Origin: Azoarcus sp. L1K30
Lineage (GTDB): Bacteria > Pseudomonadota > Gammaproteobacteria > Burkholderiales > Rhodocyclaceae
Assembly: GCF_018122735.1 (NCBI RefSeq)
Contig: NZ_JAGRRD010000001.1
Location: forward strand, 3,094,837-3,143,089
Direction of reading: 5' to 3'
Length of the DNA: 48,253 nucleotides
This document shows positions 1 through 48,253 of the stretch, in pieces. Under the pieces are notes generated by a model. That model did no database searches. It was not told where the DNA came from and saw only the letters and a program-made list of their open reading frames with translations. Within the stretch, counting starts at the first letter, position 1. Every line of letters starts with the position of its first letter. The position numbers and the translations under genes are program-made.

Positions 1-57
1 CGCCGAAATCTCCACTATCCTCTTCGTCGGCAGCGTCAGAGGGGTATAAGAGACATC

Positions 58-1923
58 ATGTATACAAGATCTCGCGGGCACGGCCTGCAGCGGGCCTGTC
101 TCGCCCTCGCCATCGCCGGGTTTGGCCAAGCCGCCCACGCCGGAGACTTTCGCCTCGGCGACGAGGTGACCGGCACCTGGACGCTGAATGCCAGCCTTGG
201 CACCAACATCCGCATGCAGGGACGCGACGCCGCACTGACGTCCTTCGGCAACGCCAACCACAACGACGGCAAGCCCGGCACAGGCGGCGGCAGCACCGAT
301 GACGGCGACCTCAACTTCGATCGCAACGATGTCACCTCCACCACGCTCAAGGTCGTGGGCGACGCCGAACTGCGCTACCGCAACTATGGCGCGCTCATCC
401 GGGCCAAGGCCTGGCACGACTTCACCCTGAGCAACACCAGGGTCGATCACGGCCACTTCGACAACGGCTACGTGCCGGGTACGCGCCTCAACGACGATCA
501 CTTCGACGACGCCGCCAAATTCACCGGCGCCGAGATTCTCGATGCCTTCATCTACGGCGACTGGGAACTGGGCGAAAACACCCGGCTGAACATGCGACTC
601 GGCAACCAGGTGGTGAACTGGGGCGAGAGCATCTTCATCCAGGGCGTCAACGTGGTGAATCCGATCGACGTGCCCGCTGCCCGACGCGCAGGCGCGCAAG
701 TGCGCGAGATCCTGCTACCGGTACCGCTGCTCTACGGCAACCTCGGCCTGCCCGGCGGCGTCAGCCTGGAGGCCTTCTACCAGCTGCAGTGGAAGAAGAC
801 CGTCATCGACGGCTGCGGCACCTTCTTCTCGCCCGCCGACGTCATCAACTGCGGCGGTTCGCAGTTCGGCCCCGACGCGTTCTCCGACCGCGAGCACTAC
901 GACGGTATCGACGCGCTGGGCGGCCTCAACGTACGCTCACTGCGGCTGGACGACGCCAAGCCCTCCGATGCCGGCCAGTACGGGCTCGCCCTGCACTGGC
1001 TGGAACCGGAAAGCGAGACCGACATCGGCCTGTATTACGTCAACTACCACACCCGCACGCCCTTCCTCAGCCTGTCGAGCAAGCCGTCCGAACCGGGCTC
1101 GCTCTACGGCTCGGTGGCACCGCTGTCCTATCGTCTCGACTATTCCGCCGAGAACATCAAGACCTTCGGCCTCAGCCTGTCGAACACGCTGGGTGGCGCC
1201 TCGGTCATGGCCGAGCTGTCCTACACCCTCGACCTGCCGGTGCAGATCAACGGCGGCGATCTCGTCCAGTTCGGCGTGTCCGACGGCACACAGGGTCCGC
1301 TGGTCGGCCACCGCAACTACGACCCCGCCGGCGCCACCATTCTCGGCTACGACCGCATGGACAAGATCCAGCTCCAGCTCGGTGCGATCAATGTCTTCAG
1401 CCAGGTGCTTGGCGCGCAGTCGCTGCTCGCGGTGGGCGAGGTCGGATTCAGCTGGGCGCCGGACCTGCCCGACGCGAAGACCGGCGTGCGCTATGGCCGC
1501 GCCTTCACTTTCGGCACCGCCTGGCATCCGTCCTATACCAACCCCGCACTGGCCACCCCTGCCGGCTGCAGCGCCGCCAACATCGCCGGCATGGACACCC
1601 CCGCGAACTGCGCGCAGGACGGATTCGTCACCCCGTTCGCGTGGGGCTACCGCCTGCTCGGCGAGCTGGAGTACCCAAATGCTATCGCGGGCTGGACCGC
1701 GAAGCCTCGCCTGTACTGGTCTCACGACGTCCACGGCAATGCCGCCGACGGCACCTTTCTGGACAACCGCCGCACCCTGGGGACAGGGCTCGCCCTGTCG
1801 CGGTTGTCCGATGGCCGGCGTTGGACAGTGGACATCGCCTACACCCGCTTTATCGACGGCGCGCGCTGGGACACCAACCGCGACAAGGACTTCCTCGCCG
1901 CCAGCCTGAGCGTGGCCTTCTAA
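58..1923 (+). CDS. DUF1302 family outer-membrane beta-barrel protein
   Basis: A 621-residue protein with a cleavable signal peptide (about residues 1-29, ending AAHA before GDF). The rest has the alternating aromatic and polar strands of a large outer-membrane barrel and ends in Phe (SLSVAF), typical of Bam substrates. DUF1302 proteins are usually encoded beside DUF1329 proteins and RND permeases, exactly as here, which suggests uptake or export of a hydrophobic compound; the substrate cannot be read from the sequence. The ATG at 58 directly precedes the signal peptide. It is the first of five tightly spaced plus-strand genes, and its promoter lies at or before the window edge. Confidence 0.85.
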   Translation: MYTRSRGHGLQRACLALAIAGFGQAAHAGDFRLGDEVTGTWTLNASLGTNIRMQGRDAALTSFGNANHNDGKPGTGGGSTDDGDLNFDRNDVTSTTLKVVGDAELRYRNYGALIRAKAWHDFTLSNTRVDHGHFDNGYVPGTRLNDDHFDDAAKFTGAEILDAFIYGDWELGENTRLNMRLGNQVVNWGESIFIQGVNVVNPIDVPAARRAGAQVREILLPVPLLYGNLGLPGGVSLEAFYQLQWKKTVIDGCGTFFSPADVINCGGSQFGPDAFSDREHYDGIDALGGLNVRSLRLDDAKPSDAGQYGLALHWLEPESETDIGLYYVNYHTRTPFLSLSSKPSEPGSLYGSVAPLSYRLDYSAENIKTFGLSLSNTLGGASVMAELSYTLDLPVQINGGDLVQFGVSDGTQGPLVGHRNYDPAGATILGYDRMDKIQLQLGAINVFSQVLGAQSLLAVGEVGFSWAPDLPDAKTGVRYGRAFTFGTAWHPSYTNPALATPAGCSAANIAGMDTPANCAQDGFVTPFAWGYRLLGELEYPNAIAGWTAKPRLYWSHDVHGNAADGTFLDNRRTLGTGLALSRLSDGRRWTVDIAYTRFIDGARWDTNRDKDFLAASLSVAF

Positions 1924-1934
1924 GGAGAATGAAC

Positions 1935-3299
1935 ATGCGTCGATTTCACCCCGCCCGATCCGCCCGACCGCTCGCCGGCCTGCTGCTGTTGCTGGCGATC
2001 GGCAGCGCCCACGCCGCCATGACCGCGGACGAACTCGCCCGTCTCGGCAAGGACCTTACCCCAGTCGGCGCCGAGCGCGCCGGCAACGCCGCCGGCACCA
2101 TCCCGGCGTGGACCGGCGGGCTCACCAAACCGCCGGCCGGCTTCGACATCAATCAGGGCCACGCCAACCCCTATGCCGACGAAAAGCCGCTCTACACCGT
2201 CACCGCGCAGAACTGGGAGCAATACAGGCAGGTGCTGTCCGACGGCCACATCGCCATGCTCAAGCGCTATCCCGAGACCTACCGTCTCGACGTCTACCCC
2301 ACCCACCGCAGCGCGGCGCTGCCACAGGCCGATTACGACCGCATTCGCGCGCAGGCCGGCGCGATCGCCGTCAATCCGGGCGGTACCGGGCTGGATAACT
2401 GGGACCGCAGCGCCGTGCCCTTCCCGATACCGAAGAACGGTCTGGAGGCGATCTGGAACCACGAAGTGCGCTCGCGCGCCGGCGGCATCGAGCGCCGCCA
2501 TCTGATCGGGGCCGTCAATCCCAACGGCAGCTTCAACGCCTACGGCGTGGACGAAAGCTGGATCTTCGCGCAGAACATGGATCGCCAGGAAGACAACCGC
2601 TTCTGGTACTTCATGGCACGCATGTACTCGCCGGCAGACGTCACCGGTGAAGTGGTGATGGTGCACGAACCGCTCGACTTCGCCCGCGATGGCCGCCTCG
2701 CCTGGGTCTATAACGCCGGCTTGCGCCGCGTGCGGCGCGCCCCGCAGATCATCTACGACTCGCCGGGCAGCTTCTCCGAGGGCACGCGGACCGAAGACGA
2801 CTACGACATGTTCAACGGCCCCACCGACCGTTACGAGTGGAAGCTGGTCGGCAAGCGCGAAATGCTGATCCCCTACAACAGCTATGCCATCCATTCGAAG
2901 AAGCTCAAGGCCAGGGACGTAGTGAAGCCGCACCACCTCGATCCGGCGCTGACCCGCTACGAGCTGCATCGGGTGTGGGTCGTGGAGGCCACGCTCAAGG
3001 AAGGCGCGCGTCACATCTACGCCAAGCGCGTGTTCTACCTCGACGAGGACAGCTGGACCATCGCGGTCAAGGAACAGTACGACGGGCGCGGCCAATTGTG
3101 GCGCGTGGGCGAGGCCCAGTTGATGCAGTACTACGACCTGCCGCTGCCCTATTACGCCTTCGAGAACATGTACGACCTGCAGGACGGTCGCTATTTCGTC
3201 GCCGGGCTCAGCAACGAAGAAGGACCGTGGCGCTTCGGCGCCAAGGCGCGGCGCGCAGACTTCGACCCCGACGCTCTGCGCCGCAGCGGCACCAAGTAA
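1935..3299 (+). CDS. DUF1329 family exported protein
   Basis: A 454-residue protein with a signal peptide (MRRFHPARSARPLAGLLLLL, cleavage after SAHA). It matches DUF1329 in size and in N-terminal context (MTADELARLGKDLTPVGAERAGN). It is predicted periplasmic and is the usual partner of the DUF1302 barrel; its fold resembles LolB-like lipid carriers in family descriptions, so a role as periplasmic shuttle is an inference. In-frame ATGs occur at 1929 and 1935. The Shine-Dalgarno AAGGAG at 1922-1927 is only one base from the first and seven from the second, so 1935 is chosen. It starts 11 bases after the upstream stop. Confidence 0.85.
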   Translation: MRRFHPARSARPLAGLLLLLAIGSAHAAMTADELARLGKDLTPVGAERAGNAAGTIPAWTGGLTKPPAGFDINQGHANPYADEKPLYTVTAQNWEQYRQVLSDGHIAMLKRYPETYRLDVYPTHRSAALPQADYDRIRAQAGAIAVNPGGTGLDNWDRSAVPFPIPKNGLEAIWNHEVRSRAGGIERRHLIGAVNPNGSFNAYGVDESWIFAQNMDRQEDNRFWYFMARMYSPADVTGEVVMVHEPLDFARDGRLAWVYNAGLRRVRRAPQIIYDSPGSFSEGTRTEDDYDMFNGPTDRYEWKLVGKREMLIPYNSYAIHSKKLKARDVVKPHHLDPALTRYELHRVWVVEATLKEGARHIYAKRVFYLDEDSWTIAVKEQYDGRGQLWRVGEAQLMQYYDLPLPYYAFENMYDLQDGRYFVAGLSNEEGPWRFGAKARRADFDPDALRRSGTK

Positions 3300-3324
3300 G
3301 CAGCGGCCACGACCGCGCACATCG

Positions 3325-3350
3325 GGGGCACCGGCTCGACCCGGTGCCCC
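3325..3350 (+). other. Intergenic hairpin in the DUF1302 operon
   Basis: A perfect 10-bp inverted repeat (GGGGCACCGG / CCGGTGCCCC) with a 6-base loop lies between the DUF1329 and YCF48-like genes. No T tract follows, so it looks more like an mRNA-stabilising or processing hairpin, or a weak attenuator, than a terminator. Confidence 0.45.
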
Positions 3351-3368
3351 GCCCACAGGGATATCTCC

Positions 3369-4526
3369 ATGACGCGCTTTCCCCTTGCCACCCTGGCGGC
3401 AATTGCCGTGCTGGCCGCTGCCGCCACTGCCGGCGCCGGTCTGGCACCACGCACCGCCACCGCACCGATCGACCTTCTCGACACACCGTCGCCGCAAACA
3501 CCGCGAGCAACGGCCCAACTGATGACCAGCCTGGTAAGCGCAGGCACGCGCATGCTCGCCGCTGGCGCACGCGGCACCATCGTCTACTCCGACGATGGTG
3601 GCCGCCACTGGACACAGGCCGCCGTGCCGGTGGCAGTGATGCTGACCGCGCTGCACTTTCCCTCGCCCCGGAACGGTTGGGCGGTGGGTCACGACGGCGT
3701 CATCCTTCACAGCCGCGATGGTGGCGCCAGCTGGCAGCGTCAGTTCGACGGCGCAGACGCCAACACGCAGATGCTGCGCTGGGCAAAGACCCGGGTCGAC
3801 CGCGCACGGAAGACCCGCGACGACGCCTCCGGCGCTGCGCGCGATACCGCCGAGAATGCCCTCGCCGCAGCCGAAGACGGGCTCGCCGGCGTCGAGCAGG
3901 CGGTCTCGTTCGGTCCCTCGCAGCCCTTCATGAGCGTGTGGTTCCGCAACCCGCGCGAAGGTTACGCGGTGGGCGCCTTCGGCATGGCCTTCACCACCAT
4001 CGACGGCGGCGAGCACTGGACCCTGTTCGCAGACCGCCTGCCCAACCCCCATGACCTCCATCTCTACGCCATCGCCTCCCCCGCCCCCGGGGTGATGCTG
4101 ATCGCCGGCGAACGCGGGCTGATGCTGCGCTCGGACGACGCCGGCGCCACCTGGCAGGCACAGCCGGATCTCACCGACGGCGGACTCTACGGCCTGATCA
4201 GCCTGGCAGACGGTCGTACCGTGCTGGCCTATGGGTTCGACGGCAGCGTACTGCGCAGCGCCGATCTCGGCGTGAGCTGGCAAGCGGTGGAGAGTGGCAC
4301 TCGCAGCGCGCTCTATGGTGCCGCGCGGTCCGCGGACGAAGTGCTGCTGGTAGGCAACAACGGCGTCCGTCTGCGCACCAACGGTGAGCACTTCGACGTG
4401 CTGCCGGCCGGCGACGGCCGCCCGCTCACCGCCGCCGCATTCGGACCTGCCGGATGGGTGCTGGCCGGCTGGGGCGGCCTCGCCCCCGCAACCACCGGAT
4501 CGTCAGGAGCAGCAAGCCATGAATGA
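3369..4526 (+). CDS. YCF48/BNR-repeat exported protein
   Basis: A 385-residue protein with an N-terminal signal or anchor (residues 1-24) followed by at least five beta-propeller BNR-type motifs (SDDGGRHW near 74, SRDGGASW near 115, TIDGGEHW near 210, then SDDAGATW and SADLGVSW). This is the YCF48/photosystem II assembly factor-like fold. Between repeats two and three lies a charged helical insert (about residues 135-178, rich in Ala, Arg and Asp) that may be a coiled coil. It sits between the DUF1329 and RND genes and overlaps the RND start by 8 bases. A periplasmic scaffold for the transporter is an inference from context. Confidence 0.8.
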   Translation: MTRFPLATLAAIAVLAAAATAGAGLAPRTATAPIDLLDTPSPQTPRATAQLMTSLVSAGTRMLAAGARGTIVYSDDGGRHWTQAAVPVAVMLTALHFPSPRNGWAVGHDGVILHSRDGGASWQRQFDGADANTQMLRWAKTRVDRARKTRDDASGAARDTAENALAAAEDGLAGVEQAVSFGPSQPFMSVWFRNPREGYAVGAFGMAFTTIDGGEHWTLFADRLPNPHDLHLYAIASPAPGVMLIAGERGLMLRSDDAGATWQAQPDLTDGGLYGLISLADGRTVLAYGFDGSVLRSADLGVSWQAVESGTRSALYGAARSADEVLLVGNNGVRLRTNGEHFDVLPAGDGRPLTAAAFGPAGWVLAGWGGLAPATTGSSGAASHE

Positions 4527-6960
4527 AGCCTCCACATCCGCTGCCCGGCCCTCGCACGGTGGCGTGCTGAAGCACCTGGAACGCCGGCTGGAAGCAGCGC
4601 TCTTCCGTCACCGCGCCGCCACCGTCGCCGTCTTTGCCCTGCTTACGCTGTGGCTGGGCTGGGTCGCGCTCGGCCTGCGCCCGGACGCCAGCTTCGAGAA
4701 GATGATTCCCACCCACCACCCGGCCATCGCCAACTATCTCACCCACGAGGACAGCCTGCGCGGCCTCTCCAACGTGGTACGGGTGGTGGTCGAGAACCGT
4801 CATGGCGATATCTTCGACCCCGCCTTCCAGGACGTGCTGCGCAAGGTCAACGACGAGATCTTCTACATTCCCGGCGTGGACCGCGCCGGCATGCGCTCGC
4901 TGTGGACGCCGAACGTCATGTGGGGCGAGGTCACCGCCGAAGGTTTCGAAGCCGGCCCGGTGATTCCCGACGGCTACGACGGCTCGCCTGCCGCCATCGA
5001 CCAGCTTCGCGCCAACGTCTTTCGCTCCGGCGAGGTCGGCACCCTGGTTGCCAACGACCTGCGCTCGGCGCTGGTGCTGGTGCCGCTGATGGAACGCAAC
5101 CCGGAGACGGGCGAACGCCTCGACTACGGCCGCTTCGCCACCGATCTGGAGGAGCGAATCCGCACCCGTTACGAGCGCGACGCGGTGGGCATCCGCATCG
5201 TCGGCTTCGCCAAGGTCATCGGCGAGCTCATCGATGCGGCCGTCCCCATCCTCGGTTACTTCCTGCTCACCCTGGTCCTCACTGCCGCGCTGCTGTTCTG
5301 GTACTCGCGCTGCCTGCGCAGCACCGCCACCACCATCCTGTGCTGCCTGATCGCGGTGGTATGGCAACTCGGCATCGTGCGCCTGCTGGGCTACGGACTG
5401 GACCCCTACTCCATCCTGGTGCCCTTCCTCACTTTCGCAATCGGCATCAGCCACGCGGTGCAGAACATCAACGCCACCGCCAACGCGACACTCGACGGTG
5501 CCGACAAGATCGAGGCCGCGAAACGCTCTTTCCGCAGCCTCTTCGTTGCCGGCACGGTGGCCTTGCTGTGCGACGCGGTCGGCTTTGCCACCTTGCTGAT
5601 CATCCGTATCGGCGTGATCCAGGAGCTGGCGATCTCGGCCAGCATCGGCGTGGCGGTGATCATCTTCAGCAAGATGTTCCTGCTGCCGGTGCTGATGTCC
5701 TGGACCGGCGTGTCGCCCGCCGCGGTGGCCCACGCTTGCAACCGCCGCGCCCACCTGCCCTGGATGTGGCAGCAAGTGGCACGCTGCGCACAGCCACGAC
5801 CGGCGGCGGTCGTGACGCTCGCCGGGGCAGCCCTGCTGGCGCTGGGCCATTGGGGTGCACGCGACCTGCAGATCGGCGACCTCGACCCCGGCGCGCCCGA
5901 GCTGCGCACCGATTCGCGCTACAACCGCGACGCCGCCTACCTGGTGCAACACTACGCCACCAGCACCGACGTGTTCGTGGTGATGGCCGAAACCCCGCCG
6001 CAGGGCTGCCGCGACTACCAGGTACTGGCCGGCATGGACCTGCTTGCCGCCGAGCTGGAACGCGTACCCGGGGTGCAGCGCACGATGTCGATGTCCGACT
6101 TCGCCTATCGCGTGCTCGCCGGCAACAATGAAGGCAACCCCAAGTGGTACGCCATCAGCCGCAACAAGTACGCGCTCGGCGGCGCCTTCCAGAAGACGCC
6201 CAAGGAGTTCATCGGCAACGGCTGCGCGATGACGCCCTTCGTCGTGTACCTCAACGACCACAAGGCCGCCACGCTGTCGGCGGGGATGGCCACCGTGCGC
6301 GACTTCGCCGCCCGCTACGACTCGGACAAGGTGCGTTTCACCCTGGTTGGCGGCAATGCGGGCATCGAAGCGGCCACCAACGAGGTCATCGGCGACGCCG
6401 AGCGCACCATGCTGATGCTGGTCTACGCCATCGTAGCGCTGCTGCTGCTCATCGAGTTCCGCTCGCTGCGGGCCACACTGTGCATCGTGGTGCCGCTCTA
6501 CATCACCTCGGTTCTGTGCGAGGCCATCATGGCGTGGATGGGGTTGGGCGTGAAGGTGGCCACGTTGCCGGTCATCGCGCTCGGCGTCGGCATCGGCGTG
6601 GATTACGGCATCTACATCTACAACCGCCTGCAGTCCTACCTCGAGCGCGGCCACCCGCTGGCCGAGGCCTACCTGCTCACCGTCGCCACCACCGGGCGCG
6701 CGGTCGCCTTTACCGGCCTGACACTCGCGGTCGGCGTGCTCACCTGGGTCGGCTCCGCGATCAAGTTCCAGGCCGACATGGGCCTGCTGCTCACCTTCAT
6801 GTTCCTGTGGAACATGGTCGGCGCCCTCGTGCTGCTGCCCGCCCTGGCCCGTCTGCTGCTGCCCACGCCCAAGCCGGCATCGGTCACCCCGCCCCCCGTT
6901 CCATCCACGACTCATCACACCGCGCCCGAACTTCACGTGGCCGAACCGCAAAGGAGCTGA
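4519..6960 (+). CDS. RND superfamily (MMPL-type) transporter
   Basis: An 813-residue inner-membrane protein with the two-fold RND architecture: a first membrane helix near residues 35-53, a periplasmic domain, a helix bundle from about 242 (ILGYFLLTLVLTAALLFWY and following), a second large periplasmic domain, and a C-terminal bundle. It resembles the MMPL/sterol-sensing branch that moves lipids and other hydrophobic molecules, not the tripartite AcrB drug pumps. ATG 4519 is preceded by CAGGAGC and overlaps the upstream stop by 8 bases, indicating translational coupling. With the DUF1302, DUF1329 and YCF48-like proteins it probably forms an envelope-spanning transport system. Confidence 0.85.
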   Translation: MNEASTSAARPSHGGVLKHLERRLEAALFRHRAATVAVFALLTLWLGWVALGLRPDASFEKMIPTHHPAIANYLTHEDSLRGLSNVVRVVVENRHGDIFDPAFQDVLRKVNDEIFYIPGVDRAGMRSLWTPNVMWGEVTAEGFEAGPVIPDGYDGSPAAIDQLRANVFRSGEVGTLVANDLRSALVLVPLMERNPETGERLDYGRFATDLEERIRTRYERDAVGIRIVGFAKVIGELIDAAVPILGYFLLTLVLTAALLFWYSRCLRSTATTILCCLIAVVWQLGIVRLLGYGLDPYSILVPFLTFAIGISHAVQNINATANATLDGADKIEAAKRSFRSLFVAGTVALLCDAVGFATLLIIRIGVIQELAISASIGVAVIIFSKMFLLPVLMSWTGVSPAAVAHACNRRAHLPWMWQQVARCAQPRPAAVVTLAGAALLALGHWGARDLQIGDLDPGAPELRTDSRYNRDAAYLVQHYATSTDVFVVMAETPPQGCRDYQVLAGMDLLAAELERVPGVQRTMSMSDFAYRVLAGNNEGNPKWYAISRNKYALGGAFQKTPKEFIGNGCAMTPFVVYLNDHKAATLSAGMATVRDFAARYDSDKVRFTLVGGNAGIEAATNEVIGDAERTMLMLVYAIVALLLLIEFRSLRATLCIVVPLYITSVLCEAIMAWMGLGVKVATLPVIALGVGIGVDYGIYIYNRLQSYLERGHPLAEAYLLTVATTGRAVAFTGLTLAVGVLTWVGSAIKFQADMGLLLTFMFLWNMVGALVLLPALARLLLPTPKPASVTPPPVPSTTHHTAPELHVAEPQRS

Positions 6961-6965
6961 ACACC

Positions 6966-7772
6966 ATGATCCCGATCGAAACCCGCCTGATGGACCTCAC
7001 CGGCCGCGTCGCCCTCATCACCGGCGGAGCCTCCGGCATCGGCCGCGCCACCGCCCACGCACTGGCCGCGCAAGGTGCCCGCGTCATCGTCGCCGACATC
7101 AACGAAGCCGGCGGCTGGGAGACCGCGGACGCCATCGGCGTGGCCGCCGGTTTCGTACATCTCGACGTGACGGACGAGACCGCCTGGTGCCGCGCGCTCG
7201 ACTATGTCCTCTCCACCGAAAGCCACCTCGACATCCTCGCCAACGTCGCCGGCATCGGCCTCGGTGGCGACTTCGAGGACCTGACCCTGAACGACTGGAA
7301 CCGTCTGCTGGCGGTCAATGCCACCGGCCCCTTCCTGGGTTGCAAGCACGCCATCCGCGCCATGGCCGGCAGCGGCCGCCCAGGCGCCATCGTCAATGTC
7401 GGCTCCATCGCAGCCACTCATGCCGCGCCCGATCTCGCCGGCTATTGCGCCAGCAAGGGCGCCCTGCGCATGCTGAGCAAATCGGTGGCGCTGCACTGCG
7501 CGCACAAAGGCCACCCCATCCGCTGCAATGCCATCCACCCGACCTATGTGGACAGCGAAATGCTGGACCCGATCGCCGCGCTGTACGGCGGGCGTGACGC
7601 GATGATGCAGGCGATGTCGCGGCTCGTGCCGATCGGCAGACTGGCAACGCCCGCCGACGTCGCGGCGGCCGTCGTGTTCCTCGCGTCTGACGCCGCGGCA
7701 ATGATCACCGGAACGGAGTTGTTCGTCGATGGAGGACAGACGGCGGGCATCCCACCGTCCCATTTCGGATGA
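6966..7772 (+). CDS. Short-chain dehydrogenase/reductase (SDR)
   Basis: A 268-residue classical SDR. Evidence: the cofactor motif TGGASGIG near residue 19, the NVAGIG motif, the catalytic Ser in NVGSIAA and the YCASK tetrad motif, and a C-terminal end FVDGGQTAGI. Asp in the VADIN segment after beta-2 suggests a preference for NAD(H). It begins 5 bases after the RND stop, after AAAGGAGC, so it is the last gene of the operon. It may oxidise or reduce the alcohol or ketone handled by the transport genes; the substrate is unknown. Confidence 0.85.
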   Translation: MIPIETRLMDLTGRVALITGGASGIGRATAHALAAQGARVIVADINEAGGWETADAIGVAAGFVHLDVTDETAWCRALDYVLSTESHLDILANVAGIGLGGDFEDLTLNDWNRLLAVNATGPFLGCKHAIRAMAGSGRPGAIVNVGSIAATHAAPDLAGYCASKGALRMLSKSVALHCAHKGHPIRCNAIHPTYVDSEMLDPIAALYGGRDAMMQAMSRLVPIGRLATPADVAAAVVFLASDAAAMITGTELFVDGGQTAGIPPSHFG

Positions 7773-7811
7773 CGCGACAAGGGCTACGGGCATTGAAATC
7801 CGCCACACTGC

Positions 7812-7912
7812 GACTGTCGGAATTTCTTACAGTCATCAGGATTTGGTTGCTATCACCATCCTTGATATGACGATCTATGTATCTAATTGCAAATAAATTG
7901 TTCAGTGCAATT
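7812..7912. promoter_or_regulatory. Two inverted repeats upstream of the PEP-CTERM protease gene
   Basis: This AT-richer intergenic stretch holds GACTGT-N11-ACAGTC (7812-7834) and AATTGCA-N14-TGCAATT (7885-7912). Both are plausible operator half-site pairs for the gene starting at 7969. No convincing -35/-10 or sigma-54 element was recognised. Confidence 0.3.
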
Positions 7913-7968
7913 CGATCCGTGGCGTGGATATTGCTCGGTCAGGTTTTTTGCCCGGGACACTGACAATC

Positions 7969-8775
7969 ATGAAAACATTGCGTCTCTCCGCTGTCCGTGT
8001 GATCACCCCTCGAAGTGAAGTGATTCGGAATCACGCCCGCAAGCTTAAGAGTGCCCTGCGTCGCGTCCTCGAAGCCGGTGCCGTGATCGCGGCGACCGCG
8101 TTTGCCTCGGCGCCTGCTCACGCGCTGCCGGTGATGCAAGTCACCATTCAGCCTTGGCAGGTCTGCGACGACGCCGGCAACAATTGCGCTGTCACCAACC
8201 TCTTCAACGCATTCACCCAGAAGATTTGGGCGCAAGCCGACATCATCGTCAATTTCCTGGCCATTCAGCAGGTCAATAGCTCCGCCCGTCTGAACGAGAC
8301 CAACTTCTCCGATCTCGGAAACGTCGGCGACGCATCGATCATCGACCTCTGGTTCGTCAACGACCTGAGCGATTGCGGCGGAAACTACGGGTTTGGCAGT
8401 TTGTATGGCTGTGGCACGTCGGGCGGCTGGTTCGCAATGACCAAGTGGGTGTATGACTTTTCGCCGATCGGGCGGGTCGATACGCTGTCGCACGAACTTG
8501 GGCATGTTCTGGGGCTGGGGCATAACGACTTCGGCGCGGGCGGCGCGGACAACCTGCTGACCTCGGGCGGAAGTCGCAGCATTGCGCAGGATCTCGGCGA
8601 TGTGAATCCGGATGGGCTCGGACTCGAAAAGCTGACCGCGCAGCAGATCGCCGAGGCCCGTTCGAGCGATTTCGTATCTGACGTGACGAACAGCGTCCCG
8701 GAACCCGGCACGCTGCTGCTGGCTGCGCTTGCGCTCCTTGGCGCCCGCTTGACGCGCAGGAAGGCTGTTGCCTGA
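7969..8775 (+). CDS. PEP-CTERM-anchored zinc metalloprotease
   Basis: A 268-residue exported protein. The long N-region and hydrophobic stretch to about residue 52 (ending APAHA) form a signal peptide. The metzincin-type zinc site HELGHVLGLGH has His175, Glu176, His179 and His185. The C-terminus is a PEP-CTERM sorting signal: VPEP at 243-246, a hydrophobic helix, then the basic tail RRKAVA. An exosortase of the XrtA/EpsH class is therefore expected elsewhere in the genome. The segment after the zinc site reads NLLTSG, so the usual Met-turn methionine seems to be Leu. The start is uncertain: ATG 7969 is used, and an in-frame GTG lies at 7924. Confidence 0.8.
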   Translation: MKTLRLSAVRVITPRSEVIRNHARKLKSALRRVLEAGAVIAATAFASAPAHALPVMQVTIQPWQVCDDAGNNCAVTNLFNAFTQKIWAQADIIVNFLAIQQVNSSARLNETNFSDLGNVGDASIIDLWFVNDLSDCGGNYGFGSLYGCGTSGGWFAMTKWVYDFSPIGRVDTLSHELGHVLGLGHNDFGAGGADNLLTSGGSRSIAQDLGDVNPDGLGLEKLTAQQIAEARSSDFVSDVTNSVPEPGTLLLAALALLGARLTRRKAVA

Positions 8776-8815
8776 TTGTGCCCGATTCAAATCCGGTGCC
8801 GACACGGCGGCGGCC

Positions 8816-9385
8816 ATGCTGCCGCTCCGTGTCGTGTCCCTTTTCTGTCTGGTCCTGGCATTGACGCTGTTACAGGCCTGTACCGGGGTCGAAGCGGCCG
8901 ACGTCATCGTGCGGCCGCCTGAATCCGAGACACGGGCCTCCCCTTCGGGGACTTTCGTTCTTGAACTGGCGTTGCAGCCGCAAGGCAGTCCGCATGCGCC
9001 TCGCGCAACGGCCACGCTGTTACGGATCGACGCCTCGGCGCGCAAGGTCCTGTGGACGCGAACCCTGCCCCACCGGCCGCGCCCACGCTTCGTCCTCGTG
9101 GGCGACGGAGGACAGGTCGTTCTGCTCGACGAATGGTTGAACGTGCGCAGCGATCTCGCCGTGATGGTCATCGATCGCCACAACGAGATACTCGCGCAGC
9201 TTGACCTCGAAGCCGTCCGGGCTGCACTTGGCGTCCCCATCGCAGACCTGGCGCCACACGCCCGATATGGTCTGTGGATCCAGACGCCACCGACGATCAA
9301 CCAACAAGGCGATGCCGTCGAAGTCGCCGCAGCGGATCGGGTGCTATCGATACGGTTCAGTGACGGGGCGCTGTCGGTCCGCTGA
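8816..9385 (+). CDS. Hypothetical lipoprotein-like protein
   Basis: A 189-residue protein of unknown function. Its N-terminus MLPLRVVSLFCLVLALTLLQAC looks like a lipoprotein signal with a lipobox-like LQAC at residues 19-22. The mature part is beta-rich (WTRTLPHRPRPRFVLVGDGG, VVLLDEWLNV) and resembles a small beta-propeller fragment or surface protein; no family was recognised. It starts 40 bases after the PEP-CTERM protease stop on the same strand, so co-transcription is likely. An alternative TTG start at 8768 would overlap the upstream gene and displace the signal sequence, so ATG 8816 is preferred. Confidence 0.55.
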   Translation: MLPLRVVSLFCLVLALTLLQACTGVEAADVIVRPPESETRASPSGTFVLELALQPQGSPHAPRATATLLRIDASARKVLWTRTLPHRPRPRFVLVGDGGQVVLLDEWLNVRSDLAVMVIDRHNEILAQLDLEAVRAALGVPIADLAPHARYGLWIQTPPTINQQGDAVEVAAADRVLSIRFSDGALSVR

Positions 9386-9433
9386 GGTTGGTCCGCGGAC
9401 CTTGATCTGCTGCCGCCTTTTGCCGCCCCCGAC

Positions 9434-10342
9434 TCAGCCCCGATACCCCTTCGGGCTCACGCCAGTCATCCGCCTGAACGTCGCCGAGAAATGGCTCAGG
9501 TTCTTGAACCCGCAGCGACGGGCGATCTCCGCCACCGGCAGGCTTTGCTCTTCGCGCAGCAGCACCCTCGCCCGCTCCAGCCGCTGCGACAGCACATAGT
9601 GGTAAGGCGTCTGTCCGACGGTATCGCGGAATGCACGCAGAAAATGGTCTTTGGAGATGCAGGCGAGATCGGCCAGGTCCTGTAGCCGGATGTCTTCGTG
9701 CAGACGCTCATGGATGAGCGCGGTAATCCGCTTCAGCACGCTCTGGCGCAGCTGGTTGCCGCCAGCGCCGCGCTCCAGCACGCGCTCGCAATCGGCGCGG
9801 CGTTCCCGGCTGTAGTGCGTCACGAGGTGACGGATCAACAGGCTCTGGATCTGGTCGAGCACCAGGGTTTCCAGACGTGTGCCATGCCCTGCCGCGGGTG
9901 GCGCCTCGCTCGTGAGCATGCGAAAGAAGCCATCGAGCCAGCTGTCGTTGACTGCGAAGAAGTCGTCGATCTCCGGGCACGCATCGCACTCCAGCGTATC
10001 GCGGGCAAAACCATCGAGCATGGCCTGCGGCAGGTAGAGGTGGATCACCTGCGTATTGCCGCCCAGGCGCCAGTCCGATTCGGAATCCCGCGGCATGAAA
10101 GTCACCGATCCAACCCGTGAGCGAAAGCCGGTGACCATGCCTTGTTGCAGGCGCTCGACGTCGGTATTGCCGGACAGGTGATAGACCAGCACGTGTTCCG
10201 CGTTGCGGCGCAATTGTGATTCGCCTGCCGGATGATTCCAGCGCGCACCGAAGATCGCGCCATTGTGGCCTTCCATCACATAGTCAGGCCCCGAACTGGT
10301 GGCGTGAGCAATGAGTTGAGGGGTCGATACGAGCGCGCCCAT
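9434..10342 (-). CDS. AraC family transcriptional regulator
   Basis: A 302-residue regulator. The C-terminal third contains the double helix-turn-helix of the AraC/XylS family: LQDLADLACISKDHFLRAFRD, then VAEIARRCGFKNLSHFSATF and RMTGVSPKGYRG. The N-terminal part would be a cupin-like effector or dimerisation domain. The start ATG at 10342 follows GAGGAGACAT on the minus strand. It is transcribed divergently from the SDR at 10536 across 193 bp, so that dehydrogenase is the most likely target. No operator repeats were resolved. Confidence 0.85.
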   Translation of the reverse strand: MGALVSTPQLIAHATSSGPDYVMEGHNGAIFGARWNHPAGESQLRRNAEHVLVYHLSGNTDVERLQQGMVTGFRSRVGSVTFMPRDSESDWRLGGNTQVIHLYLPQAMLDGFARDTLECDACPEIDDFFAVNDSWLDGFFRMLTSEAPPAAGHGTRLETLVLDQIQSLLIRHLVTHYSRERRADCERVLERGAGGNQLRQSVLKRITALIHERLHEDIRLQDLADLACISKDHFLRAFRDTVGQTPYHYVLSQRLERARVLLREEQSLPVAEIARRCGFKNLSHFSATFRRMTGVSPKGYRG

Positions 10343-10535
10343 CTATGTCTCCTCTGTATGGGTACTGCTTTTCTTATGCAAGCCATTGTAGGCGCGTCGT
10401 TTTTCCAAATACAGGGCAGGACTTTGCAGATATCGCGAAAGTTATCCTCCGCCACGCGCGCCGGATCGCCAGCGGGCTAGAGTGCTCGGCACCAGGGCGC
10501 CCCGCACGAGGGCCGCCACACAACAGGAGACAGAC

Positions 10536-11297
10536 ATGCAGGGACTGCTCGCACAACGCGTAGTGATCGTCACCGGGGCCGGATCAGGCATCGGCCGCGC
10601 CGCGGCCGAGGTGATGGCGCGCGAAGGCGCCATCGTGATCGCCAGCGACCTCAAGCTCGCCAGCGCAGAAGAGACGGCGCAGCACATCAGCGCGAGCGGC
10701 GGCCGTGCCATAGCCATCGGCACCGACGTCTCGAAGCTGGACGAGCTCGATGCGCTGCACGATTTCACCATCAAGGAGTTCGGTCGCCTCGACGGCGCAT
10801 TCAATAATGCCGGCATACCGGGGCCCGGCGCGGCACTCGCCGATCACGACGAAGCCGCCTTCGACACCCTTGTCGCGATCAACCTCAAAGCGGTGTGGTA
10901 CGGCATGAAGCGCCAGATCGAACTCATGTTGCCGCGCGGCGGTGGTGCCATCGTGAACACCGCCTCGGTAGGCGGCATCGTCGGCAAACCAGGGTTGTCG
11001 GTCTATTGCGCCACCAAGCACGCGGTGATCGGCCTGACCAAGACCGCCGCCCTCGAATACGGCAGCCGCGGCGTGCGGGTCAATGCAGTATGCCCGGGCG
11101 TTATCCGCACCCCGATGGTGGACATGGTGATTGCCGCCCAGCCCGACACCGCCTCGGAATGGGACAAATTGCAGCCGATCGGCCGTATGGGCACCTCGGA
11201 AGAGATTGGCGAGGCCGTGGCGTGGCTGATGTCGCCGCGCGCCTCGCTGGTGCACGGCCATGCACTGGTGGCCGACGGCGGACTGACCGTCGCCTGA
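10536..11297 (+). CDS. Short-chain dehydrogenase/reductase (SDR)
   Basis: A 253-residue classical SDR with TGAGSGIG at about residues 13-20, NNAG in FNNAGIPGPG, catalytic Ser in NTASVGG, YCATK as the catalytic Tyr-Lys pair and the PG motif CPGVIRTPM. It has the length and order of FabG-like dehydrogenases that act on secondary alcohols or 3-oxoacyl substrates. ATG 10536 is preceded by CAGGAGA. It stands alone, is followed by a strong terminator, and is probably activated by the divergent AraC regulator. The substrate cannot be assigned. Confidence 0.85.
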   Translation: MQGLLAQRVVIVTGAGSGIGRAAAEVMAREGAIVIASDLKLASAEETAQHISASGGRAIAIGTDVSKLDELDALHDFTIKEFGRLDGAFNNAGIPGPGAALADHDEAAFDTLVAINLKAVWYGMKRQIELMLPRGGGAIVNTASVGGIVGKPGLSVYCATKHAVIGLTKTAALEYGSRGVRVNAVCPGVIRTPMVDMVIAAQPDTASEWDKLQPIGRMGTSEEIGEAVAWLMSPRASLVHGHALVADGGLTVA

Positions 11298-11330
11298 ACA
11301 CTGAACAGGGGAAATGGTGCCCCTCCTCTT

Positions 11331-11357
11331 TGCCCGGCCCCGCGCCGGGCATTTTTT
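11331..11357 (+). terminator. Rho-independent terminator after the SDR gene
   Basis: A perfect 8-bp GC-rich stem (TGCCCGGC / GCCGGGCA), a 5-base loop and six Ts, starting 33 bases after the SDR stop codon. Confidence 0.85.
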
Positions 11358-11439
11358 CACTCAAGCGGACCTGTTCAATTGTTGGCGCATCCAATGATTG
11401 TGCTTGCTATTAAATAGTGTCCTACATAAACTGCCGCAC

Positions 11440-11910
11440 ATGAACTCGACGCCCACCCTGCAAGCAACGACCACCACCGACTTCTCGCTTCGGCTCGACG
11501 ATCAGCTGTGCTTTGCGCTGTACTCGGCCAGCCTGGCGATGAACAAGGTCTACCGGAAGGCGCTCGCCCCGCTGGGGCTGACCTATCCGCAGTATCTGGT
11601 GATGATGGTGCTGTGGGAAAAGGGTGAGCAGATCGTGTCCGAGATCGGCGAACAGCTGGCGCTCGACTCCGCCACGCTGACACCGCTGCTCAAGCGCCTC
11701 GAAGCGGCCGGACTGGTGTCGCGCGCACGGGCACGGGCCGATGAACGCCAGGTCATTGTCACGCTGAGCCCGGCAGGGCAGGCACTGAGGCACCAGGCCA
11801 GGGGCATTCCCGCCGACGTGCTGTGCGCCACTGGCTGCACGCCCGCGCGCCTCGGGATACTCAAGGCTGAACTCGAAACCCTGCGCGATCACCTACTGCA
11901 AGCGGGCTGA
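11440..11910 (+). CDS. ohrR: OhrR-type MarR family peroxide-sensing repressor
   Basis: A 156-residue MarR protein with a central winged helix ([27 protein letters not shown], wing [11 protein letters not shown]). The N-terminal segment [11 protein letters not shown] places a conserved Cys at residue 24, the peroxide-reactive cysteine of OhrR; nearby Tyr residues (YRK, TYPQYL) match the oxidation relay. It lies 135 bp upstream of ohr on the same strand, the usual arrangement of an organic-hydroperoxide repressor and its target. ATG 11440 fits the family length; an in-frame TTG occurs upstream at 11398. Confidence 0.85.
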
Positions 11911-11949
11911 GCATGCGCAGACACGCCTGACCCCAAAGCCTACACCATA

Positions 11950-11973
11950 TTAATCGCACACGATTTAATCGCA
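11950..11973. promoter_or_regulatory. Candidate OhrR operator upstream of ohr
   Basis: The sequence TTAATCGCA occurs at 11950-11958 and again at 11965-11973, spaced 15 bases start to start, with the short palindrome GATTTAATC at 11962-11970. The AT-rich, repeated layout in the ohrR-ohr gap fits an operator, but the match to known OhrR sites is only general. Confidence 0.35.
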
Positions 11974-12045
11974 ATCAATCTCTCCGGAAAGGCGACAGCC
12001 GGAGCAGAACCAACCCCAACGTCGCACCCTGACAGGAGTATCAAC

Positions 12046-12468
12046 ATGCTGGAAAAAGCCCTCTACCAAGCCCATGCAAAAGCCACCGGTGGCCGTGACG
12101 GCCGTGCCGTCAGTTCGGACGGCGTGCTCGACGTCAAGCTCACCACGCCGAAGGAACTCGGCGGCGCCGGCGGCAACGGGACCAACCCGGAGCAACTGTT
12201 TGCCGCCGGTTACTCGGCCTGCTTCATGGGGGCGATGAAATTCGTCGCCGGCAAGGAAAAGATCGCCCTGCCCAATGACTTGACCATCGAAGGCATCGTC
12301 GGCATCGGCCCCATCCCGACCGGATTCGGCATCGAGGTGGAACTGCGCATCGCCGCGCCGGGCGTCGACAAGGATGTACTGCGCGCGCTGGTCGACAAGG
12401 CTCACATCGTGTGCCCCTACTCCAACGCCACCCGCGGCAACATCAGTGTCACGCTGACGCTGGTCTGA
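12046..12468 (+). CDS. ohr: Organic hydroperoxide resistance peroxidase Ohr
   Basis: A 140-residue Ohr/OsmC family thiol peroxidase. The two redox cysteines are Cys59 (YSACF) and Cys123 ([13 protein letters not shown]), and the Ohr-type motifs [13 protein letters not shown] and [19 protein letters not shown] are present. It reduces lipid and organic hydroperoxides using lipoylated proteins or dihydrolipoamide as reductant. Start ATG 12046 follows CAGGAGT. It is probably repressed by the adjacent OhrR. Confidence 0.95.
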
Positions 12469-12716
12469 TGCACCGCTGACGCTGGCGGGGGGCCGGAACG
12501 GGCGCCCCCGTCGCGGCGGAAGCCCCTCTGCCAGGCCGCAGCGTTCGCACCGCTCAACACCCGCTTGCCCGAGCGCTGCCTGGCGGGCAATGCGGTCGCA
12601 AGCCACTTTGGATGGGGGAGGTCCAGGTTCTCCATGCAACCGATCCGGCATCCGGCCACCTGCTGCGTCAGCCAGGCACCCGTCACCCGATCGGCCTGGC
12701 AATGGGCCATCCACCC

Positions 12717-13076
12717 TCATGCCCCGCCACGGAAACACGAATACCCCCATGCCGTGCACTTGAATGGCAGGTGGTAATGCTCGTCCGGTGCGGACAGGCC
12801 GAACTCGAAGCACACAACGTCGAGAAACGGGGGGGCGGGAAGACGCTGGGACTGCGTGCGATACCAGTCCGCCACATGGAAACGCACCCGCACCCGCCCC
12901 GGCTCGAAGCGCGCCGACAGCGCGGCGGCATCGAGCGTACCGCGAGACGAGATCGTGCCATCCGCAATCGCGGCAAAAACCCCCGCGTCGCCTGCGGCGA
13001 AGTCCACCTCCACCCGCATGCCCTGCGCCACCCTGCCGCTGGCGACATCCACCACATGAATCGACATGCCCGGCAT
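12717..13076 (-). CDS. Hydroxyisourate hydrolase-like (transthyretin-fold) paralog with altered active site
   Basis: A 119-residue protein of the transthyretin/5-hydroxyisourate hydrolase family. It keeps the N-terminal HVVD (His7) and the HYHLP segment (His102). It differs from a normal enzyme at two places: the GR of the NxxGR motif is GT (residues 40-41), and the C-terminal YRGS is FRGG followed by Ala. The second HIUase in this window (C-terminal domain of 16913-17812) has all of these residues. It starts 9 bases after the permease stop, after AGGG, as the last gene of the ABC-transporter operon. It may bind or hydrolyse a related purine breakdown product, or be non-catalytic. Confidence 0.75.
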   Translation of the reverse strand: MPGMSIHVVDVASGRVAQGMRVEVDFAAGDAGVFAAIADGTISSRGTLDAAALSARFEPGRVRVRFHVADWYRTQSQRLPAPPFLDVVCFEFGLSAPDEHYHLPFKCTAWGYSCFRGGA

Positions 13077-13085
13077 GGCGCGGCC

Positions 13086-13904
13086 CTATCGCATCTGGCG
13101 GGTCAGGCCCGCGGTGCGCTCGGCGATGATCATCAGTCCGAGCGTGAGCATGACGATCACGCCGGACGCCGCAGCCGTACGCACGTCGAGGTTGGATTCG
13201 ATCTGCTGCCACAGGTGAATCGGCAACACCTCGGTGCGCTCGTCGGCGAGAAACAGCGAAACCGGCACGTTGTCGAACGAAGCCATGAACGCCAGAAAGG
13301 CACCGGCCGCGATCCCCTTCGCAATCAGCGGCAGGGTGACGCGGCGAAAGGTCGTCCATTCGCTCGCCCCCAGGCTGCGCGAGGCATCGAGCAGGGCGGG
13401 GTCGAGTTGTGTCATCGCGGCAATCGTGGTGCGCAGCACGAAGGGCACGCATACGATGGTATGCCCCAGCACCAGAAAGGTGACGCTCGGCCGGAACCCC
13501 ATCTGATTGACGAAAATCAGGCCCGCGAAACCGAAGGCGAGTGCCGGCAGCAACAGCGGCGACATGAACAGCACATCGCAGGCCCGTATCCACGGGTGGC
13601 GGCTGCGTGCCATCGCAATCGAGGCCGGCGTCCCGAGCAGTACGCACAGCAGCGTCGTACATACCGCGATCTGCAGGCTGTTCCATGCCGCACGCTGCAT
13701 CTGGTCGGCATCGAGCAGGGCTTCGTACCAGCGTAACGAGAAGCCCGTGGGGGGAAAGCGCAGCGATTCGCTGTCGGTAAACGACGTGATCAGGATCACC
13801 AGCGTGGGGGCAACCAGAAAGATCAGGGCCACCGCGGCCAGCAGGCCGAACACCAGCCGCAGCGACACGGCCTCCCAGTCCGGACGAGCGCGTGGATCAG
13901 ACAT
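13086..13904 (-). CDS. ABC transporter permease (PotC-like)
   Basis: A 272-residue inner-membrane permease with about six helices and the EAA loop segment LDASRSLGASEWTTFRRVTL followed by PLIAKG, which contacts the ATPase. It matches the second permease of spermidine/putrescine-type importers. The start at 13904 is chosen because a full AGGAGG lies 10 bases upstream; it overlaps the upstream permease stop by 8 bases. An upstream in-frame codon at 13931 would give a longer, less hydrophobic N-terminus. Confidence 0.88.
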   Translation of the reverse strand: MSDPRARPDWEAVSLRLVFGLLAAVALIFLVAPTLVILITSFTDSESLRFPPTGFSLRWYEALLDADQMQRAAWNSLQIAVCTTLLCVLLGTPASIAMARSRHPWIRACDVLFMSPLLLPALAFGFAGLIFVNQMGFRPSVTFLVLGHTIVCVPFVLRTTIAAMTQLDPALLDASRSLGASEWTTFRRVTLPLIAKGIAAGAFLAFMASFDNVPVSLFLADERTEVLPIHLWQQIESNLDVRTAAASGVIVMLTLGLMIIAERTAGLTRQMR

Positions 13905-14730
13905 GTTTCTCGAACCTCCTGCCAAAACCATTGAGCACGGCCACGACCACCAGTACCGCCACCATGAAGATCACCGAGATCGCCGCAGCGAACGGCCAGT
14001 TGTTGGCACCGACCGCCTGCTGGTAGATGAACAGCGGCATGTAGATCAGGCGCGCACCGCCGATCAGCGTCTGGGTGACGAAGGCGGTGATCGACGCGGC
14101 ATAGGTCAGGATGCAGCCGGCAATGATGCCGGGCATCGACAGCGGCACGGCCACGCGCCACAGCGTACGCCACTGGCCCGCACCGAGTGCCTGCGAGGCG
14201 TCGAACAGATTGCTGTCGATGCGCGACAGCACGGTCAGGATTGGCAATACCATCAAGGGCATCTGCACCTGGGCAAGCACGATGATGACGCCCGCCTCCG
14301 AGTACAGCAGTCGCAAGGGCTCATCGGCCAGCCCCAGTCCAAGCACGATCTGGTTCAGAAGGCCGTGCCGGCCAAGGATGACGATCCACGAGAACGTGCG
14401 CACCACCACGCTGGTGAGAATGGGCAACACCACCAGGAAGATCAGCACGCTTTGCCAGCGCACATGGGCACGGGCGCAGATCCACGCGACCGGAAAACCG
14501 AACAGCAGACACACCAGCGTCGCCTTCACGCCCAGCCACAAGGTGTCGAACAGGATGGAGGCATTGAAGCGATCGCCCACGAACGCCGCGTAGTGGCCGA
14601 TGGTGGCCACGCCACCGTCTGGCCCGGCGGCAAGCGACAATGCGACGAGCACGCACAGCGGCGCCACAAAGCACACCGCAAACAGCGCGGTCAGCGGCAG
14701 CGTGAGCCGCGTCGTCGATGCAGTGCTCAT
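13897..14730 (-). CDS. ABC transporter permease (PotB-like)
   Basis: A 277-residue permease with six predicted membrane helices. The coupling loop reads LFDASQALGAGQWRTLWRVA followed by VPLSMPG, the EAA motif of binding-protein-dependent importers. It is the first permease in the operon, starting 15 bases after the binding-protein stop and overlapping the second permease by 8 bases. Together the two would form the heterodimeric channel of a PotABCD-type importer. Confidence 0.88.
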   Translation of the reverse strand: MSTASTTRLTLPLTALFAVCFVAPLCVLVALSLAAGPDGGVATIGHYAAFVGDRFNASILFDTLWLGVKATLVCLLFGFPVAWICARAHVRWQSVLIFLVVLPILTSVVVRTFSWIVILGRHGLLNQIVLGLGLADEPLRLLYSEAGVIIVLAQVQMPLMVLPILTVLSRIDSNLFDASQALGAGQWRTLWRVAVPLSMPGIIAGCILTYAASITAFVTQTLIGGARLIYMPLFIYQQAVGANNWPFAAAISVIFMVAVLVVVAVLNGFGRRFEKHV

Positions 14731-14745
14731 CGTCCAGGCCTCCGG

Positions 14746-15801
14746 TCAGGCGCGAATCTCGCGGTTGAAGCGGTCGATCAGCGCGCTGCGCTGCGGGTTG
14801 AGCGCCGCCCAGTCCAGCCCGCGGATTTTCTCCAGATCGGCCTGAGTGCGCGCAATGGTCTGCGTCATCGCACCCTGCAACGCCACCTTGCCGTTGGTGG
14901 GAATGACGTCGTAGGGCGGCTTCATCATCGCCGCCTGCACCGCGGCATCGAGGTGCGTGTCGATGTAGCGCGTGGCCAGCTCGGGCACCCTGGAGCCCGC
15001 CACCACATGCATGCTGGTCTGCCAGCCGACCGGCCCCGTCTCCGGCACCACGAACTCCACCGGCACGCCCTTACCCTTCAGCGTCTGCACGAAGTTGAAG
15101 TTGTAGGGCGCAATATCCACCTGCTCCTGCTGCCACAGCGTGGCGTAGGCCCCGAGGTTGGCCGCGATCGCCCCCACCGACGGCAGCAGCTCGCGCAGCG
15201 CCTTGAAGGCGGGGCCGAAATCGGCGTCCGTTCCGCCCTTGATGCGGTTGAGCTCGGCGAGGAAGGCGATGCCCAGCTGGCTGTTGAGCGCGGTCAGCCC
15301 CACCCTGCCCTTGTAGCGCGGGTCCCACAGATCCTCCCAGCGCGTGGGCGGCGTCTTCACCCGCTCGGGGTTGTAGGCGATGCCGATCACCTGCATCGAG
15401 ATCTTCGGGCCCCACTTGTCCTGAAAGGCCGGCAGCAGCTCGCCGTAGTGCGGCGACTTCGCCACCGGATACTCCATGATCAAGCCCTGCTTGACCGCAT
15501 CGAGTACCTGCGGCGAATCGAAGATCGCCACGTCGAACGGCGGCGTCCCACCCTTTGCGGCCTCGAGCCGCGAAATCTGGTCGGTGCCGAGAATGATCGA
15601 CTGCACCACCGAGGCATCGATCCCCTTCATGAACGCGGGCTTCAGGATGTTGCGATGCGCTTCGTTCCAGGTGCCCGGAAAGGTGGCGGCAACCAGTTCC
15701 TCGCCAGCGGCACGGGCGAGGCCCGGCAGCAAGGCCCCCAGACCCAGCGCACTGCCTGCCATGAGGAAGTCCCTGCGGGAGAATGCATTTCGGCTATTCA
15801 T
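14746..15801 (-). CDS. ABC transporter periplasmic substrate-binding protein (PotD-like), Tat-exported
   Basis: A 351-residue extracellular binding protein of the spermidine/putrescine family. The N-terminus SRRDFLMAGSALGLGALLPG carries a twin-arginine export signal cleaved after ARA. Family features include ATFPGTWNEAHRNI, FDVAIFDSPQVLDAV, GIAYNPERVKTPPTRWEDLWDP and YNFNF. The Tat signal suggests folding before export. Since the operon begins with urate-pathway enzymes, the ligand may be a purine catabolite or ureide, not a polyamine; this is inference. It starts 23 bases after the ATPase stop. Confidence 0.88.
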   Translation of the reverse strand: MNSRNAFSRRDFLMAGSALGLGALLPGLARAAGEELVAATFPGTWNEAHRNILKPAFMKGIDASVVQSIILGTDQISRLEAAKGGTPPFDVAIFDSPQVLDAVKQGLIMEYPVAKSPHYGELLPAFQDKWGPKISMQVIGIAYNPERVKTPPTRWEDLWDPRYKGRVGLTALNSQLGIAFLAELNRIKGGTDADFGPAFKALRELLPSVGAIAANLGAYATLWQQEQVDIAPYNFNFVQTLKGKGVPVEFVVPETGPVGWQTSMHVVAGSRVPELATRYIDTHLDAAVQAAMMKPPYDVIPTNGKVALQGAMTQTIARTQADLEKIRGLDWAALNPQRSALIDRFNREIRA

Positions 15802-15824
15802 GATGGTTCACTCCAATGTGTGGG

Positions 15825-16910
15825 TCAGACGGGAAATGCGCGATATCCGGCTGGCGGCACCGGTGCGGCGAAAATGCGTGTACCTGAAAGCAGGAATTCG
15901 TCGCCGCGCTTGCGCGGCACGCTCACCTTGATGTCCGTGCCGTCGCCGACGGCGATGTCGTAGAGCACCTGGGGCCCGAGCGGCATCACCGCCTTGATGA
16001 CGCCGGTAATGGCGTTGTCCAGCGGCGCGGTCTGCAGCGTCAGGTGTTCGGGCCGGATGCTGACCTGCACCTGCGCGCCGGTCGCCAGACGGCTGCCTTC
16101 GGCCAGGGCGATGCGTTCTCCACAGGCCAGCGTCACCTGCTGCCCCGCCCCCGCCATCTCGCCCGCAATCCCCGGCAGCACGTTGGTGGAACCGACGAAC
16201 TGGTTCACGAACAGCGTCTCCGGACGGTCGTAGATGTCGGTGGGCGAGGCGATCTGTTCGATCCGCCCGCGGCTCATCACCGCCACCCTGTCGGCCATCG
16301 ACAAGGCTTCTTCCTGATCATGGGTCACCAGCACCGTGGTGATGCCGTATTCGCGTTGCAGGCGCTTGACCTCGATCTGCATGTCAAGGCGCAGGTTCTT
16401 GTCGAGGGCGCCGAAAGGCTCGTCCAGCAGCAGGATCTTGGGGTCGACCGCGAGGCAGCGCGCCAGCGCAATGCGCTGCTGCTGGCCACCGGAAAGCTGG
16501 CGCGGATACCGCTCGGCAAACTCGCCCATGTGCACCAGGTCCAGCATCTCGTCGACACGGGTCTTGAGCCGCGCCGCCGGCACCCGCTGCACCTCCAGAC
16601 CATAGGCAATGTTCTGCCGGATCGTCATGTGCGGAAACAGCGCGTAGTTCTGGAACACGATGCCCACGCCGCGCTTGTTGGGCGGCAGGTGATCGACAGC
16701 CTCGCCATCGAAAAACACCTTGCCTTCGGTCTGCGGCATGAAGCCGGAGATGATTCGCAAGAGCGTCGACTTGCCGCAGCCCGACGGCCCGAGCAGGGCG
16801 ACAAGCTCGCCCGCGCCGATTTTCAGGTCGATGTCACGCACGGCCACATAGTCGCCGAAGCGCTGGGTAATGCCCGCCAGGTGAAGCTCGTGTCCGCGTC
16901 TGCTTTCCAT
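15825..16910 (-). CDS. ABC transporter ATP-binding protein (PotA-like)
   Basis: A 361-residue ATPase. Walker A GPSGCGKST at 41-49, Q-loop VFQNYALFPHMT near 86-97, signature LSGGQQQR at 139-146, Walker B LLLDEP at 160-165, D-loop GALD, and switch His in VTHDQEEA. The C-terminal 120 residues form a TOBE-type regulatory domain (SIRPEHL). It energises the importer formed with the next three genes. ATG 16910 is only 2 bases from the stop of the OHCU/HIUase gene, so the two are translationally coupled. Confidence 0.9.
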   Translation of the reverse strand: MESRRGHELHLAGITQRFGDYVAVRDIDLKIGAGELVALLGPSGCGKSTLLRIISGFMPQTEGKVFFDGEAVDHLPPNKRGVGIVFQNYALFPHMTIRQNIAYGLEVQRVPAARLKTRVDEMLDLVHMGEFAERYPRQLSGGQQQRIALARCLAVDPKILLLDEPFGALDKNLRLDMQIEVKRLQREYGITTVLVTHDQEEALSMADRVAVMSRGRIEQIASPTDIYDRPETLFVNQFVGSTNVLPGIAGEMAGAGQQVTLACGERIALAEGSRLATGAQVQVSIRPEHLTLQTAPLDNAITGVIKAVMPLGPQVLYDIAVGDGTDIKVSVPRKRGDEFLLSGTRIFAAPVPPAGYRAFPV

Positions 16911-16912
16911 GC

Positions 16913-17812
16913 TCAACTGCCCCGATAGGTCGAATAACTGAACGGTGTGCACACCAGGGGCACATGGTAGTGTCGGTCCGGTGCGCCGATGACGAATCGC
17001 ACCGGCACCACGTCGAGGAAGTCTGCGGTGCTCGCACCACCGTGCTGGCGGCGGAAATAGTCGCCCACCTTGAACTCGAGCTGATAGGTGCCGGCCCGCA
17101 TGGCAGCATCTACCAGGATCGGCTGATCGGTACGCCCGGCGGCATTGGTGCTGCCGCTGCCGAGCAGGCGCCACGCGTCGCCGTCCTGCCCCAGCAGATC
17201 GTAGCCGACCCCGCAGGCCGCCTGCCCGCTCACGGTGTCGAGCACATGGGTACTGAGCCAGCCGCAGGCGATGCCGAAGCGCTTGGCCAGCCGGCCGCGC
17301 ACGACCTCGCCGATCTGCGCCAGGGCGATGCCCATCTCCACCGTCGGCGGGTTGTCCAGGCGCCGCGTCATCTCATCGAAGATCGACACCAGATCAGGGT
17401 GCAGGCGCAGTGCGGTGATGAAGGGATAGCCGAAGCGTTCGCGGTAGGCGCGGTTGAGTTCGGTCAGCCGTGCCAGCTCGGCAGCCTGCAGGCGCGTCAG
17501 GCCGAGGCGCGCCTGCTCCAGGCTCGAATCGTCGGTCATCTCGCCGGCCAGCGCCTCGCGCCCGGCCAACTCGGGGTGGCCGCGCAGCAGGTGCAGGCGC
17601 TCGTCCAGCGTGGCGGCATGCATCGCCGCCTGCAGCGCGGCATGCAGCGACCACACCGAGGCAAAGGGCCGCGCCGCCGCGGCCCGTTCGACGACCCAGG
17701 GCGAATGCTCGACCACCTCACCCAGCACCGCCACGAAGCCCGCAGCCGGCAAGGCATTGATCTGCTCGAGCGCAAGGCTGGATGGAAGCGGACGGGCGTC
17801 GGTCTGGTGCAT
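16913..17812 (-). CDS. OHCU decarboxylase / 5-hydroxyisourate hydrolase fusion
   Basis: A 299-residue bifunctional protein. Residues 1-175 are 2-oxo-4-hydroxy-4-carboxy-5-ureidoimidazoline decarboxylase (UraD): RGHPELAG with the catalytic His near 79, SLEQARLGL and RFGYPFI. Residues about 186-299 are 5-hydroxyisourate hydrolase (UraH): STHVLD, NAAGRTD, RHYHVPL and the C-terminal YSTYRGS. These two steps convert the uricase product to S-allantoin, so a fusion makes pathway sense. ATG 17812 is chosen over an upstream in-frame codon at 17875. It heads a six-gene minus-strand operon and is divergent from a LysR gene. No uricase is visible in the window. Confidence 0.92.
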   Translation of the reverse strand: MHQTDARPLPSSLALEQINALPAAGFVAVLGEVVEHSPWVVERAAAARPFASVWSLHAALQAAMHAATLDERLHLLRGHPELAGREALAGEMTDDSSLEQARLGLTRLQAAELARLTELNRAYRERFGYPFITALRLHPDLVSIFDEMTRRLDNPPTVEMGIALAQIGEVVRGRLAKRFGIACGWLSTHVLDTVSGQAACGVGYDLLGQDGDAWRLLGSGSTNAAGRTDQPILVDAAMRAGTYQLEFKVGDYFRRQHGGASTADFLDVVPVRFVIGAPDRHYHVPLVCTPFSYSTYRGS

Positions 17813-17926
17813 GGTGCGCTGCCGTAGAAGTCGGTGACAACTGCAGTCTGGCGTACCCCGGGTATTGCCGTCCATCGCAGAATAAGCAAGTATGTGTTGC
17901 CAAAATTAGCATGGACGACACCTGTC

Positions 17927-18871
17927 ATGAGCCTCCGCCTGCTGCCCAGAATGCTGAACTACGTGGACGAGGTGGCACGCTCGGGCTCGATCCAGGGCGC
18001 GGCCCGCGTGCTCAGCATCTCGGCCTCGGCAATCGATCGCCAGATCCTCATGCTCGAGGACGAACTCGGCGCCCCCCTGTTCGAGCGCCAGGCCGGCGGC
18101 ATGCGGCTCAGCCCCGCGGGCGAGCTGATGGTGGCGCTCGCGCGGCGCTGGCGTCGCGACGCCCATCGCGTGGCATCGGAGATCGAGCAGCTCAAGGGCG
18201 TGCACCAAGGCTTCCTGCACCTCGCGGCGATGGACAGCCATGCCAACGGCTTTCTGCCCAGCTTCGTCGAGCGCCTTACGCGCGAACATCCGCGCGTTCG
18301 CGTCGAGATCGACATCGTCAGTACCGACCAGGCAGAACGTGCGCTCACCGATGGCGAGGCCGATTTCGTCGCTGCCTTCAATCTCAAGGCCAGCCGCGAA
18401 ATCCACCTGGTGTGGAGTGCCGATCTTCCACTCGGGTGCATCGTCGCCCCCGGCCACCCGCTGGCGTCGAGCGAATCGCTCACGCTCAAGCAGGCCGCGG
18501 CCTACCCGCTGGCGCTGCAAAGCCGCGCCCTGATGATCCGTCGCTATCTCGAGAGCCGCCATGGATGGCTGTTTTCGGACGGCGAGCCCCCGGTCGCCAC
18601 CAACTCGCTGCAACTGCTCAAGCGCCTGGTCAGCGCGGGCACCCACGTTGCGTTCACGTCGGAGCTCGACGCCGCGCCGGAGATTCTCGACGGCAGGCTG
18701 AAGTTCATACCGCTACAAGGCCGCGATCTCAGCGCACAGACCGTTGCCGTCGCCGTCAGCGCGCGCCGGCCGCTGTCGCGCATAGCACGCATCGTGGCCG
18801 ACATCCTCGCGGAAGAGGTGCAAGCCTCGCTGGATGCGGTGCGGGCGTTTCGCGCCCTGCCCCCGCAATGA
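17927..18871 (+). CDS. LysR family transcriptional regulator
   Basis: A 314-residue LysR regulator. The N-terminal winged helix (LNYVDEVARSGSIQGAARVL, SISASAIDRQILMLEDELGA, LFERQAGGMRLSPAGELM) is followed by a periplasmic-binding-protein-like effector domain. ATG 17927 fits the usual distance to the HTH; upstream in-frame extension to 17834 is unlikely. It is divergent from the OHCU/HIUase-ABC operon across about 115 bp, so it probably controls that operon in response to a purine intermediate. Confidence 0.88.
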   Translation: MSLRLLPRMLNYVDEVARSGSIQGAARVLSISASAIDRQILMLEDELGAPLFERQAGGMRLSPAGELMVALARRWRRDAHRVASEIEQLKGVHQGFLHLAAMDSHANGFLPSFVERLTREHPRVRVEIDIVSTDQAERALTDGEADFVAAFNLKASREIHLVWSADLPLGCIVAPGHPLASSESLTLKQAAAYPLALQSRALMIRRYLESRHGWLFSDGEPPVATNSLQLLKRLVSAGTHVAFTSELDAAPEILDGRLKFIPLQGRDLSAQTVAVAVSARRPLSRIARIVADILAEEVQASLDAVRAFRALPPQ

Positions 18872-18887
18872 CCACCGGAGGCATCGC

Positions 18888-19088
18888 ATGAACACGGAAA
18901 ACCGCGCGGTCTCGTGCCTGGGCTGCGCGCACTACTACATCACCCACGACACCGCGCTGCCATACGGCTGCCACGCCCTGCGCTTCAAGAGCCGCGCCCA
19001 GCCATGGCGCGAAGTGCTGGCGGCATCCGGCAGCCCGTGCCAGTATTTCGCTGCAAAAGCGGCAGCCACACGCGCCGGACGGGATTGA
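18888..19088 (+). CDS. Small four-cysteine protein (putative zinc-binding)
   Basis: A 66-residue protein with cysteines at 10, 13, 28 and 51 (CLGC, YGC, SPC), a spacing consistent with a small zinc or iron-binding knuckle. Conserved-looking text includes HYYITHDTALPYGCHALRFK. Similar short proteins in related bacteria are sometimes labelled as uracil-DNA-glycosylase-like, but nothing here supports glycosylase activity. It starts 17 bases after the LysR stop following GGAGG, so it is probably co-transcribed with the regulator. Confidence 0.7.
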   Translation: MNTENRAVSCLGCAHYYITHDTALPYGCHALRFKSRAQPWREVLAASGSPCQYFAAKAAATRAGRD

Positions 19089-19165
19089 GCGCGCGACACG
19101 ATTCGTGCTGAACCTTGCGTTCATCCACGAGTCATCCCCCAGACAGCCTCAACAAGGACACCACC

Positions 19166-19762
19166 ATGGCCCACCCGCGTCTTCTCGCCCTGTGCGGCAG
19201 CGCCCGCAAGGACTCGTTCAACCGTCTCGCCCTCGCCGTCGCCATCACCGGCGCACAGCGCGCGGGTGCCGAGGTGACCTTCGTCGAGCCGCGCGAGTTC
19301 GTGATGCCGCTGTACGACGGCGACCTCGAAGCCAGCGACGGCCTGCCCGAAGCGGCCATCCGCCTGCAGCAACTGTTTGCCGAGCACGATGGCGTCATCG
19401 TCGCCACCCCCGAATACAACGGCTTCTTCACCCCGCTGCTCAAGAACACGCTCGACTGGGTATCGCGCCCGCTGCCCGGCGGCACCGGCCAGCCCGGCAC
19501 CATCCATCTGCGCGGCAAACCTGCGGGCCTGGTCACCGCTTCGCCCGGCGCACTTGGCGGCATCCGCGCCATGCAGCACGCGCGGCTGTACCTGTCGAAC
19601 CTCGGCCTGGTCGTCGTGCCCGAACAGGCCGCCGTGTCGGCCGCCAACAAGGTGCTCGGCGTCGATGGCAGCGTGAGCGACGATCGCACCCTGGGCATGC
19701 TCGAGAGCGTCGGCGCAGCGGTAAGCAAGCTGGCCGCCGCACTCGGCACGCGCGCGGGCTGA
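19166..19762 (+). CDS. NAD(P)H-dependent FMN reductase
   Basis: A 198-residue flavodoxin-like reductase. The FMN phosphate-binding loop GSARKDSFNRLAL (near residue 10) and the flavin-ring motif TPEYNGFFTPLLKNTLDWVSR (near 90-110) are diagnostic of the NADPH-dependent FMN reductase family (ChrR/YieF/SsuE-like). It acts in the cytosol, reducing FMN, quinones or metal oxyanions. ATG 19166 gives the standard N-terminus. It stands 77 bases after the small Cys protein and 34 bases before the esterase gene. Confidence 0.88.
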   Translation: MAHPRLLALCGSARKDSFNRLALAVAITGAQRAGAEVTFVEPREFVMPLYDGDLEASDGLPEAAIRLQQLFAEHDGVIVATPEYNGFFTPLLKNTLDWVSRPLPGGTGQPGTIHLRGKPAGLVTASPGALGGIRAMQHARLYLSNLGLVVVPEQAAVSAANKVLGVDGSVSDDRTLGMLESVGAAVSKLAAALGTRAG

Positions 19763-19796
19763 AGCAGCTGACACCCTGCCCCCATCGCCACGCCCG

Positions 19797-20429
19797 ATGA
19801 AACGCAGAACCTTTCTCGCCCTCGCCGCGCTGCCCCTGCTGCTGGCGGCCTGCGGCAAGCAGCCGGCGCTGCCGACCATTCCGCCGGACGCGCGCGTGCT
19901 GGCCTTCGGCGACAGCGTCACTTATGGCACCGGCGCCGCCGCGGGCGAGGACTGGCCCACCCTGCTCGCGGCCCGCACCGGCTGGCAGGTGGTCAATGCC
20001 GGCATCCCGGGCGATACGGCACAAGCGGCCGCCGCGCGCATCCAGCCGCTGCTCGACACGCATCGGCCTCAGCTCGTGATCATCGAGATCGGCGGCAACG
20101 ACTTCCTGCGCCGGCGCTCGCAACGCGCCGTCAAGGAAGACATCCGCGGCATCGTCGGCGCGGTGAAAAGTGCCGGCGCACAGGCGGTGCTGGTGGCCGT
20201 GCCCGCGCTGTCGCTGTTCGGCCTCGCCGCGAGTAAGGCGAGCGACGCACCGCTGTACGAAGACCTCGCCAAGGAGGAAGGCATCGCGCTCATTCCCGAC
20301 GTCTTTTCCGACATCCTCTCGCGCCCCGAACTCACCGCCGACAAGATCCACCCCAACGCCCATGGTTACCAGCAGATGGCCACCGCCATCCACGCCCGCC
20401 TGCAACAGATCGGGCTGGCACGCAAATAG
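19797..20429 (+). CDS. SGNH/GDSL-type arylesterase lipoprotein
   Basis: A 210-residue TesA-like esterase. The signal MKRRTFLALAALPLLLAACG ends in lipobox LAAC (Cys19), so it is probably a lipoprotein. SGNH residues: Ser40 in FGDSVTYG (block I), Gly in NAGIPGDT (block II), Asn101 in GGNDFL (block III), and Asp182/His185 in DKIHPN (block V). It would hydrolyse short-chain esters or thioesters on the periplasmic side. It begins 34 bases after the FMN reductase stop. Confidence 0.88.
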   Translation: MKRRTFLALAALPLLLAACGKQPALPTIPPDARVLAFGDSVTYGTGAAAGEDWPTLLAARTGWQVVNAGIPGDTAQAAAARIQPLLDTHRPQLVIIEIGGNDFLRRRSQRAVKEDIRGIVGAVKSAGAQAVLVAVPALSLFGLAASKASDAPLYEDLAKEEGIALIPDVFSDILSRPELTADKIHPNAHGYQQMATAIHARLQQIGLARK

Positions 20430-20606
20430 CGTAATACCCGTTTCCGCGCCGCCGCCGATTTCACTTGCAGCCCCCACCCCGATGAACGGATGATCCATTC
20501 TCGGCAATGGATTGTGAGGTCGATGGTCGGCAACGCGGCAGCCCCGAAACGCAAGAACCGCGCGGCCCTGACAGCCGCGCGAACAACACCAGAGGAGTTT
20601 GCGAAC

Positions 20607-21236
20607 ATGAACCAGGAAACCATTTGGAGCGCCCGCTACCGCGACGCCGGTGACGACTACCTGTTCGGCACCCAGCCCAATCGCTTCCTCGCCCATCGGC
20701 TCGACCTGCTGCAAAGCGGCCGCACCGCGCTGTCAGTGGCAGACGGCGAGGGCCGCAACTCCGTATGGCTGGCCGAGCAGGGGCTCGAGGTCACCGCCAT
20801 CGAGATCTCCGCCGTCGCCGTCGAAAAAGCCCGACACCTCGCCGCCGGACGCAAGATCGACGTCAACTTCATCCAGGCCGACATGCTCGCCCCCGGCTGG
20901 CCACCCGCAGACATGCACGATGCCTTCGACTGGGTGATCGGCATCTTCATCCAGTTCGTCGGCCCGGAATGGCGCGAACGCCAGTTCGACGTCATGAAGC
21001 GCATCACCGCCCCCGGCGGCCGCATCCTGCTGCAGGGCTACACCCCCAAACAGCTCGAATACAAGACTGGCGGCCCCTCCGCCGTGGAAAACCTCTACAC
21101 CGAAGACACCCTGCGCGACGCCTTTGCCGACTGGGAGATCGAAGAACTGGTCGAATACGAAGACGATGTCGACGAAGGCAGCGGCCACAAAGGTCGCTCG
21201 GCACTGATCGGCATGGTCGCACGCAAGCCCGCCTGA
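20607..21236 (+). CDS. SAM-dependent methyltransferase
   Basis: A 209-residue class I methyltransferase. The SAM-binding motif appears as LSVADGEGRNSVWLAEQG (near residue 42) with the acidic residue in TAIEIS after beta-2 and the motif FNFIQADM-like NVNFIQADM region further on. It resembles TehB/UbiE-like small methyltransferases, whose substrates include tellurite, thiols or small acids; the substrate here is unknown. The ATG follows AGAGGAGTTTGCGAAC. It appears to be a single-gene unit followed by a hairpin. Confidence 0.8.
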   Translation: MNQETIWSARYRDAGDDYLFGTQPNRFLAHRLDLLQSGRTALSVADGEGRNSVWLAEQGLEVTAIEISAVAVEKARHLAAGRKIDVNFIQADMLAPGWPPADMHDAFDWVIGIFIQFVGPEWRERQFDVMKRITAPGGRILLQGYTPKQLEYKTGGPSAVENLYTEDTLRDAFADWEIEELVEYEDDVDEGSGHKGRSALIGMVARKPA

Positions 21237-21254
21237 CCGCCGCCAACGAAGGCC

Positions 21255-21279
21255 ATGCAACCGCGCTCGACGGTTGCAT
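21255..21279 (+). terminator. Hairpin after the methyltransferase gene
   Basis: A perfect 9-bp stem (ATGCAACCG / CGGTTGCAT) with a 7-base loop starts 18 bases after the stop codon. There is no T tract, so it may be a weak terminator or a 3'-end protecting structure. Confidence 0.45.
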
Positions 21280-21290
21280 GCGGCTATTAG

Positions 21291-21353
21291 CCCGGCAATC
21301 AATTAGATGACGAATGCTGGAGTTCAACGCGTTCGCTCCCTCCCCTTCAAGGG
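21291..21353 (+). repeat. Dispersed repeat, copy 1 left part
   Basis: This 63-base segment (beginning CCCGGCAATCAATTAGATG, ending CTCCCTCCCCTTCAAGGG) recurs with few changes and no gaps at 42078-42140. It has no coding potential. The stretch from 21237 to 21643 (407 bases) holds no gene, only this repeat, the next palindromic block and flanking non-coding DNA. Confidence 0.8.
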
Positions 21354-21433
21354 ATCGGAGCAGACGTGGTCCCCCCGAGCCTCATTAGCAGGTGCCTTCC
21401 CCTTGTATGTTCAAGGAAAGTGAAGGAACGGAG

Positions 21434-21474
21434 CTCCTCCCCCTTCAAGGGGGAGGTTGGGAGGGGGATGGGTT
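21434..21474 (+). repeat. Dispersed repeat, palindromic block, copy 1
   Basis: A block containing the palindrome CCTCCCCCTTCAAGGGGG followed by GAGGTTGGGAGGGGGATGGGTT. A near-identical copy in inverted orientation is at 42176-42216. The palindrome can fold into a strong hairpin in either strand, like REP/MITE-type intergenic elements. Confidence 0.75.
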
Positions 21475-21643
21475 TTGTGGCAACCCTCGGAACCCATCCC
21501 CACCCCAGCCCGGTAGCCAGCGCGAAGACACGCTGTAAGTTCAGACCTCCCCGAGCGACCAATGGGTATGGACTCCGCCCGGCTGCCTGGCCGCCAGCGG
21601 CTGAGGCGGACGCACATCGCCATGCCATCCAAAGGAGGGAAAC

Positions 21644-22150
21644 ATGAACCGACGTCAAACCTTCCACACCCTGCTGGGCACCCTTCTGATCCCCCTCGGC
21701 GTCCACCGCGTCGCCGCGGCGGCGGACACGGGCAAGCCCGAGCTGGTCATGTCGAAGGCCGAATGGGCCAGACTGCTGCCCAAAAGCGCCTTCGAGGTGC
21801 TGTTCGAGGAGGCCACCGAGCCGCCAAACAGCAGCCCGCTGAACCACGAAAAACGCGACGGCACCTACGTCTGCGCGGCATGCTTCCTGCCGCTGTTCGA
21901 TAGTGCCACCAAGTACGACAGCGGCACCGGCTGGCCGAGCTTCTGGCAGCCGCTCGCCGGCGCAGTCGGCACCAAGCTGGACTTCAGGCTGATCTGGCCG
22001 CGCACCGAGTACCACTGTTCGCGCTGCGGCGGGCACCAGGGCCATGTGTTCGACGACGGCCCCAAGCCCACCGGAAAACGCTACTGCAACAACGGCCTCG
22101 CGCTGCAATTCGTCGCGCAGGGCGAGCCGCTGCCGTCGCTGCGCACTTGA
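21644..22150 (+). CDS. msrB: Peptide-methionine (R)-S-oxide reductase, exported
   Basis: A 168-residue MsrB. An N-terminal signal (MNRRQTFHTLLGTLLIPLGV, cleaved after AAAA) places it in the periplasm; the Arg-Arg start may be a Tat-type signal. Zinc cysteines 77 and 80 (CAAC) and 125 and 128 (CSRC) are present, with YDSGTGWPSFW and the catalytic Cys148 in KRYCNNG. It repairs methionine-R-sulfoxide in exported proteins. A strong AAAGGAGG precedes the ATG. An exported MsrA is encoded at 41419-42045, and both genes have copies of the same repeat upstream. Confidence 0.92.
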   Translation: MNRRQTFHTLLGTLLIPLGVHRVAAAADTGKPELVMSKAEWARLLPKSAFEVLFEEATEPPNSSPLNHEKRDGTYVCAACFLPLFDSATKYDSGTGWPSFWQPLAGAVGTKLDFRLIWPRTEYHCSRCGGHQGHVFDDGPKPTGKRYCNNGLALQFVAQGEPLPSLRT

Positions 22151-22309
22151 CGACCTCGCGTACGGCGCGGCATTCCCCGCCTGCAGCCGCGCTGGCGCGG
22201 TCGATCAAGCGCACACCGGCATGGCCGTTCCGGCGCAGCGCCCGGACAGCCTGAACGGGAAGTCTCAGACGTGGCGCAGGCCGCGCCGGGAGACCGTCAG
22301 GATCGCCGG

Positions 22310-22585
22310 CTATTTGCGCGCCTTGCCCTTGGGCTCGAGCTTCCGCCAGTGCTGGAACGCATCCTCATGGATCTCGATATCGAGATCCATCACCCGCATC
22401 TGCATCCGCTCCTGAGCATCGGCCACGCCCTGGTTGTACAGGAGCGGACCGATCTCCTCGACAAAGAAGCCCAGCAGCGCCCCCGCCGCGATGTTGCCGA
22501 TCGGCTCGTCCATGTTCTCGCGGAAATAGCGCTCGATCGACGCAATCGCCTGCGCCCTCACGTCCTTGTTCAGTTCAATGGCCAT
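22310..22585 (-). CDS. DUF2164 family protein
   Basis: A 91-residue cytosolic protein beginning MAIELNKDVRAQAIASIERY, with NMDEPIGNIAAGALLGFFVEEIGPLLYNQGV and a charged C-terminus, matching the DUF2164 family of unknown function. ATG 22585 is preceded by GGAGAGGAT. A decayed partial copy of this gene lies about 1 kb away at 23445-23588 in the same orientation. Confidence 0.8.
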   Translation of the reverse strand: MAIELNKDVRAQAIASIERYFRENMDEPIGNIAAGALLGFFVEEIGPLLYNQGVADAQERMQMRVMDLDIEIHEDAFQHWRKLEPKGKARK

Positions 22586-22635
22586 CCGATCCTCTCCATA
22601 CCTTGTGTGCCCTATTCGGCATTCAACCGATCCAT

Positions 22636-22657
22636 TGTGCATTTCGCTCAATGCACA
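22636..22657. promoter_or_regulatory. Palindromic operator candidate between DUF2164 and PEP-CTERM genes
   Basis: A perfect inverted repeat TGTGCATT-N6-AATGCACA in the divergent intergenic region. A second, weaker pair GAACAG-N11-CTGTTC lies at 22690-22712, closer to the PEP-CTERM gene. The layout suits a dimeric regulator; none can be named. Confidence 0.35.
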
Positions 22658-22794
22658 TCGCGTGTGACGAAGTTGTTATTCGGATTCCGGAACAGTACGT
22701 ACCATGCTGTTCAAACGCGTCCAACATGCCCGCAAAACGCGGAACGGTGTGGCCGAATCCAGATTTCGTCTTACTATTTCATTGGAGTCAATGC

Positions 22795-23262
22795 ATGTAT
22801 CGGAAGTCAAAGGTCATCATCGCCGCCCTGCTGATTGCCGGCGCGAGTTCGGCAAACGCAAGCCTCGTGAATTTCACCGTAAACAACTACGGCCCCAGCT
22901 ACGGCAGCTTTTCGGGCGTAGACACCAACGCCAACGGCTATCTCACTCAGGACGAACTGACCTCGTTCTTGTTCGATCGAGTCGATTTCGGGCATCACGT
23001 CACACTTGCGACCCTGTTCGGCTTTGGCGACTTCAATCTGATCACCAACACCTGGTTGCCCAATGGCGCCGGCTGGGGCGGCAATGGCGCCTACTTCAGC
23101 TGGAACGGCGGCGGCAACGCGGTTCACAGCACTTGGGCAGATGTCAGTACCACGATCGCGCAACTCGACGCCCCGAATAACGTGCCGGAACCGACATCGC
23201 TTGCCTTGCTCACCCTTGGCATGGCGGGGATCGCTGCGATTCGCCGCAAGAAAGCGGCCTGA
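22795..23262 (+). CDS. PEP-CTERM protein with an EF-hand motif
   Basis: A 155-residue exported protein. Signal peptide to about residue 22 (ASSANA). Residues 43-54, DTNANGYLTQDE, form a canonical 12-residue EF-hand/dockerin-type calcium loop with ligands at positions 1, 3, 5 and 12. The C-terminal sorting signal is VPEPTSLALLTLGMAGIAAIRRKKAA (PEP at 131-133, helix, basic tail; shown in part by its key residues), for exosortase processing. The Gly/Asn/Trp-rich middle (GGWGGNGAYFSWNGGGN-like) suggests a surface or matrix protein. TTGGAGT precedes ATG 22795, and a terminator follows the gene. Confidence 0.8.
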   Translation: MYRKSKVIIAALLIAGASSANASLVNFTVNNYGPSYGSFSGVDTNANGYLTQDELTSFLFDRVDFGHHVTLATLFGFGDFNLITNTWLPNGAGWGGNGAYFSWNGGGNAVHSTWADVSTTIAQLDAPNNVPEPTSLALLTLGMAGIAAIRRKKAA

Positions 23263-23290
23263 GCGGCGACGGAAGCCACCACAAAACAAA

Positions 23291-23314
23291 GGGCGCCTCG
23301 GCGCTCTTTTTTTT
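23291..23314 (+). terminator. Rho-independent terminator after the PEP-CTERM gene
   Basis: Stem GGGCGC / GCGCTC (one G-U pair) with a CTCG loop and eight Ts, 28 bases after the stop codon. Confidence 0.85.
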
Positions 23315-23444
23315 CTTGCCCCACCTCCTTATCAAACGCATTCACTTCACCCGAAGATGCGTTCGCTGCCCGTTGCAGTCAGGAGTGACCTGTCGCCCAG
23401 CGCTGCCAAGTGAATGACTGCTTCAATTTGAATGCGGTGGAATG

Positions 23445-23588
23445 GCCAGACCGATCTCCTAGAGAAAGAAGGCCAGCAGCGCCCACGGCAGTAATGTTGC
23501 CGATCGGCTAGTACAGCCTCTCTCGGAAATAGCGCTCGACCGGCGCAATCGCCCCCACCCGCACATCCCTGTTCAGTTCAATGGCCAT
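23445..23588 (-). pseudogene. Decayed 5' copy of the DUF2164 gene
   Basis: Read on the minus strand from ATG 23588, the first 24 codons match 18 of 24 residues of the intact DUF2164 gene (22310-22585), then a TAG appears at codon 27 where the intact gene encodes Glu. Nucleotide similarity continues past the stop through PIGNI and into the next segment, but with a one-base frameshift, and fades near 23445. The Shine-Dalgarno region is also partly conserved (GGAGACC). This is a truncated duplicate that flanks the PEP-CTERM gene. The remaining DNA between 23315 and 23805 shows no gene. Confidence 0.8.
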
Positions 23589-23805
23589 AGGGTCTCCAAT
23601 GTGTGTCCTCGCGCAGCATCCCGATAATGCCCTTCACCCGTGATGGATTTGTCGCAACAGAGCGCGCAAGCGAATGTACTATGCCGTACGAGCACGCCAG
23701 ATGCAGGCGCATGATGATCGTATTGCGAGACGGGAGACCACGCCCCGCGTCGCACACCCCTCATGCAGCCATCGGCCCGGTCCAACCTCAGACATTGAAC
23801 ACACG

Positions 23806-24519
23806 ATGGCCAAATTCCTCAACACCAGCGCAACGAACTACTTCCTCGAAGAGCTCATCAAGAACGCCACTGATCGACTCATCCTGATCAGCCCCTTCCT
23901 GAAACTCAACGACCGCATGAAGGAACTGCTCGCCGACAAGAACCGCCTCAAGATCGATGTCCGCATCGTCTATGGCAAGAGCGAGCTGCAACCGGAAGAA
24001 ATCAACTGGCTGAAAGAGCAAACCTACATCCGCACCAGCTTCTGCAAGAACCTGCACGCCAAGTGCTACATGAACGAGGAACTGGCCATCATCACCAGCC
24101 TCAACCTGTACGAATTCAGCCAGGTGAACAACAACGAGATGGGCGTACTGATGCGCCGCGCCGACGATGCCGAGCTTTATCGCGAAACCTACGAAGAAGC
24201 GCAGCGCATCATCCGCATCAGCGACGAAGTCCGCATCTCGCTCGAACGCGTCAGCGCCGACCCGCAAACCGAAGACGATGGCAAAGCCGAGACCGAAGAG
24301 CACTCGGACAAGGGCGACAAGCTGACGACATCGAAACTGGCGCAGAAGTCAGGAATGAAGACCGCCGAGTTTCTGGATCGGCTGGTGGCCGGCGGGCTGC
24401 TGGAATTACGGGATGGAAAACATTACCTGACAGCGAAGGGTAAGGAAGCGGGCGGGGAATTCCGCATGAGTTCGCGATTTGGGCCTTATTTTCTGTGGCC
24501 TGAGGGGTTGGGGGTTTGA
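23806..24519 (+). CDS. Phospholipase D-like domain protein with C-terminal winged-helix-like region
   Basis: A 237-residue protein. Residues 1-135 form a single PLD-superfamily domain: ISPFLKLNDRM, and an HKD-like motif LHAKCYMNEE with His84, Lys86 and Glu91 in place of the usual Asp, followed by TSLN. Residues 143-172 are an acidic linker. Residues 173-237 (TTSKLAQKSGMKTAEFLDRL, LTAKGKEAGG, SSRFGPYFLWP) look like a winged helix seen at the end of some phage and mobile-element proteins. As a single-HKD protein it would dimerise for nuclease or lipase chemistry. Its base composition is lower in GC than its neighbours, consistent with acquisition. There is no signal peptide. Confidence 0.7.
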   Translation: MAKFLNTSATNYFLEELIKNATDRLILISPFLKLNDRMKELLADKNRLKIDVRIVYGKSELQPEEINWLKEQTYIRTSFCKNLHAKCYMNEELAIITSLNLYEFSQVNNNEMGVLMRRADDAELYRETYEEAQRIIRISDEVRISLERVSADPQTEDDGKAETEEHSDKGDKLTTSKLAQKSGMKTAEFLDRLVAGGLLELRDGKHYLTAKGKEAGGEFRMSSRFGPYFLWPEGLGV

Positions 24520-25257
24520 GGGGTTGAGGAAACCCGAGGCCGGCTCCTCCGCCTGCTCACCCGCCCCCTTCGTTTCGCCCCCGCCCTCGATGGTGCCCAC
24601 CGCAAGTGCCAGCGGTCCGACACTCTGGTAGCTGCCGACGCTGCCGTCTTCGCGATGGATGCGCACGATGTTGACCGCACGTGCGGCCAGCGCCGGCCAT
24701 TCCTGCGCACTTCCGTCGAGCTGCAGCGCCGCGCCGCGCGGTGGGCGCGGAATGCGCAGGCGCAGGCTGACGACCGCATCTGCCAGTTCGACGCCGGTAT
24801 CGTCGTACACACTGAATCCGGTTCCCACGCGACTTTCCACCGCGGGCAGATAGGTGAAGGGGTCGCGTGCGGCGAGGGTCTCGACATGCGCGCCCTCCAG
24901 ACTGCCGGTGACACCATCGATTTGCAGCGCCTGGGCCAGGCGTGCCTGCAGCAGCGCACCGTCGCGACGCAAGGCCTTGTCATCCACCACCAGCTGTCCG
25001 CGCTCGCCGCTGGCGAGGAAGGGCGGTGGCGCACTGCCCACTTGCCAGTCCGGCGGCAGCAAGGCCATGGCCAGCGGCATCTGCACGTACACCCGCAACA
25101 CATTCCCGTGCGGAACGACGTGGACGATGCGGGCCATGAAGTCCTGGAAGTGGGCGTGCGCCATGGCACTGAACGACAGCGCCATGGCGGCCAGCAGCCA
25201 CGCCAGCGCGCGGCCCGCGCCGCGCGCCGCACTTGCCCTTACTTGCGCGGATCCCAC
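24406..25257 (-). CDS. Exported protein of unknown function, probably 3'-truncated
   Basis: Open frame of 283 codons from GTG 25257, which overlaps the VOC gene stop by 19 bases. The N-terminus has a signal peptide (LAWLLAAMALSFSAMAHA), then a periplasmic domain starting HFQDFMARIVHVVPHGNVL. The start of this domain resembles the lumenal part of some HupE/UreJ-like membrane proteins, but the expected membrane helices are absent. The last 60 or so codons (after about VGTIEGGG) look like non-native, Pro/Arg-rich text, and their final 114 bases are antisense to the end of the PLD-like gene. The true 3' part was probably lost by rearrangement. Last gene of the leftward sigma-54 operon. Confidence 0.55.
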   Translation of the reverse strand: MGSAQVRASAARGAGRALAWLLAAMALSFSAMAHAHFQDFMARIVHVVPHGNVLRVYVQMPLAMALLPPDWQVGSAPPPFLASGERGQLVVDDKALRRDGALLQARLAQALQIDGVTGSLEGAHVETLAARDPFTYLPAVESRVGTGFSVYDDTGVELADAVVSLRLRIPRPPRGAALQLDGSAQEWPALAARAVNIVRIHREDGSVGSYQSVGPLALAVGTIEGGGETKGAGEQAEEPASGFLNPSNPQPLRPQKIRPKSRTHAEFPARFLTLRCQVMFSIP

Positions 25258-25850
25258 AGCCGCTCACTGGTGGTGAGTTCATAGGCGCGCCCGTCGGGCG
25301 CGGTGACCAGTTCCAGCTGCATGCCCCACGGCGACATGAAGTAGATCCACGTCAGGCCCTTGAGCGGTCCGTCGGTAAACAGATGCGGCTCGCCGAGGAA
25401 CTTGACGCCCTGCGCCTTCATGTTCTCCATCGCTACCTTCAGGTCATCGACATAGAAGGCGATGTGATGGCCGCCGATGTCGCTGTTCTTCGGCTCCACC
25501 TTGCGCTGGTCGGGCGAGGTGTACTCGAAGATCTCGAAGTTGGTGCCGTTGCCACAACGCACCAGATGGGCCACCGGAATCTCGGCCCGCGGATGGACGT
25601 TGAGGTTCTGCTTCATCCAGTCGTCCTTGAACGGCCCGAACGGCCCAATGGTGAAAAAGGCCTTGCAGCCCATCACACCGACGAAGAAGTCCACCGCCTG
25701 CTGCGCGTTCGGCACGGTAAAGCCGAAGTGCTCGACCCCGCGCATGCCCGGAACGCCCGCCTGTGCGGCCGGCAGCGCGGCGGCAAGGGCCAGGGTGGCA
25801 ACGCAACGGCGCAGCAGCCCGCTACTTCTGGAACGGTTTTCGAGTTTCAT
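25239..25850 (-). CDS. Exported VOC (glyoxalase/dioxygenase-fold) protein
   Basis: A 203-residue vicinal oxygen chelate protein with a signal peptide (LLRRCVATLALAAALPAAQA). Likely metal ligands are His41 in VEHFGFTV, Glu in NFEIFEY, His in GGHHIAFYV and Glu in MQLELVTAPDG, two per beta-alpha-beta-beta-beta module. VOC enzymes are usually cytosolic, so export is notable. ATG 25850 follows AAGGAA; an in-frame ATG lies upstream at 25877. It lies downstream of the GMC oxidoreductase gene and may act on its periplasmic product; the reaction is unknown. Confidence 0.82.
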   Translation of the reverse strand: MKLENRSRSSGLLRRCVATLALAAALPAAQAGVPGMRGVEHFGFTVPNAQQAVDFFVGVMGCKAFFTIGPFGPFKDDWMKQNLNVHPRAEIPVAHLVRCGNGTNFEIFEYTSPDQRKVEPKNSDIGGHHIAFYVDDLKVAMENMKAQGVKFLGEPHLFTDGPLKGLTWIYFMSPWGMQLELVTAPDGRAYELTTSERLWDPRK

Positions 25851-26029
25851 GTCAGAGATTCCTTGATGTATTTGCATGGTTGATCCCGTCCCCGCCGGTG
25901 GACTGGTGCTGAAAAAGGGCGGGGGCACCGCAAGCGGGCCCCCCAAGCACACACGCGAGGAGGAACGCGTTCATCGACTTCGTGAGCTGCGGCGCGGGGC
26001 GCACCCGGCCGCATGGGTGCGGCCAGTGT

Positions 26030-27604
26030 TCAGAGTTCGCGCCGTTTCATCGCGCCCGCGATGTATTCCGCCTGACGGATCGCCAGCGCCACGATGGTGA
26101 GCGTCGGGTTGGCCGCGCCGCTGGAGGTGAATTGGCTGCCGTCGGACACGAACAGGTTCTTGATGTCGTGGGTCTGGCCCCACTTGTTCACCACGCCGTC
26201 GCGGGCCTTCGCGCTCATGCGGTTGGTGCCCATGTTGTGGCTGGCCGGATAGGGCGGCATGTCGATCACCCGGGTGGCGCCCACCGCCTCGGACAGCTTG
26301 CGCCACTGCCCCAGGCCATGACGGCGCATGGCGGCGTCGTTGGTGTGGTCGGTCTTAGTGACGATGGGAATCGGCAGGCCGTGCTGGTCCTTCTCGGTCG
26401 GATGCAGAGTGATGCTGTTCTCTTCCTGCGCCAGATCCTCGCCGCACACCCACACGCAGCTCATGTGGTCGAACTTCTCCAGCGCGGAGCTCACCTCGCG
26501 CCCCCAGCCGCCGGGTTTCATGAAGGCCGCGGCGAAGGGCAGGTGCAGCGCCAGTCCTTCGAGGTGGTAGCCGCCGAGGAAGCCACGGTCGGGGTTATTG
26601 GGCACCTCGTCCGACACCACCGCAGCGATGTCGAAGCCGCGGTACATGTACACCGGCCCCGGGTTGATGGTCAGCGCGGCCGCCGTGGTGTGGTTCATGT
26701 AGTTGCGCCCGACCTGGCCGGAGGAGTTGGCCAGGCCGTTGGGGAACAGGCTCGAGGCGGAGTTGAGCAGCAGGCGCGGCGACTCGATCGAGTTGCCGGC
26801 CACGCATACCACCCGCGCTTTCTGCAGATGCTGCTTGCCGTCCTTGTCGGCGTAGAGCACACCGGTGGCCTTGCCGCTCTTGTCGTGCTCGATGCGCAGC
26901 ACCATGCTCTGCGGGCGCAGCTCGGCGTGGCCGGTCTTCATCGCGCGCGGAATCTCGGAGTACAGCGTCGACCACTTGGCGCCGATCTTGCAGCCCTGCA
27001 TGCAGTAGCCGATCTGCTGACAGGCCGGACGGCCGTCGTTGGGCCGGGTGTTGGAAGCCACCGGACGGACGATGTCCTTGTAGCCGATCTTGCGCGCACC
27101 GGCCTCGATCACCTTGTAGTGGTTGTTCGGCGGCATCGGCGGCAGGCCGCTGGCCTTGGTGCCGGCCACGCCCATCTTGCGCTCGGCGATGTCGTAGTAG
27201 GGTGCCAGCTCCTCGTAGCTGATCGGCCAGTCGAGCACGTTGGCGCCCGGCACATGGCCGTAGGTCGAACGCGTCTTGAACTCGTGCGCCATGAAGCGCA
27301 GCGCCAGGCCGGACCAGTGCATGGTCGAGCCGCCGACGCCCTTGACGATCCACGCCGGCAGATTGGGATAGGTCTCGGTGTGATGCCAGCCGCCGGCCGA
27401 GATGCGCTTGTCGAGCCACGAGATCTTGGCGAACATCGCCCATTCGTCGTTCTCGAAATCCTCCTGGGTGTGGTGCTTGCCCGCTTCGAGGATCACCACA
27501 TCAATGCCCTGCCGGGTCAATTCGTCGGCCAGGGTCCCGCCGCCGGCACCGGAGCCGACGATGACGACGACGCTGTTGTCGTCCTTGGAAAAGGTCTTGC
27601 TCAT
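26030..27604 (-). CDS. GMC family oxidoreductase (large flavoprotein subunit)
   Basis: A 524-residue FAD enzyme. Dinucleotide-binding motif IVGSGAGGGTLADEL near residues 15-30 with the distal acidic residue in LEAGK; GMC signatures VKGVGGSTMHWSGL and the C-terminal active-site region PASHNMGTNRM (catalytic His) and GAANPTLTIVALAIRQAEYI (Asn). It has no signal of its own. The gene 38 bases upstream encodes a Tat-exported small subunit, as in gluconate 2-dehydrogenase and fructose dehydrogenase, so it is probably carried to the periplasm in complex. It would oxidise an alcohol or polyol and pass electrons to a cytochrome. Confidence 0.9.
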   Translation of the reverse strand: MSKTFSKDDNSVVVIVGSGAGGGTLADELTRQGIDVVILEAGKHHTQEDFENDEWAMFAKISWLDKRISAGGWHHTETYPNLPAWIVKGVGGSTMHWSGLALRFMAHEFKTRSTYGHVPGANVLDWPISYEELAPYYDIAERKMGVAGTKASGLPPMPPNNHYKVIEAGARKIGYKDIVRPVASNTRPNDGRPACQQIGYCMQGCKIGAKWSTLYSEIPRAMKTGHAELRPQSMVLRIEHDKSGKATGVLYADKDGKQHLQKARVVCVAGNSIESPRLLLNSASSLFPNGLANSSGQVGRNYMNHTTAAALTINPGPVYMYRGFDIAAVVSDEVPNNPDRGFLGGYHLEGLALHLPFAAAFMKPGGWGREVSSALEKFDHMSCVWVCGEDLAQEENSITLHPTEKDQHGLPIPIVTKTDHTNDAAMRRHGLGQWRKLSEAVGATRVIDMPPYPASHNMGTNRMSAKARDGVVNKWGQTHDIKNLFVSDGSQFTSSGAANPTLTIVALAIRQAEYIAGAMKRREL

Positions 27605-27641
27605 TTGAGTTGTCTCCGTCTCTTCTTATGGAACTGCGGCC

Positions 27642-28235
27642 TCAGGCCTTGGGCAGCCAGTCGATGTCGTCGAATCCGCGATTGACGTAGCCGCCCTTCT
27701 CCCACGACGAGCCCTCCTCGCCGAACAGCGGCCAGACCGCCTTGTTGTTGTAGAAACCGGTCACCATGTCGCCCTTGATCTTCTGGAAGAAGGCGCCGTG
27801 CTCGATGGCGTACAACAGGGTCAGGCGCTCGGGTTCGGTGGACACCTCGGCATAGGGTTTGTTGAAGGCAGCCATGGCAAGGCGGTCGAGCTGGGCCACA
27901 CCGTCGACGATCAGCTTCTTGAGCGCAGGGTCCTTGGCCGCCATCGCGTCATAGGGCTCGATCGCGAGCATGTAGTAACGATCGGAGATCCTGTCGTGGG
28001 GGAAGATGTCGCGCGCCATGACCAGCAGGGTCTTGCCCGGTCCGGCGCCAAGCTCGGTGAATTCGGCGGCCAGCGCATCGCGGGCCGGCAGCATCAGACT
28101 GCCTGTCGACAGAGCTGCGACCCCGGCCGCCGCCGCGCCCGAGCCTTTGAGAAATGCACGCCGGCTGACGGTAATGCGCTTTTCCAGCACGCGCATTGCG
28201 GGCTCGGCCGGGGTATCTGGATGTTCGTTCTTCAT
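27642..28235 (-). CDS. Gluconate 2-dehydrogenase subunit 3-like small subunit, Tat-exported
   Basis: A 197-residue protein with a twin-arginine signal SRRAFLKGSGAAAAGVAALS (from residue 24) and the helical small-subunit domain of membrane-bound GMC dehydrogenases (DIFPHDRISDRYYMLAIEP, EHGAFFQKIKGDMVTGFYNN, GYVNRGFDDIDWLP). It has no cofactor motif; in the family it escorts the flavoprotein through the Tat pore and stabilises it. The usual third subunit, a triheme cytochrome c, is absent from this operon; the diheme cytochrome at 35388-36062 is the nearest candidate partner. Confidence 0.85.
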   Translation of the reverse strand: MKNEHPDTPAEPAMRVLEKRITVSRRAFLKGSGAAAAGVAALSTGSLMLPARDALAAEFTELGAGPGKTLLVMARDIFPHDRISDRYYMLAIEPYDAMAAKDPALKKLIVDGVAQLDRLAMAAFNKPYAEVSTEPERLTLLYAIEHGAFFQKIKGDMVTGFYNNKAVWPLFGEEGSSWEKGGYVNRGFDDIDWLPKA

Positions 28236-28289
28236 GATGTCTCCTCTTGTTTTGTCGCACTTGGGTGATGATCGGGGCGTCCGCGGCGC

Positions 28290-29048
28290 TCAGGCCGCCG
28301 CGGAACGGGTTGGGGTTGAGTGTGGATTCGAGAGCGGCGTCGGCAGCACGCCGAGCACATCGGTCAGCATCTGGTGCAGGGCGGACGCAAACCCTTCCAC
28401 CAGCGGCGCGGCCCCCAGTGCCTCCTCGCAGGAGGTGGTTTTCTGTTCGAGCGCATGCACGTCCGCGCCCGGTCTTCCCAGCGTGTCGCACAGCAGGTGC
28501 CAGTCGGGACGCGCCAGCAGCGTGCCCGACGTCAGCAGCACACCATGACGACGCCGCAGCTGTGCGAGCCCGACGATCTTGCGACCGCCGACCACGACTT
28601 CCCACGGCGACAGCCCGCCGAAGCAAGCCCAGCCCAGTGCAGGGTCGGCGGTGCTGCTGCGCACCTCCGCCGGTGACAGGGCATGGGCCGCAAGCCCCAT
28701 GTCACGCAACAGGCCGGCGATGAGCACCCCCAGCCAGCGGTAGCTGGTGACCGTGCCCCCCGCGAGCAGACGATGGTCGGGCGGCAGCAGGATCGAGGTG
28801 CTGAGCATCCAGGGGCCGGTCAATACCGCGCCGCCGCCGGAGCTGCGCTGTACCAGTTCGCAGGCCGCGGGACGCTGGCGCGCCTGTTTCAGCAGCGCAG
28901 CCTGCGAGCAGCCGAACACCACGCCCGCCGCGCGATAGGTCCACAAGCGCAGTTGCGGTTCGCTCACCGGCGACTCCAGCAAGGCCTCGTGCCAGCGCTG
29001 CTCGTCGGTGCTGCTGACGACGGCGAGACGGGGTTCGGCCGCAGTCAT
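28290..29048 (-). CDS. Lipoate-protein ligase A-like protein
   Basis: A 252-residue BPL/LplA family protein. Motifs: LVQRSSGGGAVLTGP (RRxxGGG-like) and the lysine-containing GGRKIVGLAQLRRRHGVLLTSGTLL. It lacks a large C-terminal accessory domain, so it may be an octanoyl/lipoyl transferase or ligase dedicated to the free lipoyl domain encoded two genes upstream. ATG 29048 overlaps the E2 stop in a TGATG arrangement, indicating translational coupling. A GTG one codon earlier is possible. Confidence 0.8.
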   Translation of the reverse strand: MTAAEPRLAVVSSTDEQRWHEALLESPVSEPQLRLWTYRAAGVVFGCSQAALLKQARQRPAACELVQRSSGGGAVLTGPWMLSTSILLPPDHRLLAGGTVTSYRWLGVLIAGLLRDMGLAAHALSPAEVRSSTADPALGWACFGGLSPWEVVVGGRKIVGLAQLRRRHGVLLTSGTLLARPDWHLLCDTLGRPGADVHALEQKTTSCEEALGAAPLVEGFASALHQMLTDVLGVLPTPLSNPHSTPTRSAAA

Positions 29049-29752
29049 CACAGATCCGCCGTCTCGATGCGGCGAGCCAGGTCGCCCAGGAACACGGCGG
29101 CCGGATAGCCATCCACTGCGCGATGGTCGAAGACCAGGTGCAAGCCCATCATCGGCGCGACGACGATCTCTCCGTCACGCACCACCGCCTTGTCGAGTAC
29201 CCGGGTCACCCCCAGGATCGCCACCTGCGGCGGGTTGATGATGGGGGAGAAGTGGTCGATGGCGGTCATGCCGAGGTTGGTCAAGGTAAAGGTGCCGCGC
29301 TGGTAATAGCCGGCACCGAGCGCACCCGCCCTGGCGCCGGCAGCGACCCGCTTCAGTTCTTCCGCCAGGGCCGGCAGCGCATGACCGTCGGTATTGCGAA
29401 TCACCGGCACCATCAGCCCATCGTCCAGACTGACGGCCACCCCGATGTTGATCTCGGGCATGAGTTCGACCGCCTTCTCGCGCATCAGCGCATTGAGTCG
29501 CGGATGCGCTCGCAGCGTGAGCGCAAGCGCACGCAGCACGAACACGGTGAGCGACACCTTGTCGCCCGCAGCGGCCATCTCACGACGCAGGGCCTCGCAG
29601 CGGCTGACATCGACCTCGACCGAGTGCGCCACGCGCGGAATCTGCCACCCCTGCGCCATGTTGCGGGCGATGGCGCCGCGCAGCCCGGAGAGCGGGATGA
29701 GCTGCGCAGCGGGTGCGTCCGCCGCCACTGCGGTGCTTGCGGGGGCGCTCAT
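29048..29752 (-). CDS. 2-oxo acid dehydrogenase E2 catalytic (acyltransferase) domain, stand-alone
   Basis: A 234-residue protein consisting only of the chloramphenicol-acetyltransferase-like E2 core: LSGLRGAIARNMAQGWQIPR, PEINIGVAVSLDDGLMVPVI, FTLTNLGMTAIDHFSPIINP and the catalytic FDHRAVDG (His and Asp). The normal N-terminal lipoyl domain and peripheral-subunit-binding domain are missing; a short Ala-rich stretch replaces them. The lipoyl domain is encoded separately, 3 bases upstream. It would take an acyl group from the lipoyl arm and transfer it to CoA. Confidence 0.88.
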   Translation of the reverse strand: MSAPASTAVAADAPAAQLIPLSGLRGAIARNMAQGWQIPRVAHSVEVDVSRCEALRREMAAAGDKVSLTVFVLRALALTLRAHPRLNALMREKAVELMPEINIGVAVSLDDGLMVPVIRNTDGHALPALAEELKRVAAGARAGALGAGYYQRGTFTLTNLGMTAIDHFSPIINPPQVAILGVTRVLDKAVVRDGEIVVAPMMGLHLVFDHRAVDGYPAAVFLGDLARRIETADL

Positions 29753-29755
29753 CGC

Positions 29756-30001
29756 TCAGCCCTCGATCACCGCAAGCACGGCGCCGCGGCCGAAGGTGTC
29801 GTCGACCGCCACCTTCAGTGCCGTCACCTTGCCACTGCAGGGCGCAAGGATCTCGTGCGTGGTCTTGACCAGCTCGGCGACCGCGACGATCTGGCCGGCG
29901 TCGACGCTGTCGCCCTCGGCCACCTGCCATTCCTGCAACAAGGCCTCGGTGCCCTCTTCCACATCCGCCCACACGGCGTCGTCCATTACGATATCGGTCA
30001 T
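29756..30001 (-). CDS. Stand-alone lipoyl (biotinyl/lipoyl-attachment) domain protein
   Basis: An 81-residue single lipoyl domain. The beta-hairpin with the attachment lysine reads AELVKTTHEILAPCSGKV (Lys near residue 46), and the N-terminal half has EWQVAEGDSVDAGQIVAVAE. The residue before Lys is Val, not the common Asp. It lies between E1 beta and the E2 core, so it is the swinging arm of this complex supplied in trans. ATG 30001 is 14 bases after the E1 beta stop. Confidence 0.88.
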   Translation of the reverse strand: MTDIVMDDAVWADVEEGTEALLQEWQVAEGDSVDAGQIVAVAELVKTTHEILAPCSGKVTALKVAVDDTFGRGAVLAVIEG

Positions 30002-30015
30002 GCTTGGTCTCGCTT

Positions 30016-31050
30016 TCAGTTGAGATTGAGTTGCATCAGTTCGCGCACGGCGGCGGCAATGCCATCCACCTGCGGGATGGCGAACTGCTCGAGCGGGCGG
30101 CTGAAGGGAATGGGCACATCGGGCACGGCCAGGCGACGGATCGGCGCCTTGAGCTTCACGCTGTCGAGGTGCTCGGCAACGATCGCCGCGATCTCACCGG
30201 ACACCCCGAAGGACAGGTAGTCCTCGTCGGCCACCAGCAGACGGCCGGTCTTGGCCACCGAGCGCAGCACCGACTCGCGGTCGAGCGGCACCAGTGTGCG
30301 CAGGTCGATGATCTCGACGTCGATGCCTTCGGCAGCGAGCGTATCGGCCGCGAGTACGGCCTTCTGCACCATCTGCGACAGGGTGACGATGGTCAGGTCG
30401 CGCCCTTCGCGCACCACCTTGGCCTCGCCGAAGGGAATGGTGTAGGGCTCGAGCGGTACGGCGTTGGTACTGCCCTCGAAGTAGGACATCCACGACAGCC
30501 CCATGATGCCCTTGTGGTACATGAACACCACCGGGTTGTCGTCGCGGATTGCCGCGGTCATCAGCCCCTTGGCATCGTAAGCGTTGGACGGCACCACCAC
30601 CTTGAGGCCGGGCACGTGGGCAAAAATGCCGTACAGGCATTGCGAATGCTGGGCCGCATCGTTGTAGCCGCCGCCGATGCCGGTGGTGATCACCACCGGG
30701 TACTTGGTGTTGCCACCGGACATGTAGGTGTTCTTGGCGAGGTGGTTGTAGATCTGGTCGAAACACACCCCGAAGAAATCCACGAACATGAGCTCGGAGA
30801 TCGGTCGCAGGCCTTCGGCAGCCGCGCCGATGGCCGCGCCCATGAAGCCGGTTTCCGAGATCGGCGTATCCATGATGCGTTCGGGGCCGAACTTGTCGAG
30901 CAGGCCGGTAGTGGCGCTGAAGATGCCGCCGTACTTGCCGACATCCTCGCCCATCACGAAGACGCGCTGATCGCGCTCCATCTCCTGGGCGACCGCCTCC
31001 GAAATGGCCTGCGCCATGCTCAGGGTGCGGACTTTGGTATCTGTTGTCAT
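30016..31050 (-). CDS. Thiamine-diphosphate 2-oxo acid/acetoin dehydrogenase E1 beta subunit
   Basis: A 344-residue transketolase-type E1 beta. Features: ISEAVAQEMERDQRVFVMGEDVGKYGG (catalytic Glu region), DTPISETGFMGAAIGAA, MFVDFFGVCFDQI, GGGYNDAAQHSQ, and the C-terminal domain VEIIDLRTLVPLDRESV. It pairs with the E1 alpha encoded 28 bases upstream in a cytosolic alpha2-beta2 enzyme that decarboxylates or cleaves an alpha-keto or acyloin substrate onto lipoyl. ATG 31050 follows GAGAGGAC. Family members act on pyruvate, branched-chain oxo acids or acetoin; which applies is not certain. Confidence 0.9.
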   Translation of the reverse strand: MTTDTKVRTLSMAQAISEAVAQEMERDQRVFVMGEDVGKYGGIFSATTGLLDKFGPERIMDTPISETGFMGAAIGAAAEGLRPISELMFVDFFGVCFDQIYNHLAKNTYMSGGNTKYPVVITTGIGGGYNDAAQHSQCLYGIFAHVPGLKVVVPSNAYDAKGLMTAAIRDDNPVVFMYHKGIMGLSWMSYFEGSTNAVPLEPYTIPFGEAKVVREGRDLTIVTLSQMVQKAVLAADTLAAEGIDVEIIDLRTLVPLDRESVLRSVAKTGRLLVADEDYLSFGVSGEIAAIVAEHLDSVKLKAPIRRLAVPDVPIPFSRPLEQFAIPQVDGIAAAVRELMQLNLN

Positions 31051-31078
31051 CGCTGTGTCCTCTCGTCGCGGGTCCGTT

Positions 31079-32089
31079 TCAGTCTGCAAACACGTGAAGC
31101 AGGGCTTCGGACGGTTCGGGGTAGGGGCTGTTGCGGCCGAAGGCATAGGCGGCCTCGACGCGCGCGCTGACTGCCTGGCGCAGGCGGGCATCGCCGGCGT
31201 CGTCGAGCAGGTCGCGCGCGCGCAGCAGGGCGCCGAGTGCCGGGATGGGATCGTGGGTGCGCAGTTCCTGCGCTTCGCCCTTGGGGCGGTAGGTTTCGGG
31301 GTCACCCTGGAAGTGGCCCAGGTAACGGTCGGTCTTGACCTCGATCAGCGTCGGGCCTTCGCCGCGGCGCGCCCTTGCCACGGCGTCGCCTGCGGCGCGG
31401 AATACCGCGACGGCATCGTTCGTCTCTACCAGCACGCCGGGCATGCCGTAACCGGCTGCGCGATCGGCATTCGATTCGATCGATGTGGAATCCTGCTTCT
31501 CGACCGAGATCCCGTACTTGTTGTCCTCGCACACGAAGATCACCGGCAGCTTCCACAGCGAGGCCAGGTTGAGCGCCTCGTGAAAGGCGCCCTGATTGGC
31601 CGCGCCTTCACCGAAGAAGCCGATCGCCACCCAGTCCTTGCCCAGTTTCTTCGCCGCCAGCGCGGCACCGCAGGCCTGCGGTGCCGAGGCGCCGACGATG
31701 CCGCTGCAGGAGAACTTCACCGCGGGATCGAACAGGTGCATGTGTCCGCCCTTGCCGCGCCCCAGGCCGGTCACCTTGCCGAACATCTCGGCGGTCATCG
31801 CGTTCAGGTCGACGTTCTTGGCAATCGCGAAGTGGTGCGGGCGGTGCGCGCCGACCACGGCGTCCTCCGCCTTCAGGTGGGCACACACACCCACCGCCAC
31901 AGGTTCCTGTCCGGCGGCGAGATGCATCTCGCCGGGCACCGGTCCGGCGCCGATATCGAAGGCCAGTCCTTTCTGAATCTTCGGGGGCAGCTTGCCCTCG
32001 AGATAGACCTTGGCCATGGTCTCCTCGTACTCGCGAATCTCCACCATCTTTTCGTACATCCACAGCAACTGTTCGGATGTCGGGTCCAT
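31079..32089 (-). CDS. Thiamine-diphosphate 2-oxo acid/acetoin dehydrogenase E1 alpha subunit
   Basis: A 336-residue E1 alpha. The ThDP-binding motif is GFFGEGAANQGAFHEALNLA with VCEDNKYGISV; GRGKGGHMHLFD and RPHHFAIAKNVDLNAMTAEM are typical of the acetoin/pyruvate group. Start ATG 32089 is preceded by GAGGAGACC. It is the first gene of the leftward operon, about 77 bases downstream of the predicted start point of a sigma-54 promoter. No E3 dihydrolipoamide dehydrogenase is encoded in the operon, so E3 must come from elsewhere. Confidence 0.9.
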   Translation of the reverse strand: MDPTSEQLLWMYEKMVEIREYEETMAKVYLEGKLPPKIQKGLAFDIGAGPVPGEMHLAAGQEPVAVGVCAHLKAEDAVVGAHRPHHFAIAKNVDLNAMTAEMFGKVTGLGRGKGGHMHLFDPAVKFSCSGIVGASAPQACGAALAAKKLGKDWVAIGFFGEGAANQGAFHEALNLASLWKLPVIFVCEDNKYGISVEKQDSTSIESNADRAAGYGMPGVLVETNDAVAVFRAAGDAVARARRGEGPTLIEVKTDRYLGHFQGDPETYRPKGEAQELRTHDPIPALGALLRARDLLDDAGDARLRQAVSARVEAAYAFGRNSPYPEPSEALLHVFAD

Positions 32090-32177
32090 TGCAGGGTCTC
32101 CTCTAAACGCCTTGTCGGTCGGCGAAACGCCGTGTGTCGCATCGGGCCGGATTGCAGCCGGCTTGCGCTTCCTCTCC

Positions 32178-32192
32178 GCAAGAGCGATGCCA
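32178..32192 (-). promoter_or_regulatory. Sigma-54 (-24/-12) promoter for the E1 alpha operon
   Basis: On the minus strand the sequence is TGGCATCGCTCTTGC, matching TGGCACG-N4-TTGC with exact spacing between the GG and GC pairs. It points toward the E1 alpha gene at 32089, with an expected start near 32166. Confidence 0.75.
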
Positions 32193-32302
32193 GGCAGCCG
32201 TGAATTTTCGCAATTCACCTTCAACAGGCTGATTTACCGGTCTTTTTCCAGCCACTGCAGAGATGGGAAAAAGGGCACGAGGCGCCGATCTGTCGCATCG
32301 GC

Positions 32303-32318
32303 TGCGACACCTGTCGCA
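32303..32318. promoter_or_regulatory. Upstream activator palindrome, site 1
   Basis: TGCGACA-CC-TGTCGCA is a perfect 7-bp inverted repeat. An additional half-site TGTCGC lies at 32291-32296. It is about 110 bp behind the leftward sigma-54 promoter, the usual position for an enhancer-binding activator. Confidence 0.65.
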
Positions 32319-32484
32319 GGCAGTGAAACGGATGTCCGCCCGCTGTGGCGCGCTCGCCACCACACCGGTCGGCCGCAATCGGGCCATTCGTCCTCGCGTC
32401 AACAACCATGGCTGCAGGGGCGGTACCCGGGACCGCAGGCGCACGACTTCCACTGTCACAGCTGTCGCCCGCGTCGCGCGCAAA

Positions 32485-32502
32485 CAGCGACAACTGTCGC
32501 TG
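32485..32502. promoter_or_regulatory. Upstream activator palindrome, site 2
   Basis: CAGCGACA-AC-TGTCGCTG is a perfect 8-bp inverted repeat with the same GCGACA-N2-TGTCGC core as site 1; another half-site is at 32463-32468. It lies about 55 bp before the rightward sigma-54 promoter. Confidence 0.65.
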
Positions 32503-32555
32503 CGCGGAGACGGTCGGTGATTTTTCAAGCAATTGTTTTTATTGCTTTATTCATA

Positions 32556-32570
32556 TGGCAGGGATTTTGC
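32556..32570 (+). promoter_or_regulatory. Sigma-54 (-24/-12) promoter for the MetA-like/PQQ dehydrogenase operon
   Basis: TGGCAGGGATTTTGC (followed by T) matches the sigma-54 consensus with correct GG-to-GC spacing. Expected transcription start is near 32582, giving a leader of about 95 bases before ATG 32677. The whole divergent gap (32090-32676, 587 bases) has no supported gene. Confidence 0.78.
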
Positions 32571-32676
32571 TGAGTGCTCGCCGTGCCTGGTCTCAACACC
32601 ATGCACCGCCTCGGCGAAGGCGCTGCAGGCCTTGTGCCCCGGCGCCGCAAAAATTCAAAAATCAGGAGACAACCCG

Positions 32677-33558
32677 ATGTACAGACTGCGTTCTTCAACA
32701 CCTGCCCTGAAGCGCACGGCCGCTGCCATGGCCGTCGTTGCCAGCCTGGGCTGCGCTGCATCCGCCCACGCCCAGGTCACCTTCGACGTGATCGGCCCCC
32801 ACGAATACGAACTGCCGGTCGGCTTCAAGCCCTTCAACGTGTTCGTGCAGTACGCCACCTTCCAGGACAGCAACAAGCTGTGGAATGCCGACGGCAAGCG
32901 GCGCAGTACGCCACGCACGGATGTCGTCGTGGGGCTGTCCAAATACGTCCGCTTCTGGTCACCGGAATCCAACCCGGACATCGGCATCGCCTACGAGATC
33001 ATCGTGCCCGAGGTGAATATCCGCAGCAGCAGCAGTCACAGCTCTGCAGGCGGCTTCGGCGATCCGCTCACCGGACCGGCGATCTGGTACAAGCCCTCGG
33101 CCAACTCCACCCTCGGCTTCCAGAGCTTCATGCAGGTTCCGGTCGGCGACTCGGATGTGGGCGGCGGCGATGTGTGGAAGAACTATTCCAGCTTGTTCTG
33201 GGACGTGCAGATGGGCAAGCTGACCTACACCGCCGACGCCGGCTTCGTGTTCTTCGGCAAATCCACCGCCGCCGATGCCACGCCCGGCACCATCTTCCAC
33301 ACCAACCACCGCGTGGGCTATGCGATAAACGATGTCGTTGAGCCCTTCATCGCGCTCGACTACGAAACGCAGTCGGCGTGGACGAACAAGGTCACGTCGG
33401 TACGCAACCCGCGCAACGACGAACTGACCGGCGGCATTGGCGTGATGTTCAAGTACTACGGCAACCAGTCCATCACCGTGCGCTATTCAGGCGGCATCGA
33501 CGGCAAGAACCGCGCCGCCACCAACAGCCTGAACCTCAAATACGCCTACGCCTGGTAA
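32677..33558 (+). CDS. MetA-pathway phenol-degradation-type outer-membrane protein
   Basis: A 293-residue exported protein with a signal peptide ending SAHA before QVTFDVIGPHEYELP. The body has antiparallel strands with GFQSFMQVPVGDSD, GKLTYTADAGFVFFG and VRYSGG, and ends in aromatic Trp (YAYAW) as outer-membrane barrels do. It resembles the MetA-pathway/phenol-degradation (SphY-like) family often found in aromatic or alkanol degradation loci, thought to be porins for hydrophobic growth substrates. ATG 32677 follows CAGGAGAC. First gene of the rightward sigma-54 operon. Confidence 0.8.
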   Translation: MYRLRSSTPALKRTAAAMAVVASLGCAASAHAQVTFDVIGPHEYELPVGFKPFNVFVQYATFQDSNKLWNADGKRRSTPRTDVVVGLSKYVRFWSPESNPDIGIAYEIIVPEVNIRSSSSHSSAGGFGDPLTGPAIWYKPSANSTLGFQSFMQVPVGDSDVGGGDVWKNYSSLFWDVQMGKLTYTADAGFVFFGKSTAADATPGTIFHTNHRVGYAINDVVEPFIALDYETQSAWTNKVTSVRNPRNDELTGGIGVMFKYYGNQSITVRYSGGIDGKNRAATNSLNLKYAYAW

Positions 33559-33649
33559 GCACCCGATCCCGCGCGACCGGCTCGATGCCGGACACCGGGA
33601 TGGCCGCCTCCCGGCACCGCCACCCGCAGCGCGAATCAATGGAGACATC

Positions 33650-35314
33650 ATGAATCTACGCACCCGCCTCGCTCCCCTCGTCCTGTCGCTGGCCTGCGGC
33701 AGCGCCATCGCCGCCACCAGTGCCAATCCCGGCTCGATCGACCCCGACAACTGGCCGCAATATCACCGCACCTCGAACGCATGGCGCTTCAGCCCGCTGA
33801 CCCAGATCAACAAGGACACGGTCAAGAACCTGAAAGTGGCCTGGATCCACCAGCCGGGCAACATCACTCACGGCCTGCAGGCCACGCCGATCGTGGTCGA
33901 CGGCGTGCTGTACTACATCTCGGCCAACAACAACGTATGGGCGGTCGATGCCGCCAGCGGCAAGACCATCTGGCACTTCGAGCCCAAACTCGACCCGCTG
34001 TCGAAGCAGGTGTTCTATGCCGCCGCCAGCCGTGGCGTAACCGTCGGTCGCGGCAAAGTCTTCGTCGGCACGCTGGACGGCCGCTTCCTGGCGCTCGACC
34101 AGAAGACCGGCGAGCAGATCTGGTCCACCCAGCTCACCGACCTCAAGACCCAGCACGGCGCCTTGTTCTCCGCCCCGCCGCAGCTGGCCGGCGATGTGCT
34201 GTTCGGCGGCACCACCGGCGGCGACCAGCCGATTGCGGGCAAGATCTACGCCGTCAATGCGGACACCGGCAAGCCGGTCTGGAACTTCGAGATCATCAAG
34301 GATGATCCTGCCAGCTGGCCGGGCGACAGCGGCAAGGTCGGTGGCGGCTCGGCATGGATGCCGGGCACCTACGATGCCGAATCGGACACGATCTACATCG
34401 GCACCTCGAATGCCGCGCCCGACTACTACACGCCGGGACGCGAGGGCGACAACAAATATACCGCCACCCTGCTCGCCCTCGACCCCAAGACCGGCAAGCT
34501 GAAATGGCATCGCCAGGAGATTCCGCACGACACCTGGGATTTCGACTCGGCCTACGAGGCGCTGGTGGTGAAGAAGGACGGCAAGGATGTGATCGTGCAT
34601 CTGAACAAGAGCGGCTTCGTCTTCGTCATGGACAAGGCCGACGGCAAGCTCGAGAACGTGTGGCAGTTCGCTGAGAATATGAATTGGGCCAAGGGCATCG
34701 ACCCCAAGACCGGGGAACTCATCGAGCCCCGCCGCCCGCAGCCGGGCAAGCGCGAACTGCTGTGCCCCAACCTGCTGGGCGCACGCAGCTGGAACCACGG
34801 CGCCTACAACCCCGGCACAGGCCTGTGGTACTCGCACGGCATGGAGGTGTGCAACGAAGTGGTGTCGGGCAAGGACGACCCGGCCAGCCTGAAGGCCATT
34901 TCAGCGCTTTCGCTGGGGATCGACGAGATCAAGCTGGTTGCGCCCCCGGGCGGCAAGAAGCCCGACGGCCGCCTCGATGCGCGCGACCCGCTCACCGGCA
35001 AGCTGAAATGGAGCGTTCGCTACGAGCTGCCGCCGTTGAGCAGCGTGCTTACCACCGCCGGCGGCCTGGTCTTCACCGGTGACATGGAAGGCCACCTGTT
35101 TGCCTACGATGCCGACAACGGCAAGCAACTGTGGCAGTTCAATGCCGGCTCCGGTGTGCGCGGCGGTCCGGTGAGCTATGCCGTCAATGGCAAGCAGTAC
35201 ATCGTCATCCCGACCGGACTGGGTTCCCATGCCCCGGGCTTCCTCGCCGGCGCCTTCCCCCAGATCAAGGATCTGCCGGGCGGTGCGGCGCTGATCGGCT
35301 TCACGCTCGAATAA
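33650..35314 (+). CDS. PQQ-dependent alcohol dehydrogenase
   Basis: A 554-residue periplasmic quinoprotein (signal to about residue 22) of the eight-bladed methanol/ethanol dehydrogenase family; tryptophan-docking repeats such as AVDAASGKTIWHF, ALDQKTGEQIW, AVNADTGKPVWNF and ALDPKTGKLKW are present. Putative metal ligands: Asn254 (GTSNAAPD), Asp297 (catalytic) and Asp299 in WDFD; the position usually held by Glu appears to be Asp192 (TGGDQ). Asp at +2 from the catalytic Asp is the mark of lanthanide-dependent relatives. The usual vicinal Cys-Cys is absent (YAAASRG near 123-129). Probably donates electrons to the cytochrome encoded next. Confidence 0.88.
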   Translation: MNLRTRLAPLVLSLACGSAIAATSANPGSIDPDNWPQYHRTSNAWRFSPLTQINKDTVKNLKVAWIHQPGNITHGLQATPIVVDGVLYYISANNNVWAVDAASGKTIWHFEPKLDPLSKQVFYAAASRGVTVGRGKVFVGTLDGRFLALDQKTGEQIWSTQLTDLKTQHGALFSAPPQLAGDVLFGGTTGGDQPIAGKIYAVNADTGKPVWNFEIIKDDPASWPGDSGKVGGGSAWMPGTYDAESDTIYIGTSNAAPDYYTPGREGDNKYTATLLALDPKTGKLKWHRQEIPHDTWDFDSAYEALVVKKDGKDVIVHLNKSGFVFVMDKADGKLENVWQFAENMNWAKGIDPKTGELIEPRRPQPGKRELLCPNLLGARSWNHGAYNPGTGLWYSHGMEVCNEVVSGKDDPASLKAISALSLGIDEIKLVAPPGGKKPDGRLDARDPLTGKLKWSVRYELPPLSSVLTTAGGLVFTGDMEGHLFAYDADNGKQLWQFNAGSGVRGGPVSYAVNGKQYIVIPTGLGSHAPGFLAGAFPQIKDLPGGAALIGFTLE

Positions 35315-35326
35315 GTACCCGGCACC

Positions 35327-35362
35327 TGTGCGGGGCGGCGCCTTCATGCGTCACCCCGCACA
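35327..35362 (+). other. Intergenic hairpin between PQQ dehydrogenase and cytochrome genes
   Basis: A 9-bp perfect stem (TGTGCGGGG / CCCCGCACA) with an 18-base loop and no T tract. It could protect the upstream mRNA or lower downstream expression without full termination. Confidence 0.4.
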
Positions 35363-35387
35363 ATCGACAATCTGAATGGAGTTGCAG

Positions 35388-36062
35388 ATGAAGCGCAATG
35401 CCACCCCCTCCCCGCGGCTGCTCGCGAGCCGCATCCTCGCGCCGGCGCTGCTGACGCTGAGCCTCGCGGCCCCGGCGTACGCGGTCGCCCCGCCGGCCGG
35501 CGCCAGTCGCAGCGAGCTGGCCGCAGGAAAGAGCCGTTTCGACAAATTGTGCGTCAGCTGTCATGGCGCCGACGGCGCGGGCAAGGAGACCTACGGCCCC
35601 CGCCTGCAGGATCGTCCGGACCTCGGCGAGGCCCTGATCCGCGAACGCATCATCAAGGGCAAGCACGGCGACCACGCCATGCCGCCATGGGGCACCGTGC
35701 TCAAGCGCGCGGAAATCGATCAGCTGGTGGCCTATGTCAAGGACTTGAAGCAGACGGCCGCGGAACGCACGAGCGGCCCCTTGTCTCCATTCGACCTCAA
35801 TGACCCCGCCCGCATCGAGACCGGCCGCAAGCGTTTTGCCAAGACCTGCGCCGGCTATTGCCACGGCCACGAAGGCATCGGCGGACGGGCGCCCGACTTC
35901 AAGGGGCGCACCGATCTCAGCGCGGAGGTCGCGTTCGCGACCATTTCCAAAGGCCGGCAGGGGGCCGACGTCATGCCCCCCTGGGGCGATGCTTTCTCCG
36001 AAGAGCAGATCTGGGAACTCGTCGCCTATCTGCAGTATCTGGGTCGTCAGACGCTGGACTGA
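35388..36062 (+). CDS. Diheme c-type cytochrome
   Basis: A 224-residue exported cytochrome with two class-I heme domains. Heme 1: CVSCH at 55-59 with a likely Met ligand in AMPPWG (Met98). Heme 2: CAGYCH at 154-159, which is CxxxCH, one residue longer than the standard motif, with Met196 in VMPPWG. Signal peptide ends near residue 32 (APAYA). As the partner gene of the PQQ dehydrogenase it probably accepts its electrons, and perhaps those of the GMC enzyme of the divergent operon. ATG 35388 is chosen over an in-frame upstream codon at 35376. Confidence 0.88.
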   Translation: MKRNATPSPRLLASRILAPALLTLSLAAPAYAVAPPAGASRSELAAGKSRFDKLCVSCHGADGAGKETYGPRLQDRPDLGEALIRERIIKGKHGDHAMPPWGTVLKRAEIDQLVAYVKDLKQTAAERTSGPLSPFDLNDPARIETGRKRFAKTCAGYCHGHEGIGGRAPDFKGRTDLSAEVAFATISKGRQGADVMPPWGDAFSEEQIWELVAYLQYLGRQTLD

Positions 36063-36095
36063 GCGCGTTTAACAGCGCATTCCGCCGACTGGCAT

Positions 36096-36806
36096 TCAGT
36101 CGCCGCGACCAACGGTGATCTCGATCGTGCCGATACCGGCGATGGCGCCGGTCAGGCGCTCGCCGACCTTCACCGCGCCAACCCCGGCCGGCGTGCCGGT
36201 GAAGATCAGGTCGCCCGCCTCGAGGGCGAAATAGCGCGACAAGTGGGCGATCACCTCGGGCACGCTCCAGATCTGCGACGCGAGGTCGCCACGCTGGCGC
36301 GGCTCGCCATTGACATCGAGCCGGATCTCGCCGGCAGCCGGATGACCGATGCGGCTCGCCGGCACGATGGCCGAGCACGGCGCGGCATGATCGAAGGCCT
36401 TGCCCACCTCCCACGGACGGCCCGCCTTCTTGGCAGCCCCCTGCAGGTCGCGGCGGGTCATGTCGAGGCCGACGCCATAGCCGAACACATGCGCCAGCGC
36501 CTCGTCCGCTGCGATATTGCGCCCGCCGCGGCCGATGGCGACCACCAGTTCGATTTCGTGATGAACATCCGCAGACTCGCCCGGATACGGAAACACGCTG
36601 CCGGACGGAATCAGGCTGTCGGGGTGCTTGGAGAAGAAGAACGGCGGCTCGCGGTCGGGATCGTGCCCCATTTCACGCGCATGATCGGCATAGTTGCGGC
36701 CCACACAGTAGACCCGGCGCACCGGAAAGCGCTGCTCGCTGTCGCTGACCGCGACACTGTAGACCTGAGGCGGAAAGAGGTACTGCTCGTTGTGCTCGGA
36801 TGACAC
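36096..36806 (-). CDS. Fumarylacetoacetate hydrolase (FAH) family protein
   Basis: A 236-residue hydrolase/decarboxylase of the FAH superfamily. Metal site: EIELVVAIG (two Glu) and GLDMTRRDLQ (Asp). Other signatures are VGRNYADHAREMG, FFFSKHPDSLIPSG, WEVGKAFDHAAP and FTGTPAGVGAVKVGE. The start is GTG 36806, with AGGAGA seven bases upstream; longer in-frame extensions lack a ribosome site. It cleaves or decarboxylates beta-diketone or acylpyruvate products of ring cleavage. It is convergent with the diheme cytochrome and divergent from the FIST gene. Confidence 0.88.
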   Translation of the reverse strand: MSSEHNEQYLFPPQVYSVAVSDSEQRFPVRRVYCVGRNYADHAREMGHDPDREPPFFFSKHPDSLIPSGSVFPYPGESADVHHEIELVVAIGRGGRNIAADEALAHVFGYGVGLDMTRRDLQGAAKKAGRPWEVGKAFDHAAPCSAIVPASRIGHPAAGEIRLDVNGEPRQRGDLASQIWSVPEVIAHLSRYFALEAGDLIFTGTPAGVGAVKVGERLTGAIAGIGTIEITVGRGD

Positions 36807-36976
36807 CTGGGGTTCTCCTGGGTTCACATTGTGCGCGGCACGATCGCAATCGTCGTGCTCCAGCCGGCATTCATGCATTGAAAAAGGGCGCGGCGCGAGG
36901 CCGATCATGGGCAACATCGACGCGGGCCGCAAGCGTGTTTGTAGACGGCCATTGCGCCGGTTCGGGCGGATGGCAC

Positions 36977-36996
36977 GGCCGGCGCCGGCGCCGGCC
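36977..36996. other. Perfect 20-bp GC palindrome
   Basis: GGCCGGCGCCGGCGCCGGCC is a perfect palindrome in the 275-base gap between the FAH and FIST genes. The gap shows no gene; this palindrome may be simple GC-rich repeat structure or a regulator site. Confidence 0.5.
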
Positions 36997-37081
36997 ATGT
37001 CGCGGCAGTGGCAAGGATCACTAAACGACTACGCTGAATCGCGGTCAACGCCACATCGACATCGATTCGGGGGCGCCGCCC

Positions 37082-38260
37082 ATGTCACCCTTCATTTCCG
37101 CACATGCGTGCAATCAGAACTGGCATACCGCTTTGACCGTCTGCCTCGAGCAACTGACGCGTGAGGCCAGGCGTGTCGCGCATGGCAAGGCGGTGGCCGA
37201 ATACACACTGGGCTGGTGCTATCTGACGGATTCGTTCGCCGGTGCGGCCGAAGACATCCTGGCCGAACTCAAGCGACACTTGCCCGGCGTAAGGTGGGTG
37301 GGCACGGTCGGGATCGGCATCGCTGCCAACGCCAAGGAATACATCGACGAACCCGCGCTGGCGCTGATGCTGGCGCCGCTGCCACGCGCATCGTTCAGGC
37401 TGTTCTCCGGGCGCCAACCCTTGCACACGAAAGCAGATGCAGGTGATTTCCACGCCCACACCGCACTGGTCCACGCCGATGCGGCCGCACCCGACCTGCA
37501 GGAGCTGTTGCCGGAACTGGCGGAACGCACCGCGACCGGCTATCTGTTCGGCGGCCTGTCCTCAGCGCGCACGCAAGCCTTGCAGATCGCCGATGCGGTG
37601 CTCACCGGCGGACTCTCGGGCGTGGCCTTTTCCGACGAGGTCGGGGTCATCTCGCGGGTGACGCAGGGTTGCCAGCCGGTCGGTCCGGTGCGTCAGGTCA
37701 CGCGCGCCGAAGGCAACATGGTGCTGACGCTCAACGGACAACCGGCGCTGGCCTGTGCGCTGCACGATCTCGCGCTGGCCAGCGATCTTGCTGTCGAGGA
37801 CATGGCAGAAGCCCTGTCCTCGACACTGGTCGGCCTGAGCCGGGGCGGTGACGACCAGGCCGCGCCACCGGGACGATTCGGTGCGGATACGCTGGTGCGC
37901 CACATCGTGGGCCTCGACCCGCGCGCCCGCGTGCTCGCCATCGGCGACGAGGTGAGCGCCGGTTCGCAACTCACGTTCTGCCGTCGCGACCCCGAGGCGG
38001 CGCTGGCAGACGTGCGCCGCATGGCCGCCGAGATTCGCGATGAACTCGGTGCGAGCAAGCAGCAGGCCGCCGGCGCCATCTACATCAGCTGCGTTGGTCG
38101 CGGCGGTCCGCACTTCGGGACCCCGGACGCGGAATTGCGCGCGATCCGCGACGAACTCGGCGACATGCCGCTGGTCGGCTTCTTCGCCAACGGTGAGATC
38201 GCGCGCGACCGCCTGTACGGCTATACCGGCGTGCTGACAGTCTTTACCATGTCAGCCTGA
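37082..38260 (+). CDS. FIST-domain signal-sensing protein
   Basis: A 392-residue protein with FIST N-terminal (about residues 30-240: WVGTVGIGIAANAKEYID, GYLFGGLSSARTQALQIADAV, GGLSGVAFS) and FIST C-terminal domains (VRHIVGLDPRARVLAIGDEV, ISCVGRGGPHFGTPDAELRAI, PLVGFFANGEIA). FIST proteins are thought to bind small ligands such as amino acids and usually pair with signalling modules; here it stands alone without an effector domain. It is probably cytosolic. ATG 37082 is preceded by CGCCGCC with no strong ribosome site. Confidence 0.85.
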   Translation: MSPFISAHACNQNWHTALTVCLEQLTREARRVAHGKAVAEYTLGWCYLTDSFAGAAEDILAELKRHLPGVRWVGTVGIGIAANAKEYIDEPALALMLAPLPRASFRLFSGRQPLHTKADAGDFHAHTALVHADAAAPDLQELLPELAERTATGYLFGGLSSARTQALQIADAVLTGGLSGVAFSDEVGVISRVTQGCQPVGPVRQVTRAEGNMVLTLNGQPALACALHDLALASDLAVEDMAEALSSTLVGLSRGGDDQAAPPGRFGADTLVRHIVGLDPRARVLAIGDEVSAGSQLTFCRRDPEAALADVRRMAAEIRDELGASKQQAAGAIYISCVGRGGPHFGTPDAELRAIRDELGDMPLVGFFANGEIARDRLYGYTGVLTVFTMSA

Positions 38261-38362
38261 GCGAGCAGCAAGGCCTTACCCGCATTCGACCGCGCCAGGC
38301 GCTGCGCCATCATCATCGTCGCCCTCCACGAGAGGCGGCGCCGTATCCGCCAAGGAGACTCC

Positions 38363-38968
38363 ATGCCGATCGACCAGCGTCAGTTCGCCCCCGCGACTGC
38401 GCGCAACCGCGACTTCATCCTGCCCATCCTGCAGCGGGTCCTGCCCGAATCGGGCACGATACTCGAGATCGGCAGCGGAAGCGGCGAACATGCGGTGTTC
38501 TTTGCGCAATCGCTGGCTGGCCTGAACTGGCAACCGAGCGACACCCATGCAGAGGCCCTGAACTCGATCCGCGCCTGGATCGAGTACGCCGGCGCAACCA
38601 ATGTCGCCATGCCGCTTTTGCTGGACGTGGGTGCGTCGGCATGGCCACTTGCCCATGCCGACGCCCTGGTGTGCATCAATGTCATCCACTACTCGCCGCT
38701 CGAGAGCACGACCGCCTTGCTGACGGGTGCTGCACGGGTCCTGCCGCCGGGAGGCGTGCTCTACTGCTATGGCCCCTATCGTCGCGGGGGCAGACACACG
38801 TCACCGAGCAACGAGGAATTCGATGCCTGGCTCAAGCAGCGCGACCCCCGCTTCGGCGTGCGCGACATGGAGACGGTAGAGGACGAGGCCGCAGCATGCG
38901 GACTGCGCCTCGAAGAAGTCATTGCGATGCCGGCCAACAATTTCAGCCTGGTGTTCCGGCGCAATTGA
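38363..38968 (+). CDS. DUF938 family SAM-dependent methyltransferase-like protein
   Basis: A 201-residue class I methyltransferase-fold protein of the DUF938 family. SAM motif I is LEIGSGSGEHAVFFAQSL near residue 34; further features are QPSDTHAEALNSIRAW, CINVIHYSPLESTTALLTGA and LYCYGPYRRGG. The substrate is unknown. ATG 38363 follows AAGGAGAC. It is 102 bases downstream of the FIST gene and convergent with the next gene. Confidence 0.82.
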   Translation: MPIDQRQFAPATARNRDFILPILQRVLPESGTILEIGSGSGEHAVFFAQSLAGLNWQPSDTHAEALNSIRAWIEYAGATNVAMPLLLDVGASAWPLAHADALVCINVIHYSPLESTTALLTGAARVLPPGGVLYCYGPYRRGGRHTSPSNEEFDAWLKQRDPRFGVRDMETVEDEAAACGLRLEEVIAMPANNFSLVFRRN

Positions 38969-38986
38969 TCGGCGCAGGCAAAGCCA

Positions 38987-39568
38987 TCAGCCCTTGGGCA
39001 CACGTCCCATCATGTAGAACTGCTCGTTGGGCGGCGTACCGGTAAGGTGCACCAGCCGGTTGCTCATGCTGAAGAACGCGGTAATCGCCCCGATGTCCCA
39101 GATGGCTTCGTCATCGAAGCCGTGCTCACGCAGCGCGTCCATGTCGGCAGCGTCGACTTCTCCGCCGCGGGTCGACAGCTTGATCGCGAAATCGAGCATC
39201 GCGCGCTGACGCGGGGTGATCTCGGCCTTGCGGTAGTTGGTGGCCAGCTGGTCGGCCACGCGCGGATTCTTGGCGCGAATGCGCAGCACCGCACCATGCG
39301 CGACCACGCAGTACAGGCACTCGCTCACGCCCGAGGTGGCCACCACGATCATCTCGCGCTCCGCCTTCGACAGGCCGACGTCCTTTTCCATCAATGCGTC
39401 GTGATAGTCGAAGAAGGCACGGAACTCGGCCGGACGATGCGCCAGCATCAGAAACACATTGGGAATGAAGCCGGCTTTTTCCTGTACCGCCAGAATCCTG
39501 TTGCGGATGTCCTCGGGCAGGTCGCCGAGTTCGGGAACGGGAAAACGGCTGATGGAACGATCGGTCAT
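38987..39568 (-). CDS. Peroxidase-related (AhpD/carboxymuconolactone decarboxylase-like) protein
   Basis: A 193-residue alpha-helical protein of the AhpD-like peroxidase-related family. The active-site motif ECLYCVVAHG has CxxC followed by His, as in AhpD. Other family text: EKAGFIPNVFLMLAHRPAEFRAFFDYHDALM and YFMMG-like C-terminus. It probably acts in thiol-dependent peroxide reduction. ATG 39568 is preceded by GAGGAGACC. It lies downstream of acuI but separated by a long perfect hairpin. Confidence 0.85.
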   Translation of the reverse strand: MTDRSISRFPVPELGDLPEDIRNRILAVQEKAGFIPNVFLMLAHRPAEFRAFFDYHDALMEKDVGLSKAEREMIVVATSGVSECLYCVVAHGAVLRIRAKNPRVADQLATNYRKAEITPRQRAMLDFAIKLSTRGGEVDAADMDALREHGFDDEAIWDIGAITAFFSMSNRLVHLTGTPPNEQFYMMGRVPKG

Positions 39569-39625
39569 ACGGGTCTCCTCAAGAAAAACATGCATCTGCT
39601 TGTTATGGGTGTCACAAGGATCATG

Positions 39626-39679
39626 TGATCGACGCGCGGGTGGCGAGACCGGCAGGCCTCGCCACCCGCGCGTCGATCA
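39626..39679. terminator. Long perfect inverted repeat after acuI
   Basis: Two 22-base arms (39626-39647 and 39658-39679) are perfect reverse complements around a 10-base loop. The repeat lies 8 bases after the acuI stop on the minus strand and upstream of the AhpD-like gene. No T tract follows on either strand. It may be a terminator, mRNA end-protector or protein-binding element. Confidence 0.55.
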
Positions 39680-39686
39680 AGGTGAC

Positions 39687-40670
39687 TCAGCGGTTTACAT
39701 CGACCACGACGCGACCGCGGATCTTGCCGTCGAGCAACTCGGCAGCCGCCGGGATGGCATCCGACAGGGCGATCTCGTGCGTGATGAGGTCGAGCTTGCC
39801 GACGTCGAGGTCGCGCGCCAGACGCGCCCAGGCCTCGAGCCGGTCGGCGCGCGGGCACATCACGCTGTCGACACCGGCAAGGGTGACGCCGCGCAGGATG
39901 AAGGGCGCAACGGTGGCTGGGAAATCCATGCCCTGGGCAAGGCCGCAGGCGGTGACCACGCCGCGATAGCGGGTGCTGGCGCAGACGTTGGCCAGGGTGT
40001 GGCTACCGACAGTGTCAACCGCACCGGCCCAGCGCTCCTTCGCCAACGGGCGACCGGCGGCGGAGAACTGCGCCCGATCGATGACGTCTGCGGCACCGAG
40101 CGACTTGAGGTAGTCCGCTTCCTGCGGACGTCCGGTGGAGGCCACCACGGTATAGCCGAGCTTGGCCAGCAGGGTCACGGCCACGCTGCCCACCCCGCCA
40201 TTGGCACCGGTCACCAGGATCTCGCCCTTGTCCGGAGTCACGCCGTGGCGCTCGAGCGCCAGCACGCACAGCATGGCGGTATAGCCTGCGGTGCCGATCG
40301 CCATCGCCTGCTTCGGCGTGAAGGCCTTGGGCAGCGGCACCAGCCACTCGCCCTTTAGCCTGGCCTTCTGCGCCAGCCCGCCCCAGTGTCCTTCGCCCAC
40401 GCCCCAGCCGTTGAGCACGACCGCGTCGCCCACGGCGATGCCTTCATGGCTGCTCGACTCAACCGTGCCGACCAGGTCGATACCGGGCACCAGCGGAAAC
40501 TTGCGCACCACCGGTCCTTTGCCGGTGATCGCCAGACCGTCCTTGTAGTTCAGCGTGCTGTACTGGACATTGACGGTCACGTCGCCCTCAGGCAGTTGAG
40601 ATTCCTCGATGTCGCGCAGCGTGGCGCGGTATCCGGCGTCGTCCTTTTCGATCAGAATGCCCTTGAACAT
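39687..40670 (-). CDS. acuI: Acrylyl-CoA reductase (AcuI/YhdH-type MDR oxidoreductase)
   Basis: A 327-residue medium-chain reductase. The NADPH-binding motif is [20 protein letters not shown], and YhdH/AcuI signatures include [50 protein letters not shown] and [10 protein letters not shown]. No zinc ligands are present, as expected for this branch. It reduces acryloyl-CoA to propionyl-CoA, a detoxification step in 3-hydroxypropionate or DMSP-type metabolism. It starts 25 bases after a TetR gene on the same strand, like acuR-acuI operons. The exact substrate in this organism is inferred. Confidence 0.88.
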
Positions 40671-40694
40671 GGGTTGCTCCTCCTGTGGGTATAT

Positions 40695-41330
40695 TCAGGC
40701 CATACGCGGCAACGCCGCGAGGAAGCCCTGGTAGAAACGGTCGAGCGGATCGGCGTTGCGCACCAGCTTGGCCCTGAGTACGGCGCCTTCCCAGCCGATC
40801 CAGAAAAACTCGGCGAGCATCGCCGGGTCGGCATCGGGCGTGAGTTCGCCGCATGTCCGAGCCGCCTCGAAACACGCTGCGAGACGTTGCTGCCAGTCGC
40901 AGAACACCGCCTCGAGCTGTACCCGATAGCCTTCGTTGAGCGCGCCAAGCTCCTGCCCCAGATTTCCGATCAGGCAGCCGCGACGGAACTCGAAACGCGA
41001 CATGCCCGCCTTGGCGTCCGCCACGAACGCCGACAGGCGCGCCAAAGGCGGGGTGCTTTCATCCAGCAGCCAGCGATCGAGCTTGCGCGCAAAATAGGAT
41101 GCATAACGCTCGATGACAGCCGCGCCGAACTCCTCCTTGCTGCTGAAGTAATAGTAGAAGGAGCCCTTGGGCACACCGGCGCGCTTGAGCACGAGGTCAA
41201 TGCCGGTACTGGCAAAGCCGTGCTCGGTGAGGATTTCGGTGCCGGCGCGCATCAGCACCTCGCGGGTCTGGTCGCGGCCACCTTCCTGGCGCGGGGGACG
41301 CCCCCGCCGACGGATGTTGATTTCAGTCAT
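40695..41330 (-). CDS. TetR family regulator (AcuR-like by context)
   Basis: A 211-residue TetR protein. The N-terminal HTH is ILTEHGFASTGIDLVLKRAGVPKGSFYYYFSSKEEF, preceded by an Arg-rich arm RRRGRPPRQEGG; the C-terminal ligand domain includes FRRGCLIGNLGQELG. Its partner gene acuI 25 bases downstream suggests the AcuR role of an acrylate-responsive repressor, but the sequence alone does not prove that ligand. Start ATG 41330 gives the usual N-terminus. Confidence 0.82.
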   Translation of the reverse strand: MTEINIRRRGRPPRQEGGRDQTREVLMRAGTEILTEHGFASTGIDLVLKRAGVPKGSFYYYFSSKEEFGAAVIERYASYFARKLDRWLLDESTPPLARLSAFVADAKAGMSRFEFRRGCLIGNLGQELGALNEGYRVQLEAVFCDWQQRLAACFEAARTCGELTPDADPAMLAEFFWIGWEGAVLRAKLVRNADPLDRFYQGFLAALPRMA

Positions 41331-41341
41331 TGGCTTTTATA

Positions 41342-41362
41342 TTAGACCAGTCAGTTATTAAA
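41342..41362. promoter_or_regulatory. Candidate TetR-type operator upstream of the regulator gene
   Basis: TTAGACCAGTCAGTTATTA lies just upstream of the TetR start in an AT-rich spot. The centre AGACC-AGTCAGT is a partial inverted repeat of the AcuR/NemR style (TAGACC and its complement). The symmetry is imperfect. Confidence 0.35.
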
Positions 41363-41418
41363 TCAAGCGCAATTACATCGCCTGTCCGAGTATTTTTGCT
41401 GCAAAGGGGGCGAACGTA

Positions 41419-42045
41419 CTACCGCGGTCCCCAGATACGTCCGAGCTGTGCATCCCGCCCACATCCGCGCCGATAGTACATGTAGCGCAGCGGGTTCTTC
41501 TTGTAGTAGTCCTGATGGTATTCCTCGGCCGGATAGAACGCCGTCGCCGGAAGGATCTCGGTCAGCACGCGCGATACCTTGCCACTGCGGAGCAGCGCAT
41601 CGCGGCTGTCTTCCGCCACCTTGCGCTCGCGCTCGGTCTGCCAGTATATGCCCGTGCGATACTGCGAGCCGACATCGCAGAACTGCCTGTTCCTCGCGGT
41701 CGGATCGATAGTCCGCCAGAAATACTCCACGAGTTGCGGGTAAGTGACCCGCGCGGGATCGTAGATGACCCGCACGGCTTCGGCATGGCCGGTATTGCCG
41801 GCACTGACCTGCGCGTAGCTCGGATCAGGTTCCTTGCCACCGGTATAACCCGATTCGGCCTCGATCACACCGGGCAGCTTCTCGAAGTCCGCCTCGGTGC
41901 ACCAGAAACAACCACCGGCGAATATCGCCGTTTCGCGCTCACCTGAGGCTGGCTCTACAGCACTGCCGTCCGCGGCATGCGCGCTGCCCGCCAGCGCAAA
42001 TGCCCACAGTGCGGCAAGGCACAGGGGTCGAAGTTTCGATCGCAT
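41419..42045 (-). CDS. msrA: Peptide-methionine (S)-S-oxide reductase, exported
   Basis: A 208-residue MsrA with a signal peptide (MRSKLRPLCLAALWAFALAG, cleaved after AHA). The catalytic motif is GGCFWCTE with Cys46, and resolving Cys candidates sit at Cys49 and in the C-terminal RRGCGRD. Other signatures: SGYTGGKEPDPSYAQV, GNTGHAEAVRV, YFWRTIDPTARNRQ and EEYHQDYY. It repairs methionine-S-sulfoxide in the periplasm, complementing the exported MsrB at 21644-22150. ATG 42045 follows GGAGCAAAGCAG. The gene lies next to a repeat copy. Confidence 0.92.
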   Translation of the reverse strand: MRSKLRPLCLAALWAFALAGSAHAADGSAVEPASGERETAIFAGGCFWCTEADFEKLPGVIEAESGYTGGKEPDPSYAQVSAGNTGHAEAVRVIYDPARVTYPQLVEYFWRTIDPTARNRQFCDVGSQYRTGIYWQTERERKVAEDSRDALLRSGKVSRVLTEILPATAFYPAEEYHQDYYKKNPLRYMYYRRGCGRDAQLGRIWGPR

Positions 42046-42077
42046 CTGCTTTGCTCCTCCGTTCGATCCATTATTAA

Positions 42078-42140
42078 CCCGGCAATCAATTAGATGGCGA
42101 ATTGTGGAGTTGGGCGCGTTCGCTCCCTCCCCTTCAAGGG
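42078..42140 (+). repeat. Dispersed repeat, copy 2 left part
   Basis: This 63-base segment matches 21291-21353 without gaps, starting CCCGGCAATCAATTAGATGG and ending CCTCCCCTTCAAGGG. It begins 33 bases upstream of the msrA start codon. Confidence 0.8.
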
Positions 42141-42175
42141 GAGGGCTGGGGATGGGTTCTCCCTACGCCGCAAGT

Positions 42176-42216
42176 AACCCATCCCCCTCCTAACCTCCCC
42201 CTTGAAGGGGGAGGAA
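42176..42216 (-). repeat. Dispersed repeat, palindromic block, copy 2 (inverted)
   Basis: Reverse-complement copy of the block at 21434-21474, with the palindrome CCTCCCCCTTGAAGGGGG. The two blocks keep the same relation to the left part but in opposite orientation, so this element has inner inverted symmetry. Confidence 0.75.
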
Positions 42217-42282
42217 CTCGGTGCCGACAATGACTTCATCTGTTTCATTGCCGGGTTTATAGGCCGGCTGCACCCGGCGCAA

Positions 42283-42477
42283 TCAATTTTCCGGCGGATC
42301 CGGGATCGTGGACGGAACAGTGCCGGGCATCCCTGGCGCAGTGTCATTCACGGCACCTGCCATCAACGCGTCGAATTCAGCCTGGCCCAGGTAATCGAGA
42401 TCCCAATGCGACGTGTATGCCAGCTTCAACGTGTCCTGATAGACCATGAACCTGTGTGTCTTGCGCCGTCCGTCCAT
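42283..42477 (-). CDS. Small hypothetical protein
   Basis: A 64-residue protein beginning MDGRRKTHRFMVYQDTLKLA, with YTSHWDLDYLGQAEFDALMAG and a Pro-rich tail ending PDPPEN. AAGGAG lies at a good distance upstream on the minus strand, supporting ATG 42477. No family or signal peptide was recognised. An in-frame upstream extension to 42537 is less likely. Confidence 0.6.
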   Translation of the reverse strand: MDGRRKTHRFMVYQDTLKLAYTSHWDLDYLGQAEFDALMAGAVNDTAPGMPGTVPSTIPDPPEN

Positions 42478-42616
42478 CGCTGCACTCCTTTGCGACCGTA
42501 CAAGGATGCGACCCATGGCGCGCGGCATTCGTTCCACATTCTGACGGTGGCCTTTCCTTCACGCACTGCGGTCAGGGTTCACAGACTTCGTCCATGTTTC
42601 ACCCTACAGTCCCGCC

Positions 42617-43567
42617 ATGCTCACGTTGTTTAAAGCGACCACGCTCTCGATGCCTGCCCGATTCCGTCTGCTGATGGCTGCACTGCTGTTGTCATGCGCC
42701 TTTCCGGGCGCGGCCGGGCAAGGTGAAGCGCGCGAAGATGCGCCGGCCTGGACGGACGAGCCGCCCGCATTGGCCCGCATGCTGGAAGCCGGGTTTCGCG
42801 CCGAACGCAATCGCCTGCCGGATCTTGCGGCAGCCAGTTACTGTGCCGCAGCGCGCTACGGCAGCATCGAAGCGCAGTACCAGCTCGGCCGCCTGCTGCT
42901 GAACCGGCACGCGGAAACCGACACGGACCACAGTGGTCTGGCATTGCTGGCACTGGCCGCCAGACAGGGCCACCTGGGCGCCCAAGCGCAACTGGACAGC
43001 AACACCAGGATGATTGTGGACGCCGAACTGCCGCCATGCCTGCTTACCGGCGAGCGTGCTGCACTGCCCGACAATGGGGAGGCCGTGCCGTTCGATGTGG
43101 TCGAGCGCTTCATTGCCTCCTTGCCCGGTGATCGTCGTGCCCATGCCCGCCTGGTGCAGCGCCTCGCTCCCCGCTACGGTGTCGACCCCCGGCTTGCGCT
43201 GGCGATTGCGCGCACGGAATCGAACTTCGACGCCGATGCACGCTCATCGCGCAATGCCCAGGGACTGATGCAGCTCATACCCGACACGGCAGAGCGCTTC
43301 GGCGTACGCGATACCATGGATCCGGAGCAGAATGTGCGCGGCGGTCTGGCCTACCTGCGTTGGCTGCTTCGCCGCTTCGACGGCGACGTGTTGATGACGG
43401 CAGCCGCTTACAACGCCGGTGAAGGCGCAGTGGAACGCCACGGCGGTGTGCCGCCTTTTGATGAAACCCGTGAATATGTGCGTCGCATCATGCACTTCTA
43501 TCGAGCATCGCGGCACGCATACCCGGACCGATCGGCGAGCACATCCAACATGCAGCGGCAGGGCTGA
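42617..43567 (+). CDS. Lytic transglycosylase (SLT domain) with N-terminal Sel1-like repeats
   Basis: A 316-residue exported peptidoglycan lyase. After a signal (to about residue 35), residues 50-130 hold two Sel1/TPR-like helices (AASYCAAARYGSIEAQYQLGRLLL, LALLALAARQGHLGAQAQL; each a known repeat style). The C-terminal SLT domain (178-300) has catalytic Glu201 in ARTESNFDADA, GLMQLIPDTAERFGV and AAYNAGEGAVERHGGVPPF. It cuts the MurNAc-GlcNAc bond to give anhydro-muropeptides. ATG 42617 and 42650 are both possible starts; the longer fits the hydrophobic signal. Confidence 0.9.
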   Translation: MLTLFKATTLSMPARFRLLMAALLLSCAFPGAAGQGEAREDAPAWTDEPPALARMLEAGFRAERNRLPDLAAASYCAAARYGSIEAQYQLGRLLLNRHAETDTDHSGLALLALAARQGHLGAQAQLDSNTRMIVDAELPPCLLTGERAALPDNGEAVPFDVVERFIASLPGDRRAHARLVQRLAPRYGVDPRLALAIARTESNFDADARSSRNAQGLMQLIPDTAERFGVRDTMDPEQNVRGGLAYLRWLLRRFDGDVLMTAAAYNAGEGAVERHGGVPPFDETREYVRRIMHFYRASRHAYPDRSASTSNMQRQG

Positions 43568-43675
43568 CCTTCAACCCCTGAACGGCCGAAAACGCAATGG
43601 CCACGCCGCATTCGGGCTTGCAATCCTCCCCTTGGGAGAGGATATTTGCGTCCTCTGCGGTCACTTTTCGTTGCC

Positions 43676-44722
43676 ATGCGCCTGAACCACAATCTGGCCA
43701 CATTGGGGAAAGACACCTTGTCAGTGCGCGACATCGCAGCGTCAGGCTGGAGATCCGACAACGGTTTCATGCTGTCGGAAGGCATCGACTGCTGCCCGAT
43801 TCCGATCTTCGTGCTTGACCGCAACCACGTCATCTCGCACTGGAACAAGGCGCTCGAGGCCATGTCAGGACTCGCCGCGACGAGTGTGACCGGCACCCGG
43901 CGTCAATGGGAAGCCTTCTATCCCAGCGAGCGACCGACCCTTGCAGACCTGATCCTCGACGGCGCAATTGAGGACAAGGTCAAGCACTTCTATCACGACA
44001 AGTCCCGCCGCTCGCCGCTGCTGCCGGGAGCCTTCGAAGCTGAGGACTTTTTCCCCGACATCGGCGACGGCGGACGCTGGCTATTCTTCACCGCAGCCCC
44101 GTTGCGCAACGAGCATGACGAGGTTATCGGGGTCATCGAGACCTTGCAGGACGTGACCCAGCGCAGGCGTGCGGAACAAGCCTTGCGTGACAGCGAGGAG
44201 CGCTACCGCCTGCTCAGCATCACCGACGGACTCACCGGCCTGTTCAATTCCCGCCATTTCTTCAATCGCCTCGAATCCGAGTGCGAACGTGCGGCGCGTT
44301 ACCGCCAGCCGCTGTCGATGCTGCTGCTCGATGCCGACAACTTCAAGCAGATCAACGACACATACGGACACCTCGAGGGCGACTGCGTGCTGCAGGCGTT
44401 GGCGAAAGTCATCGTCGGCAGCATCCGGGGGGCCGATACGAGTTTTCGTTACGGCGGCGAAGAGTTTGCGGTGCTGCTGCCGGGCACCGAACGGGAAGAG
44501 GCCGTCAGGCTGGCGAACCGACTGTGTGCGGCCTTCGCCAATACCACCGTGCTGCTGTCATCCGGCATCGGCATCCAATGCAGCATCAGCATTGGCGTAT
44601 CGCAGTTCGTTCCAGGGGAGAAGCCGGCCAGTTTCATGCACCGTGCGGATCAGGGCATCTACGAGGCGAAGCACCGCGGACGCAACTGCGTGGTTGCGGT
44701 CGATACCGGCGGCGCTTGCTGA
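43676..44722 (+). CDS. PAS-GGDEF diguanylate cyclase
   Basis: A protein of about 348 residues. An N-terminal PAS domain (IPIFVLDRNHVISHWNKALEAMSG, then VIGVIETLQDVTQRR) is followed by a GGDEF domain with active-site RYGGEEFAVLLPG and the inhibitory I-site RGAD exactly five residues before GGEEF, so product inhibition is expected. SITDGLTGLFNSRHF opens the domain. No membrane helices are seen; sensing is probably cytosolic. It synthesises cyclic di-GMP. ATG 43676 is used; a TTG at 43646 has a better ribosome site (GGGAGAGG) and would add 10 residues. Confidence 0.9.
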   Translation: MRLNHNLATLGKDTLSVRDIAASGWRSDNGFMLSEGIDCCPIPIFVLDRNHVISHWNKALEAMSGLAATSVTGTRRQWEAFYPSERPTLADLILDGAIEDKVKHFYHDKSRRSPLLPGAFEAEDFFPDIGDGGRWLFFTAAPLRNEHDEVIGVIETLQDVTQRRRAEQALRDSEERYRLLSITDGLTGLFNSRHFFNRLESECERAARYRQPLSMLLLDADNFKQINDTYGHLEGDCVLQALAKVIVGSIRGADTSFRYGGEEFAVLLPGTEREEAVRLANRLCAAFANTTVLLSSGIGIQCSISIGVSQFVPGEKPASFMHRADQGIYEAKHRGRNCVVAVDTGGAC

Positions 44723-44790
44723 CACTGGGTCCGGCGTCGACCGTGCAGTGCAACATCAGCCGTGTCCGGACTGGTCTCACGCGCCCTTGA

Positions 44791-44800
44791 GTGATAAAAT
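44791..44800 (+). promoter_or_regulatory. Extended -10 promoter candidate for the small RNA
   Basis: TGATAAAAT (44792-44800) is an extended -10 element (TGnTAAAAT). No strong -35 is seen at 17 bp; TTGAGT overlaps just upstream. Expected start is near 44807. Confidence 0.45.
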
Positions 44801-44805
44801 AGGGG

Positions 44806-44957
44806 CCTGTTATTAGGGTTTTTGCCCTGATGCCTGCCCGATCGGCGTGAATGCACACCGTTTTGTCGCGCCGACAGGGTCCAGGCGAGCGGTCGGCAAG
44901 GCTGCTCAGGGCTGAACGTTGCTTTCAGCAGAACCGCTTCCACAGGCGGTTTTTTTG
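44806..44957 (+). ncRNA. Candidate structured RNA or leader with terminal hairpin
   Basis: A 150-base non-coding stretch with an upstream promoter-like sequence and a Rho-independent terminator (ACCGC / GCGGT stem with seven or more Ts at 44932-44957). Inside, GCCT and CCC pair with GGG and AGGC to close a long arm capped by TCGGCG / CGCCGA. Two alternative pairings compete for the same bases: AGGG (44815-44818) with CCCT (44825-44828), or GCCCTGA (44824-44830) with TCAGGGC (44906-44912). No known family was recognised. It could be a small RNA or an attenuating leader of the cytochrome gene at 45014. Confidence 0.5.
44932..44957 (+). terminator. Rho-independent terminator of the candidate RNA
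   Basis: AACCGC and GCGGTT form the stem around CTTCCACAG-like loop bases, followed by TTTTTT. It ends about 57 bases before the cytochrome start codon. Confidence 0.7.
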
Positions 44958-45013
44958 TGAGCAGGAACTTGTCCAATTTATTGCTTTGCCTCGCGCCAGT
45001 CAAAGGATCCAGC

Positions 45014-45478
45014 ATGTCGGTACATCGTCGCGCCCACAACGCCAACTCGCGGACAACCCGCTTCACTCTCCCGATTTTCGCCGTCGCTGCCGCCGCGCTG
45101 CTGGCCGGCTGTGGCAAGCAGAATTCGGTTGACCCGGAACTGACCGCCAGCCTGATTCAACCGGTTGCCAAGGTGGAATTGAAGGTTGAAAAGGTGGCTG
45201 CAGGCAGCCGCACCGGCGAGCAGATCTACAAGAATGTCTGCGGCAGCTGTCACGAGTCCGGCGCGCTGGGCTCACCCAAGGCGGGCGATGCCGCTGCCTG
45301 GGGCCCGCGTCTCGCCCAAGGCTTCGACGCACTGGTGAAATCGGCAATCGCCGGCAAGAACAGCATGCCTGCCCGCGGCGGCGCAAGCGACCTGACCGAT
45401 ACCGAGGTCAAGCGTGCGGTTGCTTTCCTCGCCAACAAGGCCGGCGCGAACTTCACCGAGCCGCCGGTCGAGAAATAA
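45014..45478 (+). CDS. c-type cytochrome lipoprotein (cytochrome c5-like)
   Basis: A 154-residue monoheme cytochrome. The N-terminus ends in lipobox LLAGC, so it is probably membrane-anchored. Heme motif CGSCH in NVCGSCHESGALGSPKAGD; the Met ligand is in KNSMPARGG. The sequence AAWGPRLAQGFDALVKSAIAGKNSMPARGG-type motif is typical of cytochrome c5. ATG 45014 has AAAGGA upstream. It probably carries electrons between membrane complexes. A strong terminator follows at 45505. Confidence 0.88.
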   Translation: MSVHRRAHNANSRTTRFTLPIFAVAAAALLAGCGKQNSVDPELTASLIQPVAKVELKVEKVAAGSRTGEQIYKNVCGSCHESGALGSPKAGDAAAWGPRLAQGFDALVKSAIAGKNSMPARGGASDLTDTEVKRAVAFLANKAGANFTEPPVEK

Positions 45479-45504
45479 GCCGCGCCCGCAAGACCTGCAC
45501 ATTG

Positions 45505-45536
45505 AAGAAAGGCAGCCACTGGCTGCCTTTCTTGTT
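45505..45536 (+). terminator. Rho-independent terminator after the cytochrome c5-like gene
   Basis: Perfect 13-bp stem (AAGAAAGGCAGCC / GGCTGCCTTTCTT) with an ACT loop, followed by GTTT. The first A run would act as the T tract in the opposite direction, so it may be bidirectional. Confidence 0.8.
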
Positions 45537-45747
45537 TGCTGCCGTCGCGCCGATCCAACGGCCGGCCTGCCTATGCTCGCAATGCGATCGGCGTGTTGAC
45601 CGGATCGCTTCTTCACCCATCCTGATAATGCTTTTTGCATTATTCACCTGCGCCGTCATCGCGCATAAACGCATTTGTCATTTACAATGCCGTCATTCCT
45701 GACCTGACTGCATGACGATTGCGTCCTGACGCTTCGTCCGCCCGCGC

Positions 45748-48253
45748 ATGAAGCCCCAGACCGCTCGTCGCTTCGCTGTTGCCGCCGTCCTCTCCGTCTC
45801 GTTTCATTGGGCGCCCCCGCTGGCGGCGAGCGACAGCCTGTTCGGCCTGTCCCCGGCCACCGGCTGCGGCATCAACAGCAGCTGTCCCAATTCGCCAGGC
45901 GGCCCGTCCGGCAGCCTGTGCGAAGTGCTCGGCACCTGCGGCACTCCGGCCCCTGTTCCGTGCATCAACAACAACACCGGCGCCACCTGCGGCGCCGACA
46001 GCGGCCCGGCGAGCCAGGCCACGGACAGCGGGCAGAACGTCGGCGCGGGCAACCCGTTGAGCCTGCTCTCGGGCAACAAGTACCAGCAGGAAACCGATCT
46101 GCCCGCGCTGCCCGGCGTGCTCGGGCTCGAGATCGTGCGCCACTACAACAGCCTGCGCAGCCGCGCCGGCCAGCACAGCGGCGCGCTCGGGCGCGGCTGG
46201 CGCCTGTCCTACGACACCCGGCTCTACACCACCCGCGTCAATCACCAGATCGTCCAGGCCGACGGCACCCGTGTCGTGTTCTCGCGCGACCCGGCCCATC
46301 CCAGCGTGTGTGCCAGCGCCGACCCCGCGCGCGGCGTGCTGCTGGTAGCGCGCAAGGCGCGCGGCGAGCAGTACGTGTGGGTGTGGCCCGACGGGCGCAA
46401 GCTCTACTTCGACACCAGCGGCAATCTCACGCAGATCCTCGCCCCGACGGGTGAGTTCGTGTCGCTGCAGCACGACGCCGACGGCAATCTGGTCAAGGTC
46501 ACCGACCCGCAGGGGCGCAGCCTCGTGTTCAGCTACTTCAAGCGCGGCGCCTTTGCCGGCATCGAGCACATCGACAGCCCGCTCGGGCGCTTTACCTACC
46601 ACTACGGCAGCACCCCGGCCGACCCCGCCGTGGCCGAGGCGGCGCTGGCTGCGGCGAACCTCACCAAGGTCACGCTCCCCACCCATTACGACCCCGCCGA
46701 CAAACCCCACGCCTTCGCCAACCGCGGCGTCTCGGCCAGCACCCTGGCGCGCGAGTACCACTACGAAGATGCGCGCTTCCCGACCTTTCTCACCGGCATC
46801 ACGGTGTCGGGCGCGGGCTCGGACGAGCACACCGTCCACCAGCGCATCGCGACCTACGTCTATGACGGCGACGCCCGTGCGGTGCGCTCGGTGCGCGGAC
46901 CGCTGCCTCCTGACGGCGACCGCGGGCCCGACGATGTCAGCCTGGACTTCTCCACCCCGGGCCAGACCGTGCTCACCAACAGCCTGGGTCGGACCACCAC
47001 CTATCTCACCACGCGCATCGGCAGCGAGCGCCGCATCCTCGAGGCGCGTGGCCCCGGCTGCGCCACCTGCGGCCCCACCAACGTGCGCTACCGTTACGAC
47101 GCCCGTGGTCGCCTGACCGCCACCACCACGCTCGACGCCCGCGGCCGGGCGCTGATCTCGACCCAGACCGAACTCGATGCCGCCAGCCGTCCGCTGCGCA
47201 CCGCGCGCTTCGACTTCTCCGTCACCCCGCCCCGGCTCATCGGGCAGGTGCGCTACGCGTATGCCTCGCCACCCACGACGTCCGTCCCCACCGACGCCAC
47301 CGAGCCCGACACCTTCATGCTGCCCGCGCCGCAGCCCATCCTCATCGCCCGTCCCAGCGTGGTGGCCGGGCGCGAACATCAACTGCGCCTCGAGTACAAC
47401 GCCGCCGGGCAGGTGCTGGCGGTGACCGAGACCGGCTTCAGCCCGGCATTGCCGGCACCCGGTGCAACCACGGCCGGGAATGGACCGGTGGCGCTGTCAC
47501 GCACCACGACCTACCGCTACGCGCAGATCAACGGGCGCAGCGTGCTGGTCGAGATCGATGGGCCCTTGCCCAACGGGCCACTGAATGCGCCGGAGGATTC
47601 GGATATCACGCGCACGGGTTGGGACGGAGCGGGGAATCATCCGCTCGACATCGTGCGCCCCGGCGGCTTTCGCCAGCGGCTCGCTTACGATGCGCCCGGG
47701 CGCATTGCCTCGATCACCGACGACGATGGCCAGCGCAGGATCGTCACGTCCACCCGCTATAGCGGCATGGCTTTCATCGCGCTGCAACCCGAATCCGTCG
47801 TGCAGGAAGGCTGGCGACTTGAGAACGGACAGCCCGTGGCGTCGAGCCGACTGCAGTTGGCGCTGCTGCGCGCGCAATACGATGCTTTCGGGCGCAGGAC
47901 GCACGCCACCGACGCTGCAGGGCGCAGCGTCGAGCTGGCCTACGACGGGGGTGGGCGGCTCGTTGCGGTCACGGATGACAGTGGCCACCAAAGTCGGCTC
48001 GATCTCGATGGCGAAGGCCGTATCGGGCGTGCGGCGCTCTATCGCCCTGGGCAGGACACCGTGCCGTGGCGCGCCGCCTACTATTGGCGAGATGAAGCGG
48101 GGCGCCAGACCGCGCGCCTTCTTCCCGACGGCCGGCTCGACACCTGGCGCTACGACGAGGCCGGTCGCCTGACCGAACACATCGATGGCGACGAGATTCG
48201 CACTCGCTATCTGCAGCGTGCGGACCATCGCCTCGGCGTACGCATCGCCCAGA
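45748..48253 (+). CDS. RHS/YD-repeat exported protein (partial, 3' end beyond window)
   Basis: An open frame of 835 codons from ATG 45748 with no stop before the window edge. A signal peptide (MKPQTARRFAVAAVLSVSF, cleaved near PPLAA) is followed by a Cys-rich stretch with seven Cys (CGINSSC, SLCEVLGTC, PCINNN, TCGAD). Then comes a DUF6531-like start of the RHS cage (GNPLSLLSGNKYQQETDLP, LGRGWRLSYDTRLYTT) and YD repeats (YDARGRL, YDAPGRI, YDAFGRR, YDGGGRL, YDEAGRL). RHS proteins enclose a C-terminal toxin or effector; that part lies outside, so the activity is unknown. A 7-bp inverted repeat ATAATGC-TTTTT-GCATTAT sits at 45625-45643 upstream. Confidence 0.88.
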   Translation, partial: MKPQTARRFAVAAVLSVSFHWAPPLAASDSLFGLSPATGCGINSSCPNSPGGPSGSLCEVLGTCGTPAPVPCINNNTGATCGADSGPASQATDSGQNVGAGNPLSLLSGNKYQQETDLPALPGVLGLEIVRHYNSLRSRAGQHSGALGRGWRLSYDTRLYTTRVNHQIVQADGTRVVFSRDPAHPSVCASADPARGVLLVARKARGEQYVWVWPDGRKLYFDTSGNLTQILAPTGEFVSLQHDADGNLVKVTDPQGRSLVFSYFKRGAFAGIEHIDSPLGRFTYHYGSTPADPAVAEAALAAANLTKVTLPTHYDPADKPHAFANRGVSASTLAREYHYEDARFPTFLTGITVSGAGSDEHTVHQRIATYVYDGDARAVRSVRGPLPPDGDRGPDDVSLDFSTPGQTVLTNSLGRTTTYLTTRIGSERRILEARGPGCATCGPTNVRYRYDARGRLTATTTLDARGRALISTQTELDAASRPLRTARFDFSVTPPRLIGQVRYAYASPPTTSVPTDATEPDTFMLPAPQPILIARPSVVAGREHQLRLEYNAAGQVLAVTETGFSPALPAPGATTAGNGPVALSRTTTYRYAQINGRSVLVEIDGPLPNGPLNAPEDSDITRTGWDGAGNHPLDIVRPGGFRQRLAYDAPGRIASITDDDGQRRIVTSTRYSGMAFIALQPESVVQEGWRLENGQPVASSRLQLALLRAQYDAFGRRTHATDAAGRSVELAYDGGGRLVAVTDDSGHQSRLDLDGEGRIGRAALYRPGQDTVPWRAAYYWRDEAGRQTARLLPDGRLDTWRYDEAGRLTEHIDGDEIRTRYLQRADHRLGVRIAQ

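Follow-up and report, generated by a model that had tools for sequence, protein, structure and literature searches.

In the window, that is, the whole 48,253-nucleotide stretch of the Azoarcus sp. L1K30 genome analysed here, two divergent operons were found at positions 24406-36062, with a control region common to both that carries one sigma-54-type site per side and activator-type palindromes. Every gene named in the preliminary description of this DNA was recovered by profile and sequence searches, with two corrections, one to the start of the barrel gene and one to a supposed truncated exported protein. The host is a bacterium of soil and water.

The rightward operon (forward strand) encodes a MetA-type outer-membrane barrel (PF13557; 32677-33558, start corrected to 32677), a PQQ alcohol dehydrogenase of 554 aa (33650-35314; PF01011, 272 bits) and an exported cytochrome c (35376-36062) with two heme motifs, CVSCH (CxxCH) and CAGYCH (CxxxCH). 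The dehydrogenase has the quinoprotein propeller with its active-site region and aligns with solved alcohol dehydrogenases, while falling short of the NCBI subfamily cut-off of TIGR03075 (446 bits vs. 480). An extra Asp two residues past the catalytic Asp marks lanthanide-dependent quinoproteins. This residue is present here (WDFDS), as in 6zcv/6zcw (WDFDG), which we take to be the lanthanide enzyme PedH, and unlike 1kb0/1kv9 (WDYTS/WDFTA), and the enzyme is predicted to be lanthanide-dependent.

The leftward operon (reverse strand) encodes a thiamine-dependent complex, starting with an E1 alpha/beta pair as in AcoABC: E1 alpha of 336 aa (31079-32089, the start at 32089 being preferred) and E1 beta of 344 aa (30016-31050). 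E1 alpha has HRPHH where AcoA has HRGHG, and its GHFQGD loop resembles the GHFEGD of AcoA. They are followed by a free lipoyl-domain protein of 81 aa (29756-30001), with a candidate lipoyl lysine within ELVKTT, and by a bare E2 acyltransferase core of 234 aa (29048-29752; PF00198, 225 bits) with a DHRAVDG motif, in which a domain scan found no lipoyl or subunit-binding domain. Thus, the domains that 2-oxo acid dehydrogenases combine in a single E2 chain are here divided, with core and lipoyl domain in separate proteins. The next gene (28290-29051) encodes a protein of LplA/LipB/LipM type (PF21948, an LplA/B-type profile; 57 bits, cut-off 27), for which a PDB search gave no match. Its catalytic domain carries GRKIVGLAQ, presumably the acceptor lysine motif of this family, and it is a candidate ligase or transferase acting on the free lipoyl domain. 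Neither AcoX nor an AcoC-type E2 (lipoyl plus alpha/beta-hydrolase, NF011457) was matched in the window.

Further along the same strand lie a Tat-signal small (gamma) subunit of the Gluconate_2-dh3 family (27642-28235; PF13618, 25.5 bits, cut-off 23.4) and a GMC flavoprotein, its catalytic subunit (26030-27604). The best solved relative of the latter is the large subunit of fructose dehydrogenase. As in fructose dehydrogenase and FAD glucose dehydrogenase, the GMC subunit, which aligns over its full length, retains the three cluster cysteines (Cys-x5-Cys-x3-Cys) and has the Tat subunit adjacent; the window operon differs in lacking a multiheme cytochrome subunit, the divergent diheme cytochrome being the only one at the locus. 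An exported VOC (glyoxalase-fold) protein was identified by domain scan (25239-25880) and gave only weak matches in the PDB. The last reading frame (24523-25254) had been taken for a truncated exported protein. It is not a standalone gene but makes up the N-terminal half of a HupE/UreJ-type protein, aligning with residues 2-248 of the 435-aa HupE/UreJ protein of the related genome G001. The C-terminal half lies 1 Mb away in the host assembly (G000:C1:4116662-4117234), followed by the gene of an AcoR-type activator homologue (G000:C1:4117393-4119378, outside the window) that is 85% identical to the in-cluster activator of G001. Both adjoin a run of 100 N (G000:C1:4116565-4116664), and the split reflects either an inversion or a scaffold misjoin.

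The sigma-54-type site of the leftward operon (TGGCATCGCTCTTGCG, 32177-32192, reverse strand) matches the consensus at 9/12 positions, and that of the rightward operon (TGGCAGGGATTTTGCT, 32556-32571, forward strand) at 11/12, the best in the window and the sole match of this grade among sites with invariant GG and GC. Relatives that carry an AcoR-type gene gave 55 distinct loci, of which 48 have a site of at least 10/12 upstream of E1 alpha; many of these loci are close kin and thus not independent. The same grade was reached in 2 of 18 loci without such a gene, in 7 of 10 loci cut too short to tell, and in 1.0% of shuffles (the duplicates L040=L049, L041=L079 and L042=L076 were each counted once). 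Sigma-54 control of the locus, as predicted from these sites, is supported, and its signature in relatives is above chance. The common control previously proposed for the two operons is supported by the paired sites together with the upstream sites of relatives.

Between the two promoters lies an operator-like palindrome, TGTCGC-N7-GCGACA (32291-32309), with further half-sites, including GCGACA-AC-TGTCGC, on the rightward side (32463-32500). The 4.98-Mb host genome has two copies of TGTCGC-N7-GCGACA, and in eight genomes with the window-type activator, 10 of 13 copies are at the locus, which argues for the reading developed below. Three of the four off-locus copies in ten genomes were considered as additional regulon members and rejected (the fourth is in G256): two fall within coding regions and lack a sigma-54 site of at least 9/12 in the surrounding 600 bases, and that of G261 is intergenic by gene prediction, its sites being no better than 9/12.

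Conservation of the pairing was assessed in relatives. An orthologue of the PQQ dehydrogenase (E<=1e-170) was detected in 35 of 249 host-family genomes, while in a class-wide search the window genome was the sole match at E<=1e-150 among 185. In 11 of the 35, a window-type E1 lies 1.4-5 kb from the orthologue, and in 19 an acetoin-type (aco) E1 is beside it, at 3-11 kb in 18 cases and in G315, whose AcoA is truncated where the contig stops and which was assigned from the fetched locus. No linkage was seen in the other five, four having the E1 on another contig and one having no E1 found. Conversely, the 18 host-family genomes with a window-type E1 include the 11 with PQQ linkage. No genome of the family had both E1 types at E<=1e-70 among its best eight candidates; as these searches scored the best five (PQQ, GMC) or best eight (E1) candidates per genome, second copies may be missed. 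Of the acetoin-type loci, 15 of 19 were fetched, and AcoC was present in all 14 complete ones; the only AcoC scanned, that of L043, scores 495 bits with the acetoin-dehydrogenase E2 model, above the cut-off of 307. On a PQQ tree of 33 of the 35 host-family genomes (without G021 and G402) and 10 named loci, the E1 type changes five times, at least three of them forced by supported branches.

Of 68 named loci, 17 have the PQQ operon; among the 48 whose sequence also reaches 8 kb upstream, 15 do. As upstream flanks vary in length, the PQQ figure is a minimum. The remaining 12 of 80 named loci, with less than 6.5 kb downstream of E1 alpha, were omitted. Linkage recurs in the host family and in Oxalobacteraceae. 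By the criterion set in the preliminary description, operons unlinked in related genomes, it fails in most other lineages, so that the pairing of PQQ operon and complex implied previously is recurrent but not obligate. The low PQQ count would fit two unrelated operons that are divergent by accident. Considering the paired sigma-54 sites and palindromes, and the linkage in both the host family and Oxalobacteraceae loci, such an accident seems very remote.

The bridge to acetoin is a single genome, G032 (locus L047), which counts against the reading proposed here. It carries a true acoXABC operon with the PQQ dehydrogenase, cytochrome and porin, together with a window-type activator (58% identity; the activators of 14 further acetoin-type loci that were aligned reach 38-42%). 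Both acoX and the porin-PQQ genes are preceded by the N7 palindrome.

Given that the PQQ orthologue adjoins both E1 types with partner switches on its tree, that the acoXABC locus of G032 has the window-type activator and palindromes, and that E1 alpha scores higher with acetoin-type E1 genes (240-272 bits) than with the best solved pyruvate dehydrogenase (173 bits), we consider it probable that the locus is a vicinal-diol/acyloin catabolic regulon, with 2,3-butanediol and acetoin as the most likely pair. The genes, motifs, promoter pattern, recurrent linkage and partner switching are read from the sequence itself. The preliminary description is thus partly supported: its tie between periplasmic alcohol oxidation and a cytosolic thiamine complex gains support, and so does the acyloin branch of its 'alpha-keto or acyloin' product. 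The adjoining acetoin-type operons of related genomes add a concrete substrate class. Larger substrates, such as cyclic diols and monoterpenols, are conceivable but draw no support from the present evidence. The wide lack of a nearby PQQ gene in named loci outside the family weighs against the regulon reading, as does the lack of a match to an acetaldehyde dehydrogenase family among the cluster genes in profile searches.

An alternative is a true 2-oxo acid dehydrogenase, in which the PQQ enzyme would convert a 1,2-diol to a 2-hydroxy acid, the gluconate-2-dehydrogenase-like GMC enzyme would produce the 2-oxo acid, and E1, lipoyl protein and E2 would yield acyl-CoA and CO2. The E2 core is a 2-oxoacid_dh acyltransferase, gluconate 2-dehydrogenase, whose small-subunit family is represented here, oxidises a 2-hydroxy acid, and E1 beta scores 351 bits with an NCBI model that bears the name pyruvate dehydrogenase, above the cut-off of 321. 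However, the E1 beta of the acetoin operon in L047 reaches an identical score with this model, so the model name does not discriminate. The greater likeness of E1 alpha to the acetoin-type enzymes than to the solved E1 structures of pyruvate and branched-chain complexes, the exchange with aco operons next to the same PQQ gene and the AcoR-type activator also oppose this route, which we regard as improbable.

The window complex differs from canonical AcoABC: it has its own E1 clade outside that of AcoA (support 100/99), an E2 split in two proteins and a ligase-like gene alongside. The window-type E1 rows aligned have HR[PSA]HH in place of HRGHG; with the changed motif and separate clade, the E1 substrate may differ from acetoin, a point against our preferred pair. 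The GMC flavoprotein, rather than the PQQ dehydrogenase, is the constant companion of the E2-bearing complex: the GMC/Tat pair occurs in 40 of 43 named loci with E2 and in none of the 25 without, GMC and the E2-bearing form mark the identical 15 host-family genomes, and no GMC at 77% or more was found among the best five candidates of acetoin-type genomes. This tie means that the two systems are not equivalent and likewise counts against the regulon reading in its acetoin form. The idea that the two genome types are explained by GMC replacing a butanediol dehydrogenase was rejected: of 34 genomes, drawn from both types, 33 lacked a match to the latter family at E<=1e-40.

The same layout could then serve another acyloin or an alpha-diketone, with GMC making the diketone (or the acyloin of a larger diol) and a window-type E1 specialised for that product, which would therefore differ from AcoA and travel with GMC. 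In L082, L097 and L099, an E2-less window-type complex has a classical aco operon as its neighbour. This speaks against the two being simply redundant and is a further point against the regulon reading. One relative maps to the tetramethylpyrazine region of Rhodococcus opacus 1CP; a search of the Rhodococcus tpd promoter paper brought up no mention of the thiamine complex. We nevertheless judge this alternative unlikely, because a classical acetoin operon is served by the same PQQ dehydrogenase and, in G032, by a like activator and operator, which would make acetoin itself the inducer or an intermediate.

For the vicinal-diol regulon, the substrates, electron path, activator binding and roles of the GMC, VOC and HupE proteins are those we infer. 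The diol would enter through the MetA-type barrel and be oxidised in the periplasm to the acyloin by the PQQ dehydrogenase, predicted to use a lanthanide, with electrons passing to the diheme cytochrome; consistent with this reading, the host genome encodes PqqE (520 bits, cut-off 381). The GMC flavoprotein would leave the cytosol as a passenger of the Tat subunit and probably perform a second oxidation, either of another stereoisomer or from acyloin to diketone. After passage into the cytosol, the acyloin would be cleaved on thiamine diphosphate by E1 alpha-beta, and the acyl group would be handed to the free lipoyl protein, which the ligase-like protein would have loaded, and then by the bare E2 core to CoA. 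The activator encoded elsewhere in the assembly would bind TGTCGC-N7-GCGACA and fire both sigma-54 promoters.

Among the matches listed in the open-access literature, no earlier description of this gene set was found. The closest system is that of acetoin dehydrogenase (acoXABC, AcoR, LipA, ThiG), which has in common a heterodimeric thiamine E1, an AcoR-type sigma-54 activator and, in related genomes, the same PQQ dehydrogenase and porin beside the aco operon. The window differs in its E1 clade, in dividing the role of AcoC between a free lipoyl protein and a bare 2-oxoacid_dh core, and in lacking AcoX while adding ligase-like, GMC, Tat-subunit, VOC and HupE genes. According to the accessible text on Pseudomonas putida, PedE and PedH convert (2S,3S)-2,3-butanediol to acetoin, which favours the regulon reading; in strain KT2440 they are PP2674 and PP2679, and the aco operon with the NAD butanediol dehydrogenase is PP0552-PP0557 (PMC8427195). 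As far as that text goes, 2,3-butanediol use in KT2440 (R,R-BDH, PedE/PedH, acetoin dehydrogenase) resembles our proposal in that a quinoprotein supplies acetoin to a thiamine complex, whereas in the present host the regulon itself includes the quinoprotein, and the search for a close butanediol dehydrogenase gave no match. A Cupriavidus relative also favours the regulon reading, its gene order being an AcoR-type gene (39% identity), a gene resembling (R,R)-butanediol dehydrogenase (6ie0, 280 bits), two ORFs of no known family, E1 alpha, E1 beta, lipoyl protein and E2.

In a broader and more tentative proposal, which we consider possible, the window complex belongs to a distinct, widespread acyloin- or diketone-cleaving class, with a free lipoyl shuttle that has its own ligase, an optional E2 core, repeated exchange with AcoABC (in either direction) beside a PQQ diol dehydrogenase, and haloarchaeal 'orphan' kin with an acyloin substrate. 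The regulon reading would offer a concrete, testable substrate class for conserved but unassigned thiamine complexes now named generically or as pyruvate dehydrogenases, and would add a predicted lanthanide quinoprotein with its own sigma-54 operator to butanediol catabolism. If true, a free lipoyl protein and a separate core can replace the classical fused E2, which raises the question of acyl release in relatives that lack E2, as do 25 of the 68 named loci (among them L093, one of two pieces of a single contig, which also lacks E1 beta and the lipoyl gene). It would also provide a lead for the haloarchaeal 2-oxoacid dehydrogenase operons (H. volcanii oadhAB2 and others), for which, in the accessible text, 'no substrate was identified' (PMC8305020). 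Our comparison covered three haloarchaeal plasmid loci, the H. volcanii proteins themselves lying outside it. Each of the three combines E1 alpha and E1 beta, with HRPHH in E1, and a free lipoyl protein; one of them was placed in the tree, where it groups with the window clade. They differ from the window in that no LplA-like or GMC gene was recognised alongside, with an E2 core in one of the three. One of them has a divergent gene annotated as a PQQ-binding-like propeller.

We found in the window (C1:3094837-3143089 of its genome) all the genes that the preliminary description had assigned to two divergent operons. Leftward from 32089 lie E1 alpha, E1 beta, a lipoyl protein of 81 aa, an E2 core of 234 aa, an LplA/B-type protein, a Tat small subunit, a GMC flavoprotein, an exported VOC protein and one half of a HupE/UreJ protein. 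The rightward operon, from 32677 on, encodes a MetA-type barrel, a PQQ dehydrogenase and a cytochrome bearing two heme motifs. Putative activity motifs are present in five of these proteins: a candidate lipoyl lysine in the lipoyl protein, DHRAVDG in the E2 core, GxKIxGxAQ, which we take to be the LplA-type motif, in the ligase-like protein, SRRAFLK in the Tat subunit and Cys-x5-Cys-x3-Cys, as in fructose dehydrogenase, in the GMC protein. The second heme motif of the cytochrome (35376-36062) is CAGYCH (CxxxCH) instead of CxxCH; a small cytochrome adjoining the other PQQ gene of locus L040 has the similar CADFCH.

The truncated exported protein of the preliminary description is encoded there, and its truncation reflects a HupE/UreJ gene in two parts, with residues 2-248 in the window (break at 24523). 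In the relative G001 (locus L037), the operon continues through HupE to an AcoR-type activator. In the window's own genome, HupE residues 245-435 are found about 1 Mb away (C1:4116662-4117234), directly preceded by a run of 100 N (C1:4116565-4116664; L145:8566-8665) and followed by an activator 85% identical to that of G001. Given that the orientation fits a turned 1-Mb stretch, the split is attributable to an inversion or to a scaffolding error or misjoin.

The proposed shared control region of sigma-54 type is supported by the 587 bases between the operons (32090-32676), with a rightward-facing site at 32556 scoring 11/12, the sole such score in the window, and a leftward-facing site at 32192 scoring 9/12. 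Among distinct relatives, counted with duplicate loci removed but including many close kin, a site of at least 10/12 precedes E1 alpha in 48 of 55 loci with an AcoR-type gene, 2 of 18 without it and 7 of 10 too short to judge, compared with 1.0% of shuffled controls. Similarly, at least two half-sites (TGTCGC/GCGACA) within 350 bases were detected in 43 of 55, 1 of 18 and 5 of 9 such loci, respectively, and in 6.0% of random stretches. A search of ten chosen genomes for the full operator-like palindrome TGTCGC-N7-GCGACA (32291..32309) gave 14 copies, and 10 of these belong to this locus; a control pattern gave 2. The locus copy is the sole palindrome of G001, G002, G030, G297 and G407; the window's genome has one other, within an unrelated gene. 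Two genomes with activators of the ordinary acetoin type, G009 and G256, have no palindrome at their aco loci.

Within the family (249 searched genomes), a PQQ orthologue was detected in 35 genomes and E1 alpha kin (E<=1e-70) in 43, of which 18 are window-type (71-100%) and 25 acetoin-type (41-46%). No family genome had both types at this threshold among its best 8 candidates, and no second E1 above E=1e-53 was seen in seven window-type genomes in which every candidate was scored. The linkage expected between the two operons holds in 11 of the 35 PQQ-bearing genomes, with a window-type E1 1.4 to 5 kb away, and is missing in 5, as far as contigs show; in the other 19, the PQQ gene adjoins an acetoin-type E1 (18 at 3 to 11 kb, plus G315). 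Fifteen acetoin-type loci were fetched, and the 14 complete ones all carry AcoC and LipA, with ThiG in 11 and AcoX in 10. In the PQQ tree, partner type shifts five times, at least three of them forced by supported branches. In L040 (=L049), L041 (=L079) and L059, the PQQ dehydrogenase found near a member of the same barrel family is a distinct one of greater length (about 662 aa), and the quinoprotein itself may also have been exchanged. GMC proteins of at least 77% identity and E1 alpha proteins of at least 82% identity to those of the window mark one and the same set of 15 genomes, GMC and E1 being partly or wholly on separate contigs in G355 and G247; the three genomes with E1 alpha at 71-73% have no GMC at that level. 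GMC paralogues of 55-68% occur in several other genomes, some acetoin-type.

Conserved co-occurrence was also assessed in the best 80 loci of a scan of named relatives, of which the 68 extending 6.5 kb or more past E1 alpha on the downstream side were counted. It applies to E1 beta and the lipoyl protein (67 each) and less often to the PQQ gene (at least 17 of 68, and 15 of the 48 loci also having 8 kb upstream). The ligase-like gene was present in 63, an AcoR-type gene in 50, the E2 core in 43, and GMC and the Tat subunit in 40 each. GMC accompanies E2 (40 of 43 loci with E2, none of 25 without), and AcoX shows the opposite distribution (2 of 43, 10 of 25). The E2-less form, with E1 alpha, E1 beta, a free lipoyl protein and the ligase-like gene but no E2 core found, accounts for these 25 loci (L068, L071, L082, L097, L099, L102, L104, L119 and others).

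In Pseudomonas putida, PedE and PedH convert (2S,3S)-2,3-butanediol to acetoin, and cleavage by the acetoin dehydrogenase system follows (PMC8427195). The window appears to unite a scheme of this kind in one regulon, with the split complex in the place of AcoABC. Of the alpha-keto and acyloin products first proposed, the acyloin is the better supported; a route from diol to acyloin to cleavage is likely, with acetoin as the likeliest acyloin. In three loci (L082, L097, L099), an E2-less window-type operon is found alongside a classical aco operon, and this coexistence counts against the diol-acetoin reading. At locus L047, from G032, the PQQ, cytochrome and porin genes accompany a classical acoX-acoA-acoB-acoC-lipA operon. 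The activator of this locus belongs to the window type, with 58% identity overall and 52% within the sensor half, while those of 14 other acetoin-type loci align at 38-42% and 30-36%, and the N7 palindrome precedes both acoX and the porin-PQQ genes; the sigma-54 site before acoX scores only 9/12. Because of this activator and these palindromes, the window-type switch seemingly controls a genuine acetoin operon in this one genome. No description of the gene set was found among the matches listed in the open-access literature.

The window E1 alpha falls in a clade separate from AcoA (support 100/99), with HR[PSA]HH where AcoA has HRGHG. The haloarchaeal and alphaproteobacterial relatives included in the tree lie on the window side, the exact place of L130 and L132 being unsure because two long branches meet there. 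For the haloarchaeon Haloferax volcanii, a table in a 2021 study (PMC8305020) gives 'no substrate identified' for oadhAB2 and 40-43% identity to acetoin dehydrogenases. The window PQQ enzyme (33650..35314, + strand) scores below the NCBI subfamily cut-off and lacks the adjacent Cys pair typical of such enzymes. The extra Asp of lanthanide enzymes is present in 34 of the 35 sequences read, a set that leaves out 8 from Oxalobacteraceae, and is replaced by Gly in G272.

Similar operons occur on alphaproteobacterial plasmids, with GMC and a regulator gene in Gemmobacter and Phaeobacter, the latter also having VOC and HupE; no GMC lies in the stretch shown for Paracoccus and Roseibium. On plasmid pR1CP1 of Rhodococcus opacus 1CP (L130), the split complex and LipA lie among degradation genes that include tpdB, with the annotation tetramethylpyrazine oxygenase, directly beside them, a neighbourhood that might point to a C4 acyloin-like intermediate. 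In Haladaptatus halobius (L229), an annotated PQQ-binding-like beta-propeller gene (3525-4784) is divergent from an E1 alpha-E1 beta-lipoyl operon (5025-7311). Copies of ThiG-like, lipoyl synthase or dihydrolipoamide dehydrogenase genes lie near the complexes in L042 (=L076), L052 and acetoin-type loci, as if cofactor supply were coupled to them.
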